Shown here piece after piece: positions 1 through 64,000 of a stretch of DNA of 64,000 nt (positions within the stretch are counted from its first letter, which is position 1; each line of letters starts with the position of its first letter). Both the position numbers and the translations under genes were made by a program. The notes under the pieces are model-generated. The model made no database searches and was not told where the DNA came from. It worked only from the letters and a program-made list of their open reading frames with translations. Source of the stretch: Thalassomonas sp. RHCl1 (GTDB lineage: Bacteria; Pseudomonadota; Gammaproteobacteria; Enterobacterales; Alteromonadaceae); NCBI RefSeq assembly GCF_947387555.1, contig NZ_CANDNZ010000006.1, positions 341,482 through 405,481 of the forward strand, in the 5' to 3' direction.

Positions 1-742
1 TGCTCATTTGCTGATAATAGTCTTCGGCATCAGCAAAGCCATTGATGGGGGCAGTTACCTGGTTGTCAAAGTCACGTATGGTGGCAATGTCGGTCAGGCT
101 TTTGGTATCTAACCGGGTGAGTTGCCGCCGGGTGATTTTTTCACGGGTGCTGGCTTTGAGCATTTTCACCAGATATTGCTGGTAAATTTTAGAAAAGCCC
201 CTGTTGATACGGTCGCTGCAACTGGAGAGGTGCAGCGGGGCGCAGATGATCACCGCCGCCTGATACGGATTGTCCGGGGTCAGGGCCAGATAGCGGGCTA
301 AGACATTGCCCCCCAGTGAAAAACCTATCGCCGAAAGCGGACAATCGGGATAGCGTTGCCTGAGTAAATCGGATAAATAGCTGATATCCCGGGTATCGCC
401 GGAATGATAAGAGCGGGCCTGGCGGTTGGGTTTACCGCTACAGCCGCGAAAATGCATTAACACTCCAATCCAGCCCCTTTGTTTGACGGCTTTGAGCATG
501 CCTTGGGCATAATGGCTCTCGACCGAACCCTCCAAACCGTGCAGCAACACCACCAAGGGCCGGGTATTATCCGGCGGTGGAATTTCGGTCCAGGCAAGAT
601 CGATGAAGTCGCCGTCAGGCAGTTCCAGTGTTTCCGTGATCGTCGCCAGCGTTTCTTTTCGGCGTAAATACTTGGCGACTATGGTTTGTAAGTGAGGGTT
701 TGCTAACCACCAGGCGGCTTTAAACTGACTTTGATAAAACAT
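1..742 (-). CDS. yheT: YheT-family alpha/beta hydrolase (3' end beyond window)
   Basis: Partial gene: it starts at the ATG at 742 and runs off the left edge, so only about 247 N-terminal residues are visible. The protein opens MFYQSQFKAAWWLANPHLQT, the usual YheT/Hydrolase_4 beginning. It then shows VVLLHGLEGS (oxyanion-hole region), HFRGCSGKPN and the nucleophile elbow IGFSLGGN. These mark an alpha/beta hydrolase of the YheT family; its substrate is not established. In E. coli yheT sits directly beside yheS; here yheS lies about 2 kb upstream on the same strand, with three genes between them. An in-frame stop lies upstream of the chosen ATG. Confidence 0.85.
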   Translation of the reverse strand, partial: MFYQSQFKAAWWLANPHLQTIVAKYLRRKETLATITETLELPDGDFIDLAWTEIPPPDNTRPLVVLLHGLEGSVESHYAQGMLKAVKQRGWIGVLMHFRGCSGKPNRQARSYHSGDTRDISYLSDLLRQRYPDCPLSAIGFSLGGNVLARYLALTPDNPYQAAVIICAPLHLSSCSDRINRGFSKIYQQYLVKMLKASTREKITRRQLTRLDTKSLTDIATIRDFDNQVTAPINGFADAEDYYQQMS

Positions 743-828
743 AAAACCGGGTACGGCCTGTAATTGTTTACTGGACTGATATTGTAAGGCAAAGACGGTA
801 AAAAGCCTAAATTAATGCCAGAAAAGCT

Positions 829-1518
829 TTATAGCAGCTGGTCAATCAGCAGCCCCTTACGGCTTTCCTCGTCGCGTTTATTTAATAATGCGATTTGAAA
901 GCGGGTCTCCGCCTGGTCTCTCTCTCCCGTCACCCGGGCAAAGTCGGTGTCTTCTATTCGCGAGCGGCTGTCACTCAGGCTGACCCTGCTAATCTCATAC
1001 GTGGCCACCTGGCTCGCTAACGCATTACTTTCAGCTCCCAGGCTCGATGCCCTGTCGTTGATATCGGCCCGGGCCGTTTCTAATGCCGCCTGGGTGGTGG
1101 CGGGATCGCTGGCGTCGAGGCGCTGGATAAAATCATCTTCCCCCAGGGCTTCTCCGGCTATGACATTAATTTCTTGCGTGATCTGATCTAACTCACCCTG
1201 AATGGCATCTCCCTGATAGAGGGGGTTTCCGGATTGAATTGCCAGCACATTGGCCCGTTGCAGGCCGTCATTAATGGCGCTGAGTTGCGAATCCTGTACC
1301 TGGTTGATATTGACCTGATCCCTGGCATTGGTTGCCAGCTGTTCAAAGGCATTTATGCCGGAAGTAAGACGGTTGCTGATCTGCAGGCCTGCGGCGTCGT
1401 CGGCGGCGCTGTTGATACGTTTGCCGGAAGCGAGTTGTTCCTGAGCCTGTTCACGCTCTTTATTGATACGTTCAATAAAGCTGAGGTTGGCTGAGCTTTG
1501 CTTGATGGAAAAATCCAT
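829..1518 (-). CDS. Flagellin-like protein, short, orphan
   Basis: A 229-residue protein resembling flagellin D0/D1 ends without a variable central domain. Residues about 29-52 contain LASGKRINSAADDAAGLQIS, the classic N-terminal flagellin signature. Near residue 184 SRSRIEDTDFA is the C-terminal signature. The last 30 residues differ from true flagellins: instead of the QANQLPQ..LSLL type end there is a charged stretch finishing KGLLIDQLL. No other flagellar gene is in the window. The gene separates yheT from the Sel1-repeat gene. It could be a minor flagellin, a flagellin-derived secreted protein or a decaying paralogue. Membership of the flagellin superfamily is clear; assembly into a filament is uncertain. 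Confidence 0.8.
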   Translation of the reverse strand: MDFSIKQSSANLSFIERINKEREQAQEQLASGKRINSAADDAAGLQISNRLTSGINAFEQLATNARDQVNINQVQDSQLSAINDGLQRANVLAIQSGNPLYQGDAIQGELDQITQEINVIAGEALGEDDFIQRLDASDPATTQAALETARADINDRASSLGAESNALASQVATYEISRVSLSDSRSRIEDTDFARVTGERDQAETRFQIALLNKRDEESRKGLLIDQLL

Positions 1519-1714
1519 AATAAGGCCCTCTATTGACTATATGCGGGAGTCCTTATTGGAAATTATACCACAGGCAAGCCAGAGTCTGCTTGTTTTTTGA
1601 ACAGGGTTAACTCAGGTTCAATGGGAAAAATGTCAGATGTTAAATAGCGAAAAGCACAGCAGACAGCAAAGCAAGATAATCCGCAGTATAACAGGTGCTG
1701 GTTTTCCCTGGCTG

Positions 1715-1843
1715 TTAGTTATTTTCTTTGATGTTTTTCATAAAGAAATAGACATAAAAGGCACAAATGCCAAGTACGATAGCCAGTCCGCCAAATGAGA
1801 ACCAAATTACCGGGTCTTTTAATAATGTTGCGAAAATATCCAT
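1715..1843 (-). CDS. DUF3149-like single-pass membrane micro-protein
   Basis: A 42-residue ORF. It starts MDIFATLLKDPVIWFSFGG, continues with a hydrophobic helix (LAIVLGICAFYVYFF) and ends in a basic/polar tail MKNIKENN. A Shine-Dalgarno-like GGAG lies just before the ATG. The pattern (short polar N-terminus with DPV, one transmembrane helix, lysine-rich tail) matches small DUF3149 proteins of Alteromonadales as I recall them; function unknown. It stands alone between the flagellin-like and Sel1-repeat genes on the same strand. Confidence rests on the RBS, the clear transmembrane segment and the family resemblance. Confidence 0.7.
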   Translation of the reverse strand: MDIFATLLKDPVIWFSFGGLAIVLGICAFYVYFFMKNIKENN

Positions 1844-1935
1844 TACAGGCTCCTTAATTAATCTACTGTTTTAGTGTAATTAAAGAGCCGGTATGGGCTT
1901 ATGATTTAGATCAACGAATGATCTGTTTCAAGGGA

Positions 1936-2670
1936 TCAGATCAAGCCCTTATAGGCTTCTTTGGTTTTCAGGTCGACTTGCATCATGATTTTGCGGTACA
2001 TGTCTTCGGCTTTGGCGCGGGATTCTTCGATCTGCTCGACGCTTAAATCCCGTTCATCCATATCCCGGCTTTTTTGTGCCTGGACATAACCGTTTTTCGC
2101 GGAAATGATGTTCCAGATATAAGACTTTTCAATATCTTTCTCTACCCCTTTTCCTTCGTAGTACATCAAGGCGAGGTTAAACTGCGCCAGGGCATAGTTT
2201 TGGTTGGCGGCTTTTTCGTACCAGCGGGAAGCGGTTAAATAATTCTTCACAGTTCCTTCGCCGTTATAAAACATCACCCCTAAATTGAACTGGGCGCTGG
2301 GCAGGCCTTTTTTCGCGGCTTTTTCCGTAAGCTCAAACGCCATTTTGGCATTTTTCTTGACGCCTATGCCGTCACTGTACATTACCGCCAGCTGAAACTG
2401 GGCATCCGGGTAGTTTTGATCCGCCGCCAGGGAAAATAACTCAAAGGCCTGGCCGGGATCTTTTCTGACGCCGTTGCCGTTAAGGTAAATCAGCCCCATC
2501 TGGTATTGCGCCGGAGCATAACCTTCAACCACTAACGGTTTGAACTCCTGAATAGCCGCTTTAAATTCCCCCCGGTTAAGCTGATAGATACCTAGTTCGA
2601 GATCATTGGCATAAGCCGAACTGGCTGTGCCCAGTGAAAGTAACAGTAACGCTAATACGCTTTTTTTCAT
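1936..2670 (-). CDS. Exported Sel1-like repeat (SLR/TPR) protein
   Basis: A 244-residue protein with a signal peptide (MKKSVLALLLLSLGTASSAYA, cleavage near residue 21). At least four Sel1-like repeats of about 36 residues follow, recognisable by recurrent A..QYQMGLIYLNGNGV, AQFQLAVMYSDGIGV, AQFNLGVMFYNGEGT and AQFNLALMYYEGKGV segments. SLR proteins form alpha-solenoid scaffolds for protein-protein contacts, here presumably in the periplasm. The C-terminus is a charged helix (RAKAEDMYRKIM). No enzymatic motif is visible. It is transcribed in the same direction as yheS upstream but is about 85 bp away. Confidence 0.88.
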   Translation of the reverse strand: MKKSVLALLLLSLGTASSAYANDLELGIYQLNRGEFKAAIQEFKPLVVEGYAPAQYQMGLIYLNGNGVRKDPGQAFELFSLAADQNYPDAQFQLAVMYSDGIGVKKNAKMAFELTEKAAKKGLPSAQFNLGVMFYNGEGTVKNYLTASRWYEKAANQNYALAQFNLALMYYEGKGVEKDIEKSYIWNIISAKNGYVQAQKSRDMDERDLSVEQIEESRAKAEDMYRKIMMQVDLKTKEAYKGLI

Positions 2671-2755
2671 AAGAACTCTCTGCTGTCAATCCGGTGAAAT
2701 TGCTACCCTTTATTGTAGCAAGTTATCGTAAAAATAGAGTTAAAACAATACGCAG

Positions 2756-4660
2756 TTATTCTGAAGCCTGTGACATGATCTCTTCTATCTGCTCTTCAAC
2801 CTCCATCCACTCCATCTCTGCCGCTTCGATATCCTGTACCAGGCTGGCTTGTTGCTTTAATAATTCCGTCAGGCGTTTTTTATGTTCGCTTTGATAAATT
2901 TCACTGTCGGCAAGTTCGGCTTCAACTTCTTGCAGGCTTTGCTGCCACTGGTGAATATTTTTCTCGAATTTATCCGCCTGTTTTTTCAAAGGCGCGGCTT
3001 TTTTGCGTAACTCTGCCTGTTCTTTACGTTGTTGTTTTTTATCGACAACATTTTCTTTAGTGACTTTATTGCCCTGACCGGTGAGCTTTTTGTCGTCGTT
3101 GAGCCATTGCTGGTAGTCATCAATATCACCGCTGAAGTCGCTGACCTGGTTGTTGGCCACCAGGTAAAACTCATCAACACAGGATTCCAGTAAGAACCTG
3201 TCATGGGCGATCAGGATAATGGCCCCGGCAAATTCCTGCAGTGCCAGTACCAGTGCCTGACGCATTTCCAGATCCAGGTGGTTGGTGGGTTCATCAAGCA
3301 GCAGCAGCTGGGGTTTTTCAAGCACGATCAGCGCCAGTACCAGGCGGGCTTTTTCGCCACCGGACATAGTGCCGACCTGGCCCAGGGCCTGATCGCCGCT
3401 AAAGCCGAAACGGCCTAAAAAGGAGCGGGCCTGCAACTCGGTTAAGGCCGGTTTGGCTTTTAAAATATGGTTGATGGGGCTGGCATCGGCATGTAACTGC
3501 TCCAGCTGGTGCTGGGAAAAATAACCGATTTTTAATTCCTGGGCACAATAGCGTTCACCGCCCTGCAGTGCCAGCTCTCCCGCCAGGGATTTGATCAAGG
3601 TGGACTTACCGGCGCCGTTGCGTCCCAGTAAACCGATACGGCTGCCGGGCACCAGGGTGAGGTTGACCTGGTTTAAAATAATGGCATTCTCATGGTAACC
3701 GCACTGGCTGTCGGTTAATGACAGCAGCGGATAAGGCAAACTGTCCGGTTGTTCGAAAGTAAAGGTAAACTGGGTATCGACATGGGCGGGGGCTAAATCC
3801 GGCAGCTTTTGCAGGCGCTTTAACCGGCTTTGTGCCTGTTTCGCCTTGCTGGCTTTGGCGCGGAAACGGTCAACAAAAGAGGTCAGGTGGGCGACTTCTT
3901 TCTGTTGTTTTTGATATTGCGCATCTTGCTGGGCCAGGTGTTCGGCGCGCTGGCGTTCAAAGGCGGTGTAGTTGCCCGAGTATAATTTGGCCCGCTGTTG
4001 TTCGATATGTAAAATTTGCCCGATAACATCATCGAGAAAATCTCTGTCATGGGAAATCAGTACCAGGGTGCCGGTAAAACGTTTCAGCCAGCGTTGCAGC
4101 CAGATCACCGCATCTAAATCCAGGTGGTTGGTGGGTTCATCCAGCAGCAGCAGGTCGGCGCGGCTGATCAGCGCCTGGGCCAGGTTTAGGCGCATGCGCC
4201 AGCCACCGGAGAAATCTTTTACCGGGGCACTGAGCTCGTGTTGCAAAAATCCAAGGCCGTGCAGCAATTCCCCGGCCCGGGCGGGCAGGCTGTAACCATT
4301 AACCGCATCGATTTTATTGATTAATATCGCTTCTTCATTGCCGTCGTTGTTGGCCCTGGCCTTTTCCAGGTGCTGTTCCAGCTGGCGAAATTCTTTATCG
4401 CCGTCCATGACATAATCCAATGCCGACATTTCCAGCGCCGGGGTCTCCTGTTTTACCGTGGCAATTTTCCAGCTGCCGGGCATACTGATGCTGCCGCTGT
4501 CTGGCTGTAGTTGTCCTAACAGCGCGGCGAATAAAGAGGATTTACCACAGCCATTTGCACCGACCAGGCCGACCTTATGATTGGGGTGTATGGTGAAGCT
4601 AGACGATTTAATCAGGTTTTTAACCCCCCTGTCTAAGCTTAATTCGTTGGCTACGATCAA
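2756..4660 (-). CDS. yheS: ABC-F family ATPase YheS
   Basis: 634 residues with two ABC ATPase domains and no membrane segments, the ABC-F architecture that acts on ribosomes. Domain 1 has Walker A GANGCGKSS (about residue 34), signature FSGGWRMR and Walker B LLLLDEPTNHLDL. The inter-domain linker contains the RFRAKASKAKQAQSRLKRL segment typical of ABC-F. Domain 2 has Walker A GRNGAGKST, signature MSGGEKARL and a second LLLLDEPTNHLDL. A coiled-coil C-terminal tail (about residues 530-634) follows. Length and sequence agree with E. coli YheS (about 637 residues). The neighbours yheV, slyX and fkpA, with yheT downstream, support orthology. Likely role: relieving ribosome stalling. Confidence 0.95.
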   Translation of the reverse strand: MIVANELSLDRGVKNLIKSSSFTIHPNHKVGLVGANGCGKSSLFAALLGQLQPDSGSISMPGSWKIATVKQETPALEMSALDYVMDGDKEFRQLEQHLEKARANNDGNEEAILINKIDAVNGYSLPARAGELLHGLGFLQHELSAPVKDFSGGWRMRLNLAQALISRADLLLLDEPTNHLDLDAVIWLQRWLKRFTGTLVLISHDRDFLDDVIGQILHIEQQRAKLYSGNYTAFERQRAEHLAQQDAQYQKQQKEVAHLTSFVDRFRAKASKAKQAQSRLKRLQKLPDLAPAHVDTQFTFTFEQPDSLPYPLLSLTDSQCGYHENAIILNQVNLTLVPGSRIGLLGRNGAGKSTLIKSLAGELALQGGERYCAQELKIGYFSQHQLEQLHADASPINHILKAKPALTELQARSFLGRFGFSGDQALGQVGTMSGGEKARLVLALIVLEKPQLLLLDEPTNHLDLEMRQALVLALQEFAGAIILIAHDRFLLESCVDEFYLVANNQVSDFSGDIDDYQQWLNDDKKLTGQGNKVTKENVVDKKQQRKEQAELRKKAAPLKKQADKFEKNIHQWQQSLQEVEAELADSEIYQSEHKKRLTELLKQQASLVQDIEAAEMEWMEVEEQIEEIMSQASE

Positions 4661-4828
4661 TCTTTGTTCCTCTTTTTACGTCGCGGATATTATCAGCGGC
4701 TATTGTCGCTTTTCCTGAGGGGCTTATTCAAGGTAAAATATACACTTTAGTTGTGATCAGCCTTGCTGCTTTAACGCTATAAAGCGCTTTTAAAGTAGAT
4801 AGGGGCGAGCAGAAGTGTGAATTAAAAC

Positions 4829-5023
4829 GTGAAAAAACGATTTATTGCCGGGGCGATATGCCCTAAATGCAAGGCCATGGATACCATGGCCCTGACCAAA
4901 GAGCAGGGCGTAGAAACCGTTACCTGTGTCAGTTGCGGTGAACAGATGAGCCAGCCCGAGGAGCATGTGACCACACAAGTACGCTCCAATGAGCAAGTGA
5001 TAGGGGTTTTTAAGCCGGAATAA
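4829..5023 (+). CDS. yheV: YheV-family zinc-ribbon protein
   Basis: A 64-residue protein, MKKRFIAGAICPKCKAMDTM..., with two CxxC pairs (CPKC and CVSCGEQ) forming a zinc ribbon. This agrees in length and sequence with the YheV family of gammaproteobacteria, whose role is unknown. It is divergent from yheS and convergent with slyX. The position between yheS and slyX/fkpA matches the enterobacterial neighbourhood, which supports the assignment. Confidence 0.92.
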   Translation: MKKRFIAGAICPKCKAMDTMALTKEQGVETVTCVSCGEQMSQPEEHVTTQVRSNEQVIGVFKPE

Positions 5024-5075
5024 AAGTGCCCGGTTTTATCTTATCAGATCAGTTTTTACCCTTTCACCTTTATTG

Positions 5076-5315
5076 TTAGTAATGGGGCGGGGGCGGTTCG
5101 ACTTCATTTTTCATGCCCTGTGCGGCAGTACTGTCTTTGATGCGGCTGGCAAGGACTTGTAGCTGGTATTTCAGATCGGCAATTTGTGCCTGGTGTACTG
5201 CCAGCTCCTGGCTGAGCTGTTCGATGACGTCGTCCTGAAAAACATTGCGGGCTTCGAGGGCATCAATACGTTCTATCAGGGCGGTCAGGGGATTTTCTAG
5301 TTTGTTATCGGCCAT
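5076..5315 (-). CDS. slyX: SlyX family protein
   Basis: A 79-residue protein that is almost entirely a heptad-rich coiled coil (LIERIDALEARNVFQDDVIEQL...). It ends in PPPPHY, the characteristic SlyX C-terminal tail. Biochemical function is unknown. The start ATG lies inside the 3' end of the upstream WD40 gene (19-nt overlap), implying translational coupling. Proximity to fkpA, as in E. coli, supports the identification. Confidence 0.93.
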   Translation of the reverse strand: MADNKLENPLTALIERIDALEARNVFQDDVIEQLSQELAVHQAQIADLKYQLQVLASRIKDSTAAQGMKNEVEPPPPHY

Positions 5316-6319
5316 AATTCGGCATATCCGGAAGAGCTTTCGGTTAATATGTGGTTATTATCGCGAAAAGCCACGCTATACACAACCGCACCCGCCGGCC
5401 GGATATCTTCCCTGGGGCTGACCCGCCAGCTTTTCAGGCGTTTGCCCGTGCTGATATCCCACAAACTGACCTTTCTCGACGGCGCGCCGGTGAGCAAATG
5501 CTTGCCGTCTTCGGAAAACTGTACCGAGCTGAATACTTCCTGGCGGTTGGTATATTTTAAATTGCCGATACGTTCGCCGGTTTTTAAATCCCAGATATAG
5601 GCGGCTTTTTTGCTGTCGGCGCTAAAGGCGTAACGCCCTTTGGGGTCCAGCGCCACCTTAGTGACCCGGCTGGGGTGGTTAAAGCGGTAGATCACCTGGC
5701 CCGAGCGGGTATCCCAGACATAGGCGACAAAGTCATTGGAGCCGGAAATGGCGACGCGGCCGTTGGGCAGCATATCCACCGAGTTGATCCTTTCCTGGTG
5801 GCCGAGAAATTCCAGCCTTCGCCCGGAAGCTAAGCTGACATGCACCACAGTACCATTACCTTTACCCAGCAGGATATGGCCGGCGTTGTTGGACAGGGCG
5901 ATATCTCGGATGCGGGATTCCCTGACTTGCCAGTAACCCTGCGCCTCGCCGGTAGTAATGTTCCATAAGGCAAAATTGCTGCTGCTGGCGGTGAGCACAT
6001 GGCTGTTGTTATCACTGATATCCGCTGCCAGCACCAGGTTGTCTGCGCTGTCCTGCTGCTGGAACCAGGTATATTTCAGGGCGTTTTTTTCCAGGTCCCA
6101 TAAGCTGATGCCGTGGTGAATGGAAGAGACCACGCTTAAGCTGGCGTCATTGGAAATATCGGCGGCATAGGCGCCTTCTACCGCATGTTGCCAGCGCTCG
6201 CTGGGGGGGCTGCCGGAAGGCTGGCAGGCAGTGAGTAACAGCGAAAAAATTAAGAAAATCGTTGCTTTTAAAGTCTTATTACATTTGTACAAGATATTAA
6301 TACTTTTTTCTCTCGGCAT
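5297..6319 (-). CDS. WD40-repeat lipoprotein
   Basis: 340 residues. A hydrophobic N-terminal segment ending LLLTAC makes a lipobox, so this is a predicted lipoprotein with Cys near residue 32. WD40-type blades follow, visible as repeated GH..S...D or W-D endings: GISLWDLEK, FALWNITTG, AISGSNDFVAYVWDTRSG, AYIWDLKTG, VSLWDISTG and ELWPIT. This predicts a beta-propeller of about seven blades anchored in the envelope, probably a scaffold; no catalytic motif is seen. It is cotranscribed with slyX (overlap). The divergent neighbour is fkpA. Start chosen because it gives a complete lipoprotein signal. Confidence 0.85.
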   Translation of the reverse strand: MPREKSINILYKCNKTLKATIFLIFSLLLTACQPSGSPPSERWQHAVEGAYAADISNDASLSVVSSIHHGISLWDLEKNALKYTWFQQQDSADNLVLAADISDNNSHVLTASSSNFALWNITTGEAQGYWQVRESRIRDIALSNNAGHILLGKGNGTVVHVSLASGRRLEFLGHQERINSVDMLPNGRVAISGSNDFVAYVWDTRSGQVIYRFNHPSRVTKVALDPKGRYAFSADSKKAAYIWDLKTGERIGNLKYTNRQEVFSSVQFSEDGKHLLTGAPSRKVSLWDISTGKRLKSWRVSPREDIRPAGAVVYSVAFRDNNHILTESSSGYAELWPITN

Positions 6320-6415
6320 TTCTCGTTAGTATAAAGCGTTTTTATCGTATTGTTTACAATATTTCAACTGCGGCTTGGGGGCGATTCTCCAACTGTGAAA
6401 AAAATGGAGAAATAA

Positions 6416-7177
6416 ATGAAATTGTTCAAACCCACTATGGTGGCTATAGCACTTGTTTCTGTACTTGGATGTCAGGAAGCAAAACAAGAAGAAAAAGCCG
6501 CGGTATTAGACACTGAAATTCAAAAGCAGGCTTACGGCCTGGGTGCGTCTATCGGTATGTATATGGAGCGTAACCTGGAAGAGCACACCAAAATGGGTCT
6601 TTCGCTTGATAAAGAGCTAATTGTTAAAGGTTTTGTCGACAGCCTTGAAGGTAAGTCCCAGATCGAAAAAGAAGAGATCCAGGCGTTGCTAACTAATCTT
6701 GAGCAAACCATGAAAACCAAACAGCAGGAAATGGCCAAGCAAGAAGCCGAAGCCAGTTTAGCCGAAGGGCAGAAATTCCTGGAAGAGAATGGTAAGAAAG
6801 AAGGTGTTACTACCACAGAATCTGGTATCCAGTATTCAGTGATCACCGAAGGTAGCGGCGAGAAGCCAAGTGCTACCGATACCGTAGAAGTTCACTATAA
6901 AGGTACTTTCTTAAACGGCGAGACTTTCGACAGCTCTTATGACCGTGGTCAACCGGCTGTATTCCCGTTAAACCGCGTGATCCGCGGTTGGACCGAAGGT
7001 GTTCAGCTGATGTCTGTCGGTTCTAAATATAAATTCACTATCCCATCTGATTTAGCCTATGGTCCTGTCGGTAATCCGCCGCGCATCCCGGGCAACTCGG
7101 TATTGGAATTTGAAATTGAATTATTGAAAATTCAAAAGCCTGAGCAACCGGCTGAAGTTGGCGATAAATCAGAGTAA
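6416..7177 (+). CDS. fkpA: FKBP-type peptidyl-prolyl cis-trans isomerase lipoprotein (FkpA/Mip type)
   Basis: 253 residues. The N-terminal signal ends LVSVLGC, a lipobox with Cys19. An N-terminal dimerisation domain (about residues 35-125) contains QAYGLGASIGMY and long helices. A C-terminal FKBP domain (about 140-240) follows, with VEVHYKGTFLNGETFDSSYDR, the GW in VIRGWTEGVQLM and a final VLEFEIELLKI. FkpA/Mip proteins are periplasmic or outer-membrane proline isomerases and chaperones. A Shine-Dalgarno-like AATGGAGAAATAA precedes the ATG. Position next to slyX and yheS matches E. coli. A strong terminator follows at 7246-7281. Confidence 0.94.
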   Translation: MKLFKPTMVAIALVSVLGCQEAKQEEKAAVLDTEIQKQAYGLGASIGMYMERNLEEHTKMGLSLDKELIVKGFVDSLEGKSQIEKEEIQALLTNLEQTMKTKQQEMAKQEAEASLAEGQKFLEENGKKEGVTTTESGIQYSVITEGSGEKPSATDTVEVHYKGTFLNGETFDSSYDRGQPAVFPLNRVIRGWTEGVQLMSVGSKYKFTIPSDLAYGPVGNPPRIPGNSVLEFEIELLKIQKPEQPAEVGDKSE

Positions 7178-7245
7178 TGCCTGATGAATAACGGACCGGA
7201 ATAATTACCGGGCCGTTTATTTGCTGATAAAGCGAAGAATATGAG

Positions 7246-7281
7246 AGCCAAAGCGGGTGACGATCCGCTTTGGCTTTTTTT
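7246..7281 (+). terminator. Rho-independent terminator of fkpA
   Basis: The stem AGCCAAAGCGG pairs with CCGCTTTGGCT across an 8-nt loop, followed immediately by seven T residues. It lies 69 bp beyond the fkpA stop and reads in the fkpA direction. Confidence 0.9.
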
Positions 7282-7426
7282 ATATACAGGATGTATGACA
7301 CGATCATAGGGGCATGAAGGAGTGGCTATATACAGGATGTATGGTCAGTTTATTTGTTCCCGACATAAACTAAGTACCTGCATCCATGCAGGCAATGGCA
7401 CGATCATAGGGACATGAAGGAGTGGC
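7281..7426. repeat. Intergenic repeat, two degenerate copies (family shared with 49494-49650)
   Basis: Two copies of a unit lie in the gap between fkpA and the glycosyltransferase. Copy 1 (7281-7326) is TATATACAGGATGTATG followed by a CACGATCATAGGG.CATGAAGGAGTGGC tail. Copy 2 is split: head at 7327-7344, tail at about 7398-7426, with a perfect hairpin CCTGCAT-CC-ATGCAGG (7377-7392) between them. The same head and tail, more diverged, recur on the opposite strand in the tandem array at 49494-49650. No conserved ORF is present. Non-coding dispersed repeat; mechanism unknown. Confidence 0.7.
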
Positions 7427-7528
7427 ATCCGGCAATATTTCACTTAACCGCGTTATTACATCTCGTGCCCCGCGCCTTATTTCCGTATAATCCTCCCTGT
7501 TTTTCCTTCTGTTATAAAGTTAGTTTTC

Positions 7529-8827
7529 ATGAAGCATGTTTTGATCATAGGTTATGTCTGGCCCGAGCCAAATTCTTCCGCCGCCGGCAGCCGTATGATG
7601 CAATTAATCGAGTTTTTCAAGGCTCAGTCCTGGTCGGTGACCTTTACCAGCCCGGCGCAGCGTACCGAGCACATGGTGGATCTGGCCGCCTTTGGTGTCG
7701 ACAGCCAGGATATCAGTTTAAATTGTCAGAGTTTTGATGCTTATATTGAACAGCTACAGCCGGATATGGTGGTTTTTGATCGCTTTATGATGGAAGAGCA
7801 GTTTGGCTGGCGGGTGCGTCAGCAATGCCCGCAGGCGATGACAATACTTGATACCGAAGATCTGCAATTTTTACGTCATGCCCGGCATCAGGCCCATAAG
7901 GGGCAGCGTGAAGTTTTGCCGCAAGATTACCACTCGGATCTTGCGAAACGGGAAGTGGCGGCAATTTTTCGCTGTGATCTCAGCCTGATAATTTCCCAGG
8001 AAGAAATAAACTTATTGACCCGGTTACATAAGGTAGACCGACAGTTATTGCATTACTCTCCTTTTATGTTGGAAGAGCAAGTCTTATCGCAGGAGAATCC
8101 GGATTATGAACAGCGCCAGGGTTTTATTTCTATCGGTAATTTTCGCCATGCCCCCAACTGGGATGCGGTATTATGGTTAAAGCAGCAGGTATGGCCGTTA
8201 ATTCGTAAAGCCTTGCCGGGTGCGCAATTGTATATTTATGGCGCTTACCCGCCGCCGAAAGCGACGGCATTGCACGATACGAAATCGGGTTTCCTGGTTA
8301 AAGGTTGGGTCGACGATGCCATAGAGGCGATGCAGTCCGCCAGGGTTTGTCTGGCGCCGCTGAGATTCGGCGCAGGCCTTAAAGGCAAGCTGGCGGAAGC
8401 CATGATTTGCAATACCCCGTCGGTGACTACAGATATCGGCGCCGAAGGCATGCAAACCGATCAGGCGTGGGGCGGGGCCATTGCCAATGACGCCGAGGCG
8501 ATAGCCGAAGCTGCGGTGGAGTTATACCAGCAACAAGCCTTGTGGCAGCAAAGCAGTATCAGGGGCCAGGAAAATGCCCGGCAGTTATTTCATCAACAGC
8601 AGCACTTTAGTGCGCTGGCAGATAAGTTAGCGCAAGTGGCCGAGGATTTAGCTGCTCACCGCCAGCAAAACTTTATCGGCGCCATGCTTAATTTCCATCA
8701 TCACAGAAGCACCCAATACATGTCCCAGTGGATTGAATCGAAGAATAAGCTGGCGCACTTGCAGGAGCAGCAACAGCAGTCACTCACTCCTTCACAAGGC
8801 CTTTCACAAGAAAAGGAGCAGGATTAA
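7529..8827 (+). CDS. Glycosyltransferase, GT4-like (GT-B fold)
   Basis: 432 residues beginning MKHVLIIGYVWPEPNSSAAG, a GT-B-like N-terminal nucleotide-fold start with the G..P....G pattern. The C-terminal half (about residues 205-340) contains ISIGNFRHAPNWDAV, LYIYGAYPP and FGAGLKGKLAEAM followed by PSVTTDIGAEGM, the donor-binding signature of group 1/GT4 enzymes. The extreme C-terminus is a Gln-rich helix. Substrate cannot be inferred: no other polysaccharide gene is adjacent, so this is an isolated transferase. It converges with the S1/P1 nuclease gene, the stops being only 11 bp apart. Confidence 0.85.
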   Translation: MKHVLIIGYVWPEPNSSAAGSRMMQLIEFFKAQSWSVTFTSPAQRTEHMVDLAAFGVDSQDISLNCQSFDAYIEQLQPDMVVFDRFMMEEQFGWRVRQQCPQAMTILDTEDLQFLRHARHQAHKGQREVLPQDYHSDLAKREVAAIFRCDLSLIISQEEINLLTRLHKVDRQLLHYSPFMLEEQVLSQENPDYEQRQGFISIGNFRHAPNWDAVLWLKQQVWPLIRKALPGAQLYIYGAYPPPKATALHDTKSGFLVKGWVDDAIEAMQSARVCLAPLRFGAGLKGKLAEAMICNTPSVTTDIGAEGMQTDQAWGGAIANDAEAIAEAAVELYQQQALWQQSSIRGQENARQLFHQQQHFSALADKLAQVAEDLAAHRQQNFIGAMLNFHHHRSTQYMSQWIESKNKLAHLQEQQQQSLTPSQGLSQEKEQD

Positions 8828-8831
8828 GCGG

Positions 8832-8850
8832 GCAGGCTTATAAAGCCTGC
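8832..8850. terminator. Shared convergent hairpin
   Basis: Perfect dyad GCAGGCTT-ATA-AAGCCTGC between the convergent glycosyltransferase and nuclease genes, overlapping the nuclease stop codon. There is no clear U-tract, so its efficiency as a terminator is uncertain. Confidence 0.5.
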
Positions 8851-9755
8851 TCCAGCAAAGCGTTCAGGCGCACTGCAGCCTGCAATATACGTTGTTGCAG
8901 CACAGGGGCGAATTTCATTTGATAATCTTGTCCGATAGTGACTTTGCAGCTGCCATAAGCTTTGCATTCCTTATCTTCGGTTAAACGGCAATAACCAACA
9001 TCCTCCTGCCGTGTTATCTGCAGGGACTCGGTGGCCCATTGCCAGACATCGGTTTTTTGCCAGTTGCCGACCGGGGCGCTTTGCCATTGGGAGCTTAATT
9101 GCGCCAACAAGGCTTGTTGATGCGCCGCCAGTGCCTCCTTGCTTTCTGCCGGATAAGTGAGTAAACAGTCATCCCACAACCAGTGCATGCTGCTGCATTT
9201 TCCAAGGCTTGATTTTATTTCACTGCGGTTACCACCGAGATCGCTGGCATAGCTGATATGCAGCGGCTGGTGGATGTCGCCGAGCCAGTGCCCCAAAAAC
9301 ATCAGTGCCTGCAGCTTTTGCCAGTTATCATTTGCGCTGGCTAATTGCTGCTGGTGGAACAAGATCCCCCGGGTTACACAATTCTCCTGGCAGGTATCCG
9401 GGGTGATCACTTCAATATCCCGCTCGATATTCAGATAATGCCAGGGTTTAAAGGCATCAAAAGCTTCATCTTTTTTAATGGCATCTGCCCATAAACAGCT
9501 ATCGGCGAAGCTGATATTGTCACTGCCTGCTGTGCCTCCGGCATAAGCGGCGATTTTTTTCCTGTGCTCCTTGGGTAGCTCGGCTAATAACTTGGTTATT
9601 TTCTGGCGGCTGGCCGGGGTAAGGTGATCGTAACTGAGCTGGCACACCAGTTGATGGCCCATTTTTCCCAGGGCAAAAGCCTTGAATGTGCCGGTTAAAA
9701 GTATTGCCGGCAGCAGTAACATCAGTATTTTTTTCAGTGATTTTTTTGTCAACAT
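8838..9755 (-). CDS. S1/P1-type nuclease, exported
   Basis: 305 residues with a signal-like N-terminus (MLTKKSLKKILMLLLPAILLTGTFKAFA). Zinc-nuclease motifs follow: GKMGHQLV near the predicted mature N-terminus, FADSCLWADAI, KPWHYLNI and LGHWLGDIHQPLHISYASDLGGN. These residues form the trinuclear zinc site of S1/P1 single-strand nucleases, which degrade extracellular or periplasmic DNA and RNA to 5' nucleotides. Family members usually start the mature chain with Trp, whose backbone binds zinc; here that position is Leu (FALGKMGH). Probably a nutrient-scavenging secreted nuclease. Confidence 0.9.
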   Translation of the reverse strand: MLTKKSLKKILMLLLPAILLTGTFKAFALGKMGHQLVCQLSYDHLTPASRQKITKLLAELPKEHRKKIAAYAGGTAGSDNISFADSCLWADAIKKDEAFDAFKPWHYLNIERDIEVITPDTCQENCVTRGILFHQQQLASANDNWQKLQALMFLGHWLGDIHQPLHISYASDLGGNRSEIKSSLGKCSSMHWLWDDCLLTYPAESKEALAAHQQALLAQLSSQWQSAPVGNWQKTDVWQWATESLQITRQEDVGYCRLTEDKECKAYGSCKVTIGQDYQMKFAPVLQQRILQAAVRLNALLEQAL

Positions 9756-9815
9756 AAAGGCCTATGTCTTTGAGATAGTTAGCAAACAGTATAAAGTGCC
9801 AATGATACGGCCACA

Positions 9816-9858
9816 AGGCGCCAGCTGATAACACCGGGCAAGGTCCGGGCTGGCGCCT
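9816..9858 (+). terminator. Orphan hairpin with T-rich tail in a divergent promoter region
   Basis: AGGCGCCAGC pairs with GCTGGCGCCT, 10 bp perfect, with an inner CCGGGC/TCCGG dyad. The 3' side on the plus strand is TGTTGTTTTGTT. It lies between divergent genes (nuclease start 9755, aminopeptidase start 10020), where no plus-strand gene needs terminating. Confidence 0.45.
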
Positions 9859-10019
9859 GTTGTTTTGTTAAAGAAAGTTTACTCGGGTAATGCCATTAAT
9901 TCGCCGCCAAGGGGGATTTAGCCGGGGCTTACTCTATATCAAAAAGTCATATGCCTTTATAATTTCGCCCGAGAGTACGACTTTAAGGTCGTTAATACCT
10001 GTCAGATAAGGAAAATATT

Positions 10020-12668
10020 TTGAAACTTGGCATTTCCACATTATTAGCATTAAGCCTGGGCTTAACGGCGTGTGCATCAAAGGATGATGCAGCCGGGAAA
10101 AATTTGTCCTACACCCCAAGGGAGCAAGCAAGTTATTTAACGCAGCAGCAGGCAATGTTGAGATCCGAGCGGGTCTCGAATGTTGATTATGTGCTGGACT
10201 TTACCCTGGGCACTGAGGAAACCTTCTCTGCAATTTCCCGGGTTGACTTTGATTTAAGCGATGTGTCATCGCCGCTAACCCTGGATTTGGATCAGGCCAA
10301 AGTCACGAAAGTGGTGGTTAATGGCGAAGCAGTCAGTGTCGATTATAACCAGTGGTTTATCACCTTGAGCGAGCAAAACCTTAAGCTCGGCCGCAATAGC
10401 GTGAGTGTCAGCTTCGAGCGCAAGCACAGCACCAATGGCGAAGGGCTGCACAGGTTTAAAGACCCGGTGGACGGCAAGGTCTATCTTTATTCCCATTTTG
10501 AACCGGCGGCGGCCCACCAAATGTTTGCCCTGTTTGACCAGCCGGACCTAAAAGCCAATTTTGAAATGCGGGTGCTGGCACCCAACGACTGGCACGTTTT
10601 CACCGCCATGAGAGAAAGCCGTATTGAGCAAGTCGGTGATAAAAAGCGCTGGTATTTCGACTCTTCCCTGCGCCTGAGTCCGTATAACTTTTCCCTGCAT
10701 GCCGGACCTTACCGGGAGTGGCAGGACAACAGCGGCAAATATCCGCTCAGATTGTTTGCCCGCCAGTCGGTGGCCAAGCAGGTAAACCCCAGTGACTGGT
10801 TTACTTTTACCCACCAGGGGATTGGTTTCTTCGAAGACTATTACGGTATCGATTATCCGTTTCGCAAATATGATCAGGTATTAGTACCTGACTTCCTTTA
10901 TGGCGCCATGGAAAATGCCGCCGCCATTACCTTTTCCGAAGGCAGCTTTTTAACCAATGGCGAGATGAGCCACAGCCAGCGGGAAAACCTGGCCCGGGTA
11001 ATCATGCATGAAATGGCGCACCAGTGGTTTGGCAACTTGGTAACCATGAAGTGGTGGAACGGCCTGTGGTTAAATGAAAGTTTTGCCGCCTTTATGGCCA
11101 CGCTGGCCACGGCGGAAGCGACAGAATTTACCGATGTCTGGCGTACCTTTTATGCCAGGGGCAAGCAGGCGGCCTACCGCCAGGACCAAAGGGTAACCAC
11201 ACACCCGATAGAAGTACCGATAGCCACCAGTCACAACGCTTTTGACAATATCGATGCCATTACCTATTCGAAAGGGGCCTCAGCGTTAAAGCAACTGGGG
11301 CATTTGCTCGGCGAAGAAACCTTCAGACGCGGCATTCATAACTATTTATCGAAAAATGCCTATCAAAATGCCGAACTGGATGATTTTATCAATGCTTTAG
11401 CCAAGGCGGCGGACAGGAACCTTGATCAGTGGAAGCAGGACTGGCTCTATCATGCCGGGGTCAATACCATACGTGCCGATTATCAGTGTCAGCAGGGAAA
11501 AATCAGCCGCTTTGCCTTAAAGCAATCGACCCAGGAAGGTATACCGACCCTGAGAGAGCAAAAAGTACAGTTGGGCTTGTTTAACAGCGACAACAAACAG
11601 TTAAAACTTACCGGCAAGCTGGCGGTGACCTATAAAGGAGCAGTCACCCAGGTTGATGAACTGATTGGCCGCCAGTGCCCTGAGTTGGTATATCCGAACT
11701 ATCAGGACTGGGGTTTTGTAAAGGTGAACCTGGATCAGCGATCTTTTAATACCGCCAAACAGCAGCTAAGCCGGGTAGCCGATCCCCTGCTGCGCTCGAT
11801 GTTGTGGCAAAGCCTGTGGGACAGCGTGCGTGACGGTCAGTTAGCGTTAAACGAATACCTGGAAATTGCCCTGTTAAATATCGAGCAGGAGCAGGATTAC
11901 ACCATTTTAGGCCAGGTATTGTCGCAAATCAGCCAGGGGAAAAATTATCTCAACCGTATTTACGGCCCTGAGCACAGCCGGGTGCAAGCCGTCAGTGAGC
12001 AACTGGAACAGCTGAGCTGGCGTGCGACTTTAGCCAATAAAGCAGACCGCAATAAACTCAGACGCTGGTTTAGCTATTACCGCACCTTTGCCAGTTCGCC
12101 TCAGGCGCTGGATAAGCTGTTACAGCTGTTGCAGGGGAAAACCGCCGTAGACAACCTGGAAATAGATCAGGATAAGCGCTGGCAGATCATCGGCCAGTTA
12201 AGCCGCTTCCAACATCCGCAAGCGGGTGAGTTGATCGAACAGGAACTGGCCCGGGATAATTCGGATAGCGGGCAGAAGTCGGCGCTTTATGCCCGGGTAA
12301 TCGTGCCGGATGCCAAGGTCAAAGCCTCCTGGCTGGAAACAATTCAATCCGGCAACAGCGACTTGCCGTTTTCGAAAGTACGCACGGCGATGAATGCCCT
12401 GTATCCGGCGGAGCAGAACCGCCTGGCAGAGCAGACGGCGCAGCAAAGGCTGGCGACTTTGGCGCAGATGGATAAAGACAATAATCCTGTGTTTATGCGC
12501 AGTTATGCCAGACGCTTGATTCCGGCGACCTGCAGTGAAGCCAGTGTTAAGCGCCTTGATGCTGCCATTGAAAATTCAGCGGCTTTATCTGCCGGTACCC
12601 AGCGGCGGTTATTGGAAGCCCATCAGGAAGATCAGCGCTGTTTGACCATTAAAAATAAGATGTTGTAA
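10020..12668 (+). CDS. M1 family metallo-aminopeptidase, lipoprotein
   Basis: 882 residues from a TTG start (GATAAGGAAAATATT precedes it). Signal MKLGISTLLALSLGLTACAS ends in a lipobox, so it is likely lipid-anchored. The gluzincin core is complete: GAMEN substrate-binding motif near residue 295 and the zinc site HEMAH (H330, H334) with E353 in WLNESF, i.e. HExxH-18-E. The C-terminal half is the helical ERAP1/PepN-like domain. It hydrolyses N-terminal residues from peptides, here presumably in the envelope, unlike cytoplasmic PepN. A terminator follows at 12725-12753. Confidence 0.93.
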   Translation: MKLGISTLLALSLGLTACASKDDAAGKNLSYTPREQASYLTQQQAMLRSERVSNVDYVLDFTLGTEETFSAISRVDFDLSDVSSPLTLDLDQAKVTKVVVNGEAVSVDYNQWFITLSEQNLKLGRNSVSVSFERKHSTNGEGLHRFKDPVDGKVYLYSHFEPAAAHQMFALFDQPDLKANFEMRVLAPNDWHVFTAMRESRIEQVGDKKRWYFDSSLRLSPYNFSLHAGPYREWQDNSGKYPLRLFARQSVAKQVNPSDWFTFTHQGIGFFEDYYGIDYPFRKYDQVLVPDFLYGAMENAAAITFSEGSFLTNGEMSHSQRENLARVIMHEMAHQWFGNLVTMKWWNGLWLNESFAAFMATLATAEATEFTDVWRTFYARGKQAAYRQDQRVTTHPIEVPIATSHNAFDNIDAITYSKGASALKQLGHLLGEETFRRGIHNYLSKNAYQNAELDDFINALAKAADRNLDQWKQDWLYHAGVNTIRADYQCQQGKISRFALKQSTQEGIPTLREQKVQLGLFNSDNKQLKLTGKLAVTYKGAVTQVDELIGRQCPELVYPNYQDWGFVKVNLDQRSFNTAKQQLSRVADPLLRSMLWQSLWDSVRDGQLALNEYLEIALLNIEQEQDYTILGQVLSQISQGKNYLNRIYGPEHSRVQAVSEQLEQLSWRATLANKADRNKLRRWFSYYRTFASSPQALDKLLQLLQGKTAVDNLEIDQDKRWQIIGQLSRFQHPQAGELIEQELARDNSDSGQKSALYARVIVPDAKVKASWLETIQSGNSDLPFSKVRTAMNALYPAEQNRLAEQTAQQRLATLAQMDKDNNPVFMRSYARRLIPATCSEASVKRLDAAIENSAALSAGTQRRLLEAHQEDQRCLTIKNKML

Positions 12669-12724
12669 CTTTTTTTTTGGTTAAAAGTTAATCATTGACT
12701 CAAGAGCGTTTTTCGCTATTAAAT

Positions 12725-12753
12725 AAAGCCTGGACTTTTGTCCGGGCTTTTTT
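12725..12753 (+). terminator. Rho-independent terminator of the aminopeptidase gene
   Basis: AAAGCCTGGAC, loop TTTT, then GTCCGGGCTTT (one G-T pair), running into a T6 tract. It is 57 bp after the stop codon of the M1 aminopeptidase. Confidence 0.88.
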
Positions 12754-12798
12754 AATTCAGACTTTTTTATTCAGAAAGCGACACGAAAGGGAAATAAA

Positions 12799-13266
12799 AT
12801 GCCTGTTAAATTAATAATGTTTTTGCTGGTTATTGCCGGCCTTAATGTCACTTCGGTAACGGCCTGTGATTTCAGATGCACCTATAAAAAACATATCAGC
12901 GCGATTGAGAAAAAAGACCTAGCCTCGTTCGAATCTACCATTACTCCCGGAGACAAACTCACCTTTATCTTACCCGACGGTACCTTTTTTGAGGACAGCG
13001 CCAGCTACCGCAAGTTACTCAAGGGCTGGTTCGCCGAAGGGGGCTGGAGCTTTACCCCCGAGGTGCTTCAGGTGGAGGAAACCAGTGAAATGGGCACAGT
13101 ATTGTTGAAGGTGCTTTACCATGAAGATGACCGTAACGGTAAACCTTATGACCTGGAGCACTATTTATATCTGGTGTTTAAAAAGCAGGGTGACAGCTGG
13201 TTTCTGATCCATGATCAAAATACCAAGGTTAAAACCGTTACCGGTGATAAGGCTAAGGCAAGCTAG
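12799..13266 (+). CDS. Exported NTF2/SnoaL-like protein
   Basis: 155 residues with a signal peptide (MPVKLIMFLLVIAGLNVTSVTA). The mature region resembles the nuclear-transport-factor-2/DUF4440-like fold: HISAIEKKDLASFESTITP, a helix with a ...GTFFEDSASYRKLLKGWF stretch, then beta strands ending SWFLIHDQNTKV. Such proteins are small-ligand or enzyme folds; no specific activity can be assigned. RBS GAAAGGGAAATAAA precedes the ATG. Its stop overlaps the stop of the convergent response-regulator gene by 4 bp. Confidence 0.75.
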   Translation: MPVKLIMFLLVIAGLNVTSVTACDFRCTYKKHISAIEKKDLASFESTITPGDKLTFILPDGTFFEDSASYRKLLKGWFAEGGWSFTPEVLQVEETSEMGTVLLKVLYHEDDRNGKPYDLEHYLYLVFKKQGDSWFLIHDQNTKVKTVTGDKAKAS

Positions 13267-13955
13267 CCGTCGTCAAAGCGGTAACCGACGCCGTATACCG
13301 AAACAATAGGATTATAGTCGCTTTTAATATTGCTGATTTTGCGGCGGATGTTTTTGATATGGGTATCGATATTGCGGTCGCTGACCTCTTCCGATGCAGT
13401 ATAAACACTGTCGATCAGTGCCTGGCGGCTGTAGACCCTGTGACTGTTGGTGAGCAGTTTTTCCAGCAGTCGGAATTCTATTGGGGTCAACTCCAGCGCC
13501 TGGTCAAATAAACTGACCTGGTATTTGTCCGGTTCAAGGGCAAAACCCGATTGCTTGATCAGGTTTTCCGCTGAAACACCCACCCGCCTTAATACCCCTT
13601 TGACCCGGGCAATCATCTCCCTCGGGCTGAACGGTTTGCAGATATAATCATCCGCCCCCAGCTCCAGTCCCAGCAAGCGATCTATCTCTTCATTTTTGGC
13701 GGTCACCATAATAATGGCCACCTGGGAAAACATTCTGATTTCTTTGCATAAGGTAATACCGTCGCTGTCCGGCAGCATTAAATCCAGCAAGATCAAGTCT
13801 ACCTGATTGTTTTTCACATGACTGACCACGTCTTTACCGCTGTCCATGTGGGTCACGGCAAAGCCGGCATTTTTACAATAGGCGATTTGCACTTCGGCGA
13901 TATTCATTTCATCTTCAACAATCAGGATTTGCTGTTTGCGCATCTTGTTATTCAC
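13263..13955 (-). CDS. OmpR-family response regulator
   Basis: 230 residues. The receiver domain (about 8-120) has acidic pair DE in IVEDEMN, phospho-acceptor Asp in LILLDLMLPDSDG, a T in MVTAKN and the K of YICKPFSP. A C-terminal winged-helix DNA-binding domain (about 135-228) shows ELTPIEFRLLEKLL and the RNIDTHIKNIRRKI recognition region. BaeR/CpxR-like. It is the last gene of a four-gene operon, 9 bp after the sensor kinase, so it is its cognate regulator. The target regulon is unknown; the upstream exported genes are likely candidates. Confidence 0.95.
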   Translation of the reverse strand: MNNKMRKQQILIVEDEMNIAEVQIAYCKNAGFAVTHMDSGKDVVSHVKNNQVDLILLDLMLPDSDGITLCKEIRMFSQVAIIMVTAKNEEIDRLLGLELGADDYICKPFSPREMIARVKGVLRRVGVSAENLIKQSGFALEPDKYQVSLFDQALELTPIEFRLLEKLLTNSHRVYSRQALIDSVYTASEEVSDRNIDTHIKNIRRKISNIKSDYNPIVSVYGVGYRFDDG

Positions 13956-13964
13956 CTTAAATGA

Positions 13965-15665
13965 TCAGTACTTTGACAGGGGCAGGGTCAGTTTAATGCA
14001 TAATCCCCCCAGCGGGGAAGACATGGCGGTGATGGTGCCCTGGTGCGCTTCGATAATCTGTTTACACAGTGCCAGCCCTAAGCCTGAGCCGCCATATTTT
14101 CGGCTGCGTGAAGCTTCTACCCGGTAAAAGTGCTCGAACAGCTTGGGCTGCTTGTCTGCGGCAACGCCGGGGGCTGAGTCCTGAATTTGAATTTCCAGCG
14201 TTTGTCCCGTGTTATAGCTGATGATGTTAATCTTGCCCCCCGGGTGGGTATAGCGGCAGCAGTTTTCCAGCAGATTGGAAAACTGCTGCTGAATTCTGTC
14301 CTTATCGACAACGGCTTTAAATGCTCCGGCGTTGGCGGCATGCAGGTTATGGCTGACGCTGAGGTTACACTGCTCAAACTTCCCCCGGTAGTTCTCAACT
14401 ACCTGCGACAGTAGCACCAAAGGCTGTTGTTCGGTTTTTTTATAGGTCAGGCCGCCGATATCTGAGCTGGAAAGCTGGTAGAGGTCGTCCACCAGGCGGT
14501 TTAATTTCTCGATTTCATCGATAAACAGGGCGATTTTTTTTTCATCCGCCTGGAATATGCCGTCCTGTATGGCAATCAGCTGGGACTTGATCACTGTGAG
14601 CGGGGTTCTTAATTCATGGGAGGTGTCCGACATCCACTGGTAGCGGTTGCTCTGGTTTTTCTCCAGGGTCCGGGCGAGGTCGTTGACGTTTTCTGATAAT
14701 AGCCCCAGTTCATCCCGGGTCAGCAAAGGCACCCGGGTGTCGTAGGCACCGCTACGCAACCGGTTGGTGGCTGCTATCAGGCTTTTTATCGGCGCCACCA
14801 GATGGCGGGATAAACCCAGTGCCATAACCACGGCGAGAAAAATTACCGCCAGGGCGATCAGGGCAAACATTTGGTATTGCTGTTTCAGGAAAATGCTGGC
14901 GGGGCTGTTTTCCTGGGCATGGGCCGGCACCAGCGCCAGGTAGCCTACGGTATCGCCGTTAAAGGTGATGGCCTCGATCCACTCATTTTCATCAATATCT
15001 TGCCGGCCGACAAAAGGTACTTTGTTGGCGTCATAAAAACTGATGCGGCGCTCGGTTTTCATAAAGTCGTCGCTGCTGTTTTTAGCTGGTTGGTTTTTTG
15101 GCGGTCTGTTATGCCCGTCTCTGCGATCGTCTCTTGGCGGTGGCCTGTTATTCTTGTCTCCGCGCTCTTCTCTCGGCGGTGGCCTGTTATTCCTGTCACC
15201 GCGCTCTTCTCTTGGCGGTGGCCTGTTATTCCAGTCTCCGCGCCTTTCTCTTGGCGGGGGTCTGTTGTTCCAGTCATCGCGCCCTTCTCTTGGTGGTGGT
15301 CTGGGGCTGGATCGGTTTTCAGCATGGGGAGAGGCGCGGGGAGCTTCACTGGCCTCAGTGTTGTCGGCGTCGGGTTTAAAAACATCACGCCATAACTCCC
15401 GGTTTTCCGTCAGGGGCTGCCAGCTTTGGTGTTGCTGATAAACTTGGGTCAGTGACTGCTTCACCCGGGTAAAATATTGCTGGTCGCTGCTATCGACAAA
15501 CTCGTTAAAACCTGAGGTTAAACTCCAGATCACCAGGCCCAGCAATAGCAACACGGCAATAAAATTGCTGACTAAAAAGGCGAGTGAAAATTTATGTAGC
15601 AGTTTCAAAGGATAAGATCCGGTGTTGGCGGTACTGGGGTTGATATCGGATTTGTTCACTAGCAT
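13965..15665 (-). CDS. Sensor histidine kinase with repeat-rich periplasmic domain
   Basis: 566 residues. TM1 is at about 24-50, a periplasmic domain spans about 51-260, TM2 is at about 262-283 (MFALIALAVIFLAVVMALGL), then HAMP. The HisKA domain has the phospho-accepting His in MSDTSHELRTPLTVIKSQ. HATPase motifs include the N-box region LLENCCRYT and GSGLGLALCKQI. BaeS-like. The periplasmic domain contains five imperfect 13-residue repeats RPPPREERGDxNN (residues 122-186), extremely Arg/Pro-rich and encoded by a 39-bp DNA repeat. Co-transcribed with the regulator downstream and the YHYH/PEBP gene upstream. Confidence 0.92.
   Translation of the reverse strand: MLVNKSDINPSTANTGSYPLKLLHKFSLAFLVSNFIAVLLLLGLVIWSLTSGFNEFVDSSDQQYFTRVKQSLTQVYQQHQSWQPLTENRELWRDVFKPDADNTEASEAPRASPHAENRSSPRPPPREGRDDWNNRPPPRERRGDWNNRPPPREERGDRNNRPPPREERGDKNNRPPPRDDRRDGHNRPPKNQPAKNSSDDFMKTERRISFYDANKVPFVGRQDIDENEWIEAITFNGDTVGYLALVPAHAQENSPASIFLKQQYQMFALIALAVIFLAVVMALGLSRHLVAPIKSLIAATNRLRSGAYDTRVPLLTRDELGLLSENVNDLARTLEKNQSNRYQWMSDTSHELRTPLTVIKSQLIAIQDGIFQADEKKIALFIDEIEKLNRLVDDLYQLSSSDIGGLTYKKTEQQPLVLLSQVVENYRGKFEQCNLSVSHNLHAANAGAFKAVVDKDRIQQQFSNLLENCCRYTHPGGKINIISYNTGQTLEIQIQDSAPGVAADKQPKLFEHFYRVEASRSRKYGGSGLGLALCKQIIEAHQGTITAMSSPLGGLCIKLTLPLSKY
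15108..15302 (-). repeat. 39-bp tandem repeat (5 copies) inside the sensor kinase gene
   Basis: Five consecutive in-frame 39-bp units encode RPPPREGRDDWNN, RPPPRERRGDWNN, RPPPREERGDRNN, RPPPREERGDKNN and RPPPRDDRRDGHN. A partial sixth unit (RPPKNQPAKN) follows. The middle units are nearly identical, indicating recent expansion. Because the unit is a multiple of three, copy-number change would alter domain length without a frameshift. Confidence 0.92.
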
Positions 15666-15766
15666 AACCCCATTGGCAAAGAAAATACCGTTCTTTTTGG
15701 TTTTTTAGCTGATTTTTCTGCCGCTTAAACGCATGGGCAAAGGTGCACTTAAGCGGCTTTTTGGGC

Positions 15767-17461
15767 TTAGCGGCAATAAGTGCCGGTTTCCATTCTCCCG
15801 CCGCTGCTGACGGTTTTCTGTTCGAAATCATAGCAGTTGGCTGAGCTTGGCGATGGCCGGTAGGTCACGTAGTAATTTTGGCCGCGGTAGTCATAGCTCA
15901 TGGTGCGGCTGCCGTCCTGGGCAATGACATGGCTGAGGTTGTCAACATCTCCTTGCGGCGGAGTCAGGTTGGCGCGGGCGCCTGTGCTGTCGCCGCTTAA
16001 CGGGCTGACACGCGGCAGGATAGCGGTATTCACTTCACCCACCAGACACTGGATGATATAAGGGGGCGCCTCTGAGGTATGGTAGCGGTAGCCATAACTG
16101 GTATCGGGCTGGCCGTTACAAACATCTAAAGCACCGTCCTGAATCACCGAGCCGTCCGGGTTGTTATTGCCGTACAGGGGATAGCCGTCGTAACCCCAAC
16201 CTATGATGGTATCGTCGGCTTTATCCGGTATGGCATCAATCATACAGTTGGGAGAAGCGTGGTAATGATAATCATCGCCGCGACCGGCATGGCCGCCGCA
16301 GTTATCCAGCTGGCCCAAAACCAGGGTATCGCTGTTGGGGTCATAGTTATAAATATCTAATTCTCCCTGGGCGGAATAATCGTAAATCGGTACGCCGTTC
16401 ACCGCGACGCCGACGGCGGCATCGATTGTGGTCGGGCTGTTGGCCAGTTGCGGTAGCAGTTTGATCGGGGCGGCATAGTTGATGGCAGGTACCGGAATTT
16501 GCTCGTTGGTGCCGGTAATGCCATTCATCAGATCGTGAGCCGGATAGGTATCTGAGGTGATATAGGCATAATTTTCATCACAGCTCACCACCACATCATC
16601 AAAACCGCCGGCGGTGACGGAATCTGAGATCCGCTGGCAGGCGCCCGGGCTGATGTTGCCTTCGACGCCGCTTTCTGTACCCGAATTAAGATCACGTGCA
16701 TAGCTGACGGTTAAACTTGCCGAGGCCAGGGTGATATCTTCAATGGCCGTCAGCAAGGTTTCCCGGTCCGCTGCGGCCGGATCGCCCAGGTTGGCATTAT
16801 CGGATAAGGCATACAGGGTGAAGGTATAGGTTTTATCTCCCGGGCCCTGGGAACAGGGGGGCGTATATTCATTAAGGCCGTTGACACTGTTGGTGCCTAA
16901 GGTGCCGATCAGTTCTCCGCTGGCGATGGCATTGATTTCGGCGGGAATGTCATAGTCTATCCAGTACCAGTGGTTCCCCCCGTCGGGGGCCTGGTGGTCC
17001 ATTAACAAGGCGAAATTTGTGGTTTGTGCCGGTGTGCCCTGCCAGCTTACCGGCGGAGAAATACTGTTGCCGTCACAGGTATAAGCTTTTGGCATGTTAC
17101 CGCCGTCCGTCATCACCGGGCTGGTTAAGCTGAAATTTGCCGCTGCCGGGTCCGGCTCCGGGGTGGTTTCTTCCTGTCCTTGCCCTTGCTCTTGCCCTGG
17201 TTCTGAGCCGGGTCCCGGGCTTCTCGGGTTGCAGGCAAAATATTGCCGATCCGGGGTAAACTCACAATAGCCGTTTTCAACCCGGTTGCCCCGGCTTACC
17301 TGGCACTGGCTGAATTCAGCCTGATCCTGACAACTTGTGATTGCCTGGGGTGGGGGCTGGCCACCGGGACTTGGCGGTCTTGGCGGTGGTTCAGGCATAA
17401 AGGCCTGGGCCATAGAGGTTAATGCCAGCAGGCAGGCCGGGGTGATTAAATTAAGCTTCAT
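15767..17461 (-). CDS. Exported PEBP (YbhB/YbcL)::YHYH-domain fusion protein
   Basis: 564 residues. Signal peptide (MKLNLITPACLLALTSMAQA) is followed by a Pro/Gln-rich, cysteine-containing N-terminal module (about 25-105). A PEBP/YbhB-like domain (about 110-255) shows FSLTSPVMTDGGNMPKAYTC, ALLMDHQAPDGG and NHWYWIDYDIP. A YHYH domain (about 270-480) has the diagnostic YHYHASPNCMID plus GYDGYPLYG and YGYRYHTSEAPPYII. YHYH proteins are secreted, of unknown biochemical role. The fusion of the two domains in one chain is unusual. It lies in an operon with a two-component system and the small exported protein upstream. Confidence 0.88.
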   Translation of the reverse strand: MKLNLITPACLLALTSMAQAFMPEPPPRPPSPGGQPPPQAITSCQDQAEFSQCQVSRGNRVENGYCEFTPDRQYFACNPRSPGPGSEPGQEQGQGQEETTPEPDPAAANFSLTSPVMTDGGNMPKAYTCDGNSISPPVSWQGTPAQTTNFALLMDHQAPDGGNHWYWIDYDIPAEINAIASGELIGTLGTNSVNGLNEYTPPCSQGPGDKTYTFTLYALSDNANLGDPAAADRETLLTAIEDITLASASLTVSYARDLNSGTESGVEGNISPGACQRISDSVTAGGFDDVVVSCDENYAYITSDTYPAHDLMNGITGTNEQIPVPAINYAAPIKLLPQLANSPTTIDAAVGVAVNGVPIYDYSAQGELDIYNYDPNSDTLVLGQLDNCGGHAGRGDDYHYHASPNCMIDAIPDKADDTIIGWGYDGYPLYGNNNPDGSVIQDGALDVCNGQPDTSYGYRYHTSEAPPYIIQCLVGEVNTAILPRVSPLSGDSTGARANLTPPQGDVDNLSHVIAQDGSRTMSYDYRGQNYYVTYRPSPSSANCYDFEQKTVSSGGRMETGTYCR

Positions 17462-17484
17462 GAGATATCTCCTTAATATGTGAC

Positions 17485-18093
17485 TTAGTGTTTATCCGTA
17501 TTCTGGTGTTGGTGTGTTTTGGCAAGAGTTTGTGCACCAAAGGCAACCCGGGCGCTTTGTCCTGCCGGGATCATCTGGTATCGGGGTTTGACTATGCTGG
17601 TATAAATCGCCCCCAGCGATGGCGGAAAGTGCATCTCCAGGTGGGTAACTTGTGTTTGTCCGTGGCTGCCGGCGAGTTTGACCGGGGTAAAGCCATGATG
17701 GTTCTGCGGTAAAAAAGCTATCCGCTCCAATATCAGCTTTTCGTCATTGATAGCTAAGCGGGTTTTTTTGATCAGCAGGCTTTTCAGGAATTGGCTTTGC
17801 TGCTCCGGCGTTAATGTGACGGGCATGAGTTCCGATATCTGTCCCGTCAGCCAGGCCTGGTTGTCCTGCAACCTGGCTTGCCAGTGTGCCAGATCCAGTT
17901 GCAGCAAGATTTCCACCTGGCCGTCCCTGAGGGTGATTTTGGCGGTATTCTCCTTTAAGGCGTGGCCATAGGCCTTATTGCTCAGCAGGGCGCTGCTGGA
18001 CAATATCAGGCAACAAATAAAGATAGTGCTCAGTAACAGATAAGCCAGGTAATAGCGGTAGCCGGTATAGGCTTTTTTAATAAAGCTCAGCAT
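17485..18093 (-). CDS. Exported/membrane-anchored protein of unknown function
   Basis: 202 residues. A hydrophobic N-terminal segment (about 17-40, YLLLSTIFICCLILSSSALLS) ends near ...KAYGHA, so it is either a signal peptide or an anchor. The rest is a mixed alpha/beta region (KITLRDGQVEILLQLDLAHWQARL ...) and a His-rich tail (KTHQHQNTDKH) that could bind metal. I do not recognise a family. It is 23 bp upstream of the PEBP-YHYH gene and leads the four-gene operon that ends with the two-component system, suggesting that the two exported proteins and the sensor respond to the same stimulus. Confidence 0.75.
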   Translation of the reverse strand: MLSFIKKAYTGYRYYLAYLLLSTIFICCLILSSSALLSNKAYGHALKENTAKITLRDGQVEILLQLDLAHWQARLQDNQAWLTGQISELMPVTLTPEQQSQFLKSLLIKKTRLAINDEKLILERIAFLPQNHHGFTPVKLAGSHGQTQVTHLEMHFPPSLGAIYTSIVKPRYQMIPAGQSARVAFGAQTLAKTHQHQNTDKH

Positions 18094-18462
18094 GATGACT
18101 TCCCCCGGCGGCAGTTGCTGTCGCTACCGGCATTTAGGATGGAAATTATCAGGAAAGCGTAAAATGACTTCAGTTTGTTATGCATAAAGATCATCTGTTT
18201 CTGCTGGATGAGGAGTTAATAATGATCAGTATATCGAGGTAATATGGGGTAAAAATGGAAATGGGTGTGATGTTAATTTATTGATATTTAAAGTTGTTTT
18301 TATTTGCTGTGAAATTTTTTGTTAAATGTGTGGAAAATGTGTACCGGCTTGGCTGGAGCGTATGATAAAACTCCGGGCCTTAGCTATCAGCCCGGGATAA
18401 GCCCGGGCAATAATTTGCAAGGGCAGTGATGCTAATTTTTTATTTGATGCATCAATAAAGGA
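18094..18462. other. Intergenic region, AT-rich, one GC-rich hairpin
   Basis: 369 bp between two minus-strand genes, holding the promoter of the upstream operon and the 3' region of the 18463-20196 gene. The only strong structure is GCCCGGG-ATAAG-CCCGGGC at 18390-18408, placed after the downstream gene's stop codon as a terminator would be but lacking a U-tract. No ORF with a convincing start was seen. Confidence 0.6.
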
Positions 18463-20196
18463 TTAATCATTCCAGTAATGGTCAATCTTGTTGCCGTCTA
18501 CCGTGATGCGCACATGGTAGCGGTTGCAAAAACAGGAGAAATGGAAATCCAGGGAGTTGTAATAAGAGGCATTATCTATGCTGTTGAGGAAGTTCTGGTA
18601 ATTGCCATGGGTGCTGCTATTGCCGACATAAGCTCCCCAAAGCTGTCGCCCGCGGTTACCTTCGCAGCCATATTCGCCGTTGATCTTGCTGCTGCAGCCC
18701 CGAAAGACGGCAATATAAGAGTCGTTTTTGCGACCGATAATCCAGCGGCCGTTTTCCTGGCTTTCATCAAACTCTTCGCTTGGCCAGTGCAGACTGACAT
18801 CGGTATCGAGCGGGCCAAAGAGATCGCCGGCATTGATTTCAGAATTGGGCCAGTAGATGGCCATCAGCAGGTTATCCTGTTGGATCACTTTCGGCAGGTG
18901 GGTGTTGTTGGTTTGGCTACCCCGGCTGTTAAAGCTTTTCACTTCGCCGGACTGGCTCCAGACGGCAATATCTTCCACCGTGGCAACCCAGGGCCAGGTC
19001 TGATAACCCATATAACCGCCGTAGTGGTTGCCAAGCGAGCTCAGTACCACGGAGTTGTTTTTATAGATATCGACATTCAGCCCTGAGAGGTTGGAGCCGC
19101 GGGTAAAAGTCGGTGTCAGGTTTTTGCCCAGCAGGCGCAGCGGCGTGACGACATCTTTAAACGACTGGTGCTCTTCCAGCGAGTAATAATCGTCTATGCC
19201 CCAGAACGTATCGGACCAGGTATCGGGATGGAAATACCCGCCGAAGCTCCACTGGAACAATACCCTGTCCTGGCGGGAGAGACTGCTGTTGACGGAGGCC
19301 GTAGTGCTGTGGCCATTGGCAACAGTTTTATTCTCAACCGCCGACCAGCTTTCGATCACTGAGGTCATGTCCACGTTTGTGGTGCTGATAAACGCACTGC
19401 CGGCGCTGGCACTCGTTGGCTCTTGGCCCAGGCCGGTCAGCACATAGATAACCTTGCTGTGGTTGGCGGTATAGGCGTTGAGGTATTTGCCGGTATTGGA
19501 ACGTCCAGCTGCCGGGAAAAAGACCCCGCGATCATTGGTGGCCCATAATACTTCCGTTAACAGGCGTTTCACCGCCCCTGTGGCCAGGGTTTTAATGGTT
19601 TGATCCCGGGAAAAGTCGGCCAAATTCAGCAGCGCCGACATGGTATAGGGAAAGTAGTTGGGGGACAGGAACTCATAAAAACCGTAGTTGTTTTTCAGCT
19701 CTAGAAAATGCACTAAACGCTGGCGCATTAAGCTGTCCGCAGCCTTGTTGTGATGTTCATCCAGCAGCCAGGCGGAAGAGAGCCACATGATCATATGGTT
19801 TTCCGACCAGTAAATATAACTTTTCTCGCCGGACTCCAGCCACAGGGGCACACCGGAGTCTTGGATGCCGTCGGTGATTTGCTGGTCGTATTCGTCACTG
19901 AGGTTGAGGACACGGATCAGCTTGATCAGGGTGAAATCTGCCTTGTCTGAGCTGCGGTAGTCGTCGAGCAAATCATCCACCACTGAAGGGTTGCTGATAT
20001 CCAGGGCCGCCAGTATCGGCATGGCGCTGGTGGAGGGGCTGGCGGCGGCAATCTGGTTATGTGCCTGCTGGCGCTCCTTAAAGGCCTGCTCGGTTGTTTG
20101 TGCCTTGGCGGCGGTGATAAAAAAACTCAGCAATAGCAAGATAAAAACACTTACTCTATTGCTGAGGGGAGAAGCTTTTAACAACGGATATTTCAT
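18463..20196 (-). CDS. Large secreted protein of unknown function
   Basis: 577 residues with a signal peptide (VFILLLLSFFITAAKA, cleavage near residue 32). The N-terminal half is helical with EKSYIYWSENHMIMWLSSAWLL and a LSPNYFPYTMSALLNLADF segment. It faintly recalls the alpha/alpha-toroid fold of polysaccharide lyases and glycoside hydrolases. The C-terminal half is beta-rich with four late cysteines (RGCSSK, YGCEGN, FSCFCNRYH). No catalytic motif can be named. It is monocistronic. Probably an extracellular or periplasmic protein, possibly glycan-directed, but that is only a fold impression. Confidence 0.75.
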   Translation of the reverse strand: MKYPLLKASPLSNRVSVFILLLLSFFITAAKAQTTEQAFKERQQAHNQIAAASPSTSAMPILAALDISNPSVVDDLLDDYRSSDKADFTLIKLIRVLNLSDEYDQQITDGIQDSGVPLWLESGEKSYIYWSENHMIMWLSSAWLLDEHHNKAADSLMRQRLVHFLELKNNYGFYEFLSPNYFPYTMSALLNLADFSRDQTIKTLATGAVKRLLTEVLWATNDRGVFFPAAGRSNTGKYLNAYTANHSKVIYVLTGLGQEPTSASAGSAFISTTNVDMTSVIESWSAVENKTVANGHSTTASVNSSLSRQDRVLFQWSFGGYFHPDTWSDTFWGIDDYYSLEEHQSFKDVVTPLRLLGKNLTPTFTRGSNLSGLNVDIYKNNSVVLSSLGNHYGGYMGYQTWPWVATVEDIAVWSQSGEVKSFNSRGSQTNNTHLPKVIQQDNLLMAIYWPNSEINAGDLFGPLDTDVSLHWPSEEFDESQENGRWIIGRKNDSYIAVFRGCSSKINGEYGCEGNRGRQLWGAYVGNSSTHGNYQNFLNSIDNASYYNSLDFHFSCFCNRYHVRITVDGNKIDHYWND

Positions 20197-20257
20197 GTAT
20201 TTTCATTAATTTATTCTGATGGGGCATACCTTCCCCTTACAGGTCCGATGACAAAAT

Positions 20258-20427
20258 TTGACAGGAAAACTGCCATATCTGTTGAGGTAAACAAGAGGCA
20301 GGGATAAAAAATGGCGTAAAAATGAACTTTAGGCGGAAAATTGTCCGGGATTTTCCTTAGACGGGCAGGGAGAAATATAAGTCTGGGCTTTGGGGTTGCA
20401 CCGGGGGAGAGTCCCCCGGTGTTTTTT
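20258..20427 (+). ncRNA. Candidate small RNA ending in an orphan terminator
   Basis: A perfect rho-independent terminator on the plus strand, CACCGGGGGA-GAG-TCCCCCGGTG followed by six T, lies at 20399-20427. It sits between two minus-strand genes where no plus-strand CDS exists. A TTGACA hexamer is found upstream at 20258-20263 but without a good -10 box. The simplest reading is a short plus-strand transcript. Its 5' end is undefined; the start given is only the position of the -35-like element. Confidence 0.35.
20399..20427 (+). terminator. Strong rho-independent terminator, no assigned gene
   Basis: 10-bp GC-rich stem (CACCGGGGGA / TCCCCCGGTG), 3-nt loop GAG, then TTTTTT. The T-run is on the plus strand, so it cannot serve the minus-strand gene 20459-21010 whose 3' end is nearby. 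Confidence 0.85.
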
Positions 20428-20458
20428 GCATATGTGCTGTTGTACGTAAAGTGCGGGG

Positions 20459-21010
20459 TTATTGCTTTTGCCAGCTAAAAGCTTGAAACGGTTCATCAAC
20501 CGGGGTTTGTGCCAGGTGATTAACATAATTGCTCATCACTTTCTGGGACAAGCCCAGCACTATATCCAGCAGGTGTTTTTTCTGGTAGCCGGCGGCATAA
20601 AACTTTTCTATATCGGCGGCATCTATCACGCCGCGGTTTCTTACCATCAGTAAGGTGGTTTGCCGTAAGGTTTCCAGTTTATCGCTGGGCAAAGGGCTTT
20701 CATCCCGCAATGCCGTGATAATGCCCTCATCAATTTTCATGCTGTGGGCGATGGCGGTGTGGGCGGGCACACAGTAATGGCATTGATGCTCAACATTGAT
20801 GGTTTGCCATACTACGGTTAATTCCTCTTTATCAAAGGACGATTGCATAAATAAGGCATGCAGTTGCTGGTATGCCTCGAGCGCCTGGGGAGACTCTGCC
20901 ATGACCGCATGCAGGTTGGGGATCATACCAAAGGATTTCACCGACTGTTCCAGCAGGGGTTTTGCTGCTTGCGGCGCTGTTGCTGATGTATGTAGTTCAA
21001 AGCTGCTCAT
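20459..21010 (-). CDS. Carboxymuconolactone decarboxylase/AhpD-like protein
   Basis: 183 residues. The CMD/AhpD core carries the redox pair C77-HY-C80 with H84 in VEHQCHYCVPAH, the peroxidase-like CxxC...H signature, preceded by the EELTVVWQTI helix. AhpD-like proteins use the CxxC thiols for alkylhydroperoxidase-type chemistry; the natural substrate here is unknown. It is divergent from a TetR regulator with two palindromic operators between them, so it is almost certainly TetR-controlled. Confidence 0.9.
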   Translation of the reverse strand: MSSFELHTSATAPQAAKPLLEQSVKSFGMIPNLHAVMAESPQALEAYQQLHALFMQSSFDKEELTVVWQTINVEHQCHYCVPAHTAIAHSMKIDEGIITALRDESPLPSDKLETLRQTTLLMVRNRGVIDAADIEKFYAAGYQKKHLLDIVLGLSQKVMSNYVNHLAQTPVDEPFQAFSWQKQ

Positions 21011-21093
21011 GGCTGTTTACCTCGATTTTTTCAGTGTTTGGATAAAGAAAATGTTCAAGTTTATATTCATGCTTTAATAAACATTAGTTGATA

Positions 21094-21109
21094 TTGAACG
21101 ATCGTTCAA
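21094..21109. promoter_or_regulatory. TetR-type operator 1
   Basis: Perfect 16-bp palindrome TTGAACGATCGTTCAA between the divergent CMD gene (start 21010) and TetR gene (start 21201). Half-site TTGAAC; typical of TetR-family operators. Confidence 0.8.
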
Positions 21110-21116
21110 GTTATAT

Positions 21117-21132
21117 TTGAACAAGTGTTCAA
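21117..21132. promoter_or_regulatory. TetR-type operator 2
   Basis: TTGAACAAGTGTTCAA repeats the TTGAAC...GTTCAA half-sites of operator 1, 23 bp (about two helical turns) away. A further half-site, GTTCAA, occurs near 21053. The paired arrangement suggests cooperative repression of both divergent genes. Confidence 0.75.
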
Positions 21133-21200
21133 TTTTGTTTTTTGGATGTTATTTAACCCTTAACTAAAGGAAAGTAGAAAAGTAGGAAAGTGAAGCTGTT

Positions 21201-21788
21201 ATGGCCAATAAAGTAAAATTTGATCGGGATGAAGTGATAGATAAAGCCACCTTGCTCTTTTGGCAGCAGGGTTTTGGCGGCACCAGCATGCGTGATTTAC
21301 AGCAGCACCTGGATATGCGCCCGGGCAGCATTTACGCCAGCTTCGGCAGTAAAGACAATTTATTTAAGGAAGTGATCAAGTGCTACGGCGAGCAATGCCT
21401 GCAAGCTCTGGATCGCTTTCAGCTTGATGCTTCGGGCCCGCTGGTGGGATTAAAAAACTTTATTCATCATGTCACTTTAGGGGAGGAGGAGCCTGCCCAG
21501 TGCCGTTTATGCCTGCTGGCAAAAACCTTAAGTGAGCTGCCGGCAGAACAACAAGAGCTGATCGCCGCCGCCCAGCAGGCGTTATTGCTGGTGGAAGGTA
21601 AGTTTGAGCAGATATTGCTGCGGGCCAGGGAGCTGCAGGAGTTGTCGTCCGGCGCCGACTGTCAGCGGCTGGCGAAATGGCTGCAAATGCAGCTTATGGG
21701 GCTCAGGGCATATGCCAAGAGCCAGGCAGGTAAAGCCGAGCTGGAAATGATGATTGACGATATTTTTACCAGTTTAAAAAGTCGCTGA
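21201..21788 (+). CDS. TetR/AcrR family transcriptional regulator
   Basis: 195 residues. The N-terminal HTH (about 8-55) contains DEVIDKATLLFWQQGFGGTSM, RDLQQHLDMRPGSIYASFGSK and the DNLFKEV helix, all canonical TetR positions. A ligand-binding C-terminal domain follows, with the CRLCLLAKTLSEL helix that includes two cysteines, perhaps redox-active. Likely autorepressor and repressor of the divergent CMD/AhpD-like gene. The AhpD-like target suggests an electrophile or peroxide-type signal; this is inference. Confidence 0.92.
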   Translation: MANKVKFDRDEVIDKATLLFWQQGFGGTSMRDLQQHLDMRPGSIYASFGSKDNLFKEVIKCYGEQCLQALDRFQLDASGPLVGLKNFIHHVTLGEEEPAQCRLCLLAKTLSELPAEQQELIAAAQQALLLVEGKFEQILLRARELQELSSGADCQRLAKWLQMQLMGLRAYAKSQAGKAELEMMIDDIFTSLKSR

Positions 21789-21933
21789 AATTTAATTAAA
21801 AATCGATAAATTCCCTTCATTTGATAAGAAATTAGTTGTTTGTCAATATTGTCTTCAAACTAAAAATCCGTATGATGCACGACCCAATTTAATAATTCTG
21901 CCACTCAGCCAGTGGTTTTTATTTCCGGAGCGC

Positions 21934-23112
21934 TTGTACACAGTGAGAAAGCTATTAACTTCCCCGTCTAAAATGCCTTTATCCGACAATGAAGTCATTA
22001 TTTATCAAAATGCCCTGAAACAGGTATCTGACATCAGTTTAAACCTGATGGCGGTGAAAGTTGAAAATCACCCCGCTGAATTTAATTTATGGTGCCGTGA
22101 GCTGGCGGAAATTTGTTTATTCAAAGTTAATCGTGACTTACTGGACGAAGCGCAGTTTAAGCCGTTAAATAAACTGATCGACCTGATGAAGCTTGGCGCC
22201 AGCGTCAGCCAGCTACGTATGTCCTGTATTGCGCCTTGGCCGTTTTATGTCGGCTTTTTGCAGGAGCAGGCCGAGATCCATGCCCTGGAAGAACGCAGCC
22301 GCTTGCTGACTTTTATTGAGAAAATAAAAGCCACGCCGCTGGCGGAAATGATCAATGAAGACCGCCTGGCTTTTGCCGGCAAGCACACCAGCGGCCATGA
22401 TACCGCCGTGTATAACTTTGATGTCGAATGGTTTGGCGGCACTAAGGGCGCGAAAGCGTTTCACAATGTCCTGGCCCAGTACCCTGAGCTGCTTGATACT
22501 GCCCTGGCGCATATCCCGTTAACCGGGGAAGTGACCAAGAGCGATTATCAGGCGTTTGTCCGCGATTTTAAACTTGCCTTCGATAAAATCGGTGAAAAAG
22601 CCACCTTGGCCCCCGCCACCCGCTTATTGGCGATGCGCCGCCCGGACCAGTTTGTGGTCTTGACCAGCGGCAAAATCGACAGCATTTGCCAGGGGGTGGG
22701 CATTCCGCGTTTAGGCAACCAGAGTTTTGACGATTATTTCACTGCCCTGATCGGCAGCGTACGCAATATGGCCTGGTGGCGTCAAGATGCGCCGGAAGAT
22801 GAACAGGAACTGTTCCTGTGGCAGCACAGGGCGATCTTACTCGATATGTTGTTTTATGCCGACAAGCAAACGGCTGAAAACTCCAATTATCTGAAATTAT
22901 TGAATAAGCCGGTGAAAGTGAAGGCTGAGCGGGCTGCAGGAACAAGCGGCCGCCGCAGCAAAGATACTGCCGCCATGCTGGTAGACCGTGCCCTGGCCGC
23001 TGAAGATATTCCCGAGCATATCCTGGCAAAACGCGACTCTATTGTTGCCGAAGTGGAAAAGGGTAAAAAAGTGGAAGATGTGCTGAATTTAATGCGCATG
23101 ATTTTTGGTTAA
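21934..23112 (+). CDS. Conserved protein of unknown function
   Basis: 392 residues if the TTG at 21934 is used (GGAG 4 bp upstream); a GTG at 21943 and an ATG at 21973 are alternatives. It is a soluble, mostly helical protein with no signal peptide or membrane segment. Recognisable stretches are LRMSCIAPWPFYVGFLQEQ, LAPATRLLAMRRPDQFVVLT and a C-terminal basic linker (GTSGRRSKDTAAM). The latter precedes a helix DSIVAEVEKGKKVEDVLNLM that resembles a small oligomerisation helix. I do not recognise a family. It stands alone on the plus strand between the TetR gene and the TonB-dependent receptor. Confidence 0.75.
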   Translation: MYTVRKLLTSPSKMPLSDNEVIIYQNALKQVSDISLNLMAVKVENHPAEFNLWCRELAEICLFKVNRDLLDEAQFKPLNKLIDLMKLGASVSQLRMSCIAPWPFYVGFLQEQAEIHALEERSRLLTFIEKIKATPLAEMINEDRLAFAGKHTSGHDTAVYNFDVEWFGGTKGAKAFHNVLAQYPELLDTALAHIPLTGEVTKSDYQAFVRDFKLAFDKIGEKATLAPATRLLAMRRPDQFVVLTSGKIDSICQGVGIPRLGNQSFDDYFTALIGSVRNMAWWRQDAPEDEQELFLWQHRAILLDMLFYADKQTAENSNYLKLLNKPVKVKAERAAGTSGRRSKDTAAMLVDRALAAEDIPEHILAKRDSIVAEVEKGKKVEDVLNLMRMIFG

Positions 23113-23136
23113 GCCTTTTTCTTAACTTGTTGTTTT

Positions 23137-23161
23137 CAGCGCTGCTAATGCGGCAGCGCTG
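23137..23161 (+). terminator. Possible terminator after the 21934-23112 gene
   Basis: CAGCGCTGC pairs with GCAGCGCTG over a 7-nt loop, 24 bp past the stop. Only a weak T-rich tail (TTCTG) follows, so termination is plausible but not certain. Confidence 0.5.
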
Positions 23162-23277
23162 TTCTGCTCCACTCGGTTCTCTTTTTAATTCCCGCTGTTA
23201 TCTGCCGTCAACTTCAAGGCATAAAATAAAGGGTAAGCTAAAATAGTTATTGTCAGCTTCTGTCTGGACAATACCTT

Positions 23278-25302
23278 ATGCGATGCTTATCTCACCCGGG
23301 CATATCTGCTGCTTGCTATCTCCTGGCCCTGAACTGTTTTGCTGTCAGTGCAGAAGAAGATGCCAACAAGCTTTTTAGCCTCTCCCTGGCGCAGCTGTCT
23401 GAGCTTAAAGTGACCTCTGCCACTAAGCATAAGCAGCCGTTAAACCAAATCCCGGCAACCGTTTATATTTTTACCGAACAGGACTTTAGCCGTTATGGCT
23501 TTCGGGACCTTAAAGATGTACTCAAATATACCTGCGGGGTGGAATATGGTGATCCCCATTCCTGGCTGCAGGGAGGACAGAGAGGTTTTACCGGTACCTG
23601 GGCGCAGACCCGGATACTGGTTGATGGCCGGGATGCCGATGAAATCAGTCGCAACAAGGCGCATATCGTCCATCAATATCCCCTTTATAATGTTAAGCGG
23701 GTGGAAGTGATCCAGGGGCCAGCCTCCTCTCTTTATGGCGCCGATGTTTTTGTTGGCTTGATTAATATTGTCACCAAAACCAGCGACAATTCCGCACCGG
23801 GACAATACATGTCCATGGTCTATGCCAGGGGGGAAGATGAGCTGGAAAGTGCGCAAATCAACTACTCATGGATACACCGGGAAAAACCTTGGGGCTTAAG
23901 CCTGCATGCCAGCTACCTAGATCTTAAAGACCCGGATTATTCTGACTATGTATTAACAGATGAATACAGTTATTTGAACCAGGAGCTCAGAGCCGGTTTT
24001 ATGCGCACCGGTTTCCCCTATAAAGACGATAATGAAGGGCTGAACCTGCTGCTTAATTACCAAAGGGAGTTAAGCGACTCAAGTCAGTTGGAGCTCGGCG
24101 TGGATGTGCGCAACAGCCGGGATGGCGGCGGCATAGAGAATCCCGAGCTGATTTATAGCAATTTCAAGGAAACTAAAGATCAGCTGCGTACTTATCTGAG
24201 TTATCAGCAAACCCGGGAAAACGGGGATAAGTTATCCTTCGATTATCAATTTGTGCGGGAAAGAACCATTTATGACTTTAACCTGCGTAATCTCGATCTC
24301 GGCAACCCGCCGCCGCTGCTGAGCTTTGCCCAGGAATGGACCCATCTGAAAAACTATACCCTGCAATACGATATCAACAATCAGGAATTGGATAACTATC
24401 TGATTTTGGGGTTGAATTACAAACATTTGGATCAGGCGAAACCGCAATTCGAACTCAGCAGTTTTGATGCCACCGAGCCGTTTCTCGAACACAAGGTAAA
24501 ATCCCTGTATGTTCAGGATCAGCAAAGCTTCTGGCAGGGTAAGTTCTTGCTGACATTGGGGGCCCGCCATGATGACAGTGATTTATACGGCAGCGTTAAT
24601 ACTGTCAGGGGGGCAGTGCAATATAATATCAGTGCAAACCAGTCGGTGAAGCTGCTTTATGGTGAAGCTTTTCGGGAGCCGACCCTGTTTGAATTAAGTA
24701 CCAATAAAGATCTCAACCCTTCGGATATCACCACTACGGAATTTGTTTATGATCATCGGCCGAATAATGCTGTCAGCTATAAGCTCAGTCTCTATCACAG
24801 TGAAGCTAAAAATATTATTGCCGAAGATCGCCAGTCTACCGATGGCATAGATCGCAATATCGGCAAAAAAGAAGCCGATGGGCTTGAATTATCCATGCAG
24901 TGGCAATTAAGCCGCTATCAGGGGTTCTTCTGGCTCAACGGTGTTGATGTTTCCGAAGAGCTGGATGTTGCCGAGATAAAAATGGCAGCCGGTATCACCC
25001 GGATATTGGATAGTCACTGGCAAGTCAGCGCGATAACAAAATATACCAGCGAAGTCGATACCGAGGCTTTTAATGAAAATGCCGATCGGGAAATTGTCGA
25101 AGTGGATAGTTATCACACCTTAGATATTATTCTGAAAAGTAAAGAATTCACTTTCGGTAATGCCGGCTTGGCTTCTCTGACAGCAACGATAAAAAATGCC
25201 TTTAACCATAAAAACTTTTATTCCAATCCCAGGGGACCGGACCCGATAAAGTTTCTCGATCAGGGACGCAGTTTCAGCCTGCAGGCAAACTTTACCTTCT
25301 AG
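23278..25302 (+). CDS. TonB-dependent outer-membrane receptor
   Basis: 674 residues with an N-terminal signal (cleaved near AVSAEE). The plug domain (about 45-175) shows SATKHKQPLNQIPATVYIFT, VEVIQGPASSLYGADVFVG and LINIVTKTSDN, the canonical plug motifs. A 22-strand barrel follows and finishes RSFSLQANFTF with a terminal Phe for BAM recognition. It transports an iron chelate, vitamin, metal or carbohydrate across the outer membrane; substrate unknown. It lies about 400 bp upstream of the urease operon, which needs nickel, but there is no direct evidence for a nickel ligand. Confidence 0.93.
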   Translation: MRCLSHPGISAACYLLALNCFAVSAEEDANKLFSLSLAQLSELKVTSATKHKQPLNQIPATVYIFTEQDFSRYGFRDLKDVLKYTCGVEYGDPHSWLQGGQRGFTGTWAQTRILVDGRDADEISRNKAHIVHQYPLYNVKRVEVIQGPASSLYGADVFVGLINIVTKTSDNSAPGQYMSMVYARGEDELESAQINYSWIHREKPWGLSLHASYLDLKDPDYSDYVLTDEYSYLNQELRAGFMRTGFPYKDDNEGLNLLLNYQRELSDSSQLELGVDVRNSRDGGGIENPELIYSNFKETKDQLRTYLSYQQTRENGDKLSFDYQFVRERTIYDFNLRNLDLGNPPPLLSFAQEWTHLKNYTLQYDINNQELDNYLILGLNYKHLDQAKPQFELSSFDATEPFLEHKVKSLYVQDQQSFWQGKFLLTLGARHDDSDLYGSVNTVRGAVQYNISANQSVKLLYGEAFREPTLFELSTNKDLNPSDITTTEFVYDHRPNNAVSYKLSLYHSEAKNIIAEDRQSTDGIDRNIGKKEADGLELSMQWQLSRYQGFFWLNGVDVSEELDVAEIKMAAGITRILDSHWQVSAITKYTSEVDTEAFNENADREIVEVDSYHTLDIILKSKEFTFGNAGLASLTATIKNAFNHKNFYSNPRGPDPIKFLDQGRSFSLQANFTF

Positions 25303-25527
25303 CCGTTATTTCCTTCTGCCAAGTCCGTACAAACAGCCTGCCACGGCTATTTAGCTGCTACAGGCATAGTAATTGCTCAGATGAAGATGAATATTCGTGA
25401 GTTAATCTCATGTTTTTAATGCTTTATTTAGCTAAGCATCGGTTGGCTGGCTGCTAAAGGCCGCAGGCAGCAAGCGCGGCTACTTTGCTCATTTGTACAC
25501 AGGGGCGGATGTTTGAAAATAGTCTAT

Positions 25528-25542
25528 GCTCTAATTTGGTGC
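25528..25542 (+). promoter_or_regulatory. NtrC-like enhancer box 1
   Basis: GCTCTAATTTGGTGC, one mismatch from the enterobacterial glnA-type NtrC site GCACTATATTGGTGC in its conserved positions. It lies about 180 bp upstream of ureD and 30 bp centre-to-centre from box 2. Confidence 0.45.
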
Positions 25543-25557
25543 GCCGGTGATCACCAG

Positions 25558-25572
25558 GCACTAAAAAGGTGC
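25558..25572 (+). promoter_or_regulatory. NtrC-like enhancer box 2
   Basis: GCACTAAAAAGGTGC matches the GCAC...N...GGTGC dyad of NtrC sites. The two boxes are spaced three helical turns apart, as at classic nitrogen-regulated enhancers. Nitrogen control of a urease operon is biologically sensible; proof is lacking. Confidence 0.5.
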
Positions 25573-25713
25573 AAAATAAAGGAGCGATTACTCTTTAGCC
25601 ATAAAAGTAATAAAGCTTTGCCTGAAGGAAAAGGAAGAAATGATGATAACCCGGTTACAACAAAAACAAGCGGGTCAGAACAATTTGCCGGGGAGTAAAC
25701 TGGCGGGCTGCAT

Positions 25714-26655
25714 ATGTTGACCGAAGAGCGCATTGCAGCAAGCACGCCGGAAAAAGAAGTTATCCCTAAGATAAGCGCTGCAACTTTGGGTAAAAGAGCC
25801 TGGTTTGCCAGGCTGGCATTGGAATTTAGCTTTGGTGCTTACGGTACTAAACTAAGCTCGGTTAAACGTCATGGGCCCCTGTCGGTGCAAAAAGCCTTTT
25901 ATCCCGAGGGGGCCGATTGCGCCCATCTGTATTTATTACATCCTCCCGCCGGCATAGTCTCCGGCGACTGCCTGGCGATTTCTGCCTCGGTTAATGAAAA
26001 AGCCCATGCCCTGCTGACCACCCCGGGGGCCAATCGTTTTTACCGGGCGCGTTGCGATACCCGCTTGGGGGAGAGCAAGCAGCGCCAGCAAGTTACCCTG
26101 AAGCTGGCCAAGCAGGCGGTTTTGGAAAACTTTCCCCTGGAAATCCTGGTATATAACGGCGCCGATGCCGTCAGTACGCTGGATATTCATCTGAGCCGTC
26201 AAAGCAGTTATCTCGGTTGGGATATCGTTTGCCTGGGGCTGCCGAAATCGGAGCAGCCCTTTAACAGCGGTGGTTTTACCCAGGTAAACCGCATTTACCT
26301 GGAACAAGCATTAACTTATCACGACCGTATTCATATTAACGCCGAAAATGGCTTATTAACACATCCCGCCGGGCTTGGCGGCAACAGTGTCTTTGGCACT
26401 TTCATCATTGCTGCCGGTGCCTTATTTGGTGACGGCAAACAAAGACAGGCGCTGATTGACAATATCCGGGCATATCTGGAGCAAGGTCAGGCACAGCAAC
26501 ATATCAGCATCAGCGATATCAATGGCATTTTAGTGGCCCGTTATCTTGGCAATAGCGCACAGCAGTGCCGCTTGCTCTTTACCGGTATTTGGCAGCTGGT
26601 GCGGCCTTTATGCCTGAACCGGGAGATCAGCGAGCCGCGCATCTGGTTTACCTGA
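25714..26655 (+). CDS. ureD: Urease accessory protein UreD (UreH)
   Basis: 313 residues containing the UreD hallmarks: WFARLALEFSFGAYGTKLS, GPLSVQKAFYPEG, CAHLYLLHPPAGIVSGDCL, LLTTPGANRFYRA and GLGGNSVFGTF. UreD forms the UreDFG chaperone complex that delivers nickel and CO2 to apo-urease. First gene of the operon; ureA follows after 49 bp. The start is the first ATG in the conserved ORF; the RBS is weak, so a slightly different start is possible. Confidence 0.95.
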   Translation: MLTEERIAASTPEKEVIPKISAATLGKRAWFARLALEFSFGAYGTKLSSVKRHGPLSVQKAFYPEGADCAHLYLLHPPAGIVSGDCLAISASVNEKAHALLTTPGANRFYRARCDTRLGESKQRQQVTLKLAKQAVLENFPLEILVYNGADAVSTLDIHLSRQSSYLGWDIVCLGLPKSEQPFNSGGFTQVNRIYLEQALTYHDRIHINAENGLLTHPAGLGGNSVFGTFIIAAGALFGDGKQRQALIDNIRAYLEQGQAQQHISISDINGILVARYLGNSAQQCRLLFTGIWQLVRPLCLNREISEPRIWFT

Positions 26656-26704
26656 TGTTGCCGGGCAAGTGTGAACAACGAATAAATAAAACGAGTGGAA
26701 ACCT

Positions 26705-27007
26705 ATGGAACTATTACCCAGAGAAAAAGACAAGTTGCTGCTGTTTACTGCGGCACTACTGGCAGAGCGGCGTTTAGGCCGGGGATTAAAGCTCAACTAC
26801 CCGGAAGTGGTGGCTTATATTTCGATGGAAGTCATCGAAGGGGCGCGGGACGGGAAAACCGTGGCCGAGCTGATGGATTTTGGCCGTAGCTTACTGACGC
26901 GGGAGCAGGTGATGGAAGGGGTGCCGGAAATGGTGGCGGAAGTGCAGGTTGAAGCCACTTTTCCCGACGGCACTAAGCTGGTGACGGTACATGAACCCAT
27001 AGTTTAA
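26705..27007 (+). CDS. ureA: Urease gamma subunit
   Basis: 100 residues, [20 protein letters not shown] with [21 protein letters not shown] and the end [12 protein letters not shown], the full-length gamma subunit (about 100 residues in the family). It assembles with UreB and UreC as (alpha-beta-gamma)3. Separate ureA and ureB genes show a bacterial three-subunit urease, not a fused type. Confidence 0.98.
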
Positions 27008-27017
27008 CGGAGGAAAT

Positions 27018-27329
27018 ATGATCCCAGGTGAAATCAAGACCGATGGCGGCGTACACGAACTTAATGTCGGTCAGGAGAAACTTACCCTCAAAGTCGCCAA
27101 CAGCGGCGATCGTCCGATCCAGGTGGGTTCCCATTATCATTTTTACGAAGTGAATCCGGCGCTTAAATTTGACCGCGAGGCCAGCAAAGGTTTCCGCCTG
27201 GATATCACTTCGGGGACGGCGGTGCGCTTTGAGCCGGGGCAGGAAAGGGAGGTTACTTTAGTGGCCTACCGCGGACGGCGGCATATCTATGGCTTTCGCG
27301 GTGATGTTATGGGCGAACTGGAGGATTAA
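27018..27329 (+). CDS. ureB: Urease beta subunit
   Basis: 103 residues, [20 protein letters not shown] with [21 protein letters not shown] and the end [11 protein letters not shown], typical of UreB. RBS GGAGGAAAT before the ATG. It is 10 bp after ureA and 3 bp before ureC, so translational coupling is likely. Confidence 0.98.
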
Positions 27330-27332
27330 CAG

Positions 27333-29036
<1,704 letters not shown>

Positions 29037-29063
29037 TTCCATGGGAAACAGAAGGAAACATAG

Positions 29064-29555
29064 ATGTTACAAGTATTTGAGCGCCTGGGGCTGAAGTCTC
29101 AGGCGCATAAGCACCGGGTTATTGATGACAGTATTACCCTGGACTTTGATACCCGGCAAAAGGCGCGTATTAAAGGCACCACAGACAAAGGGCTGGCGGT
29201 TGCCATTTTTGTCGAACGTGGGCATCCGTTAAAAATCGGCGAGTTGCTAAAAAGCGAATGCGGGCAATTCATTGAAGTTATGGGCTCTCCCGAGCCTGTG
29301 ACCACGGCCCTTGCTACTGACTGGTTAACTTTCAGTAAGGTGTGTTATCACCTGGGCAACCGTCATACCCGGCTTCAGGTAGGGGAGTTATGGCTGAGGT
29401 TTCAACCGGATCATGTGCTGGAAGAGCTGGTATTAAGGTTTGGCTTAACCTTAAATCATCAACCTGAAATATTTGAACCGGAAAGTGGTGCCTATGGTGC
29501 GGGGCACAGCCAGGGTCATCACCATACTCATGAGCATGCCCATGAACATGGATAG
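29064..29555 (+). CDS. ureE: Urease nickel metallochaperone UreE
   Basis: 163 residues: N-terminal peptide-binding domain and a C-terminal metal-binding domain ([20 protein letters not shown]), ending in a His-rich tail with about eight His ([13 protein letters not shown]). UreE binds nickel as a dimer and hands it to UreG. The rich tail suggests nickel storage capacity. It precedes ureF by 19 bp (stop to chosen ureF start). Confidence 0.96.
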
Positions 29556-29574
29556 TGCCGGAGGACGGGAAGCT

Positions 29575-30255
29575 ATGGCGCCGCTGCAACTTAACCGTTT
29601 ATTGCAACTGTGCAGCGCCAATTTACCCGTGGGCGGTTTTTCCTTCTCCCAGGGACTGGAATACGCCACAGAAAAAAACTGGGTAAACGACCAGGCCAGT
29701 GCCCACAGCTGGATTGTCCTGAACCTGTCCCAGGGGATTACTTATACCGACCTGGCGCTGTTAAAGCGGTTATATCTTGCGATTGAGCAGCAAGATATGG
29801 CGCAGGCCATTTATTGGAATCAACACTTGATAGCCTGCAGGGAAAGCAAGGAATTGCGGCTGGCGGATGTGGTCATGGGCAAGGCCCTGATGCGTTTGCT
29901 GGCGGGGTTGGATGATATAGCGCTTGGCCGGTATCAGGCGTTAACAGATCGGGCTGAAATCAGCTTTGTCTGCACTTTTGCGCTGGCGGCTTATTTGTGG
30001 GACATAGATATTATCAGCACCTTAAGCGGTTATTGCTGGACCTTTATCGATAACCAGGTGGCGGCGGCGACTAAGTTAATCCCGCTCGGACAAACCCAGG
30101 GACAAAACCTGCTGTTTAGTTTAAGCCGGGAAGTGGCACAGGCGGTGAGTAAGGCCGATCAGCTTGTTGATGAAGATATCGGCGCCAGCCTGCCGGGATT
30201 AGCCATGGCTAGCGCCTGGCATGAAAGCCAGTACAGCCGCCTCTTTCGTTCATAA
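29575..30255 (+). CDS. ureF: Urease accessory protein UreF
   Basis: About 226 residues from the ATG at 29575 (GGAGGACGGGAAGCT upstream). The longer open frame back to 29473 overlaps ureE and is rejected. The start [20 protein letters not shown] and [11 protein letters not shown] are the standard UreF N-terminus; all-helical. UreF bridges UreD and UreG and gates the GTPase cycle of nickel insertion. Confidence 0.95.
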
Positions 30256-30311
30256 AAGAGTTTGGCAGGGAGTTTACTTTGCATGTTTTTAGGAGAAGGT
30301 TAGGAGAAGAG

Positions 30312-30938
30312 ATGAGAAAAAAACAAGTATTAAGGATAGGGGTCGGCGGACCTGTCGGCTCGGGAAAAACCGCGCTGTTAAGGTGCCTGTGTCTGGCATT
30401 GCGGGATAAGTACGATATAGCGGTGGTGACCAATGATATTTATACCCGGGAAGATGCCGAATTTCTTACCCGCCATGATGCCCTGGAGACGGAGCGTATT
30501 GTCGGGGTGGAAACCGGCGGTTGCCCCCATACCGCGATCCGCGAGGATGCTTCCATGAACCTTGCTGCTATCGATGATTTGCAGCAAAGCTTTCCCGATC
30601 TGGACTTTGTCCTGGTGGAAAGCGGCGGTGATAACTTAAGCGCGACTTTCAGCCCGGAACTCTCGGATCTGACCCTGTATGTGATCGATGTTTCCGCCGG
30701 CGATAAAATTCCCCGCAAGGGCGGTCCGGGGATCACTAAGTCGGACTTATTGATCATCAATAAAATTGACCTGGCGGATATGGTGGGGGCCTCGCTGGAG
30801 GTGATGGATCGGGATGCGAAAAAAATGCGCGGCGATAAGCCTTTTGTTTTTGCCAATATGAAAACCGAGCAGGGACTGAGTGACATTATCGGTTTTATCG
30901 AATGCGAAGGCATGTTGCAGCCGTTAGCTGTAACTTAA
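30312..30938 (+). CDS. ureG: Urease accessory GTPase UreG
   Basis: About 208 residues from the ATG at 30312 (AGGAGAAGAG upstream; the 11 extra upstream codons are not conserved). P-loop [14 protein letters not shown], metal-binding CPH in [23 protein letters not shown] and guanine-specificity [10 protein letters not shown] are present. It hydrolyses GTP to drive nickel delivery to UreC. It completes the ureDABCEFG set. Confidence 0.98.
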
Positions 30939-30972
30939 TCATAAATATTCACCTTAAAAAGAAGAGGGCAAG

Positions 30973-31173
30973 ATGCGACTATTCACTGTTATTAAAATAA
31001 CCTTCATTTTTATTGCCAGCCTGATCTCTGGCCAGGCGCTGGCCCATACCGATCATGCGCTGGGAGAAGGTTTGGCTCACTATCTCTATCATGGTGTTTC
31101 AGCTGTTATTGTTTTGTTGGTGTTGGCCAATGTCATTGGCTGGTGGCGGGAAAAATACCTTAAACAAAAATAA
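30973..31173 (+). CDS. Small exported/membrane protein of the urease operon (HupE/UreJ-like fragment?)
   Basis: 66 residues. A signal-like segment (IKITFIFIASLISGQALA) is followed by HTDHALGEGLAHYLYHG, then a transmembrane helix (SAVIVLLVLANVIGW) and a basic tail. The His-rich mature N-terminus after a cleaved signal resembles the start of HupE/UreJ nickel/cobalt permeases, but those are about 200 residues with six helices; only one helix is present. It follows ureG by 34 bp, so it is probably cotranscribed. It could be a small nickel-related membrane protein; I cannot assign a function. Confidence 0.65.
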   Translation: MRLFTVIKITFIFIASLISGQALAHTDHALGEGLAHYLYHGVSAVIVLLVLANVIGWWREKYLKQK

Positions 31174-31217
31174 CGGATATGGCTTAACGGGATTGCAAGA
31201 CTCCCCAGATATTTTGT

Positions 31218-31260
31218 GCCATATCAGGCATAAGTTTCTCTGTTTGATATGGCGGTTTTT
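31218..31260 (+). terminator. Terminator of the urease operon
   Basis: GCCATATCA pairs with TGATATGGC across a 19-nt loop, followed by GGTTTTT. It lies 45 bp after the last gene of the urease operon and just before the stop of the convergent AraC-type gene. Confidence 0.65.
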
Positions 31261-31276
31261 ATCTATAAACCCTAAA

Positions 31277-32239
31277 TTATATCGGAGTTACCGGAATATA
31301 TATTTTGATAACATGCTTGTTTTGCGGGTGCTGGTTGGGGTCGTTCAGGTACTCCTCAAAGGCGCACCTGTCATCCGGCATATAACCGCTGCCCGGCAGC
31401 CAGTCACTGTAGAGTATATCCCAGGCCTGCTGATATTCGTCGGCGTCAATTTCAAAGTGGGCGCTGGCGTACTTACCGCTGGGCAAGACAGAGGTGCCGA
31501 TATCGCCGTCGGATTTGCTGCCGGGAGGCACAGAAATACAGACATCGGATTTAAACTTTTCGAAATCCGTGATCTTTAAGGCGTCGCGAAACACGGTAAA
31601 AAACCGGGTGCCGGGGCAGCTGACCAGATCACGGGCGGCCCCCCAGGTCATTAATTTTTCAAACAGCTGCGCCCATTTTTTCTGCTGGCCTTTAAAAGGC
31701 CCGATATGGCGCAGATAAGCCAGCTGAACCTCAGGCAAGTCACTGACTTCTATGGTGACATTTTTTCTTGTTAACATATCTAAATTCCACTGTTTTTGAT
31801 TGGTTTCAGGGTCAATATACAGGGAAGATATGCTGTTCTTTTGCCAGTGTTTGCTTTGTACTTTGCAATTCTTGCTAAATCGCTGCTCCGGTGTTTTACG
31901 CCAGGCGGTGGCACTGATGGCAAAATATTCTTTAAAGGTGCGGGCGAAAGAAGCCGAGTTGCTGAAACCGCAGTCCAGGGCGATGGCGGTTACGGATTTT
32001 TGTTTTTGGTATTTCAGCTGATGGGCAGCTTTTTCTATGCGGATGCGCTGGATATATTTATACAGGGACTCGCCGACGATAGCTTTAAAAATACGGTGAA
32101 AATGAAAGGGAGAAAAATTGGCAATACCGGCTAAGATTTCCAGGTTTTGTTCGCTGGCGTAATGCCGCTCCAGATGATCCAATACCGTATTGATCCTGCG
32201 CTTATATTCATTAGTTTGCTTGATGTTTTTGCTTTCCAT
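31277..32239 (-). CDS. AraC-family regulator with GyrI-like effector domain
   Basis: 320 residues. The N-terminal double HTH (about 15-115) has LEILAGIANFSPFHFHRIFKAIVGES and ALDCGFSNSASFARTFKEYF, the AraC/XylS signatures. The C-terminal domain (about 155-320) resembles GyrI/SOUL-type small-molecule binding domains (VTIEVSDLPEVQLAYLRHIG ... YIPVTPI end). Rob/BmrR-like regulators with this layout respond to amphipathic drugs or metabolites. Last gene of a five-gene minus-strand run (34409-31277), 29 bp downstream of the DUF1801 gene. Confidence 0.9.
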   Translation of the reverse strand: MESKNIKQTNEYKRRINTVLDHLERHYASEQNLEILAGIANFSPFHFHRIFKAIVGESLYKYIQRIRIEKAAHQLKYQKQKSVTAIALDCGFSNSASFARTFKEYFAISATAWRKTPEQRFSKNCKVQSKHWQKNSISSLYIDPETNQKQWNLDMLTRKNVTIEVSDLPEVQLAYLRHIGPFKGQQKKWAQLFEKLMTWGAARDLVSCPGTRFFTVFRDALKITDFEKFKSDVCISVPPGSKSDGDIGTSVLPSGKYASAHFEIDADEYQQAWDILYSDWLPGSGYMPDDRCAFEEYLNDPNQHPQNKHVIKIYIPVTPI

Positions 32240-32268
32240 GATCTGATCTATTGACGTACAGGCAGGGG

Positions 32269-32646
32269 TTAACAGCCGATATTTTTGCCTGCCTGGTGTA
32301 ATGCTATTGCTTTACTGATAAAAGCCTGAATCTGGGTACTTGCAACAGGTACAGACTTTTTGAACCGGATACAGCCTTTGCCGAGATCTAAACCGGCCAA
32401 TAACTCTCCCTGCTCATCGATGGCGCTGATGTTGCCGACGTAAAGGCTGACATAATGTTTTTGTGCATTCAGGTGAAACAAGCTGCCGCTGTGGTCGCTG
32501 TAACTGAGCATTTTATACGCTATGCCTTCGTTTAAAAAAGGAGCCGAGGTTTTAATCAGCTTCCTGAGCTGCTCCAGGGTATCGCGGCGCCAGTCGTCGG
32601 CTAAGGCCGCGATATATTGTTCGGGGGTCGTGACATCGTATTGCAT
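32269..32646 (-). CDS. DUF1801 (YdhG/YyaP-like) protein
   Basis: 125 residues with the DUF1801 pattern: TPEQYIAALADDWRRDTLEQLRKLI, the FLNEGIAYKMLSY segment and GKGCIRFKK near the C-terminus. These small proteins of the frataxin-like (iron-chaperone-type) fold have mostly unknown functions. Tightly packed between MAPEG and AraC genes (12 and 29 bp gaps). Confidence 0.85.
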   Translation of the reverse strand: MQYDVTTPEQYIAALADDWRRDTLEQLRKLIKTSAPFLNEGIAYKMLSYSDHSGSLFHLNAQKHYVSLYVGNISAIDEQGELLAGLDLGKGCIRFKKSVPVASTQIQAFISKAIALHQAGKNIGC

Positions 32647-32658
32647 ACCTGCTCCAGT

Positions 32659-33084
32659 TTAAAAGGCTTGAAATAAAATGCTGCCGGCGATAAAGGAGGT
32701 TAACAAAATCAATAAGATGCAACCAAAAGTAAATACCTTTTTCCTGTGGGGCACATAGTTGGAGCCGGTATGGATCACGGCGTGGGCGATGCGGCTAAAG
32801 ACAAACGCCCAGGCAATCAGCTGGACATAAAGGTTAGTGAATTCCATGGCCCAGAGGATAAATGTCAGCACATAGAAGAGTACCGGCAGTTCGAACTGGT
32901 TGCGGATGCAGTTATTGATCTGGCGGACATTGTCGGGCCAGGCATCGTCATGTAAGGCTCGTCTTGCCTTGTCGACCTGACCCTGCTGTATCGCTTTCGC
33001 CTTGGTTTTGGCAAGGCGGATATATAAGACAAACACGATGGCGATATTGACTAATACAGGTAAAAATATCAGATTATTTTGCAT
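32659..33084 (-). CDS. MAPEG-family membrane protein
   Basis: 141 residues with four hydrophobic helices (about 4-24, 65-85, 88-105, 120-138) and the MAPEG helix IRNQFELPVLFYVL followed by the VFSRIAHAVIHTGSNYVPHR loop. MAPEG proteins are membrane glutathione- or eicosanoid-related enzymes; the bacterial substrate is unknown. It overlaps the preceding GrpB gene by 11 nt and belongs to the same operon. Confidence 0.87.
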   Translation of the reverse strand: MQNNLIFLPVLVNIAIVFVLYIRLAKTKAKAIQQGQVDKARRALHDDAWPDNVRQINNCIRNQFELPVLFYVLTFILWAMEFTNLYVQLIAWAFVFSRIAHAVIHTGSNYVPHRKKVFTFGCILLILLTSFIAGSILFQAF

Positions 33085-33595
33085 GTGATCCCTCTTTAAT
33101 CTTGGTTAACAACGCCTGGATAAAAGGCCATTTGTTTTGGGTATATAGCTCGCGGTCCTGCTTGTGCTCCCGGGCGAGTTTCCTTTTTAATTCGCAATAT
33201 GCTTCTGCATCTTGCGGGCGATTACGTAAATGGTCGCGAAATGCCAGGCGCTCAAGCCATAATGGGCTGTTAAAAGGCACCAGGTGCAGATGGTGGGTGC
33301 GGATCTCCGGTGTCGGCTTGCAAAACCAGTGCATTACGTCGCTCTTGTAAGGATAATAGCAATAACCGTTGGCGGATAAGATCTCTATTGCCCTTTGGGA
33401 CTCTGCCAGGCCTTTTACTCCGAGCATAATATCTATTACCGGCTTGGCCGCCAGTCCCGGGACCGAAGTACTGCCGACATGCTCAATGCTGCCGGTGATA
33501 AACTGCGGCAACAGCCCGGATAAAAAGTTTTTTTCTGCCGTGAACATAGCGGGCCAGTCGGGATTATATTCGCTGATGATGACATCTTCACTCAT
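33074..33595 (-). CDS. GrpB/UPF0157 nucleotidyltransferase-fold protein
   Basis: 173 residues from the internal ATG at 33595 (MSEDVIISEYNPDW); an upstream in-frame ATG at 33637 lies inside the esterase gene. Contains VGSTSVPGLAAKPVIDIMLGV and HHLHLVPFNSPLW, the GrpB signature of the nucleotidyltransferase superfamily (CoA-ligase/aminoglycoside-like folds). Biochemical role unknown. The start overlaps the esterase 3' end by 8 nt, so it is translationally coupled. Confidence 0.88.
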   Translation of the reverse strand: MSEDVIISEYNPDWPAMFTAEKNFLSGLLPQFITGSIEHVGSTSVPGLAAKPVIDIMLGVKGLAESQRAIEILSANGYCYYPYKSDVMHWFCKPTPEIRTHHLHLVPFNSPLWLERLAFRDHLRNRPQDAEAYCELKRKLAREHKQDRELYTQNKWPFIQALLTKIKEGSHAK

Positions 33596-34409
33596 GGTCT
33601 TCCCCGGGGACTGCACTGGTTTCTTTATTCCCGGCAAATAACCACAGCAGGGATTCTTTTAATAATTGCGCGCCGTGGATCAGGTTGTGTGCCTGGTTGC
33701 CAAATTCAAAGTGATAGTGATAATCCTTAAAGTGCAGGGCCGCCGCCATTTGTTTGTTGCCCAGGGCCCAGTTGCCGTAACGGGTATCGAGATCATGGCT
33801 GCCGCTTTGGAAATACATCTTGATCGGCTTCGGTGCCTCATTCCTGATCAGATAGGGGTATTTGCCGCCGCCGCGGATATCGACAAAACTGCCGCAATGG
33901 CTCAGTACCTTGCCAAAAGTATCGCTGCGGAACCAGGCCACCGACCAGGCGCAAATGCCGCCCGAGCTGAAACCGGCAATCACGCGGTTTTCGGGATCTT
34001 TGGTTATGTTCAGTCCGGCAAGCGCCTGTGGCAGTAGTTCATTAATCAGGAAGCGGCTGTACTGGTCGCTGACGGTATCATATTCGAAGCTGCGCTGGCT
34101 GTCGGGATGGTGTTCCGCCTTGGTTGGTGCGATCACTTCTCCGGGGTTGACGAAGATACAAACCGTGGGAGGGATCTCGTTGGCGGCGATCATTGCATCC
34201 ATGACCGCCGGTACCTGCATGGGCTTCTTGCTGTCGAGATAACTTTCGCCATCCTGGAATACCATCAGGTTGGCGGGAGACTCAGACGAATATTGCTCAG
34301 GGATATAGAGCCAGTAATCCCGGGTGGTACCGGCATAAATGTCACTTAAAAATGTCTGCCGGGTTAAGGCGCCTGTTTTCATATCTTTGCTCTTGCATCT
34401 ATCAGCCAT
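33588..34409 (-). CDS. Esterase, D (enterochelin-esterase-like) family
   Basis: 273 residues. Alpha/beta hydrolase of the putative esterase family: RDYWLYIPEQY, NLMVFQDGESYL, nucleophile Ser in IAGFSSGGICAW and a late catalytic His region FGNQAHNLIHG. Similar to Fes/YbbA-like siderophore or carboxyl esterases; the substrate is unknown and no siderophore genes are nearby. First gene of the minus-strand operon. A later ATG (MKTGALTRQT, residue 10) is an alternative start. Confidence 0.85.
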   Translation of the reverse strand: MADRCKSKDMKTGALTRQTFLSDIYAGTTRDYWLYIPEQYSSESPANLMVFQDGESYLDSKKPMQVPAVMDAMIAANEIPPTVCIFVNPGEVIAPTKAEHHPDSQRSFEYDTVSDQYSRFLINELLPQALAGLNITKDPENRVIAGFSSGGICAWSVAWFRSDTFGKVLSHCGSFVDIRGGGKYPYLIRNEAPKPIKMYFQSGSHDLDTRYGNWALGNKQMAAALHFKDYHYHFEFGNQAHNLIHGAQLLKESLLWLFAGNKETSAVPGEDHE

Positions 34410-34486
34410 TTTTATTGGCTATAACTTAGCACAAGTCCCCGTTTTCAGGCGGGAAAACTTGTTCCACTTAACTGACATTATCACCG

Positions 34487-34918
34487 CTACAGCGACAGGT
34501 GCAATAAAGGGAAAGGTTTTCCCTGTCCGTCCAGCGGGGAGCGGCCGGTTACTTTAAAGCCGAGCTTTTGATAGAAAGCCAGCGCCTGCGGGTTCTGCTC
34601 GTTGACATCGACCTTAGTGGCAGCCAATTCTTCAATGGCATAACGGGTGAGTGTTTTGCCTACCCCTTGTCCCCGGTTAGCGGGCAGCACAAATAACATT
34701 TCGATATTGCCCTCGGCAACCCCGAGAAAACCCAGGATAGTATTGCTGCCGTCTTTAATGCATCTCAAAGTTACCGCATCGAGGTAGTCATTTAAAATTA
34801 GCGGCTTTAAAAATTGAATATCGGCTTCGCTTAGAAAGTCATGAGTGGCTCTTACCGAGGCCTCCCATAAGTCCACCAGTTCCTGATGATCTTCTTTTGC
34901 TACTGCTTGTATTTTCAT
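34487..34918 (-). CDS. GNAT family N-acetyltransferase
   Basis: About 143 residues from the ATG at 34918, chosen because GGAG lies just upstream and MKIQAVAKED is a normal GNAT start. Motif A is visible as MLFVLPANRGQGVGKTLTRYAI (Q-x-x-G-x-G) and motif B as NPQALAFYQKLGFKVTGRSPLD. It transfers acetyl from acetyl-CoA to an unknown amine. Monocistronic. The region 34919-35297 upstream (379 bp) shows no other gene or strong hairpin. Confidence 0.9.
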   Translation of the reverse strand: MKIQAVAKEDHQELVDLWEASVRATHDFLSEADIQFLKPLILNDYLDAVTLRCIKDGSNTILGFLGVAEGNIEMLFVLPANRGQGVGKTLTRYAIEELAATKVDVNEQNPQALAFYQKLGFKVTGRSPLDGQGKPFPLLHLSL

Positions 34919-35297
34919 AAGGGCTCCAATAAAGCTTGTTGCTTTATGCTGATGTTTATACGGGAAGGTTTTGTTGTGGCTGTTTTTCAATGGTAAGGTT
35001 AACAGCTTCTCTATTTGAATGTCGATAAGCTCATGATCTTTAAATGTAAATAACCTTGTCCTCTGGATTTGTTCAAATTATTAGAACACTTCAATCAGTT
35101 ATTCGCTGTTTTTCCGCTCAGGCAAATCCCTACAATAATGCCAGATCCCGACAATGCTATTGGAGCGGAACCCTTAAGCACAGTTAAGTGCAGGCCTTTG
35201 CAGGGCTCATTTCACCAAAGGGCAATAGCAAAAAACACATTTTAGCGAATCAGTTGCGCCAATTCAGGTACTGCTCGCCAGTCACAAGGAAATAAAG

Positions 35298-36011
35298 ATG
35301 ATCACGCATTATGCTTATAACCGTTTAGGTAAAGCCAATCATGGCTGGCTTAAATCCAGCCATCATTTCAGCTTTGCCAATTATTATAATCCCAGACGCA
35401 TGGGCTTTGGCACCTTACGTGTAGTGAATGACGACTGGGTACAACCGGGAACCGGCTTTGGTTCGCATCCGCATAAAAATATGGAGATCATCAGTTATAT
35501 CCGCACCGGTGCCATCAGCCACCAGGACAGCACAGGCAATAAGGGCACGGTACAGGCCGGTGAAATTCAGGTGATGAGTGCCGGACGGGGCATAGTGCAT
35601 TCGGAATATAACCTGACCAAGACGCCGCTGACTTTCTATCAGATCTGGATAGAAACCGACAGTTACAACGTTCAGCCAAGGTGGGACAGTAAAGTCTTTC
35701 CAACTAAGGCGGTGTCTACCGAGTTACAGCTCCTGGTTTCCGGCTACCCGGAAGATAAGGGAGATGCCCTGTTTATCCATCAAAAAGCGCGGATTTTTGG
35801 CGGCAAGCTGACCAAAGGGGTGAAGTTTGAACATACCATCAACCACCAGGCATATATTCTGGCTTCTGACGGTAGTTTTGAAATCCAGGACAGCACCTCA
35901 AAGAGCATCATGAACAAGGGTGACGGCGCCGAAGTAAGCAAAAGTAAAACCGTGACTATCACCGCCCTGAGTAATTGTGAAGTTGTACTGATTGACGCAC
36001 CCGAGCATTAA
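35298..36011 (+). CDS. Pirin family protein (YhhW/quercetinase type)
   Basis: 237 residues. The N-terminal cupin carries the metal-binding motif FGSHPHKNMEIISYI plus GRGIVHSEYN. The C-terminal part has the second degenerate cupin. Pirins of this type have quercetin 2,3-dioxygenase-like activity in E. coli YhhW; here the function is inferred only by family. GAAATAAAG before the ATG. A weak hairpin follows the stop. Confidence 0.92.
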   Translation: MITHYAYNRLGKANHGWLKSSHHFSFANYYNPRRMGFGTLRVVNDDWVQPGTGFGSHPHKNMEIISYIRTGAISHQDSTGNKGTVQAGEIQVMSAGRGIVHSEYNLTKTPLTFYQIWIETDSYNVQPRWDSKVFPTKAVSTELQLLVSGYPEDKGDALFIHQKARIFGGKLTKGVKFEHTINHQAYILASDGSFEIQDSTSKSIMNKGDGAEVSKSKTVTITALSNCEVVLIDAPEH

Positions 36012-36033
36012 TCTCTTCTTGTATTAACAACAG

Positions 36034-36063
36034 AGAACCGGTTGTTCAGCCCGGCCGGTTTTA
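36034..36063 (+). terminator. Weak terminator after the pirin gene
   Basis: AACCGG/CCGGTT stem followed by TTTTA, 25 bp past the pirin stop; the stem is short. Confidence 0.4.
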
Positions 36064-36520
36064 TGTCTTTGTCTGTTTGCCTGTCCGCCTGAGTTATCTT
36101 TCAACAATACTGTTTTAAAACAATTACATTAATTAACAAACATTTATGTTAGCTTGATTTACTGCTGGCCGTGAATAGTTTGTTGTTATTTAAATCCATT
36201 AATATCAATAAATTAATTGTGGTTTTATCTTAAGTGTCAGTTATTAAGCATTATTCAGATATTCAGAACACTTCGAACAGATTTTTGCGGTGTTTTCATT
36301 TTGTCCTGCTCATTAGAATGGTGATCTGACTAAAAAGATAATCAGGAATAGCGATAGCCGGGCGGTGCTGATTTTCACTGCCTTGCTGGCGATATTCTGC
36401 TTGATGTGGCCTCGCCGGGCTTGTGTCGGCTGCTGTGAGGCTATGGCTGGTTTATTGTCCATCAACAGCCGTGGAAAAGGTTTGTTGAAGACGGATTTGT
36501 TTTGCTCCGGCAAGCAAAGC

Positions 36521-36538
36521 CAATTGTTTGAACAATTG
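36521..36538. promoter_or_regulatory. Candidate operator of the GHR gene
   Basis: Perfect 18-bp dyad CAATTGTT-TG-AACAATTG, 48 bp upstream of the glutathionyl-hydroquinone reductase start. Placement and symmetry suggest a repressor or activator site; the cognate protein is unknown. Confidence 0.45.
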
Positions 36539-36585
36539 ATTAGCGAAGACATTTATATAAAAACTATATTCGGGGAGAAAATACG

Positions 36586-37548
36586 ATGGGATTATTGGTC
36601 AAAGGTAAGTGGGTGGATAAATGGTACGATACCGAGAGCAATGCAGGTGAATTTAAACGCGGCGCCAGCATGTTCCGCAATTGGCTGACTGCAGATGGCG
36701 CTCCCGGCCCCACCGGCAGCGGCGGATTCCAGGCAGAAAAAGGCCGTTATCATTTATATATCTCCCTGGCCTGTCCATGGGCGCACCGGACCTTGATTTT
36801 TCTTAAGCTTAAAGGCTTGGAAGATTATATCGATGTTACTGTGGTCGATGCGGTGATGCTGGAGAACGGTTGGGAAGTGAATGATCCCCTTTATGATGCC
36901 AGCTATATGTACCAGTTATATTTAAAAGCCGCCGGCGACTACGAAGGCCGGGTAACTGTGCCTGTGCTGTGGGATAAGAAAAACGCCACTATCGTCAGTA
37001 ATGAATCGTCAGATATCATCCGCATGTTTAACAGCGCCTTTAACCACCTGACCGGCAATGAAGACGATTATTATCCGCAAGCATTGCAGGAAAAAATCGA
37101 CCAGATTAACGACCGTGTTTATGAAGAAATCAATAACGGTGTTTACCGTGCCGGTTTTGCCACCACGCAACAGGCCTATGAATCGGCTTATTACCAGCTT
37201 GGAGATGCCCTTGAGTGGGTGGAAAGCATTTTATCCAGCCAGCGTTATCTGACCGGTGACAAAGTGACCGAGGCCGACTGGCGCTTGTTTACGACCCTGA
37301 TCCGTTTTGATGCGGTTTATCACGGCCACTTTAAATGCAACAAGAAAAAGTTGTCGGAATATCCTGCCATTACCGGTTATATCCGCGAGTTATACCAATG
37401 GCCGGGTGTCGAGCTGACGGTGAATTTTGAGCATATTAAAACCCATTATTATGCCAGCCACCTGATGATCAACCCGACCGGCGTCGTGCCTTTAGGACCG
37501 GAGCAAGACTTTAATCTGCCCCACGGCCGCGACAAAATCGCCTTTTAA
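36586..37548 (+). CDS. Glutathionyl-hydroquinone reductase (YqjG/ECM4 type)
   Basis: 320 residues. The N-terminus MGLLVKGKWVDKWYDTE, then GRYHLYISLACPWAHRTLIFLKLKGLED with catalytic Cys in CPWAHR, and a thioredoxin-like GST N-domain followed by an all-helical C-domain (RFDAVYHGHFKCNKK). These Xi-class GSTs reduce glutathionyl-hydroquinones with glutathione, releasing GSH and hydroquinone. Interesting next to a quinone-forming aromatic cluster (38.9-45.3 kb). Probable own promoter with the dyad at 36521-36538. Confidence 0.95.
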   Translation: MGLLVKGKWVDKWYDTESNAGEFKRGASMFRNWLTADGAPGPTGSGGFQAEKGRYHLYISLACPWAHRTLIFLKLKGLEDYIDVTVVDAVMLENGWEVNDPLYDASYMYQLYLKAAGDYEGRVTVPVLWDKKNATIVSNESSDIIRMFNSAFNHLTGNEDDYYPQALQEKIDQINDRVYEEINNGVYRAGFATTQQAYESAYYQLGDALEWVESILSSQRYLTGDKVTEADWRLFTTLIRFDAVYHGHFKCNKKKLSEYPAITGYIRELYQWPGVELTVNFEHIKTHYYASHLMINPTGVVPLGPEQDFNLPHGRDKIAF

Positions 37549-37871
37549 CTGTCGCCTTTAAATCATCACGGATTAATGGCGAATACCGGGTGTAACAACG
37601 CGCCCGGTAAAAGTTTAAAAAATTAATCAAGCCGGTATCCGGCTTAGCCTGGAAACTCCAGTGCTTATGCTTCCCGGAAATCATATGGATATGATCGCCG
37701 GATAACGAAATCAGTTATCCCGGCTCCCGGCAAGGAAGTTCACTGCTATTAGCTGACTGCTAAGGCCTTGCCGTTTCTTGTTTATCCATCTTGTGCCCGA
37801 GTGAAAATACCGGTTAAATTTTATTTCCCTGAAATTTAAGCACCAGGGAAATCCTTGTAAATTAGGTTAGT
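37549..37871. other. Intergenic region with serial hairpins
   Basis: 323 bp holding seven inverted repeats: 37584-37609, 37629-37645, 37649-37661, 37680-37695, 37697-37724, 37728-37773 and 37823-37852. The sixth has a CGGCAAGG/CCTTGCCG stem followed by TTTCTTGTTT, so it can serve as a plus-strand terminator. The seventh lies in the LysR mRNA leader, 20 nt before its ATG. No ORF was seen. Confidence 0.65.
37728..37773 (+). terminator. Terminator-like hairpin after the GHR gene
   Basis: CGGCAAGG pairs with CCTTGCCG around an inner TTAGC/GCTAA hairpin and is followed by TTTCTTGTTT. Confidence 0.5.
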
Positions 37872-38870
37872 ATGCTGAAAACAACACTCGAACAATGGCG
37901 TATGTTCCGTGCGGTGGTGGAAAATCATGGTTTTTATCAGGCGGGTAATGCCATCAATAAAAGCCAGTCCACCATTCACTATGCGGTACAGAAACTGGAA
38001 AAGTCATTGGATGTTAAGCTGATTGAAGTGGTGGGCCGGAAAACCCGGTTAACCAATGCCGGTGAATTATTGCTGCGCCAGGCCAGCCATGTGCTGGATG
38101 AAGCCCATAAACTTGAGGCCATAGGGCAGAGTTTAACCCAGGACAGCGAGCGGCAGCTTAAAATTGCCGTGGATGAGGTTTTTCCCCAGAAAGTCCTCTA
38201 TAACATTCTCCAGGATTTATCGGCGCAATTTCCCCTGCTGCGCATTGAACTGATGGAAACCGTGCTCACCGGCTCGCTTGAGTTGCTGGAAAGCGGGCAA
38301 GTGGATATCTGTATTTCTTCCACCTCGCCCAATTACGGCTTTAGCGAGCAGCTGTGCATGATAGAGTTTATTGCCGTCGCCCATAAAGATCATGTGCTGC
38401 ACCAAAGCGGGCAGCCGTTGACTTTTGAAACCCTGAAAGACCATCACCAGATAGTGGTCAGGGATTCTGGGGAGCATGCCGACTATAATGACGGCTGGCT
38501 CGGCTCGGAGCAGCGTTGGACCGTGAGCCATATGCGTACCTCTATCGATATGATCAGTAACGGTTTTGGTTTTGCCTGGTTGCCAATGACGGAAATCAGC
38601 GAACAGTTAACCCAGGGGCTGCTAAAACCCCTGCGTTTAGGGCAGAGTGCCAGCCGTCTGGCCCAGCTGTATTTATTATTAAATGAGGCCACTATCCTGG
38701 GGCCTGCCGGGCGCAGTTTTATCAGTGCCGTGCGCTATCATAGCAAGCAGCTGGCACAGCAAAATGGCAGACAGTTGTTTATTCCAGGCACTGAGAGGGA
38801 AGAAAAGCTGGTGCAGCAGCATAAGGCTGTAGAACTGCTGGAAGAAGCTGAGATAATGGCGTTGGTTTAA
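37872..38870 (+). CDS. LysR-type transcriptional regulator
   Basis: 332 residues. N-terminal HTH (about 5-65): TLEQWRMFRAVVENHGFYQAGNAINKSQSTIHYAVQKLEKSL, a LysR signature. The periplasmic-binding-protein-like effector domain (about 90-300) is QLKIAVDEVFPQKVLY...GFAWLPMTEI. Converges with the aminotransferase gene. An inverted repeat (37823-37852) lies in its leader. Targets could include the GHR gene upstream or the aromatic cluster; not determinable. Confidence 0.93.
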   Translation: MLKTTLEQWRMFRAVVENHGFYQAGNAINKSQSTIHYAVQKLEKSLDVKLIEVVGRKTRLTNAGELLLRQASHVLDEAHKLEAIGQSLTQDSERQLKIAVDEVFPQKVLYNILQDLSAQFPLLRIELMETVLTGSLELLESGQVDICISSTSPNYGFSEQLCMIEFIAVAHKDHVLHQSGQPLTFETLKDHHQIVVRDSGEHADYNDGWLGSEQRWTVSHMRTSIDMISNGFGFAWLPMTEISEQLTQGLLKPLRLGQSASRLAQLYLLLNEATILGPAGRSFISAVRYHSKQLAQQNGRQLFIPGTEREEKLVQQHKAVELLEEAEIMALV

Positions 38871-38927
38871 AGGGGGGTTAATTGAGGCTCATTTGAGCCT
38901 CAATCAGTATGTTTGCCGGGCAGAAAA

Positions 38928-40049
38928 TTACTTGGCCAAAGCGCTTTTCAGTGCCGTCAGGCACAAGGCAACATTTTCTTCGCGGGCGGCATAACCCATC
39001 AGGCCGATACGCCAGGCTTTACCGGCGAAAATACCTAAACCGGCACCGATTTCCAGGTTGTAATCGTTAAGCAACTTACCCCTGACTTCGGCGTCATCGA
39101 CACCGGCCGGGATCACTACGGTATTTAACTGCGGCAACCGGTAGGCTTCATCAACGATAAACTCTATGCCTAACTCGGTTAAGCCTTTTTTCAGCAGTTC
39201 ATGCTGGTCTTTATGGCGCTGCCAGGCATTTTCCAGGCCTTCCTGTTTTAACAACAATAAAGACTCGTGCAGGGCATACATGGCATTGACCGGTGCGGTA
39301 TGGTGATAGGTACGTTTACCTTCGCCGCCCCAGTAATTCATGACCAGCGACTGATCCAGGAACCAGCTCGGTACTTTGGTTTTACGAGACTTAAGCTTTT
39401 CTACCGCTTTCGGGCTAAAGCTGACCGGCGAGATACCGGGAACGCAGGAAAGACATTTCTGGCTGCCGGAATAGACGGCATCTATGCCCCAGTCATCCAC
39501 TCTTAATTCGACGCCGCCAAGGGAGGTGACCGCATCCACAATAGATAAGGCACCGTTATCGCGGGCGATCTGACATAAGGCTTTGGCATCGGATAAAACG
39601 CCGGTAGAGGTTTCCGCATGGACAAAAGCCAGGCAGGCGACATCCGGGTGCTCACTGAAGGCTTTTTTCACTTTCTCGATATCAACCGGCTTGCCCCAGT
39701 CGTCATTGACAACAATGGCGGTAGCGCCGATGCGCTCGACATTTTCCACCATACGGGTGCCGAACACGCCGTTGACACAAACGATAACTTTTTCACCCGG
39801 CTCAATCAGGTTGACAAAGCAGGTTTCCATGCCGGCAGAGCCCGGGGCCGATACCGGCATGGTTAATTCATTTTCTGTCTGGAAAGCGTATTTTAACAGG
39901 GCTTTAAGCTCGTCCATCATAGCAACGAACTCGGGATCTAAATGCCCTATAGTCGGGCGGCTCAGGGCAGATAACACCCGGGGTGAAACATCGCTTGGAC
40001 CCGGGCCCATCAAAGTGCGCGGTGTCGGGTGAAAGGAAGTAAAATTCAT
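38928..40049 (-). CDS. PLP aminotransferase, alanine/serine-glyoxylate type
   Basis: 373 residues of the class-V fold: MGPGPSDVSPRVLSAL, GHLDPEFVAMMDEL, APGSAGMETCFVNLIEPGEKV and the PLP lysine K198 in YSGSQKCLSC. The C-terminal RIGLMGYAAREENV region is typical of alanine- or serine-glyoxylate aminotransferases. It interconverts glyoxylate and amino acid. It lies at the downstream end of the aromatic cluster but is separated from it by a MITE and a terminator, so cotranscription is unlikely. Converges with the LysR gene. Confidence 0.92.
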   Translation of the reverse strand: MNFTSFHPTPRTLMGPGPSDVSPRVLSALSRPTIGHLDPEFVAMMDELKALLKYAFQTENELTMPVSAPGSAGMETCFVNLIEPGEKVIVCVNGVFGTRMVENVERIGATAIVVNDDWGKPVDIEKVKKAFSEHPDVACLAFVHAETSTGVLSDAKALCQIARDNGALSIVDAVTSLGGVELRVDDWGIDAVYSGSQKCLSCVPGISPVSFSPKAVEKLKSRKTKVPSWFLDQSLVMNYWGGEGKRTYHHTAPVNAMYALHESLLLLKQEGLENAWQRHKDQHELLKKGLTELGIEFIVDEAYRLPQLNTVVIPAGVDDAEVRGKLLNDYNLEIGAGLGIFAGKAWRIGLMGYAAREENVALCLTALKSALAK

Positions 40050-40080
40050 AACAACTCTCTTTAATAAAAGGGTTCATTTA

Positions 40081-40239
40081 ATACCAAACGAAATAATTAA
40101 TTGACCACCTTAAATGGTCTAAACACTCAACTTCTTCGTTGCGCTCAATCCCAATAGCTGGCTATTGCTCAATCCCGCGCCTTGAACTTGAATGTTTATC
40201 CTCATTGAATCCAGATCAATTATTTATTACGTTTGGTAT
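40081..40239. mobile_element. MITE-like element with 24-bp inverted repeats
   Basis: 159 bp bounded by ATACCAAACGAAATAATTAATTGA and the inverted TCAATTATTTATTACGTTTGGTAT, which match at about 22 of 24 positions. The interior carries smaller dyads (GACCA/TGGTC, AATAGC-TG-GCTATT) and no ORF. Non-autonomous transposable-element layout. It sits between the aminotransferase start and the multicopper-oxidase stop. The target-site duplication is not clear. Confidence 0.75.
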
Positions 40240-40248
40240 AATTCAAAG

Positions 40249-40275
40249 AAAAGGAGGGGAAAACCCCTCCTTTTT
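40249..40275. terminator. Bidirectional terminator of the multicopper oxidase operon
   Basis: AAAAGGAGGGG-AAAA-CCCCTCCTTTTT, perfect stem flanked by A and T runs, 28 bp past the multicopper-oxidase stop (minus-strand reading). Confidence 0.88.
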
Positions 40276-40302
40276 CGTTAACCTTACGTGCTTGGCACCA
40301 GG

Positions 40303-42258
40303 TTATTTAATTTCAACTTTTTCCATCATACCACGATCTTCGTGATCGAGAATGTGGCAATGCATCACGAAGGAACCTTTGAAGTCTTCATAGCGGGTAC
40401 GGATTTCCACAACCGCGTCTTCAGGATCCTGACCGGCATCGGCAGGCCATACCAGCATAGTATCACGCCAGTAACGGTCGATGATATTGCCGCTGTCATC
40501 CCGGGTGATTACTTCGAACGGATTTACATGGATGTGGTACGGGTGGAAATAAAACAGTGAGCTTAACTTCCAGGTTTGTGCGGTACCATATTTCAACTCG
40601 CGTACATCAGCAGGGTCAAAGGTTTTGCCGTTGATGGTGAAGTCGAAGTTGGCGCCGACAAACTGGGCTTCATCACTCGGGTCTACACCTTCTTTAGGGT
40701 TGATATTAAATACTGAGTATTCAATTTCATCGCTTAATTCGCTGTCTTCAATCTGTCTTGGACGGGTCAGTTGTTTCAGCTGCTTATTGCGCGGCAGACG
40801 CATGCGGTGACGTTCGCCGGTAACCGTTACCCGGGCCAGGATATTCTGGGCGGACTCGTCTAAAGTGAACTCTTCGGTTTCGCGGTTTTTGTGACAGTAG
40901 CTGGCCGGTAATTCGGTCGCGCCTTCAACTGAGGCATCGATCAGGTAATAAACACCACGACGTCTGGGTTTAACCATTACATCTGAGCGGTAACCCGGGG
41001 CAATAAAGGCACCCTTGTCGTCGGATAAACGTTTTTTACGGAACGGAATACCGTCGGCCGCCAACTGCACTAAAGGCACGTTGTATTGGCTGTCACAGGC
41101 ATTAACCAGCTGCAGGTTCATATATTCACGGATACCGGCGTGAACAAAACGCCATAATTCCGTGCTGCCCGGTTGCATGATGATCTCTGGCATCACCTGG
41201 CCGTTGATTGAAGTATGCCAGCCGTTAGCCCAGCCTTCCGGGTGCCATTTTTCAACGAAATAGTTTTCGTTGTCTTCGATTTCACCTTTTTCATCAAAGG
41301 CCATGGTTTGCAGCATCATGATGCGCTCTTTTGCCTGAGCGATTTGCGGTACTTCATCGTAGTCGCCGCGTACGATAATGGTGCCGTGAACACCACTGGC
41401 AACCTGTACCGTAGTGGAACCGTGAACATGGGCGTGGTACCAGAAAGTACCGGCGGCATGATCTTCAGGAATATGGATTTCGTAGTCGAATGACTCGCCG
41501 CCTTCAAGTTTCACGAAAACATTGTCACTTTTCCCGTTCGGGTCAACATGTAAGCCGTGGGTGTGCAAGTTGGTGGTATTAAAGGCATGTGGTGTGGTGT
41601 GATCGCAATGGGCGTTAGGATCGCTCATATCACATTCCATTCTGTGGGTTTCCGGCGGCAATAAATTGTTCAAGCGGATTTTTAAGGTATCGCCCGGTTT
41701 AACCACAAAGGTTGGTCCCACCAATTCTCCGCCGTAACCGCGCAAGTGCAGGTCTTTAGTGACCTGTTTGCCTTGCTGTAAGGTTTGGAATTTATGAGTG
41801 CCGTATTGTACGTTCAGATCATATTTTAAATCGCCTGACTCATCGGAAGTCACTTCCTTTGGATTAGCAAAAGCCGGGTGATCATAGTTAGTCGGGTAAC
41901 CGAAGGTGCTGTTTTTATTGACAGCGTCGATATGGTTTTTTAACTCAGCGATATCTTTTTCTGAAATATCGGCGGTTAACTGATCCAGCAGCTGATCGTC
42001 AACTTCATTACCTACCTGTTGCAGGGAGTTTTTGTTGCGGATATGGCGTGGATTATAAAAGTTATACGGGAAGTAGTAAGCACCGTTACCTTTCTCTTTT
42101 AACTCGATATTGAGTTTTTGCTGTTCTGTGGTTAATGCTTTTTTTACTACTTTATGCTGGGTTTTATGCCCGTGTTCAGTATGAAAAGCCAAAGTACTGC
42201 CTGAAGTGCCGATAAACGCCGTAGCGATCAACGAACTCAGAAATAACTTCTTACTCAT
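40303..42258 (-). CDS. Secreted multicopper oxidase (laccase-like)
   Basis: 651 residues with a signal peptide (MSKKLFLSSLIATAFIGTSGS). Four copper-binding blocks are intact: NLHTHGLHVDPN, WYHAHVHGST, HPYHIHVNPFEV and HCHILDHEDRGMM with an axial Met. The type 1 and trinuclear T2/T3 sites are therefore complete. It oxidises phenols, quinols or metals with O2, presumably outside the cytoplasm. Being cotranscribed downstream of a 4-hydroxyphenylpyruvate dioxygenase and a flavin monooxygenase suggests a phenolic substrate, possibly homogentisate or a hydroxylated product. Confidence 0.94.
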   Translation of the reverse strand: MSKKLFLSSLIATAFIGTSGSTLAFHTEHGHKTQHKVVKKALTTEQQKLNIELKEKGNGAYYFPYNFYNPRHIRNKNSLQQVGNEVDDQLLDQLTADISEKDIAELKNHIDAVNKNSTFGYPTNYDHPAFANPKEVTSDESGDLKYDLNVQYGTHKFQTLQQGKQVTKDLHLRGYGGELVGPTFVVKPGDTLKIRLNNLLPPETHRMECDMSDPNAHCDHTTPHAFNTTNLHTHGLHVDPNGKSDNVFVKLEGGESFDYEIHIPEDHAAGTFWYHAHVHGSTTVQVASGVHGTIIVRGDYDEVPQIAQAKERIMMLQTMAFDEKGEIEDNENYFVEKWHPEGWANGWHTSINGQVMPEIIMQPGSTELWRFVHAGIREYMNLQLVNACDSQYNVPLVQLAADGIPFRKKRLSDDKGAFIAPGYRSDVMVKPRRRGVYYLIDASVEGATELPASYCHKNRETEEFTLDESAQNILARVTVTGERHRMRLPRNKQLKQLTRPRQIEDSELSDEIEYSVFNINPKEGVDPSDEAQFVGANFDFTINGKTFDPADVRELKYGTAQTWKLSSLFYFHPYHIHVNPFEVITRDDSGNIIDRYWRDTMLVWPADAGQDPEDAVVEIRTRYEDFKGSFVMHCHILDHEDRGMMEKVEIK

Positions 42259-42361
42259 CTTATTTCCTTAATTATGGTGGTCCGTAGTTTTCGTAGTTAT
42301 ACACAGGCCGGTGATGATAAATATCAGCACCAGCCCGGTTATTCTCTTGTTGTTATTAGGG

Positions 42362-42613
42362 TTATTCTTTTAGTGGAGCTACCAATGAAAAAGCCCTGGA
42401 TTCGTCCAGATATGCCTGTATCTGCTCAAGCTCGGGAACGTGCTTAAGCATCAGCAATATCAGGCTGGAATTCAGTCGTGCCGACTGCTCTTCGGTTAAG
42501 CCTTCATGGCTGGCAATCAAGCGGGCATAAACCTCGTCCCAGTCATGTGTTGCTTCATTGGCGGGGTTTTCATTGTTCATCACATTTTCATCCTGGTGCT
42601 TCATTTCAGGCAT
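42362..42613 (-). CDS. DUF2783-like small protein
   Basis: 83 residues; a conserved core DWDEVYARLIASHEGLTEEQSARLNSSLILLML resembles DUF2783, small proteins encoded beside FAD aromatic hydroxylases. The start overlaps the end of the monooxygenase gene by about 13 nt, so translational coupling is expected. It may be a partner or subunit of the monooxygenase. A later in-frame Met (MNNENPANEA) is an alternative start. Function unknown. Confidence 0.75.
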   Translation of the reverse strand: MPEMKHQDENVMNNENPANEATHDWDEVYARLIASHEGLTEEQSARLNSSLILLMLKHVPELEQIQAYLDESRAFSLVAPLKE

Positions 42614-44232
42614 CCTGCAAATGTTGATTGGATCTTCTCTTTATCCCAGCTGAGCCAGCGGCCGGCGATAAAGTCATCGGGGCGGATCAGGTAGGTTGTA
42701 CCCTGTTCGCTGCTCTCATTGCCAAGGTAACGCTGAGCCATGAAACCGTCCTGGTCAAGCAGGTGCTGAATACGTTTGTCACCACTTTGCTGTTTTTGTT
42801 TCGAAACAATAAGCAAACGCAGGCTTTGATCGATTTCGGTTAATAAATCAAAGTCTTTTAGCTGCTGCTCACTTGGCTCGCCAAAGTGTATCAGGGCGAA
42901 GTTGCCTGCCAATTGTTCCAACAGCCAGGCAGGGCCTGTGGCTGTGGTGATGGCGGCATCAAGTGCTACCTGGCCGGGTAAGATACCGCCGGTCATGGTA
43001 TCGCTGTCGCCGTTCAACGAAGAATTCAGGTGATCTGTGGCGGTAGATAAACGGCCGCTGTTGATCATCTGCTTGGCGCTGTGATGGGTTTTTGCCAGGG
43101 TCAGTACCGCATCCCTAAAACGGAAGCTTTGCTTTGACTTAGGGGTAATAAAGTCGGTGCTGCGGCTTGATTCCTGCAGGTTTTTCATGGCGCCGGTATG
43201 GCGTTCTTCGCTGTAGCTCTCCAGCAGGGCATCAGTGGCCTGGCCGTTAATGACCCGGGCCAGTTTCCAGCTGAGGTTGTCGGTATCCTGGAAACCGCTG
43301 TTGGCGCCGCGGGCGCCAAAAGGAGAAACCCTGTGGGCGGCATCACCGATAAAGAGGGTGCGGCCATGTTTGAACTTGCTCATCTGGCGACATTCAAAGG
43401 TATAAACACTGACCCACTTAAGTTCGAATTTGGCATCGTCGCCGAGCATTTTATATAAACGCTGTTTGACTCTTTCTTCTTCGACTTCCACTTCCGGATC
43501 GCTGTCCCAGCCGAGCTGGAAATCAATACGCCAGATATTATCCGGTTGCTTGTGCAGCAGTACCGAGTGGCCTTCGTGGAAGCTGGGTGAAAACCAGAAA
43601 TGCCTTTCCGGGGCATAATCGGCTTCCATCACCGCATCAACGATCAGGAAGCGATCTTTAAATTCGCGACCGTCAAAGTCCAGGTTCATGGCTTTGCGGA
43701 TCGGGCTGTGGGCGCCGTCTGCTGCCACCATGTATTGGGCATTTAACTGGTACTCGCCTTCGGGATCTTCAAGGTTAAGTGTTACCCCTTGCTCATCCTG
43801 CTGGTGGGAAAGCAGCTTGGTGCCCCAGCGGATATCCAGGCAGGGTAACTGCTGCGCCCTTTTGACCAGGTAATCTTCAACATGGTATTGCTGCAGGTTC
43901 ACGTATGCGGGGCGTTTCAGACCCTGCTCCGGTTGCAGGTTTTTGGCGTCGATCATTTCACCGCCAAAGTAAGTGCGGCTGATAGACCATTGGGTGCCAT
44001 GTTCGGTGATCTGATCGCCGACCCCCAACTTATCGAAGATTTCCAAAGATCTTTTGGAAAAGGTCACCGCCCGGGAGCCCCGGCCGACCTTGGTTTTCTG
44101 GTCGATTAATACCACATTGATATCGCGTTGAGCCAGGTCGACGGCCAGGGCGAGTCCTATCGGACCCGCACCGACAACGACCACAGGGTAGCTGCTTTGC
44201 TGACTCTTAGCGCGTTGGGTAAACTCTCTCAT
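42601..44232 (-). CDS. FAD-dependent aromatic monooxygenase (MhpA/PheA-TfdB type)
   Basis: 543 residues of class A flavoprotein hydroxylase: dinucleotide-binding GAGPIGLALAVDLAQRDI, DG motif MVAADGAHSPIRKAM, GD motif FIGDAAHRVSPFGARGANSG and a C-terminal thioredoxin-like domain. These enzymes hydroxylate phenolic rings using NAD(P)H and O2. The position directly after the dioxygenase (25 bp) suggests it acts on homogentisate or a related phenol. DUF2783 follows with overlap. Confidence 0.93.
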   Translation of the reverse strand: MREFTQRAKSQQSSYPVVVVGAGPIGLALAVDLAQRDINVVLIDQKTKVGRGSRAVTFSKRSLEIFDKLGVGDQITEHGTQWSISRTYFGGEMIDAKNLQPEQGLKRPAYVNLQQYHVEDYLVKRAQQLPCLDIRWGTKLLSHQQDEQGVTLNLEDPEGEYQLNAQYMVAADGAHSPIRKAMNLDFDGREFKDRFLIVDAVMEADYAPERHFWFSPSFHEGHSVLLHKQPDNIWRIDFQLGWDSDPEVEVEEERVKQRLYKMLGDDAKFELKWVSVYTFECRQMSKFKHGRTLFIGDAAHRVSPFGARGANSGFQDTDNLSWKLARVINGQATDALLESYSEERHTGAMKNLQESSRSTDFITPKSKQSFRFRDAVLTLAKTHHSAKQMINSGRLSTATDHLNSSLNGDSDTMTGGILPGQVALDAAITTATGPAWLLEQLAGNFALIHFGEPSEQQLKDFDLLTEIDQSLRLLIVSKQKQQSGDKRIQHLLDQDGFMAQRYLGNESSEQGTTYLIRPDDFIAGRWLSWDKEKIQSTFAGCLK

Positions 44233-44257
44233 TTTACTACTTCCATTTTAATGAAAC

Positions 44258-45283
44258 TTAGGCAAGCAAACCGCGCTTGCGTTGGTCGAGTTCAACCGCT
44301 TCGAACAGGGCTTTAACATTGCCTTCGCCAAATCCTTCATTACCTTTACGGTGGATAAGTTCGAAGAAAATAGGGCCGATTAAGGATTCGGTAAACACCT
44401 GCAACAAGATAGCGTTTTTGTCGTATCTGTCGTTATCGATCAAGATGTTGTGCTTTCTTAATTCTTCAACATTTTCACCGTGACCCGGGATGCGGCCGTC
44501 GATAAGGTCATAATAGCTGTCAGGTGTCTTCATAAAGTTGATTTCATTATCCACCAGGCGGCTTACGCTGTAAGGCATGCTGGAAGATTTGAAGGCGATA
44601 TGCTGAACACCGTCGCCGTTATTGGCTTGGATAAACTCTGAAATTTGCGAGCCGTCTTCAAAGTCTTCGTTAAGCACGATTTTGATATTGCCGCATTGAG
44701 AAGCGGTCGGGTTACAACGGAAAGACGTTTGCTTGCCCTGAATGATAAAGTCAGAGGTTTCAACGAAATCAAACACGTTGAAATAAAACTCACGCCAGGC
44801 TTCAAGATTACCTTTGCGGGCGTTTACCGCGATGTGGTCAATGTTGAGCAGGCAGTAATCCGGGCGGAATAATTCAGACGGCTGCATGTCGAAATGAATG
44901 GTTTTGAATTCATTCCAGCTGTTTTCCGAGAAAGTGCGCACTAAGACATTGCCGGGTCCGATGATTGAAGGCAATGTGATGCCGGTTTTGGCTTCCCGTG
45001 CGGTAAAGGTCTGGTAACCCAGGGCTGCCGCTTTGTCCATGATGGTATCGTCTTGCATTTGTAAGCCAAGAGAAACGATTGACGGTCCGTGTTCGGCACA
45101 ATGCTCGGCTGCATAACCTGTTCTTTCACAGTTGGCGATAAAGGTAATGTCGCCTTGCTCGAATAAGAAGATGTTTTTTGTTTTATGCTTGCCGGAATAG
45201 TTAAGCCCCAAGCGACCAAAAGCACGTAATAATTCGCCTGCTTCTGCGGCACAAAACTCAATAAATTTAATTTGATTTTTCAC
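44258..45283 (-). CDS. hppD: 4-hydroxyphenylpyruvate dioxygenase
   Basis: 341 residues, two VOC domains. The C-terminal iron site is intact: H150 (NIDHIAV), H228 (GVQHIAF) and E308 (FFELIHRKG), with GFGEGNVKALFEAVE at the end as in HPPDs. It converts 4-hydroxyphenylpyruvate to homogentisate with O2 and CO2 release. First gene of the minus-strand operon, divergent from a LysR gene. No hmgA or fahA is beside it, which would normally finish tyrosine catabolism; a downstream oxidase and monooxygenase are there instead. Confidence 0.95.
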   Translation of the reverse strand: MKNQIKFIEFCAAEAGELLRAFGRLGLNYSGKHKTKNIFLFEQGDITFIANCERTGYAAEHCAEHGPSIVSLGLQMQDDTIMDKAAALGYQTFTAREAKTGITLPSIIGPGNVLVRTFSENSWNEFKTIHFDMQPSELFRPDYCLLNIDHIAVNARKGNLEAWREFYFNVFDFVETSDFIIQGKQTSFRCNPTASQCGNIKIVLNEDFEDGSQISEFIQANNGDGVQHIAFKSSSMPYSVSRLVDNEINFMKTPDSYYDLIDGRIPGHGENVEELRKHNILIDNDRYDKNAILLQVFTESLIGPIFFELIHRKGNEGFGEGNVKALFEAVELDQRKRGLLA

Positions 45284-45529
45284 GTAATACTCCCTGTGTA
45301 ATGATAACTCTCGATGAAGTGAGCCAGAATTGATGATAGTGAAGCTGTTTTGTTACATCGTTGTTAACATTAGAAAAAACAATCGACCTGCAAACTTCAC
45401 AAGCTCTGTGGAAAAGACCATCACTCCAATAAATTCACGATAAAAATTTTAATTAATATCAAGATTCTAAAAAACAGTGTAAATTAGTTTAAAATGTTCT
45501 AAAAAATTGAATATAAAAAAGGAATTGAA

Positions 45530-46435
45530 ATGAGCAAAATGCCCATCACGATTGAAGCATTGCTTGTGATAGATGCCATAGACAGGCGACAAAGTTTTGC
45601 CAAAGCCGCGGAAGAAATGAACAAGGCGACGTCGGCTTTATCCTATATCATGCAAAAACTTGAAGAAAATCTTGGTATTACCTTGTTTGAACGCCAGGGG
45701 CGCCGCTCGGTGCTTACCGCCGCCGGTAAAGTGGTACTCGAAGAAGGACGGCAGATCCTCCAGGCCAGCAGCCAGCTGGTGGAAAAAGCCCGGGAAACCT
45801 CTACCGGCTGGGAAACCCATCTTAAAATCGCCATTGAATCTACCGGCAACTATAAGGTCTTTTTCACTGTCTTGCAGGACTTCCTTAAGGAGCATCCGAG
45901 CATAGAAGTTGAGGTCAATGAATGTGTGCTCAGCGGCGGTTGGGACGCCCTGGAGCATAACCAGATAGATCTGGTGGTCGGTGCCCCCGGACCTATTCCC
46001 CTGCTGAAAGGTTTCCGCTCTGTGCCTATGGCAAAAGCGGAAATGGTACCTGTGATTGCAGCACATCATGAATATGCCGAATTTGCCGAAGACGGTAAGT
46101 CTATGTTGGCGGTATTATCAAAAATCAGGCGTATCGTGATCCCCGACACTTCAAAATTGAATGTAACTCGTTCAGCTGGACTGACCAATGGTTACCAGAA
46201 GCTTTATGTACAGAATATGGATCAAAAAATGGCCGCCTTACGCGCCGGCTTAGGGGTCGGACACCTGCCGCGTAAACGTATCGTCGATGATCTGGCCAAG
46301 GGTACCTTGCTGGAATTAAAGCTGGATCCGGCCAATGATTTGGAAAGCTTCCTCGCCTGGAAAATCAGTAATAAAGGCAAGGCATTACGCGCGCTTACCC
46401 AGTTGCTGGAGCAGGCGGACTGGAGTGATGGCTGA
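45530..46435 (+). CDS. LysR-type regulator of the hppD operon
   Basis: 301 residues. HTH (about 8-65): ALLVIDAIDRRQSFAKAAEEMNKATSALSYIMQKLEENLG. Effector domain (about 90-295): LKIAIESTGNYKVFFTVLQDFLKEHPSIEVEV. Divergent from hppD across a 246-bp AT-rich region, the usual arrangement for LysR control of the adjacent catabolic operon. Confidence 0.92.
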   Translation: MSKMPITIEALLVIDAIDRRQSFAKAAEEMNKATSALSYIMQKLEENLGITLFERQGRRSVLTAAGKVVLEEGRQILQASSQLVEKARETSTGWETHLKIAIESTGNYKVFFTVLQDFLKEHPSIEVEVNECVLSGGWDALEHNQIDLVVGAPGPIPLLKGFRSVPMAKAEMVPVIAAHHEYAEFAEDGKSMLAVLSKIRRIVIPDTSKLNVTRSAGLTNGYQKLYVQNMDQKMAALRAGLGVGHLPRKRIVDDLAKGTLLELKLDPANDLESFLAWKISNKGKALRALTQLLEQADWSDG

Positions 46436-46599
46436 AATCATAGTGCTTCTCTGTAATGGCTTGTAATTGCTCATCTTATCAAAGCTGTTTAGCCTATGCG
46501 ACTTGGTAAACGGACCAGGGCAGTATCTTGCATTTACTGTGGGAATAAGCTGCGGGAATGAGTCCGTTGAACGCTATCAGCTAAAAGGAGTTTTTCAGT

Positions 46600-47070
46600 T
46601 TGATCCAGTGCGCATCTTGTAGACAAGACATCGCAGAAGAGGCAAGCAAGTGTCCTTATTGCCAGGGTTATCAAACCTGGTATAAAAATCCTCACTATTC
46701 CAATTGGATTTTTCTGCTGCCGTTTTTAGGCTTTATTTCTTGGAGTACGGGGATTTTCACCGAAAAAGATTACCAAATGTACCGGGACGATTTTTCGATC
46801 AGTGAAGAGAATATCGTGGTGATGCCGAATAACCGAACCCGGTTAATTACTTATCGGGTTGCAAACAATACCGAATATAAATGGAAGCATATCAGCTATG
46901 AAATTATCGGAAAGCATCAGGGGAAGCTGATTGCTGCCAATACCGATATTGATTATGGCTGGGTGGTACAACCGCATTCTGAATCATTATTAACGGCAAA
47001 AGTGCCCTTTATGCCCGGTGCCAGCTCGTGGGAATTCAAAATAAAAGATTTAGAGTCGGCACGTTATTAG
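46600..47070 (+). CDS. Zinc-ribbon membrane protein of unknown function
   Basis: 156 residues from a TTG start with AAGGAG 9 nt upstream. An N-terminal zinc ribbon with two CxxC pairs (CASC, CPYC) is followed by a hydrophobic segment (NWIFLLPFLGFISWSTGIF, about 30-48) and a beta-rich extracytoplasmic part (RLITYRVANNTEYKWKHI) resembling FxLYD/DUF-type domains. Unknown function. Monocistronic. Confidence 0.75.
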   Translation: MIQCASCRQDIAEEASKCPYCQGYQTWYKNPHYSNWIFLLPFLGFISWSTGIFTEKDYQMYRDDFSISEENIVVMPNNRTRLITYRVANNTEYKWKHISYEIIGKHQGKLIAANTDIDYGWVVQPHSESLLTAKVPFMPGASSWEFKIKDLESARY

Positions 47071-47112
47071 TCATCTGCCAGGCTTATCCAGGCCGGAATT
47101 ACTCAAGATAAG

Positions 47113-47625
47113 TTAATTTTCATAATCTGTGACAACAAACTCATCTTGAGCTATTTTGGTCATCATAGTCGTCCAAAAAGCTCTGTTTTCTTCTTTACTC
47201 ATGGCGGCGATATCCTGCTCCATGCTCTGCCAGGCGTTGTCGTCCAATACTCCTAATTCGATTACTTTTTCTATTGAATCGGCAAAAACCTGCTGTTGAT
47301 TAAATGGTTCTGAATCAGCGAGGAGCTGGTTACTTTGTTTGCTAAGCTGTGCATCGGTCAACGCTTTACTGTTTTGCGCGCTTGCTTCGGCAAGTTTGTT
47401 AAGGCTCTGGCTGATCCCGGCTAATTCGGCAGATAAAACATCAAATTGGGATTCAAGCTGAGTTAACCTGTCCTGCTGTGCCATTGAATGATCTTTGGTG
47501 ATTTGCCCTCTTTCAACCGATGGCTGGTGGTCCTGGCTGACACTTGATTGCAGGTCATATATCATAACGGTGTGGGCCAGCATAAGCAGGCAGATGAAGG
47601 TTAACAGATATTTGTTTACGGTCAT
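47113..47625 (-). CDS. Membrane-anchored coiled-coil protein of unknown function
   Basis: 170 residues: one N-terminal transmembrane helix (YLLTFICLLMLAHTVMI) and a coiled-coil region (about 55-105, DRLTQLESQFDVLSAELAGISQSL). It then ends with a helical domain FADSIEKVIELGVLDDNAWQSM. No motif recognised. Cotranscribed 58 bp downstream of the secreted protein at 47684. Confidence 0.7.
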   Translation of the reverse strand: MTVNKYLLTFICLLMLAHTVMIYDLQSSVSQDHQPSVERGQITKDHSMAQQDRLTQLESQFDVLSAELAGISQSLNKLAEASAQNSKALTDAQLSKQSNQLLADSEPFNQQQVFADSIEKVIELGVLDDNAWQSMEQDIAAMSKEENRAFWTTMMTKIAQDEFVVTDYEN

Positions 47626-47683
47626 TTTCTTACTCCTTCATCGGTATTGGCGGGGCCAGCCCGGAAGCCGGCCGCTGTCTTTG

Positions 47684-48118
47684 TTAATAGGTGACGGTGA
47701 TAGCGTTGTGGTTACCGGCAAAGGTGGCACCTTCTAAATAGGTAAAGCCGGCAGAGGTGGCGCTGACGCCGCCCACTTCCGCGCCGTTGCCAAAGTAGTG
47801 GGAGCCTTGCACGGTAAAGTTGTAATTACCCCATTTCCAGATAATGGTCATCTCCATCGAAGACTTGTTAACCGAAGACGGAATGCCAAAGCTGACCCGT
47901 TTTTTGCGGGTATAATAACCAACATGGGTATTGCCAATATAGACATAACCGCCGTCAAACTGCCAGCGTCCTTCGGCGTCGTTGACATTGGTTAAATTAC
48001 TTGTCTTTACCAGCTTATAGGTTGCGGTAGCCGCCTGTGACGGCATAGACGCCATTACCCCTAAAGCGACGACGGTTGCCGCCAGCAGTGCTTTGTTATT
48101 AAATTTAATCTTAAACAT
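47684..48118 (-). CDS. Small secreted beta-rich protein of unknown function
   Basis: 144 residues with a signal peptide (LAATVVALGVMASMPSQA). The mature chain of about 115 residues is dominated by beta strands (ATYKLVKTSNLTNVNDAEG, GGYVYIGNTHVGYYTRKK, TMIIWKWGNYNF). It reads like a lipocalin- or dirigent-like barrel, but I cannot place it. Leads a two-gene operon with the coiled-coil protein. Confidence 0.7.
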   Translation of the reverse strand: MFKIKFNNKALLAATVVALGVMASMPSQAATATYKLVKTSNLTNVNDAEGRWQFDGGYVYIGNTHVGYYTRKKRVSFGIPSSVNKSSMEMTIIWKWGNYNFTVQGSHYFGNGAEVGGVSATSAGFTYLEGATFAGNHNAITVTY

Positions 48119-48599
48119 TTGATCTCTCCTCAGCTGAGCTGATTATGTATAAAACCAAATGGTTACGCACAACTCCATCCGGGCTGACCGCCATATCCGC
48201 CGTAACCGGGCACGGGAATATGCAACTTTATACTGATTGAAAAATTACCTGTGAAGTCTTTAGCCCCGGCATAAGGACTTCACTTACTCTAGTGTTACTA
48301 CAGGGTGAAATGTCTCACTCGGGGAGATAAAAAGTTACCGGCTCAACTTTTCCTATGGGAAAATCTGCTGAATCTTTAGGGAAAAATATAAAATTTCATC
48401 CGCTTAATGGCTCGGATATCTGCTGTGATTGCTTATGGCAGGCGAAAAAATTCTTTATCGGCTAACAAGGGAAGTTCATTTGATGAAATATCCCGTCCGA
48501 TATTTCAGGTTATGTCATCCGATATTTTCTAATAGATTTCACCGATTTCAAATGCTACTTTTTTGCCCGGATAAATACTCACAAATCAGGGAAAATGAA
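48119..48599. other. Intergenic region with one strong dyad
   Basis: 481 bp between divergent genes. It contains GTGAAGTCTTTA-gccccggca-TAAGGACTTCAC (48252-48284), a 12-bp inverted repeat with one G-T pair and no U-tract. The ORF upstream of the NmrA start (from 48429) has no protein-like content. Confidence 0.55.
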
Positions 48600-49472
48600 A
48601 TGAGCAATATTCTTATTATCGGTGCAGCAGGAGCTAATGGTCAGGCGACACTTAATGCTTTATTTGCTAAAGCGGATTTAACCGATCATATTATCGCCGG
48701 TGTGCGCAGCGAAGAAAAAGCCAAGGCGCTGAAAAATCTTTATCCGCAGCTGGAAACCCGGGTATTTGATATTGAGCGTGCCGATGAACTGAATTCAGCA
48801 ATGCAGGGAGTGGATAAGGTTTTCTATATTCCCGGCAACATAGAGCCGCGGGAGCTGCATGCCAAGGCCGTGATTGATGCCGCCCTGGCCCATGAAAGTG
48901 TCAAAGATTTTGTCTTTTATTCGGTATTCGGCGCTGAATATGAAGGGATCTTATTTGCCCGTCAATTCCGTTACGGCGAGAAATATCTGGAAGATAGCCG
49001 TTTGAACTGGACGCACCTGAGAACCATTTTCTTCCAGGATAACCTGCTGGGCTGGGCGGAAGACGTGAAAAACGGCACCTTACATTTAGGTACAGGCAAA
49101 GGCCGTTTTGCTCCTTTACTGGTACAAGACATAGGTGAAATTGCCGCCAACATCCTGACCAGCCAGGGGCATGCCGGTAAAGCCTATAATATTACCGGGC
49201 CTGAGCTGATTTCAGGGGGCGAGATTGCCGAAATCTTTGCTAATGAGCTGGGGAAAACCGTAAGCCACATCTCACCGGATAATGCCACGACCTTAAGCGC
49301 ATTGACCGACAGCGGCTGGCCGGAATGGCAGGCGAAAGGTATGGTGGAATTATTTAACGCCTTTGCCGATGACCAGGCGGCCATGGTAAGCCCTGACGGT
49401 GAACAGTTATTGGGACGTCCGTTAACACCGTTAAAAGCTTTTGTTAAAGCGAATAAAGCCAGCTTTAGCTAA
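48600..49472 (+). CDS. NmrA-family NAD(P)-binding oxidoreductase
   Basis: 290 residues from the ATG at 48600, selected because the upstream extension of 57 codons is not protein-like. Contains a Rossmann GxxGxxG in IIGAAGANGQATLNAL and PELISGGEIAEIFANELG. Resembles NmrA/QOR2-type atypical short-chain reductases that reduce quinones or enones with NADPH. It is 1.3 kb upstream of the AfsA-type gene, separated by repeats and an unknown gene on the opposite strand; a link to the cluster is only suggestive. Confidence 0.88.
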   Translation: MSNILIIGAAGANGQATLNALFAKADLTDHIIAGVRSEEKAKALKNLYPQLETRVFDIERADELNSAMQGVDKVFYIPGNIEPRELHAKAVIDAALAHESVKDFVFYSVFGAEYEGILFARQFRYGEKYLEDSRLNWTHLRTIFFQDNLLGWAEDVKNGTLHLGTGKGRFAPLLVQDIGEIAANILTSQGHAGKAYNITGPELISGGEIAEIFANELGKTVSHISPDNATTLSALTDSGWPEWQAKGMVELFNAFADDQAAMVSPDGEQLLGRPLTPLKAFVKANKASFS

Positions 49473-49493
49473 GCCTTGGTTTAGATAAGGGAA

Positions 49494-49650
49494 GTATATC
49501 GCCGCCTCTTTGCATCCTTGCGAGCACGGCATAGATACATCTTGTATATCGCTGCTCCTTCGCATCCCTGCGATCACGGCATAGATACATATTGTATATC
49601 GCCGTACCTTCGCATCCCTGCGAGCACGGCATACCATACATTCTGTACAT
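49494..49650. repeat. Three tandem 50-bp repeats
   Basis: Units start at 49494, 49544 and 49594 with exact 50-bp period: GTATATCGC, then a GC(C/T)(G/T)...CTTCGCATCCCTGCGA segment, then (G/T)CACGGCATA..ATACAT. The same motif, diverged and inverted, is at 7281-7426. No spacer variability, so it is not a CRISPR. Short ORF-like peptides across it are artefacts. Confidence 0.85.
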
Positions 49651-49685
49651 AAAAAAACAGCTATCCCCCTTAAGGGATAGCTGTT
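49651..49685 (-). terminator. Terminator of the 49727-50476 gene
   Basis: AACAGCTATCCC pairs with GGGATAGCTGTT; reading the minus strand, the hairpin is followed by a run of seven T, 42 bp beyond the gene's stop. Confidence 0.85.
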
Positions 49686-49726
49686 GCTTCATTGATTAAA
49701 CTTGGCTGTTAACCGCAAGAGCCAAC

Positions 49727-50476
49727 TTAGTTGATCGGGTAGTTAGGGAACGGGTTGTTGTAGTTAATGTCCGGTCTTTGCTCGGTGAACATAGAATTAA
49801 CGACCAGCTTGTCTATCATCCATTCGCCGGTTTCTGTGGCGATAACGCCTAAAGTATTGTTACTTAAAAACAGCTGAGGTCCCGGCGTTGGTTCGAACGG
49901 CAATTCGACATCTGTTGACTGGATAATTTCCTGGTGTACTAAGACGTTAAAGTTAAACTCCATGCGGCCGGTACCTGGCTTTTCGCCTGGCTCGTAGTGG
50001 CTGACATAGAAGGAAGTCGGCGAGAAAATCGCGTTCTGTCTTAACTGCGCCAAACCGTCGGTGGCGATGCTGATGGTAGACTCAACCCCGTAGGACAAGG
50101 CGCCGTTTAAATCCAGTTCAATATCCGGGCTGGTAATGTCGTAGAAACACTGGTTTACTTCGGCCATTCTTTCCATATTAAACTTCTGGTTGGAGGCTTC
50201 CGGGATACATAAAAAGAAGCGTCTGACAATCTGGCTGCCTTCAAAATAGGCGTGTTGCTTATTTAGGCTGGCGAGGAAAGTTTTGTTGCGCAGGGCACGG
50301 CGCAGCATTTTTTTACTGACATCGGTTTCTTCTAGGCCATAAGCGCCGTTAATTTCGTCCTGGTAGCCATAGTCATCATCATAATCATCGTTTGCCATGG
50401 CAACAGAAGTGGTTAAGGCAAAGCCTGTTAATAAGGTAAGCGCTTTAGTGATTTTGTTTTTCATTATAGTTTTCAT
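49727..50476 (-). CDS. Secreted acidic protein of unknown function
   Basis: 249 residues with a signal peptide (ALTLLTGFALTTSVAMA). It begins with the acidic DDYDDDYGYQDEING and has two cysteines that could form a disulfide (FFLCIPE, NQCFYDI). Repeated FxF/FNVLV strands suggest a beta domain. I do not recognise the family. It is divergent from the AfsA-type gene and shares its 290-bp intergenic region, which contains a perfect dyad (50569-50587). Confidence 0.7.
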   Translation of the reverse strand: MKTIMKNKITKALTLLTGFALTTSVAMANDDYDDDYGYQDEINGAYGLEETDVSKKMLRRALRNKTFLASLNKQHAYFEGSQIVRRFFLCIPEASNQKFNMERMAEVNQCFYDITSPDIELDLNGALSYGVESTISIATDGLAQLRQNAIFSPTSFYVSHYEPGEKPGTGRMEFNFNVLVHQEIIQSTDVELPFEPTPGPQLFLSNNTLGVIATETGEWMIDKLVVNSMFTEQRPDINYNNPFPNYPIN

Positions 50477-50568
50477 CGTCTTGTTTCCTTAGTTTTTAAT
50501 AAAGTTTTAAAAAGTTTGCTTTTATTTTTCGAGTTGTCGTTCGATGAGCAAACTATAAAAAGACCTTC

Positions 50569-50587
50569 TCTGAAATGGTATTTCAGA
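50569..50587. promoter_or_regulatory. Candidate operator of the AfsA-type cluster
   Basis: Perfect palindrome TCTGAAAT-GGT-ATTTCAGA between the divergent gene 49727-50476 and the AfsA-type gene at 50767. It is 180 bp upstream of the AfsA start and 93 bp upstream of the other start. Confidence 0.5.
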
Positions 50588-50766
50588 CTATTTCACAACC
50601 CTTCACTCTTTCTTTCACCATTGCCCTTTTACCGGAAATCTTGCGATAGCTTGCGTAATTAACCTGTCCCGGTTCATGCCTTAATCTGGGCTCCGTGTTC
50701 AAAACTAATTTTCACAACGAAAACTTTTTTAACTTTTTACTTATAAAGATTTGCAAGGAGCAAACC

Positions 50767-51516
50767 ATGACTACAGAAAATATGATTATTGTTGGCGACA
50801 AGTTCGAGTGTTTCGCAGAAAACGAGGGGGTATTAACGGCAAGTGAAGCTTTACATATATTAAAGCACCAGCTGTTAAGCGATAAAAAAATCCGTTTTAA
50901 ATTAGGCCAGGGGTTAAGTGAAGCCCAGGTCTCCCAGCTGGTTAAAACGGCCCAGGATGCCGGTTTAAGCAATTTATTAGAGTTTAATGAAACCGTTAAA
51001 TCAGGCCGCAATTATGTGCATAAACATCAGCAGCGTAACTCTATGTTGGGCTTGCCGCGCCGCATCTGTGAAAAGAAATTTGAACTGGATGTCATGCTTG
51101 ACGATGCCTGTGATGAGATGGGGGATCACGTTACCGGACACCACGTACAAGGCATGGTGATCACCGAAGCGGCGCGCCAGGCGTTCCTGACCATTACCGA
51201 GGCGTTTTTCCTTAAAGACAACGACTTCTCCAGTTATTTCGTTATCAACACCTTAAACAGCCAGTACACCAGTTTCATGTTCCCGGTGCCTGCAACCATA
51301 GAATATGAAATTGTTGAACATAAAGAGAAAAAAGCCGGTGCGCACTCCTTTGATGTGGTGATGAATGTGGTGCAAAACGGTGTTATCTGCTCTGTGGTCA
51401 CCACCAGCTTCAGTACCTATAACGCCGAGTGGCTGGAGAAAAAAGAAGCCGCGATGGCCTGCGATGCCATTAAATATGTCTTGAACAATGAGGGCGAGCA
51501 GAATGTGGCTGCATAA
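50767..51516 (+). CDS. AfsA-type A-factor biosynthesis hotdog protein
   Basis: 249 residues from the ATG at 50767 (AAGGAG upstream); 24 upstream codons are unused. The C-terminal hotdog region has VHKHQQR (84-90), then DHVTGHHVQGMVITEAARQA (residues 120-139), the Gly-Met-hydrophobic-x-EAARQ motif of AfsA-like domains. AfsA condenses a beta-keto acyl chain with dihydroxyacetone phosphate in Streptomyces gamma-butyrolactone synthesis. Typical AfsA proteins are longer (about 300 residues) with two hotdog repeats; here one is clear and the N-terminus is divergent. The stop overlaps the phosphatase start by 14 nt. A FabZ-like role is the alternative. Confidence 0.65.
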   Translation: MTTENMIIVGDKFECFAENEGVLTASEALHILKHQLLSDKKIRFKLGQGLSEAQVSQLVKTAQDAGLSNLLEFNETVKSGRNYVHKHQQRNSMLGLPRRICEKKFELDVMLDDACDEMGDHVTGHHVQGMVITEAARQAFLTITEAFFLKDNDFSSYFVINTLNSQYTSFMFPVPATIEYEIVEHKEKKAGAHSFDVVMNVVQNGVICSVVTTSFSTYNAEWLEKKEAAMACDAIKYVLNNEGEQNVAA

Positions 51517-52201
51517 CCTGGATACCAGCAAACCCTGCGCTTTTTTTGATGTCGACAATACCCTGATTTCCATTAAAAGCATGTTCAGTTTTTTAAATTA
51601 CCTGCAGCAGGAAACCAAGCTGATCCCGCAGCAGGTGATGGACGAGATGCAGGTGCAGCTTAAGCAGATGTTTGCCGCCAAAGAGCGCCGGGAAAACATC
51701 AATGCCCATTATTACCGGGTGTTTGCCGGGGTATCTGTGACTGAGCTCGCCGAGCTGGGACGCAAATGGTACCGGCAGGTGGCGGATAAGGCGGACTTTT
51801 TCCACCCCCATGCCCTGGCGAAGCTAAGGCAGCACCAGAGGGAGGGATACAACCTGGTGTTTGTGTCCGGCTCCGGCCTGGCCATGCTGCAGCCGTTGGC
51901 AGAGGCTTTGGGGGTGAATACCGTGTTATGCGCTCCCCAGGAGCAAATGGAAGGCCGTTATACCGGCAAGCTGGTTGACCAGCCCTGTATCGGTGAAGGC
52001 AAGGCCCATTATATCCGCCGTTATTTGCGGTTGTTTACCGATGTTGCCGCCAGCTCGGTGGCTTATGGCGACGATATCAGCGACTTCCCTATGTTAGCCA
52101 CGGTAGGCCGGGGATACCTGGTAAGTCCGGGCGAATTAACCCGGGCGGCGAACCAGGAGCAAGATTTTATCATTTTGGATATTGAACAGGAGGCGGCATA
52201 A
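51503..52201 (+). CDS. HAD-IB family phosphatase (SerB-like)
   Basis: 232 residues from the ATG at 51503, which overlaps the AfsA-type gene by 14 nt. HAD motifs: DxDxT with nucleophile D16 and acid D18 (FFDVDNTLI), motif II Ser in VFVSGSGLAML, motif III Lys in GKAHYIRR and motif IV GDDISDFPML. It hydrolyses small phosphomonoesters. Coupled to the AfsA-type gene, a natural role is dephosphorylating a butenolide- or furan-phosphate. I recall HAD phosphatases (MmfP) next to AfsA homologues in Streptomyces methylenomycin-furan clusters. Confidence 0.9.
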   Translation: MWLHNLDTSKPCAFFDVDNTLISIKSMFSFLNYLQQETKLIPQQVMDEMQVQLKQMFAAKERRENINAHYYRVFAGVSVTELAELGRKWYRQVADKADFFHPHALAKLRQHQREGYNLVFVSGSGLAMLQPLAEALGVNTVLCAPQEQMEGRYTGKLVDQPCIGEGKAHYIRRYLRLFTDVAASSVAYGDDISDFPMLATVGRGYLVSPGELTRAANQEQDFIILDIEQEAA

Positions 52202-52230
52202 ATAAAGGGCTGGAGCAGTGAGCTTGAAGC

Positions 52231-52364
52231 ATAAATTTAACCGCCCTGTACCACTAGTCAGTAGGCCGATAAATTTAACCGAGTAATATACCCCTCAACG
52301 CAGGAGTTCAGGGGCGGCTCGGCAAGCTAATGACCTGAGATGAGAGGTCAGGTTATCAGCTTGC
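52231..52364 (+). promoter_or_regulatory. Leader of the aldo/keto reductase gene: direct repeats and nested hairpin
   Basis: ATAAATTTAACCG occurs twice (52231-52243 and 52269-52281), 38 bp apart, like a tandem operator. Then GCAAGCT (52322-52328) pairs with AGCTTGC (52358-52364), with an inner TGACCT/AGGTCA stem. The structure sits about 80 nt before the reductase ATG and could be an attenuator or processing site. Confidence 0.45.
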
Positions 52365-52443
52365 TGAGCAGGAAAACGTAAGTTTGGAAGATTTAACATA
52401 AATAACGAGAAAATCACTTTTTAAATTAAACAAGGAAATTGTT

Positions 52444-53442
52444 ATGAGTAGAGTAATTGCAAATAAATCTGTCGCAGCCGTTGGTTTAGGTTGTATGGGC
52501 ATGAGTGAATTTTACGGTGACCGCAACGACACCGAATCGCTGAAAACGTTACATGCCGCGCTGGAAATGGGTTACAACCATTTTGATACTGCCGACATGT
52601 ACGGCCAGGGCCATAACGAAGAACTCGTGGGTCAGTTCGCCAAAGAGCTGGGTTCAAAACGCGATGACGTAGTGATTGCGTCCAAGTTCGGTATCCGCCG
52701 CGACCCTAATGACAAATACAACCTGATCATAGATAACAGCCGCGATTATGTCCGTGCTGCCTGTGAAGCGTCTTTAAAGCGCTTAAATGTTGAAGCCATT
52801 GATATTTATTACATGCACAGACGTAACGCGGATACGCCTATCGAAGAGCCGATGGAAGCTTTGGCGGAATTGGTTAAAGAAGGCAAAATCAAGGCTATCG
52901 GCCTGTCGGAAGTTTCGGTAGAAACCCTGAAACGCGCCCAGAAAGTTCACCATGTTGAAGCCCTGCAAAGTGAATATTCTTTATGGTCACGTGATATCGA
53001 GCAAAACATCTTGCCGGCCTGTAAAGAGTTAGGCACTAAGTTTGTTGCTTACAGCCCGTTAGGCCGTGGTTTCTTAACCGGTGGCATTACCCAGGCAGAT
53101 ATCCAAAAAGCCGACGTGAACAAAGACTTCCGCGCCAAACTGCCGCGTTTCCAGGACGAAAACATCGAGAAAAACCTGGAACTGGTGGCCAAAGTACAGG
53201 AAATCAGCAAAGGCCTGAACTGTACTCCGGCCCAGTTAGCCTTGGCCTGGTTGCTGGAGCAATACGACAACCTGCATGTTATTCCGGGTACCAAACGGGT
53301 GAAATACCTGGCGGACAACTTCGGCGCCCTCAATGTCGACCTGACGCCGGATATCGTGATGAACCTGAGCGGTATTTTTGCCAGTGAAAATATTCACGGC
53401 GCCCGTTACCCACAAGCCATTTTAGACGGCACTAACCTCTAA
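52444..53442 (+). CDS. Aldo/keto reductase (AKR13-like)
   Basis: 332 residues. (alpha/beta)8 barrel with the AKR tetrad: Asp in [10 protein letters not shown], Tyr in MYG, Lys in IASKFGI and His in YYMHRRN. The C-terminal ...[11 protein letters not shown] segment binds NADPH. It reduces aldehydes or ketones. Within the AfsA-type cluster a natural role is carbonyl reduction of the nascent product. A 242-bp gap with structured leader separates it from the phosphatase. Confidence 0.93.
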
Positions 53443-53478
53443 TCGTTATCTTAAGGTGATAACACGTTTTTAATCATG

Positions 53479-53503
53479 CCGGCTCTTGGAGCATAAGAGC
53501 CGG
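53479..53503 (+). promoter_or_regulatory. Intercistronic hairpin before the monooxygenase
   Basis: CCGGCTCTT-GGAGCAT-AAGAGCCGG, a 9-bp perfect stem between the reductase stop and the monooxygenase ATG, without a U-tract. Could be an RNA processing or stabiliser element. Confidence 0.4.
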
Positions 53504-53526
53504 ATCAGATAAAAGGTCTATTCATT

Positions 53527-55044
53527 ATGTTGCAGGAAATAGAGCAGGAAGTTCTTATCGTGGGCGGCGGGCCAACCGGCATGATCACCGCATTACAGTT
53601 ACACAGATTTGGTATTCCGTTTCGTATCATAGAGGTGCGCACGGAAAAATGCTCGGGTTCAAAAGCCCTGAGTGTTAACCCGGCGGCATTAGATATGCTG
53701 GCGGACTTAGGGATCACCGAGTCTTTATTGCCGCAGGGGCAAAAAAACCAGATAGTGAACCTGATGTATAACGACAAGCGCATGTTTAAACTGGACTTTA
53801 ACCGGATATCCGCCACGCATCCTTATTTTTTGATGCTACCCCAGCCGGTCACCGAAGCGGCCATTGAAAATCGCTTAAATGAACTGGGTTATGAAATTGA
53901 GCGCGGCACCGAACTGGTGAGTTTAGAGCAAAATGAACACGGCGCACAGGCGACCTGTAAAGGCGTAAACGGGGAAGACACCCGGCAATACCGTTATATC
54001 GTCGGCTGCGACGGCGCCAACAGTAAAACCCGGCAACAGGTAGGTTTGCCTTTTGACGGCTATAACTATGATCTGCACTTTATCCTGGCGGATGTGAAGG
54101 TCAAGTGGGACCGGGATTTAACGCAAAGTTATTATTACATCAAAGAGCAGGGTTTTATTATCGTGCTGCCGCTGATGGAAGGTTATCACAGGATAGTGAT
54201 CAAGGCCGACGGCAAGATCCCCGACAATTATCAACCGGGCCTGGAAGACTTTCAAGCCGCCATCGCCGCACTGGATGTGGATATAGAAATTTCCGAGCCC
54301 ACCTGGATGTCGGCTGCGCCGTTTTATAACCGCGCTACCTCGACTTTCCGCCGCGGCAATGTTTTTGTCGCCGGAGATGCCGCACACTTGTTCAGCCCTA
54401 TCGGCGGTTTTGGTATGAATACCGGTATCGGTGATGCTTTTAACTTGGGCTGGAAATTAGGTTATGTGATGAGCGGTGCCGGCTCTGACGCCTTGCTCGA
54501 CAGTTATGCACAAGAACGCCACTGGAATGCCGAGCAGTTGTTGAAATTAACAGATCTCAATACTTCGATGATCGCCGGTTTAGACCGTCACGGCGAGCAG
54601 GATGAAGCGAAATTTTTGCCTAAGGTTGCCAACCGCGACTTTATCAAGGCCTTCCCGCAAATTTCTGCCGGTTATAAACTCAATTACGCCAAACAGGCCC
54701 CGGACCCGCAGGAAAAATATCATGTCGGCGGCTTACTGTTAAGTTCGCAGTTTTTACCTTTTGCCAACGAGTTCCCGTTGGGCAACGGCAAACATAGTTT
54801 GATCGTCAGCAGCGAAATACCGGCTGAGCAGCTGGCTGAGTTAGAAGGCATTATGCAGTCTGCTTTTGGTGATTTCTTCCGGATCAACACTATCTGGGAT
54901 CCGCAGGCCTATATGCTGGATGCAGGGCAGTTTATCCTGGTGCGTCCCGATAATGTTATCGAATACGTCGGCACCACCAAAGACAGCGCCGCTTTTAACT
55001 GTGCTTTAAATGCCCTTTATCAAAAAATGGATGTTGCCGCATGA
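53527..55044 (+). CDS. FAD-dependent monooxygenase (class A, PheA/TfdB type)
   Basis: 505 residues. FAD-binding GxGxxG in LIVGGGPTGMITALQL, DG motif YIVGCDGANSKTRQQ and GD motif VFVAGDAAHLFSPIGGFGMN. A C-terminal domain (about 390-505) closes it. Uses NAD(P)H and O2 to hydroxylate or oxidise a ring. It overlaps the acyltransferase start by 4 nt (ATGA). Part of the AfsA-type cluster; a parallel FAD oxidoreductase accompanies AfsA homologues in methylenomycin-furan loci, to my recollection. Confidence 0.93.
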   Translation: MLQEIEQEVLIVGGGPTGMITALQLHRFGIPFRIIEVRTEKCSGSKALSVNPAALDMLADLGITESLLPQGQKNQIVNLMYNDKRMFKLDFNRISATHPYFLMLPQPVTEAAIENRLNELGYEIERGTELVSLEQNEHGAQATCKGVNGEDTRQYRYIVGCDGANSKTRQQVGLPFDGYNYDLHFILADVKVKWDRDLTQSYYYIKEQGFIIVLPLMEGYHRIVIKADGKIPDNYQPGLEDFQAAIAALDVDIEISEPTWMSAAPFYNRATSTFRRGNVFVAGDAAHLFSPIGGFGMNTGIGDAFNLGWKLGYVMSGAGSDALLDSYAQERHWNAEQLLKLTDLNTSMIAGLDRHGEQDEAKFLPKVANRDFIKAFPQISAGYKLNYAKQAPDPQEKYHVGGLLLSSQFLPFANEFPLGNGKHSLIVSSEIPAEQLAELEGIMQSAFGDFFRINTIWDPQAYMLDAGQFILVRPDNVIEYVGTTKDSAAFNCALNALYQKMDVAA

Positions 55045-56339
55045 CTACTACAAGCCTGATCCGTCCCCTGGGAGATATTGAAAGCCGCATGGCATTAATG
55101 CACGAGCTTTCGGGAAACTCGCAAACCACTTCTGTGGTGGATTTCGACGCCATACTGGATTTCGATTATTTGAAAGTGGCGGTTGAACTCTGGTTGCACA
55201 GCTATGAAATCTTGTCTACCCGGGTGGTGACTACCGGATCTGGCTTTGAATTACATGGTACTCAGCTTGCTGCCGGTGACATTTGCCGTCAGCTTGAATT
55301 AACCCGGGATTATGATTTACAGCAGGCGACCACCCTTTGCCTTAATACCGTGCTGGCGGCAGAAAAAACTGTGCTTTCTGTGGTATTGATGCAAGACAGC
55401 AGCGGGCAAAAAAGCCACCTGGCACTGACCTTTCATCACTCTATTGTTGACGGTTTATCTATTGCCACCCTGGTGGAGTCGTTACTGAACTATTACGTAC
55501 AGGTGACCCGCAGACAGGGGCGGCTGCAAGTGAATAAGCGTCCGGTGGGGCCCGAGCTGGAGCAGTTTATATCGCCGTTAACCCAGGTTTCTGAGCCAGA
55601 AGCACAGCCACCTGAGTCGTTAACGCCAAGTTGGCCGGTAGAAGAGATGGCTCCGGTAGCAAACCGGCAAACCGGTTACCTGGAAACCTGCTTCGATCAA
55701 AAGGTATTAGCGCCATTAAAGCAACTGGCGAAAGAGCAAGATTCAACCCTGAATACCTTGCTCACCTACGCCTTTTGCCGGTCGGTGGCCGGTTTGCAGC
55801 AAAAAAATGAAATTACCTGTTTAAGTGCGGTGTCTATGCGCAGTCGCTTGCAGGCGCCGATCAGTGAAGAAGAGATTGGCTGTTATATCCGGGTTTACCC
55901 CCATAAGATATCGGTCGCTTCCTCTTTAGCCGAGTTCGCCCCCGGCTATCGTCAGCAGCTCAGTAAAGGAATAAAGCTGCTGGCCAGGGATTTGGGCGAG
56001 TTAAACCTGGCGTTAATGCGCCAGGGGGCGAAAGGCCTGAATGATATCAGCGTGTTTTCTCATGATGTTGCCATGACCAATCATGGCCAATTGAATTTAA
56101 CGCAGCAATATGACGGCTTTAATATTGTCGGCTACCGCAATATGGCGAACCGTAATGGCGGCGTTTTTGCCATTGCCTTACACATTGCCAGTCTGGATCA
56201 AAAAATGAGTTGTGCGTTTAGTTATAGTACTCCGTTGTTAAGTACTCACACCGCCGAAGAAATTCAGGCTTTGTTTGAGCAAAATATTCAACGGATGCTG
56301 TTATCAGAACAGGGAGAGAAATATGAAAAGGCTATTTAA
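55041..56339 (+). CDS. Stand-alone condensation/PapA-type acyltransferase
   Basis: 432 residues. The chloramphenicol-acetyltransferase superfamily catalytic motif HHSIVDG (H132-H133 to D137-G138) is intact. The C-terminal half has VAMTNHGQLNL and CAFSYSTPLLSTHTAEEI, as in PapA or condensation enzymes. It acylates an alcohol or amine with an acyl thioester. No NRPS module is nearby, so it acts as a free-standing ester- or amide-forming enzyme. The start overlaps the monooxygenase; the stop overlaps the next gene by 17 nt. Confidence 0.9.
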   Translation: MTTTSLIRPLGDIESRMALMHELSGNSQTTSVVDFDAILDFDYLKVAVELWLHSYEILSTRVVTTGSGFELHGTQLAAGDICRQLELTRDYDLQQATTLCLNTVLAAEKTVLSVVLMQDSSGQKSHLALTFHHSIVDGLSIATLVESLLNYYVQVTRRQGRLQVNKRPVGPELEQFISPLTQVSEPEAQPPESLTPSWPVEEMAPVANRQTGYLETCFDQKVLAPLKQLAKEQDSTLNTLLTYAFCRSVAGLQQKNEITCLSAVSMRSRLQAPISEEEIGCYIRVYPHKISVASSLAEFAPGYRQQLSKGIKLLARDLGELNLALMRQGAKGLNDISVFSHDVAMTNHGQLNLTQQYDGFNIVGYRNMANRNGGVFAIALHIASLDQKMSCAFSYSTPLLSTHTAEEIQALFEQNIQRMLLSEQGEKYEKAI

Positions 56340-58137
56340 AACATTGCCTTCAGGTAACGTCAGTTATCTGGAAACCACAGGGACAGGACCAACATTACTA
56401 TTTGTGCACGGCAACTCATCATGCGCCGACGCTTTTCACCATCAACTGGAGCATTTAGGCAGCAGTTATCGCTGTCTTGCCCTGGACTTTCTTGGCCACG
56501 GCGAGTCATCACCGGCGAACAACGCCGGTGCCTACAGCTTTGCCGGTTGCAGCGAGCAGATCATTGAATTTATCGATGAGCTGCAGCTGGAAAACGTTAT
56601 CGTAGTGGGGCACAGCCTGGGCGGGCACGCCATCATAGACGCTTTGCCCCGCCTTGAGGGCATTGCCGGGGTATTGCTGGTGGGGGCGCCGCCTTTTAAC
56701 GCCGACAGTGCCGGAGATGCCTTTTTACCGGATCCGTCAGAAGGGTTAATTTTTGCCGCTGAACTTGACGGCGATGAGCTTACCAAAGTGGCAAAGGCGT
56801 TTGCCAATGAAGATAAGCTGGAGTTAAGTGATTGGATCCGTGTGGTTAAGTCGGTGGACAATACCCATAGCTCGGCACGGCCGGGCATACTGGCGGGCTT
56901 TAGCGAAGGCGAGTTGCAGGATGAAGTGAATATTTTGCAGCAATCCGGAGTTTGCGCCATGAGTATCGTCGGCGAGCAGGACGGTTTTATCAATAATGAC
57001 TATTTCAATAGTGAGCCGCTAAAAGCCATTTTTGGAGACAATGCCTTCTTTATTGATGACTGCCATCACTGTCCTCATCTTGAAGCACCGGAGGTTTTTA
57101 ATGGTTACCTGGAAGGTTTTATCAAACAGTGTTTCCCGAAAAAAATCACCCGCTCCCAGGTCTTAAACGAGCACAAAGACGGCGATATTTTTATTGACCG
57201 TTATATGCCGTTAGCCGAGCCGGGCGTTGGCGAGGTGATGATAGAAGTCAAGGCCACCAGCGTGAACCCCTTCGACTATAAGATCAGCCGCGGCGAGTTA
57301 CCCCATTTGGCTCCTGAGCATCCCGCGGTACTGCATTCTGATGTTGCCGGTGTGGTGATCCGGGTAGGGGAGCAGGTCAGCGAATTTAAACCGGGAGACA
57401 AAGTCTTTGGCTGCGCCGGCGGCGTGAAAGGCCGTCAGGGCGCCCTGACGGATGTGATGCTGGCGGATCAGCAATTGCTGGGTTTGATGCCAAAAAACCT
57501 GAGCTTTAAACAGGCGGCGGCTTTGCCTATGGGGGCGATCACCGCCTGGGAAGGCCTGGAAGCTGCCGGTTTACAAGCCGGTATGAAGGTACTGGTACAC
57601 GGCGGTACCGGCGGTGTCGGCCATATGGCGGTTCAGCTGGCAAAGCATATGGGGGCTGAGGTCTATGCCACCGTGGGCTCGGTGGAAAAAGGCAAGTTGG
57701 CCCTGAAAATGGGGGCCGACGGCATTATTCATTATCACACCGAAGATGTCGAAGAATATGTCAGCCGCATCACCGGCGGCTGCGGTTTTGACCTGGTGTT
57801 TGATACCGTAGGCAATGAGAATATTCCTGTTGCCATGCAGGCCTGTACGGTCGGCGGTCATGTGGTAACGACCCTGGCCAACAATAAGGTGGATTTAAAA
57901 ATTGCCTCGGGGCGGCGGTTAAACCTGCATTTTATCAATATGCTCTGGCCTATGTTATCCGGCAGGGAAACCGAGGCGCACGGCAAGATATTAAAGCAGC
58001 TGACCCCTTTGGTTGAAGCGGGCAAGTTAACGCCTTTACTGGACTCGCAAAGCTTTTTATTCGAGCAGGCGGGGCTCGCGCATGAATTTGCCGCTTCCGG
58101 GGAAGCAGTGGGCAAAGTGACCTTAGTCAACGGCTAA
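56323..58137 (+). CDS. Alpha/beta-hydrolase fused to quinone-oxidoreductase-type MDR
   Basis: 604 residues from the ATG at 56323 (GGGAGAG upstream; the extra 16 upstream codons are within the acyltransferase gene). Domain 1 (about 1-265): hydrolase with VHGNSS, nucleophile S98 in VVGHSLGGHA, GEQDGF and HCPHLEAPEVF. Domain 2 (about 280-604): MDR/NAD(P)H quinone oxidoreductase, KATSVNPFDYKI, HSDVAGVVIRVG and VHGGTGGVGHMAVQLAKHMG. The two domains are fully formed. The fusion suggests sequential hydrolysis and enone or quinone reduction. Family fusion rare as far as I know. Confidence 0.93.
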   Translation: MKRLFKTLPSGNVSYLETTGTGPTLLFVHGNSSCADAFHHQLEHLGSSYRCLALDFLGHGESSPANNAGAYSFAGCSEQIIEFIDELQLENVIVVGHSLGGHAIIDALPRLEGIAGVLLVGAPPFNADSAGDAFLPDPSEGLIFAAELDGDELTKVAKAFANEDKLELSDWIRVVKSVDNTHSSARPGILAGFSEGELQDEVNILQQSGVCAMSIVGEQDGFINNDYFNSEPLKAIFGDNAFFIDDCHHCPHLEAPEVFNGYLEGFIKQCFPKKITRSQVLNEHKDGDIFIDRYMPLAEPGVGEVMIEVKATSVNPFDYKISRGELPHLAPEHPAVLHSDVAGVVIRVGEQVSEFKPGDKVFGCAGGVKGRQGALTDVMLADQQLLGLMPKNLSFKQAAALPMGAITAWEGLEAAGLQAGMKVLVHGGTGGVGHMAVQLAKHMGAEVYATVGSVEKGKLALKMGADGIIHYHTEDVEEYVSRITGGCGFDLVFDTVGNENIPVAMQACTVGGHVVTTLANNKVDLKIASGRRLNLHFINMLWPMLSGRETEAHGKILKQLTPLVEAGKLTPLLDSQSFLFEQAGLAHEFAASGEAVGKVTLVNG

Positions 58138-58169
58138 GGTCAGGATAACAAAGCAGCAGGAAGCAAATC

Positions 58170-59102
58170 ATGACGTTATCGATTTCAAATTCATCACAGG
58201 CGCTGGTTGCCAATATCTGTGCATTTTTTCTCTGGTCGGCGGTGACCCTGATATTTAATGCCTTGTCTGGGATAGATAATTTGCAGGTACTGGCATTACG
58301 CATCCTGTTTTCCATGTTGTTCTGCGGTGTTTTGCTGGCCTTGACCCCCCAGGTGCGCCGCTCGGTGGTTCAGCTCAAGGGGCAGGAGTGGCGGTTATTG
58401 CTGTTAAGCAGCCTGTTGATTGCCAGCAACTGGTACCTGGTGATCTTCGCTATCAGCTTGAACCAGCTCAGCTCTGCCAGTTTAGGTTATTTTCTTGCAC
58501 CTATCCTCAGTGTCGCCCTGCTGAAGTGGCGGCAAAAAGAAAAGGTGACCGCGGTAGAATTTATTGCCATTGGCTTGTGTTTGCTGGGAGCGGCGGTGGT
58601 GATTCAGGCGCGTTATCTGAATTCGCTGCCCTGGATAGGTATCACCATTGCCGCCACTTTTGCCTGGTACAGTGTGCTTAAAAAAACCAGACCGATAGCG
58701 CCGCTGGTCACCCTGTCGGTGGAAACGGGTTTTGCCGCGATACCGGCGCTGCTGTTTATCGCCTTAGGGCTTCTTGGTTTAGGTGATAGTGGTTTAGGCA
58801 TTACCGGGCACAGTTATGATTTTACCGCCGGCCAGTGGGGCTTGATGCTGCTGCTGGGGGCGGTAACCACATTGCCGATTTTGCTTTATATCGGCAGCGT
58901 AGTGCATTTGTCGGCAACCACGGTTGGCTTGCTGCAATATTTAAATCCCACGCTGATGTTGTTGGTGGCAATCGGGATTTTTGGTGAAAAGGTGTCAGAC
59001 AGCGTGCTGGGGGGCTTCCTCATTCTCTGGTCGGGCATACTCGTTTACGCTATTTGTTCAGTATACGGAGTCGTTAATACCATAACGGCAAGGAGGAGTT
59101 GA
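58170..59102 (+). CDS. EamA/RarD-type DMT transporter
   Basis: 310 residues with about ten hydrophobic helices (two EamA repeats), e.g. FFLWSAVTLIFNALSG, LLLLSSLLIASNWYLV and the RarD-like IVFAISLNQLSSASLGYFLAP. The DMT superfamily exports metabolites or small molecules. Placed 33 bp after the fusion enzyme and 2 bp before the next gene, it is the likely exporter of the cluster product. Substrate unknown. Confidence 0.9.
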   Translation: MTLSISNSSQALVANICAFFLWSAVTLIFNALSGIDNLQVLALRILFSMLFCGVLLALTPQVRRSVVQLKGQEWRLLLLSSLLIASNWYLVIFAISLNQLSSASLGYFLAPILSVALLKWRQKEKVTAVEFIAIGLCLLGAAVVIQARYLNSLPWIGITIAATFAWYSVLKKTRPIAPLVTLSVETGFAAIPALLFIALGLLGLGDSGLGITGHSYDFTAGQWGLMLLLGAVTTLPILLYIGSVVHLSATTVGLLQYLNPTLMLLVAIGIFGEKVSDSVLGGFLILWSGILVYAICSVYGVVNTITARRS

Positions 59103-59103
59103 G

Positions 59104-60450
59104 ATGAAAAATGACTGGAATAAATATATCTATCCGGAAACTTTTCTTGGTTTTATCGACGCAAGCAGCCATCAAAATAACGGCGCGGAGTTAAATGCGT
59201 TGACCGAGAGCCGGGTAACCACTCTGGCGGATTTAAGCCAGCAGGCAAAATTTGACGGCAAGCTGATTGACGCCAGGTTATTGCAGGGTTTAAGCCATAA
59301 TGATCATGTGTGGGGAAAAATCTGCTATCAGCAATTACGGCAGTATTTCAATAAGGGGCAGCCGATTGGCCATCATCAGATATATGTGCTGATTAACCCC
59401 GAAGAAATGTCGGATTCCGCAGCCATTAACCGCTGCGCCGAATTATTGGAGCATTTTATCGGTACCGGTGAAGTCAGCATACGCTTACTGCTGAAAAACA
59501 CCTTTGAGCTGTGCCACAGCCAGCTGCTGAAAATTGTCAGGATGTGTGAATTGTCCGGGGTGCAAAGGATTTGTTTCGCCGATGATCATTCGCAGTTTTC
59601 ACCTGCCGGGGTGAAGCGCTTTTTGGCGGCATTAAACGCCACCAGCCATGCCAATGCCTTAACCTTTGAATGTGCCTTTGCCGGCGGCGGCGAGCATGCC
59701 AAGGAGAATGCGATCACGGCGATCACTTCGGGTATTAATTATATCCATGTGACCGCCAGCTATCTGGCGCAATCGGATCAGGCGCAGCCGGTGATTCAGT
59801 TGATGCAGGAATTTAGCAGCCATAATTTTGCTCTAAACAAAGAAGCGCTGCAGCAGTATATCCTGGTGTACCATCAGCAGGGCCTGGAAAACCCCTTGGC
59901 AATCACCTCAGGCCTGGCGCCGGTCACCTGCGAGCAAGTTACGCAAACGGCGGCCAACTCCGGCAATGCCAAGGAGCTGGCGGCGGCAGAGTTGACGGAT
60001 AAAATCGCCCTGCGTTTTGATGTCAGCGCCAATGACTGGCATGTCAGTATCCAGCTGCTCGCCAAAGGACAGGCGCAGGATCTCGGCGAGCGGGTGCATC
60101 ATTATGTGATGTTGTTGTTGGCCCGGGAATATTATCAGCAATATCAGCAGATGATGGCGCGTGACGGTGTGGTTGATCCTTTATTGGTGGGCTGGGTAGA
60201 GCGGGAAGCCCTGCACCAGATGATCGGGGATAACGAGGCCCAGTTTAACGTTAAATTATGCCGTGCCCGTAAGCATATAGTGACCGCTGCAGAAACGCTT
60301 GGCGTGATGGACTATCAGCCGTTATCGACCCGTCAGGGAGCGGTGCGTTTAAATTGCGGCAATGTCACTGTGGTACAAGGATCAAAAGTGGAATTTGAAA
60401 TGGAGAACTGGCATTTTGCCGAGGAGTATCCTCAGTTGAAACAGGCTTAA
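59104..60450 (+). CDS. Unknown protein, DRE-TIM (LeuA/HMGL)-like N-terminal half
   Basis: 448 residues. The N-terminal half (about 10-230) resembles a pyruvate-carboxylase/isopropylmalate-synthase TIM barrel: TFLGFIDASSHQ at the start and FECAFAGGGEHAKENAITAITSGINYIHV corresponding to the HnDlG/AvaNslaA region. The usual H-x-H metal ligands and catalytic Arg are not evident, so it may be catalytically altered. The C-terminal part (about 330-448) is a different, possibly wing-helix-like module (FNVKLCRARKHIVTAAETLG). Last gene of the cluster. Function unassigned. Confidence 0.75.
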   Translation: MKNDWNKYIYPETFLGFIDASSHQNNGAELNALTESRVTTLADLSQQAKFDGKLIDARLLQGLSHNDHVWGKICYQQLRQYFNKGQPIGHHQIYVLINPEEMSDSAAINRCAELLEHFIGTGEVSIRLLLKNTFELCHSQLLKIVRMCELSGVQRICFADDHSQFSPAGVKRFLAALNATSHANALTFECAFAGGGEHAKENAITAITSGINYIHVTASYLAQSDQAQPVIQLMQEFSSHNFALNKEALQQYILVYHQQGLENPLAITSGLAPVTCEQVTQTAANSGNAKELAAAELTDKIALRFDVSANDWHVSIQLLAKGQAQDLGERVHHYVMLLLAREYYQQYQQMMARDGVVDPLLVGWVEREALHQMIGDNEAQFNVKLCRARKHIVTAAETLGVMDYQPLSTRQGAVRLNCGNVTVVQGSKVEFEMENWHFAEEYPQLKQA

Positions 60451-60578
60451 TATGGACTGATTTAGGGAAAACCATAAGCCATTTATTCCTTACTATGGAA
60501 AAACACAAATGTTGATAGTTGAAATATTGTATCGGGCTACGGAAGGCTCGTTCATTATTTTTCCCTCAGGGTGTTTAT

Positions 60579-60604
60579 CCCAACCCCAACCCCAACCCCA
60601 ACCC
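60579..60604. repeat. C-rich telomere-like repeat, G-quadruplex-prone on the minus strand
   Basis: CCC-AA-CCCC-AA-CCCC-AA-CCCC-AA-CCC: five C-tracts with regular AA spacers. The minus strand is GGG(TTGGGG)3TTGGG, the Tetrahymena-type telomere unit, with four or more G-tracts of at least 3 and 2-nt loops, able to fold into a G-quadruplex. Simple-sequence repeat of exact periodicity, hence prone to slippage. Confidence 0.85.
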
Positions 60605-60637
60605 GGGACCATGCTGTAAACCGTCACACCACAATAA

Positions 60638-60805
60638 ATGCGTGGTCATCATTCACACCAGAGATACGCTTCTTCATTCGCTATTCTTATATCCGTTGAT
60701 GGGAAAATTCAGCGATTGGCTGAGGATATTATCAATGCAGCATATGAGCGCGTGAGCCAAGCAGATGTTTTTTTAAATCGACTGTTGACTCTCAAGTGGC
60801 TTTAG
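60638..60805 (+). pseudogene. Short ORF, possible gene remnant
   Basis: 55 codons from ATG: MRGHHSHQRYASSFAILISV, then the helical AEDIINAAYERVSQADVFLNRLL, ending KWL. The composition is protein-like, but there is no RBS and no complete domain. It might be the tail of a decayed gene or a short real gene. Low support. Confidence 0.25.
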
Positions 60806-60855
60806 AGTCCATACTTGGCAACACAAAGCAGAGATTATACAAAAGAGGCGGCGCT

Positions 60856-61701
60856 ATGTTCCGGATCGGTGAATTCTCGAAAATAGCTCAAACGGCTATT
60901 TCACAGTTACGTTATTATGATCAAATCGGTCTTTTTCAGCCGGCATATACGGATGAGTCGACAGGCTATCGTTATTACAGCACTAAACAGTTGCCTGAAT
61001 TAAACCGTATCATAGCGCTAAAGGAGCTGGGAGTTTCACTGGAACAGATCAAAAAGATGGTTTTGGAAGCGGTATCTGCGCAGGAAATCCGTGGCATGCT
61101 AATGCTTCGAAAAGCCCAGGTTGAACAAACTGTTCAGGAAGAAATAAACCGGCTAAAAATTATAGAAGCGCGGTTGAAAGAAGTTGAGCAGCCAGAAAAC
61201 CTTATCGGTGAAGGCATTATCCTGAAAAGTATTTCTGCCCAGCCATTTTATTCAAGCCGTAAGGTGATGGCCAAGCTGTTCGATACCATCTATCTGGTGA
61301 CTGAAATGCGAGAGCATGTGCCGGCTATGCTCGGACAAGAGCAGCTTGGTCATCTCACCATCATTATACATGGCGATGCTTTTAGCATTGAAAATACGGA
61401 TGTTGAAGTGGGTTTTCCGCTGGAGAAAATGCCCGAAACGCCCCTGCTTCTCCCTGGTGGAGATGAAGTTAGCGCACGCATGCTTCAACAGGAAGAAAAA
61501 GTGATTTCCGCCATGCGAGTCGGCTCGTTTGAAAATGGTTATGAAAAATATGCGCAAATAGGCAGGTGGATTGAAAATAGTGATTTCCGGATATCCGGCC
61601 CTGCAAGAGAGGTGTTTATCAAGCCGCCATCGCCGGGTAACCCCGACGACTGTGTTTGCGAGATCCAGTTTCCGGTCACCCGGTCGACAGCCCTTGTTTG
61701 A
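60856..61701 (+). CDS. MerR-family regulator with GyrI-like effector domain (BmrR type)
   Basis: 281 residues from the ATG at 60856 (MFRIGEFSKIAQTAISQLRY); the longer ORF has 20 unrelated codons. Winged HTH (about 1-70): YYDQIGLFQPAYTDESTGYRYY. A coiled coil (about 85-125) follows, then a C-terminal effector domain (about 130-281) resembling BmrR/GyrI. BmrR-type regulators sense hydrophobic cations and activate efflux. The SRPBCC gene follows on the same strand. It may be unrelated to the cluster. Confidence 0.92.
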   Translation: MFRIGEFSKIAQTAISQLRYYDQIGLFQPAYTDESTGYRYYSTKQLPELNRIIALKELGVSLEQIKKMVLEAVSAQEIRGMLMLRKAQVEQTVQEEINRLKIIEARLKEVEQPENLIGEGIILKSISAQPFYSSRKVMAKLFDTIYLVTEMREHVPAMLGQEQLGHLTIIIHGDAFSIENTDVEVGFPLEKMPETPLLLPGGDEVSARMLQQEEKVISAMRVGSFENGYEKYAQIGRWIENSDFRISGPAREVFIKPPSPGNPDDCVCEIQFPVTRSTALV

Positions 61702-61813
61702 CGTTATTAGCGTATAAACGAAAAAATTCCCCATTTATTTTACCGCAAGGTCTTAGCTTTAAAGGTTCATATCTTCAAGGCCTAAGGATTCTTGTATCCA
61801 GAGAAAGCCAATG

Positions 61814-61828
61814 CACAACATTGTTGTG
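61814..61828. promoter_or_regulatory. Candidate operator upstream of the SRPBCC gene
   Basis: CACAACA-T-TGTTGTG, 15-bp dyad with 7-bp perfect arms, 31 bp before the ATG at 61860. MerR is an obvious candidate binder; not shown. Confidence 0.4.
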
Positions 61829-61859
61829 AAATGATGTCCCGTACTTGAGGAGAAAGAAA

Positions 61860-62357
61860 ATGCAGATAATTAACAAGATCAATATCAATGCCCCGGTTGA
61901 TACTTTGTGGAAAATCCTTGCCGATGATTATAACGATATATGCCAGTGGACCAGTGTGGTAAATAGCTCTACTGAAAATCCAGAACTTTCCCCCGGCGAA
62001 GGACGTGCCTGTGAACTACCCGACGGTGCGGTAGCAAAGGAGACCTTGACCAGAATGGATAAAGCACAGCATACCTTTAGCTATCAGGTGGAGTTGTCCG
62101 GCATGCCGTTTTTTGTAAGAAGCATGGAAAATACCTGGCGTGTTGAAAAATACGGCCAAAATCAATCACGTGTTACCTTTGAAATTCATGTGGCTTTATT
62201 GCCGGTATTTGCTCAGCTGATGGGGCCGCTGATGAAAAGTAAATTTAATAAGCTGGCGAGTGTCGTGTTTGAAGAACTTAAATTTTATGCTGAAACAGGA
62301 AAAGTGCATCCCCGCAAGCATGAGTTGTTGTCGGCTAATGTTGGCAGGGTTGCCTAA
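61860..62357 (+). CDS. SRPBCC/START-like hydrophobic-ligand protein
   Basis: 165 residues from the ATG at 61860 (GAGGAGAAAGAAA upstream). The SRPBCC fold (polyketide cyclase/dehydrase type) begins MQIINKININAPVDTLWKIL with ADDYNDICQW, and ends in the long helix FNKLASVVFEELKFYAETG. Members bind hydrophobic ligands; substrate unknown. Probably controlled by the upstream MerR. Confidence 0.88.
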   Translation: MQIINKININAPVDTLWKILADDYNDICQWTSVVNSSTENPELSPGEGRACELPDGAVAKETLTRMDKAQHTFSYQVELSGMPFFVRSMENTWRVEKYGQNQSRVTFEIHVALLPVFAQLMGPLMKSKFNKLASVVFEELKFYAETGKVHPRKHELLSANVGRVA

Positions 62358-62557
62358 AGGGATACTGTAGCGACAAACAAATAGTTTTTAATGCTGCAAA
62401 ATCTATACGGGCATGTTTTGGGTTGGGCGTGTCCGTTTTTATAAAAACAGCAATTCCTGAAATGGAATAACATTCAGTTCCGATTCTGGCTAGGTTTTTT
62501 CTTTTACTGGCGTATAGTGACCTCATTAGCTTGAATGCTTAGTGTGAAGGAACAAAA

Positions 62558-63922
62558 ATGCTTAACCCAGAAACCTGCCAAAAAGCCCGCTTTTCCCGGG
62601 ATCCTAGGTTTGACGGAAAATTTTTTACCGCGGTAAAAACCACGGGCATCTATTGCCGTACTATCTGTCCGGTATCGCCGCCAAAAGAAGAGAACGTCTG
62701 CTATTACGCTACCGCCATTGAAGCGGCCAATGCCGGCTTTCGTCCCTGTTTGCGTTGCCGGCCGGACAGTGCGCCGGGCTCTCCGGCGTGGAAAGGGGTT
62801 AATACCACGTTAGAACGCGCCATTAAATTGATTGATGAAGGGGCATTGCAAACCGGCGATTTACCTGCCTTGGCTGAGCGGCTTGGGATCAGTGACAGAT
62901 ACCTGAGGGAGCTCTTTAAAAAACATCTGGGCACCTCCCCGAAAACCTATGCCCAATACCAGCAATGCCTGTTTGCCAAGCAGTTGTTGCAGCAAACAAA
63001 ACTGCCGGTCACGCAAGTGGCTTTGGCCAGTGGTTTCAGCAGTATCCGCCGTTTTAACGACTGCTTCTTAAATCAGCTGAAATTAACGCCGTCAAAAATG
63101 CGTAAATCAGTTGAGGAGAAGGCGAACAGTTTGCAGCTTAAGCTCTATTACCGGCCGCCGTATGACTGGTCCCTGATGTCGGCTTTTCTGATGGCAAGGG
63201 CAATACCCGGCCTGGAGTGGGGCAGCGAGCACAGTTATGGTCGCATGTTTCAATGGGCCGGTACCCAGGGCTGTTTTACCGCCAAACATATTGCCGATGA
63301 TTTCAGGTTTGATGTCACCATTGAAGTGGATGATGTCAGGCACTTAAAAGCGATAGTGAACAATATCCGCCGTATTTTAGATTTGGATGTCGATATGCAG
63401 GCGGTAGAACAAGATCTGGCGTTGAGCTGTCCGGAAAGTTTTACCGTGAAGCCGGGTGTTCGCCTGCCGGGGATCTGGAGCATGTTTGAAGCAGGGATCC
63501 GGGCGATTTTAGGCCAGCAAATTTCTGTGGTGGCAGCACGTAACCTGGTGACGATTTTAGTGAACTCCCTGGGGCAATCCAGCGGCGGAAAATATTATTT
63601 CCCGACCCCTGAGGTGATTGCCGACAATGAACTCGATTGTTTGAAAATTCCCGGTTCGCGCAAACAAACGTTACGTAATCTTGCCCGCCATTATCTGGAC
63701 AGCGAAAATCCGGATGATGCTTCGGCCTGGCTCAAACTCAAGGGAATTGGCCCCTGGACCGTAGATTATGCCAGGCTGCGGGGCTTAAGCGAGCCGGATA
63801 TTTTTCTTGGCGGCGATCTCGGGGTGAAAAAAGCCATGGGACAAAACGGTGAAAGCTTGAACCCACAAGAAGCGTCCCCCTGGCGCAGTTATTTAACCTT
63901 TCAATTATGGAGCTTGCTCTGA
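62558..63922 (+). CDS. Ada-AlkA fusion: AraC-type regulator and 3-methyladenine DNA glycosylase
   Basis: 454 residues. The Ada N-domain has the zinc/methyl-acceptor cysteines C33, C37, C64 and C67, with the same spacing as E. coli Ada (C38/42/69/72). An AraC HTH (about 80-185, LAERLGISDRYLRELFKKHLGTSPKTY) follows. An AlkA-type glycosylase (about 195-454) carries the helix-hairpin-helix LKLKGIGPWTVDYARLRG and the catalytic Asp region DIFLGGDLGVKKAM. It removes N3-methyladenine and similar lesions, and probably activates its own operon when methylated. Stop overlaps the start of the downstream methyltransferase by 1 nt (TGATG). Confidence 0.95.
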   Translation: MLNPETCQKARFSRDPRFDGKFFTAVKTTGIYCRTICPVSPPKEENVCYYATAIEAANAGFRPCLRCRPDSAPGSPAWKGVNTTLERAIKLIDEGALQTGDLPALAERLGISDRYLRELFKKHLGTSPKTYAQYQQCLFAKQLLQQTKLPVTQVALASGFSSIRRFNDCFLNQLKLTPSKMRKSVEEKANSLQLKLYYRPPYDWSLMSAFLMARAIPGLEWGSEHSYGRMFQWAGTQGCFTAKHIADDFRFDVTIEVDDVRHLKAIVNNIRRILDLDVDMQAVEQDLALSCPESFTVKPGVRLPGIWSMFEAGIRAILGQQISVVAARNLVTILVNSLGQSSGGKYYFPTPEVIADNELDCLKIPGSRKQTLRNLARHYLDSENPDDASAWLKLKGIGPWTVDYARLRGLSEPDIFLGGDLGVKKAMGQNGESLNPQEASPWRSYLTFQLWSLL

Positions 63923-64000
63923 TGTATATCGATTATGTGGATACCCCTTTGGGGGAAATGGAAATTCAGGCGACCGATGCCGGGATAGCCCAGGTGATAT
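63922..64000 (+). CDS. O6-alkylguanine-DNA methyltransferase (partial, runs off the right edge)
   Basis: Starts at the ATG in the TGATG junction with the preceding gene: MYIDYVDTPLGEMEIQATDA, the standard N-terminal strand of Ogt/Ada-C proteins (YVDTPLG). Only 26 codons are visible; the active-site PCHR is beyond the window. Operon with the Ada-AlkA gene completes an alkylation-damage repair unit. Confidence 0.85.
   Translation, partial: MYIDYVDTPLGEMEIQATDAGIAQVI

Follow-up and report, generated by a model that had tools for sequence, protein, structure and literature searches.

Gene organization of the locus

The window, a stretch of 64,000 nucleotides from the probably marine bacterium Thalassomonas sp. 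RHCl1, contains nine genes (49727-60450) around a gene for an AfsA-family protein. This set probably serves to produce and export a small molecule, signal-like or antibiotic-like, of a type best described in Streptomyces. The features are as follows.

48501..48517, plus strand: doubtful one-mismatch copy of the repeat at 50579-50595, upstream of nmrA and outside the shared unit
49727..50476, minus strand: exported protein, predicted NTF2/SnoaL-like, divergent from afsA and within the conserved unit
50569..50595, plus strand: candidate operator, a palindrome TCTGAAAT-N3-ATTTCAGA (50569-50587) overlapping TATTTCA-N3-TATTTCA (50579-50595), with a 10-bp period
50767..51516, plus strand: candidate AfsA-type phosphorylated-butenolide synthase (PF03756), a single hotdog stretch with E134/R137 in EAARQ
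51488..52201, plus strand: HAD-IB phosphatase (PF12710, 115 bits; TIGR01490 above cut-off; DVDNT and GDDISD motifs)
52317..52369, no strand assigned: inverted repeat with 22-nt arms between the HAD and AKR genes
52444..53442, plus strand: aldo/keto reductase, AKR (PF00248, 260 bits)
53527..55044, plus strand: class A flavin monooxygenase, fmo (PF01494, FAD_binding_3, 245 bits; GGGPTG, GCDG, GDAAH)
55041..56339, plus strand: stand-alone acyltransferase of the condensation/PapA superfamily (PF00668, 68.8 bits; HHSIVDG)
56323..58137, plus strand: alpha/beta hydrolase (GHSLGG) fused to a zinc-type medium-chain (PIG3-like) reductase, MDR
58170..59102, plus strand: predicted EamA/RarD-like (DMT) exporter (PF00892; TIGR00688, 117 bits, under the cut-off of 130)
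59104..60450, plus strand: probable cluster regulator, tim, with a degenerate DRE-TIM (homocitrate-synthase-like) barrel at about residues 1-260 and an output domain at about 296-436

The AfsA protein scores 47.5 bits against PF03756 (Pfam cut-off 24), which bears out an earlier note that had named it an AfsA hotdog protein and asked for this profile check. The classical Streptomyces A-factor-type synthase has two AfsA repeats, whereas the Pfam scan finds a single PF03756 stretch in the protein encoded here; for comparison, two are found in one 353-aa frame of another genome (G117). Glu and Arg of an E-x-x-R motif are important in the AfsA family, and both are present here as E134 and R137, which are invariant in 10 of 10 aligned sequences; the Pseudoalteromonas protein has ESARQ in place of EAARQ. 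Passages of PMC5974925 gave nothing on the catalytic residues. The coupling of afsA to a HAD phosphatase gene, also claimed earlier, is confirmed by a 29-bp overlap of the two genes, the 115-bit match and the NCBIfam HAD-IB assignment, and a HAD-IB gene lies at most 5 kb from AfsA in 77 of 80 related loci.

The positions and families given in that note for the aldo/keto reductase, flavin monooxygenase, acyltransferase, hydrolase-MDR fusion and DMT exporter agree with Pfam and NCBIfam. The acyltransferase scores well under the cut-off of the PapA5 model; HH and D of its HHxxxD motif are kept in all five aligned proteins, and the following G is A in both Pseudomonas proteins. The hydrolase-MDR fusion is one frame (56275-58137) with an internal ATG at 56323. 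The earlier note missed the exported-protein gene at 49727-50476, which is part of the cluster and lies inside the range given there. Its product has a signal-like N-terminus, as judged by eye, and its model corresponds to the NTF2/SnoaL-like superfamily fold; no PDB sequence matches to it were found. The HAD and AKR genes are separated by 242 bp, and the AKR and fmo genes by 84 bp. The subsequent junctions are, in order, overlaps of 4 and 17 bp and gaps of 32 and 1 bp. Since the 242-bp gap contains a hairpin, several transcripts are possible.

Conservation of the nine-gene unit

The region 49727-60450 is, by comparison of sequences, a conserved nine-gene unit. The earlier note had proposed conserved gene order in related genomes as a test, and Moritella and Pseudoalteromonas indeed share the nine genes with their order unchanged. 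All nine are also carried by two Pseudomonas loci, where the hydrolase and MDR are encoded by two separate genes and the exported-protein gene has moved. Altogether, six loci outside the window (L070-L075), belonging to three other genera, combine the nine families, and four of the families are found in no other locus among the 80 related AfsA loci surveyed. The AfsA proteins of the window and of the loci sharing the unit form a single clade (100/98), and in comparison with the nearest relative the nine genes have dN/dS values of 0.02-0.15. This recurrence, together with the low dN/dS, indicates a real unit and more than a chance assembly. In a further genome, G003, AfsA, HAD and the regulator (70%) are kept and the tailoring genes differ, the replacement set being of a similar kind (FMO, AKR, SDRs, hydrolases, a KASIII-like protein and an MFS transporter).

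An nmrA gene (48600-49472, matching NmrA/NAD_binding_10 in Pfam) does lie upstream, as described earlier, but it is not part of the shared unit: it has no match in L070-L075 and is not beside the cluster in L022. G001 is not an informative empty site, nmrA being absent from it too. The MerR and polyketide-cyclase-like genes at 60796-62357 are present in G002 and unmatched in the Moritella and G003 loci, and were likewise set aside. A scan of 20 window proteins, which took in a minority of the genes at 1-36 kb, finds neither a PKS nor a multidomain NRPS gene, in agreement with the earlier note. Its proposal of an AfsA-type pathway thus stands with respect to the conserved unit of HAD, AKR, monooxygenase, acyltransferase, hydrolase-MDR and exporter, and has to be revised for NmrA, for the role of the DRE-TIM protein and for the missed exported-protein gene.

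Proposed pathway and its relation to known AfsA systems

We consider it rather likely that the unit is a self-contained and self-regulated pathway for an exported acyl-butenolide-type small molecule. The chemical steps, the ligand, DNA binding and the biological role are all what we infer; sequence does not tell a butenolide from a furan or another product class, and butenolide-type is our presumption. AfsA would join a beta-ketoacyl thioester from fatty-acid metabolism to dihydroxyacetone phosphate to give a phosphorylated 2-acyl butenolide, which the HAD phosphatase would then dephosphorylate. Reduction of the acyl ketone and/or the ring alkene might fall to the AKR and the MDR domain; the flavin monooxygenase would oxidize, the PapA-like enzyme acylate and the hydrolase trim the intermediate. 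The EamA protein would export the product, and the exported NTF2-like protein may carry out a last step, either dehydration or binding.

Classical butyrolactone signals need fewer tailoring genes than are present here, and the product could quite possibly be an antibiotic with self-immunity rather than a signal, as in the killing cluster of Ruegeria pomeroyi DSS-3, with the regulator only matching supply to need. The DSS-3 AfsA is 34% identical over residues 1-234 and of similar length, and its gene (around SPOA0342) is located with genes for HAD-IB, AKR, an MFS transporter and dedicated regulators, also in a Gram-negative host. An afsA mutant of DSS-3 loses killing and transcription of most cluster genes, according to PMC7426152, which names no product for the cluster. 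On the other hand, the DSS-3 locus, of the C8-AfsA-C9-HAD type, contains the flanking families C8 and C9 of no assigned function (the latter with no PDB sequence matches), a tautomerase and LysR regulators; the C8 and C9 HMMs match the DSS-3 locus but not the window. Conversely, the HMMs for the monooxygenase, PapA-like, hydrolase/MDR, EamA, exported and barrel-regulator proteins find no match in the DSS-3 locus.

The Streptomyces SAB/SRB butenolide (SabA/SabP/SabD) and A-factor (AfsA) systems share with the window the logic of an AfsA-family synthase, a phosphatase and a reductase (PMC7756379); the window cluster differs from them in lacking an ArpA-like TetR gene, in its single hotdog match and in its extra tailoring enzymes. 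The AfsA-like PBS domain of gladiostatin biosynthesis in Burkholderia gladioli joins 3-ketothioesters to DHAP in vitro, as described in the same source; it is fused to a PKS, whereas the window AfsA stands alone without one. In Chromobacterium subtsugae, AfsA adjoins HAD-IB in a Gram-negative bacterium as it does here, and the operon, up-regulated with quorum sensing, then continues with MarR and an OprM/HlyD/DHA2-MFS efflux set, unlike the window (PMC12114271). The 'A-factor-like' cluster of Pseudomonas Ps664 has an AfsA-like protein, a hydrolase and a transporter, as in the window, but includes a P450 and MFS and, according to PMC8719888, has no reductase.

Candidate operator

TATTTCA-N3-TATTTCA is present upstream of afsA in all six loci with the tim gene and in none of 71 without it; these six loci form one clade, and the consensus was derived from the window and Pseudoalteromonas, which leaves just Moritella and Pseudomonas to test it with partial independence. 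The only exact copy in the genome is at 50579-50595. In the Pseudomonas loci the repeat is on the opposite strand, and it is absent from the HAD-AKR gaps, with 4-7 mismatches in the five tested.

It is conceivable, if somewhat doubtful, that this repeat is the site of a different regulator of the TetR, LysR or MarR type, or that it is conserved as part of a promoter. In each Pseudomonas locus the gene immediately upstream of afsA encodes a TetR-family protein (PF00440), to which the repeat may belong there, a TetR-type receptor being possible for that branch. The Moritella locus shows no equivalent of this TetR gene, and the Pseudoalteromonas matches are marginal and far from afsA. A scan of 20 window proteins, in which every gene of 48429-60450 was covered together with the flanking regulators, gives no TetR-family match; the closest TetR-like frame that the window yielded (21186-21785) is 29 kb away. 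The one-mismatch copy before nmrA, which occurs in three genomes of the genus, sits inside a TGAAATAT-N8-ATATTTCA dyad, presumably LysR-like in shape, to which a LysR protein might bind. Between the repeat and afsA there is a second conserved element, and G003 has the regulator with no good repeat upstream of afsA (3 mismatches; 144 of 1000 shuffles). Against all this stands the absence of the repeat upstream of afsA from the loci without tim.

A probable regulator built from a disabled enzyme

The protein encoded at 59104-60450 has no match in Pfam and scores far below the cut-off of TIGR02146 homocitrate synthase (E 3e-6). Its N-terminal part clearly models as the DRE-TIM fold, as in homocitrate synthase and other DRE-TIM metallolyases. 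Unlike in these enzymes, the metal-binding HxH is lost and an output domain is fused: no His is found at either position in 8 of 8 sequences under two placements of the site, whereas the genome's HMGL-family enzymes, three of which were found, all keep HxH. The output domain otherwise occurs behind FHA or receiver domains. Because a barrel without the metal HxH is joined to such a domain, the protein is probably a regulator rather than a biosynthetic enzyme; the DRE-TIM-like assignment of the earlier note is retained, a biosynthetic role being less likely.

A winged helix is read into the output domain from the strand-helix order in a model of the whole protein and from a weak profile match to the OmpR/SARP type (hhalign score 21.0, where 40 shuffles reach no more than 17.7; probability 7%, 20 columns). 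No PDB sequence matches to the regulator profile or its output domain were found, and no winged-helix entry is among the 50 matches listed in each of two structural lists, which the barrel fills.

A working DRE-TIM enzyme of the pathway (aldolase or Claisen-type), with the C-terminal domain only a protein-contact module, is unlikely. The clear fold fits such an enzyme, as does a His (H198 in the window) that six of eight sequences have within a few residues of the HxH site, and we know of no function for this output domain in the FHA proteins. The loss of HxH argues against it, as does the association of the repeat with tim. Moreover, the Pseudomonas and Pseudoalteromonas regulators are only 20-28% identical to that of the window in the N-terminal part but 43-55% in the C-terminal part.

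The cluster may thus be under the control of an unusual regulator that derives from a disabled enzyme. The metal-less barrel of this last operon gene product would sense the pathway product or an intermediate, and the C-terminal domain would bind the direct repeats, of 10-bp period, that separate the divergent promoters of afsA and the exported-protein gene, so that the pathway would control itself. It is a tentative but real prospect, from sequence and modelling, that a DRE-TIM metallolyase barrel without its metal site senses the ligand for a winged-helix regulator. Such proteins would form a new class of one-component receptor, devoted in Gram-negative bacteria to the butenolides that AfsA makes. 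Acting through the repeats at the afsA promoter, the regulator would replace the Streptomyces TetR-type receptor or, in Pseudomonas, join one. We know of no other instance of this architecture, and a search of open-licence PMC papers found none on it.

That AfsA-HAD belongs to one pathway and 52444-60450 to another is very improbable: the 242- and 84-bp gaps and the other tailoring genes beside afsA-HAD in G003 would allow it, but the nine families recur together, four of them nowhere else, and G003 has a replacement set of like kind with the regulator kept.

Significance

To call AfsA surprising in a Gram-negative bacterium would be an overstatement, since AfsA genes are widespread in Proteobacteria and the Ruegeria pomeroyi cluster has been studied (PMC7426152). 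The best reading is that the cluster is a variant of AfsA systems already known in Proteobacteria, as in Ruegeria (same source). The literature found on these is thin, comprising Ruegeria killing, Chromobacterium expression, Pseudomonas genome mining and Burkholderia PKS-fused PBS, and no paper on the nine-gene cluster was found among open-licence PMC papers. With nine genes in a compact unit, accompanied by candidates for receptor and operator, both the molecule and its sensing become testable in strains from the environment. Should the barrel indeed be the receptor, it would add a sensor architecture and give a handle for ligand discovery.

The gene cluster and its distribution

The cluster at 49727–60450 is a real, conserved unit of nine genes. 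Its main features and immediate surroundings in the window are as follows.

48600–49472, nmrA
49727–50476, gene for an exported NTF2-like protein, divergent from afsA
50579–50595, TATTTCA-N3-TATTTCA repeat, candidate operator
50767–51516, afsA
51488–52201, HAD-IB phosphatase gene
Then genes for an aldo/keto reductase (AKR), a monooxygenase, an acyltransferase, a hydrolase-MDR protein and an exporter
59104–60450, last gene, DRE-TIM-like barrel without the metal HxH plus an output domain, candidate regulator

Every gene named in an earlier note was present at its position and belonged to the family proposed there (Pfam, NCBIfam). That note also set nmrA upstream of the cluster, where it does lie, although outside the shared unit. 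The AfsA identity of the 50767–51516 protein is a solid prediction from its sequence, with 47.5 bits in a profile search against PF03756 (cut-off 24) and a single hotdog stretch at residues 83–213 (Pfam), unlike the tandem AfsA protein encoded by another genome of the order. The 7.56-Mb window genome gave no other AfsA match, and the same search matched none of 14 control genomes. Some AfsA is present in 14 of 394 genomes of the order; a search with the protein itself found it in three of 59, namely its own genome and the near relatives G002 and G003. Neither AfsA nor nmrA was matched in G001, another near relative.

G002, of the window's genus, has all nine genes at 92–98% identity, with dN/dS of 0.02–0.15. 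A scan of genome contigs gave 127 relatives, the best 80 of which were retained for locus counts and compared using HMMs built from the cluster genes. All nine families occur in six of these 80 loci (Moritella sp. PE36, two of Pseudoalteromonas rubra, Pseudoalteromonas sp., Pseudomonas fluvialis and a Pseudomonas MAG). The Moritella and three Pseudoalteromonas loci keep the window's gene order, including the divergent placement of the exported-protein gene relative to afsA. Both Pseudomonas loci encode hydrolase and MDR in separate genes, and there the exported-protein gene comes after the last gene. Among the best 80 of 127, the acyltransferase, exporter, exported-protein and last-gene HMMs are confined to those six loci, while the monooxygenase and hydrolase-MDR HMMs matched 14 and 9. 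In an AfsA tree of 82 rows (78 of the best 80 loci and four others), the proteins of the six loci group with the three from the window's genus in a single clade (support 100/98).

At the same site, G003 has nmrA on one flank and an Ada-like gene on the other. It retains afsA-HAD (80/65% identity) and the last gene (about 70%), and no copy of the exported-protein gene was found in the locus. Its tailoring set differs (MFS, SDRs, a dienelactone-type hydrolase, a KASIII-like protein, another hydrolase and LysR); its monooxygenase and AKR are 33% and 47% alike to the window's. A biosynthetic locus diversifying its product would look like this. At 42601–46435, paired genes for a flavin monooxygenase and an HPPD-N-like glyoxalase adjoin a LysR gene, which does not belong to the AfsA unit and is kept at this place in G002 and G003.

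AfsA neighbourhoods and chemistry

Of the best 80 of 127 loci, 77 have a HAD-IB gene no more than 5 kb away from AfsA (not found in L080, L084 and L134); 72 have it on the same strand and 24 within 100 bp. A more frequent arrangement, seen in Proteobacteria as well as in some Actinobacteria, joins AfsA and HAD with families C8 and C9, found in 53 and 54 of these 80 loci; a thiolase, also present in 20, would supply beta-ketoacyl-CoA. C8 proteins of about 205 aa and C9 proteins of about 280 aa accompany AfsA across Proteobacteria and Streptomyces (L113, L122, L173 and about 50 more loci). Five C9 proteins, one from Streptomyces, share 49–60% identity with that of Ruegeria pomeroyi DSS-3; the C8/C9 proteins tested gave nothing above the Pfam cut-off, and C9 had no match in the PDB.

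The DSS-3 killing cluster is of the C8/C9 type, matching the C8, C9, AfsA, HAD and AKR HMMs but not the window's other six. As described in PMC7426152, transposon insertions there ended diffusible killing and, in some cases, immunity too, and transcription of most of its genes depended on afsA. The AfsA-like PBS domain of gladiostatin joins 3-ketothioesters to DHAP, and Streptomyces SAB butenolides require SabA, the phosphatase SabP and the ketoreductase SabD, according to PMC7756379; these precedents make a putative AfsA-HAD-reductase pathway the natural reading of the cluster. Another genome of the family encodes a 1875-aa AMP-ligase/KS/ACP/AfsA fusion (L034, 4984–10611), which resembles the PBS-terminated PKS of gladiostatin.

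The repeat upstream of afsA

Between the exported-protein gene and afsA lies TCTGAAATGGTATTTCAGACTATTTCA. The exact TATTTCA-N3-TATTTCA repeat occurs once in the whole window genome and once in G002, at the same place. Eight one-mismatch sites bring the window genome's total to 9, against 12 for the reversed control, and the pattern is therefore not enriched genome-wide. Upstream of afsA, the repeat has one mismatch in Moritella and 0 and 1 in the two Pseudoalteromonas loci tested; in the two Pseudomonas loci it has two mismatches and lies on the opposite strand, and a looser third unit follows 10 bp further along. In four loci tested in 250-bp windows, the locus-wide minimum mismatch count occurs once and equals the afsA-site value. 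Sufficient upstream DNA was available for 77 of the best 80 loci; the best site has 0–2 mismatches in the six of them with the candidate regulator gene and 3–7 in the 71 without. The six are not independent events because they form one clade, but mere lack of divergence time is an unlikely source of the shared repeat, since the window AfsA is only 44–48% identical to those of Pseudoalteromonas and Pseudomonas. Against a simple reading are G003, with the regulator gene but no good repeat upstream of afsA, and the TetR-family gene of the Pseudomonas loci described below.

Two other elements were seen. A dyad upstream of nmrA, TGAAATAT-N8-ATATTTCA (48484–48517), overlaps a one-mismatch TATTTCA repeat present in G002 and G003 too. 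Near afsA, a second conserved element, GAAATnTTnCGATAGCTTGCGTAATTAAC (window 50635–50663; 9900–9928 in L070, a nine-family locus), has a variant in G003 and contains a 10-bp repeat of TTGCG-like units.

Candidate regulators

In both Pseudomonas loci, a TetR-family gene lies directly upstream of afsA (L071 7995–8618; L075 9127–9750), a place where it is missing in the other loci with the cluster. Its product could use the repeat site there, which slightly lowers the odds both of the overall explanation and of a barrel receptor. An exported AfsA-type metabolite is still the best explanation of the cluster, and its fuller form, with self-regulation through the last-gene regulator and the repeat, seems reasonably probable. 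That the metal-less DRE-TIM barrel might be the ligand sensor of a winged-helix regulator acting through the afsA-promoter repeats is a more tentative proposal. Elsewhere in the order, FHA- or receiver-bearing proteins (L042–L069) have a common C-terminal output domain, for which three of these proteins gave no Pfam family. What is new in the cluster is the candidate regulator with the metal-less barrel, together with the matching repeat.
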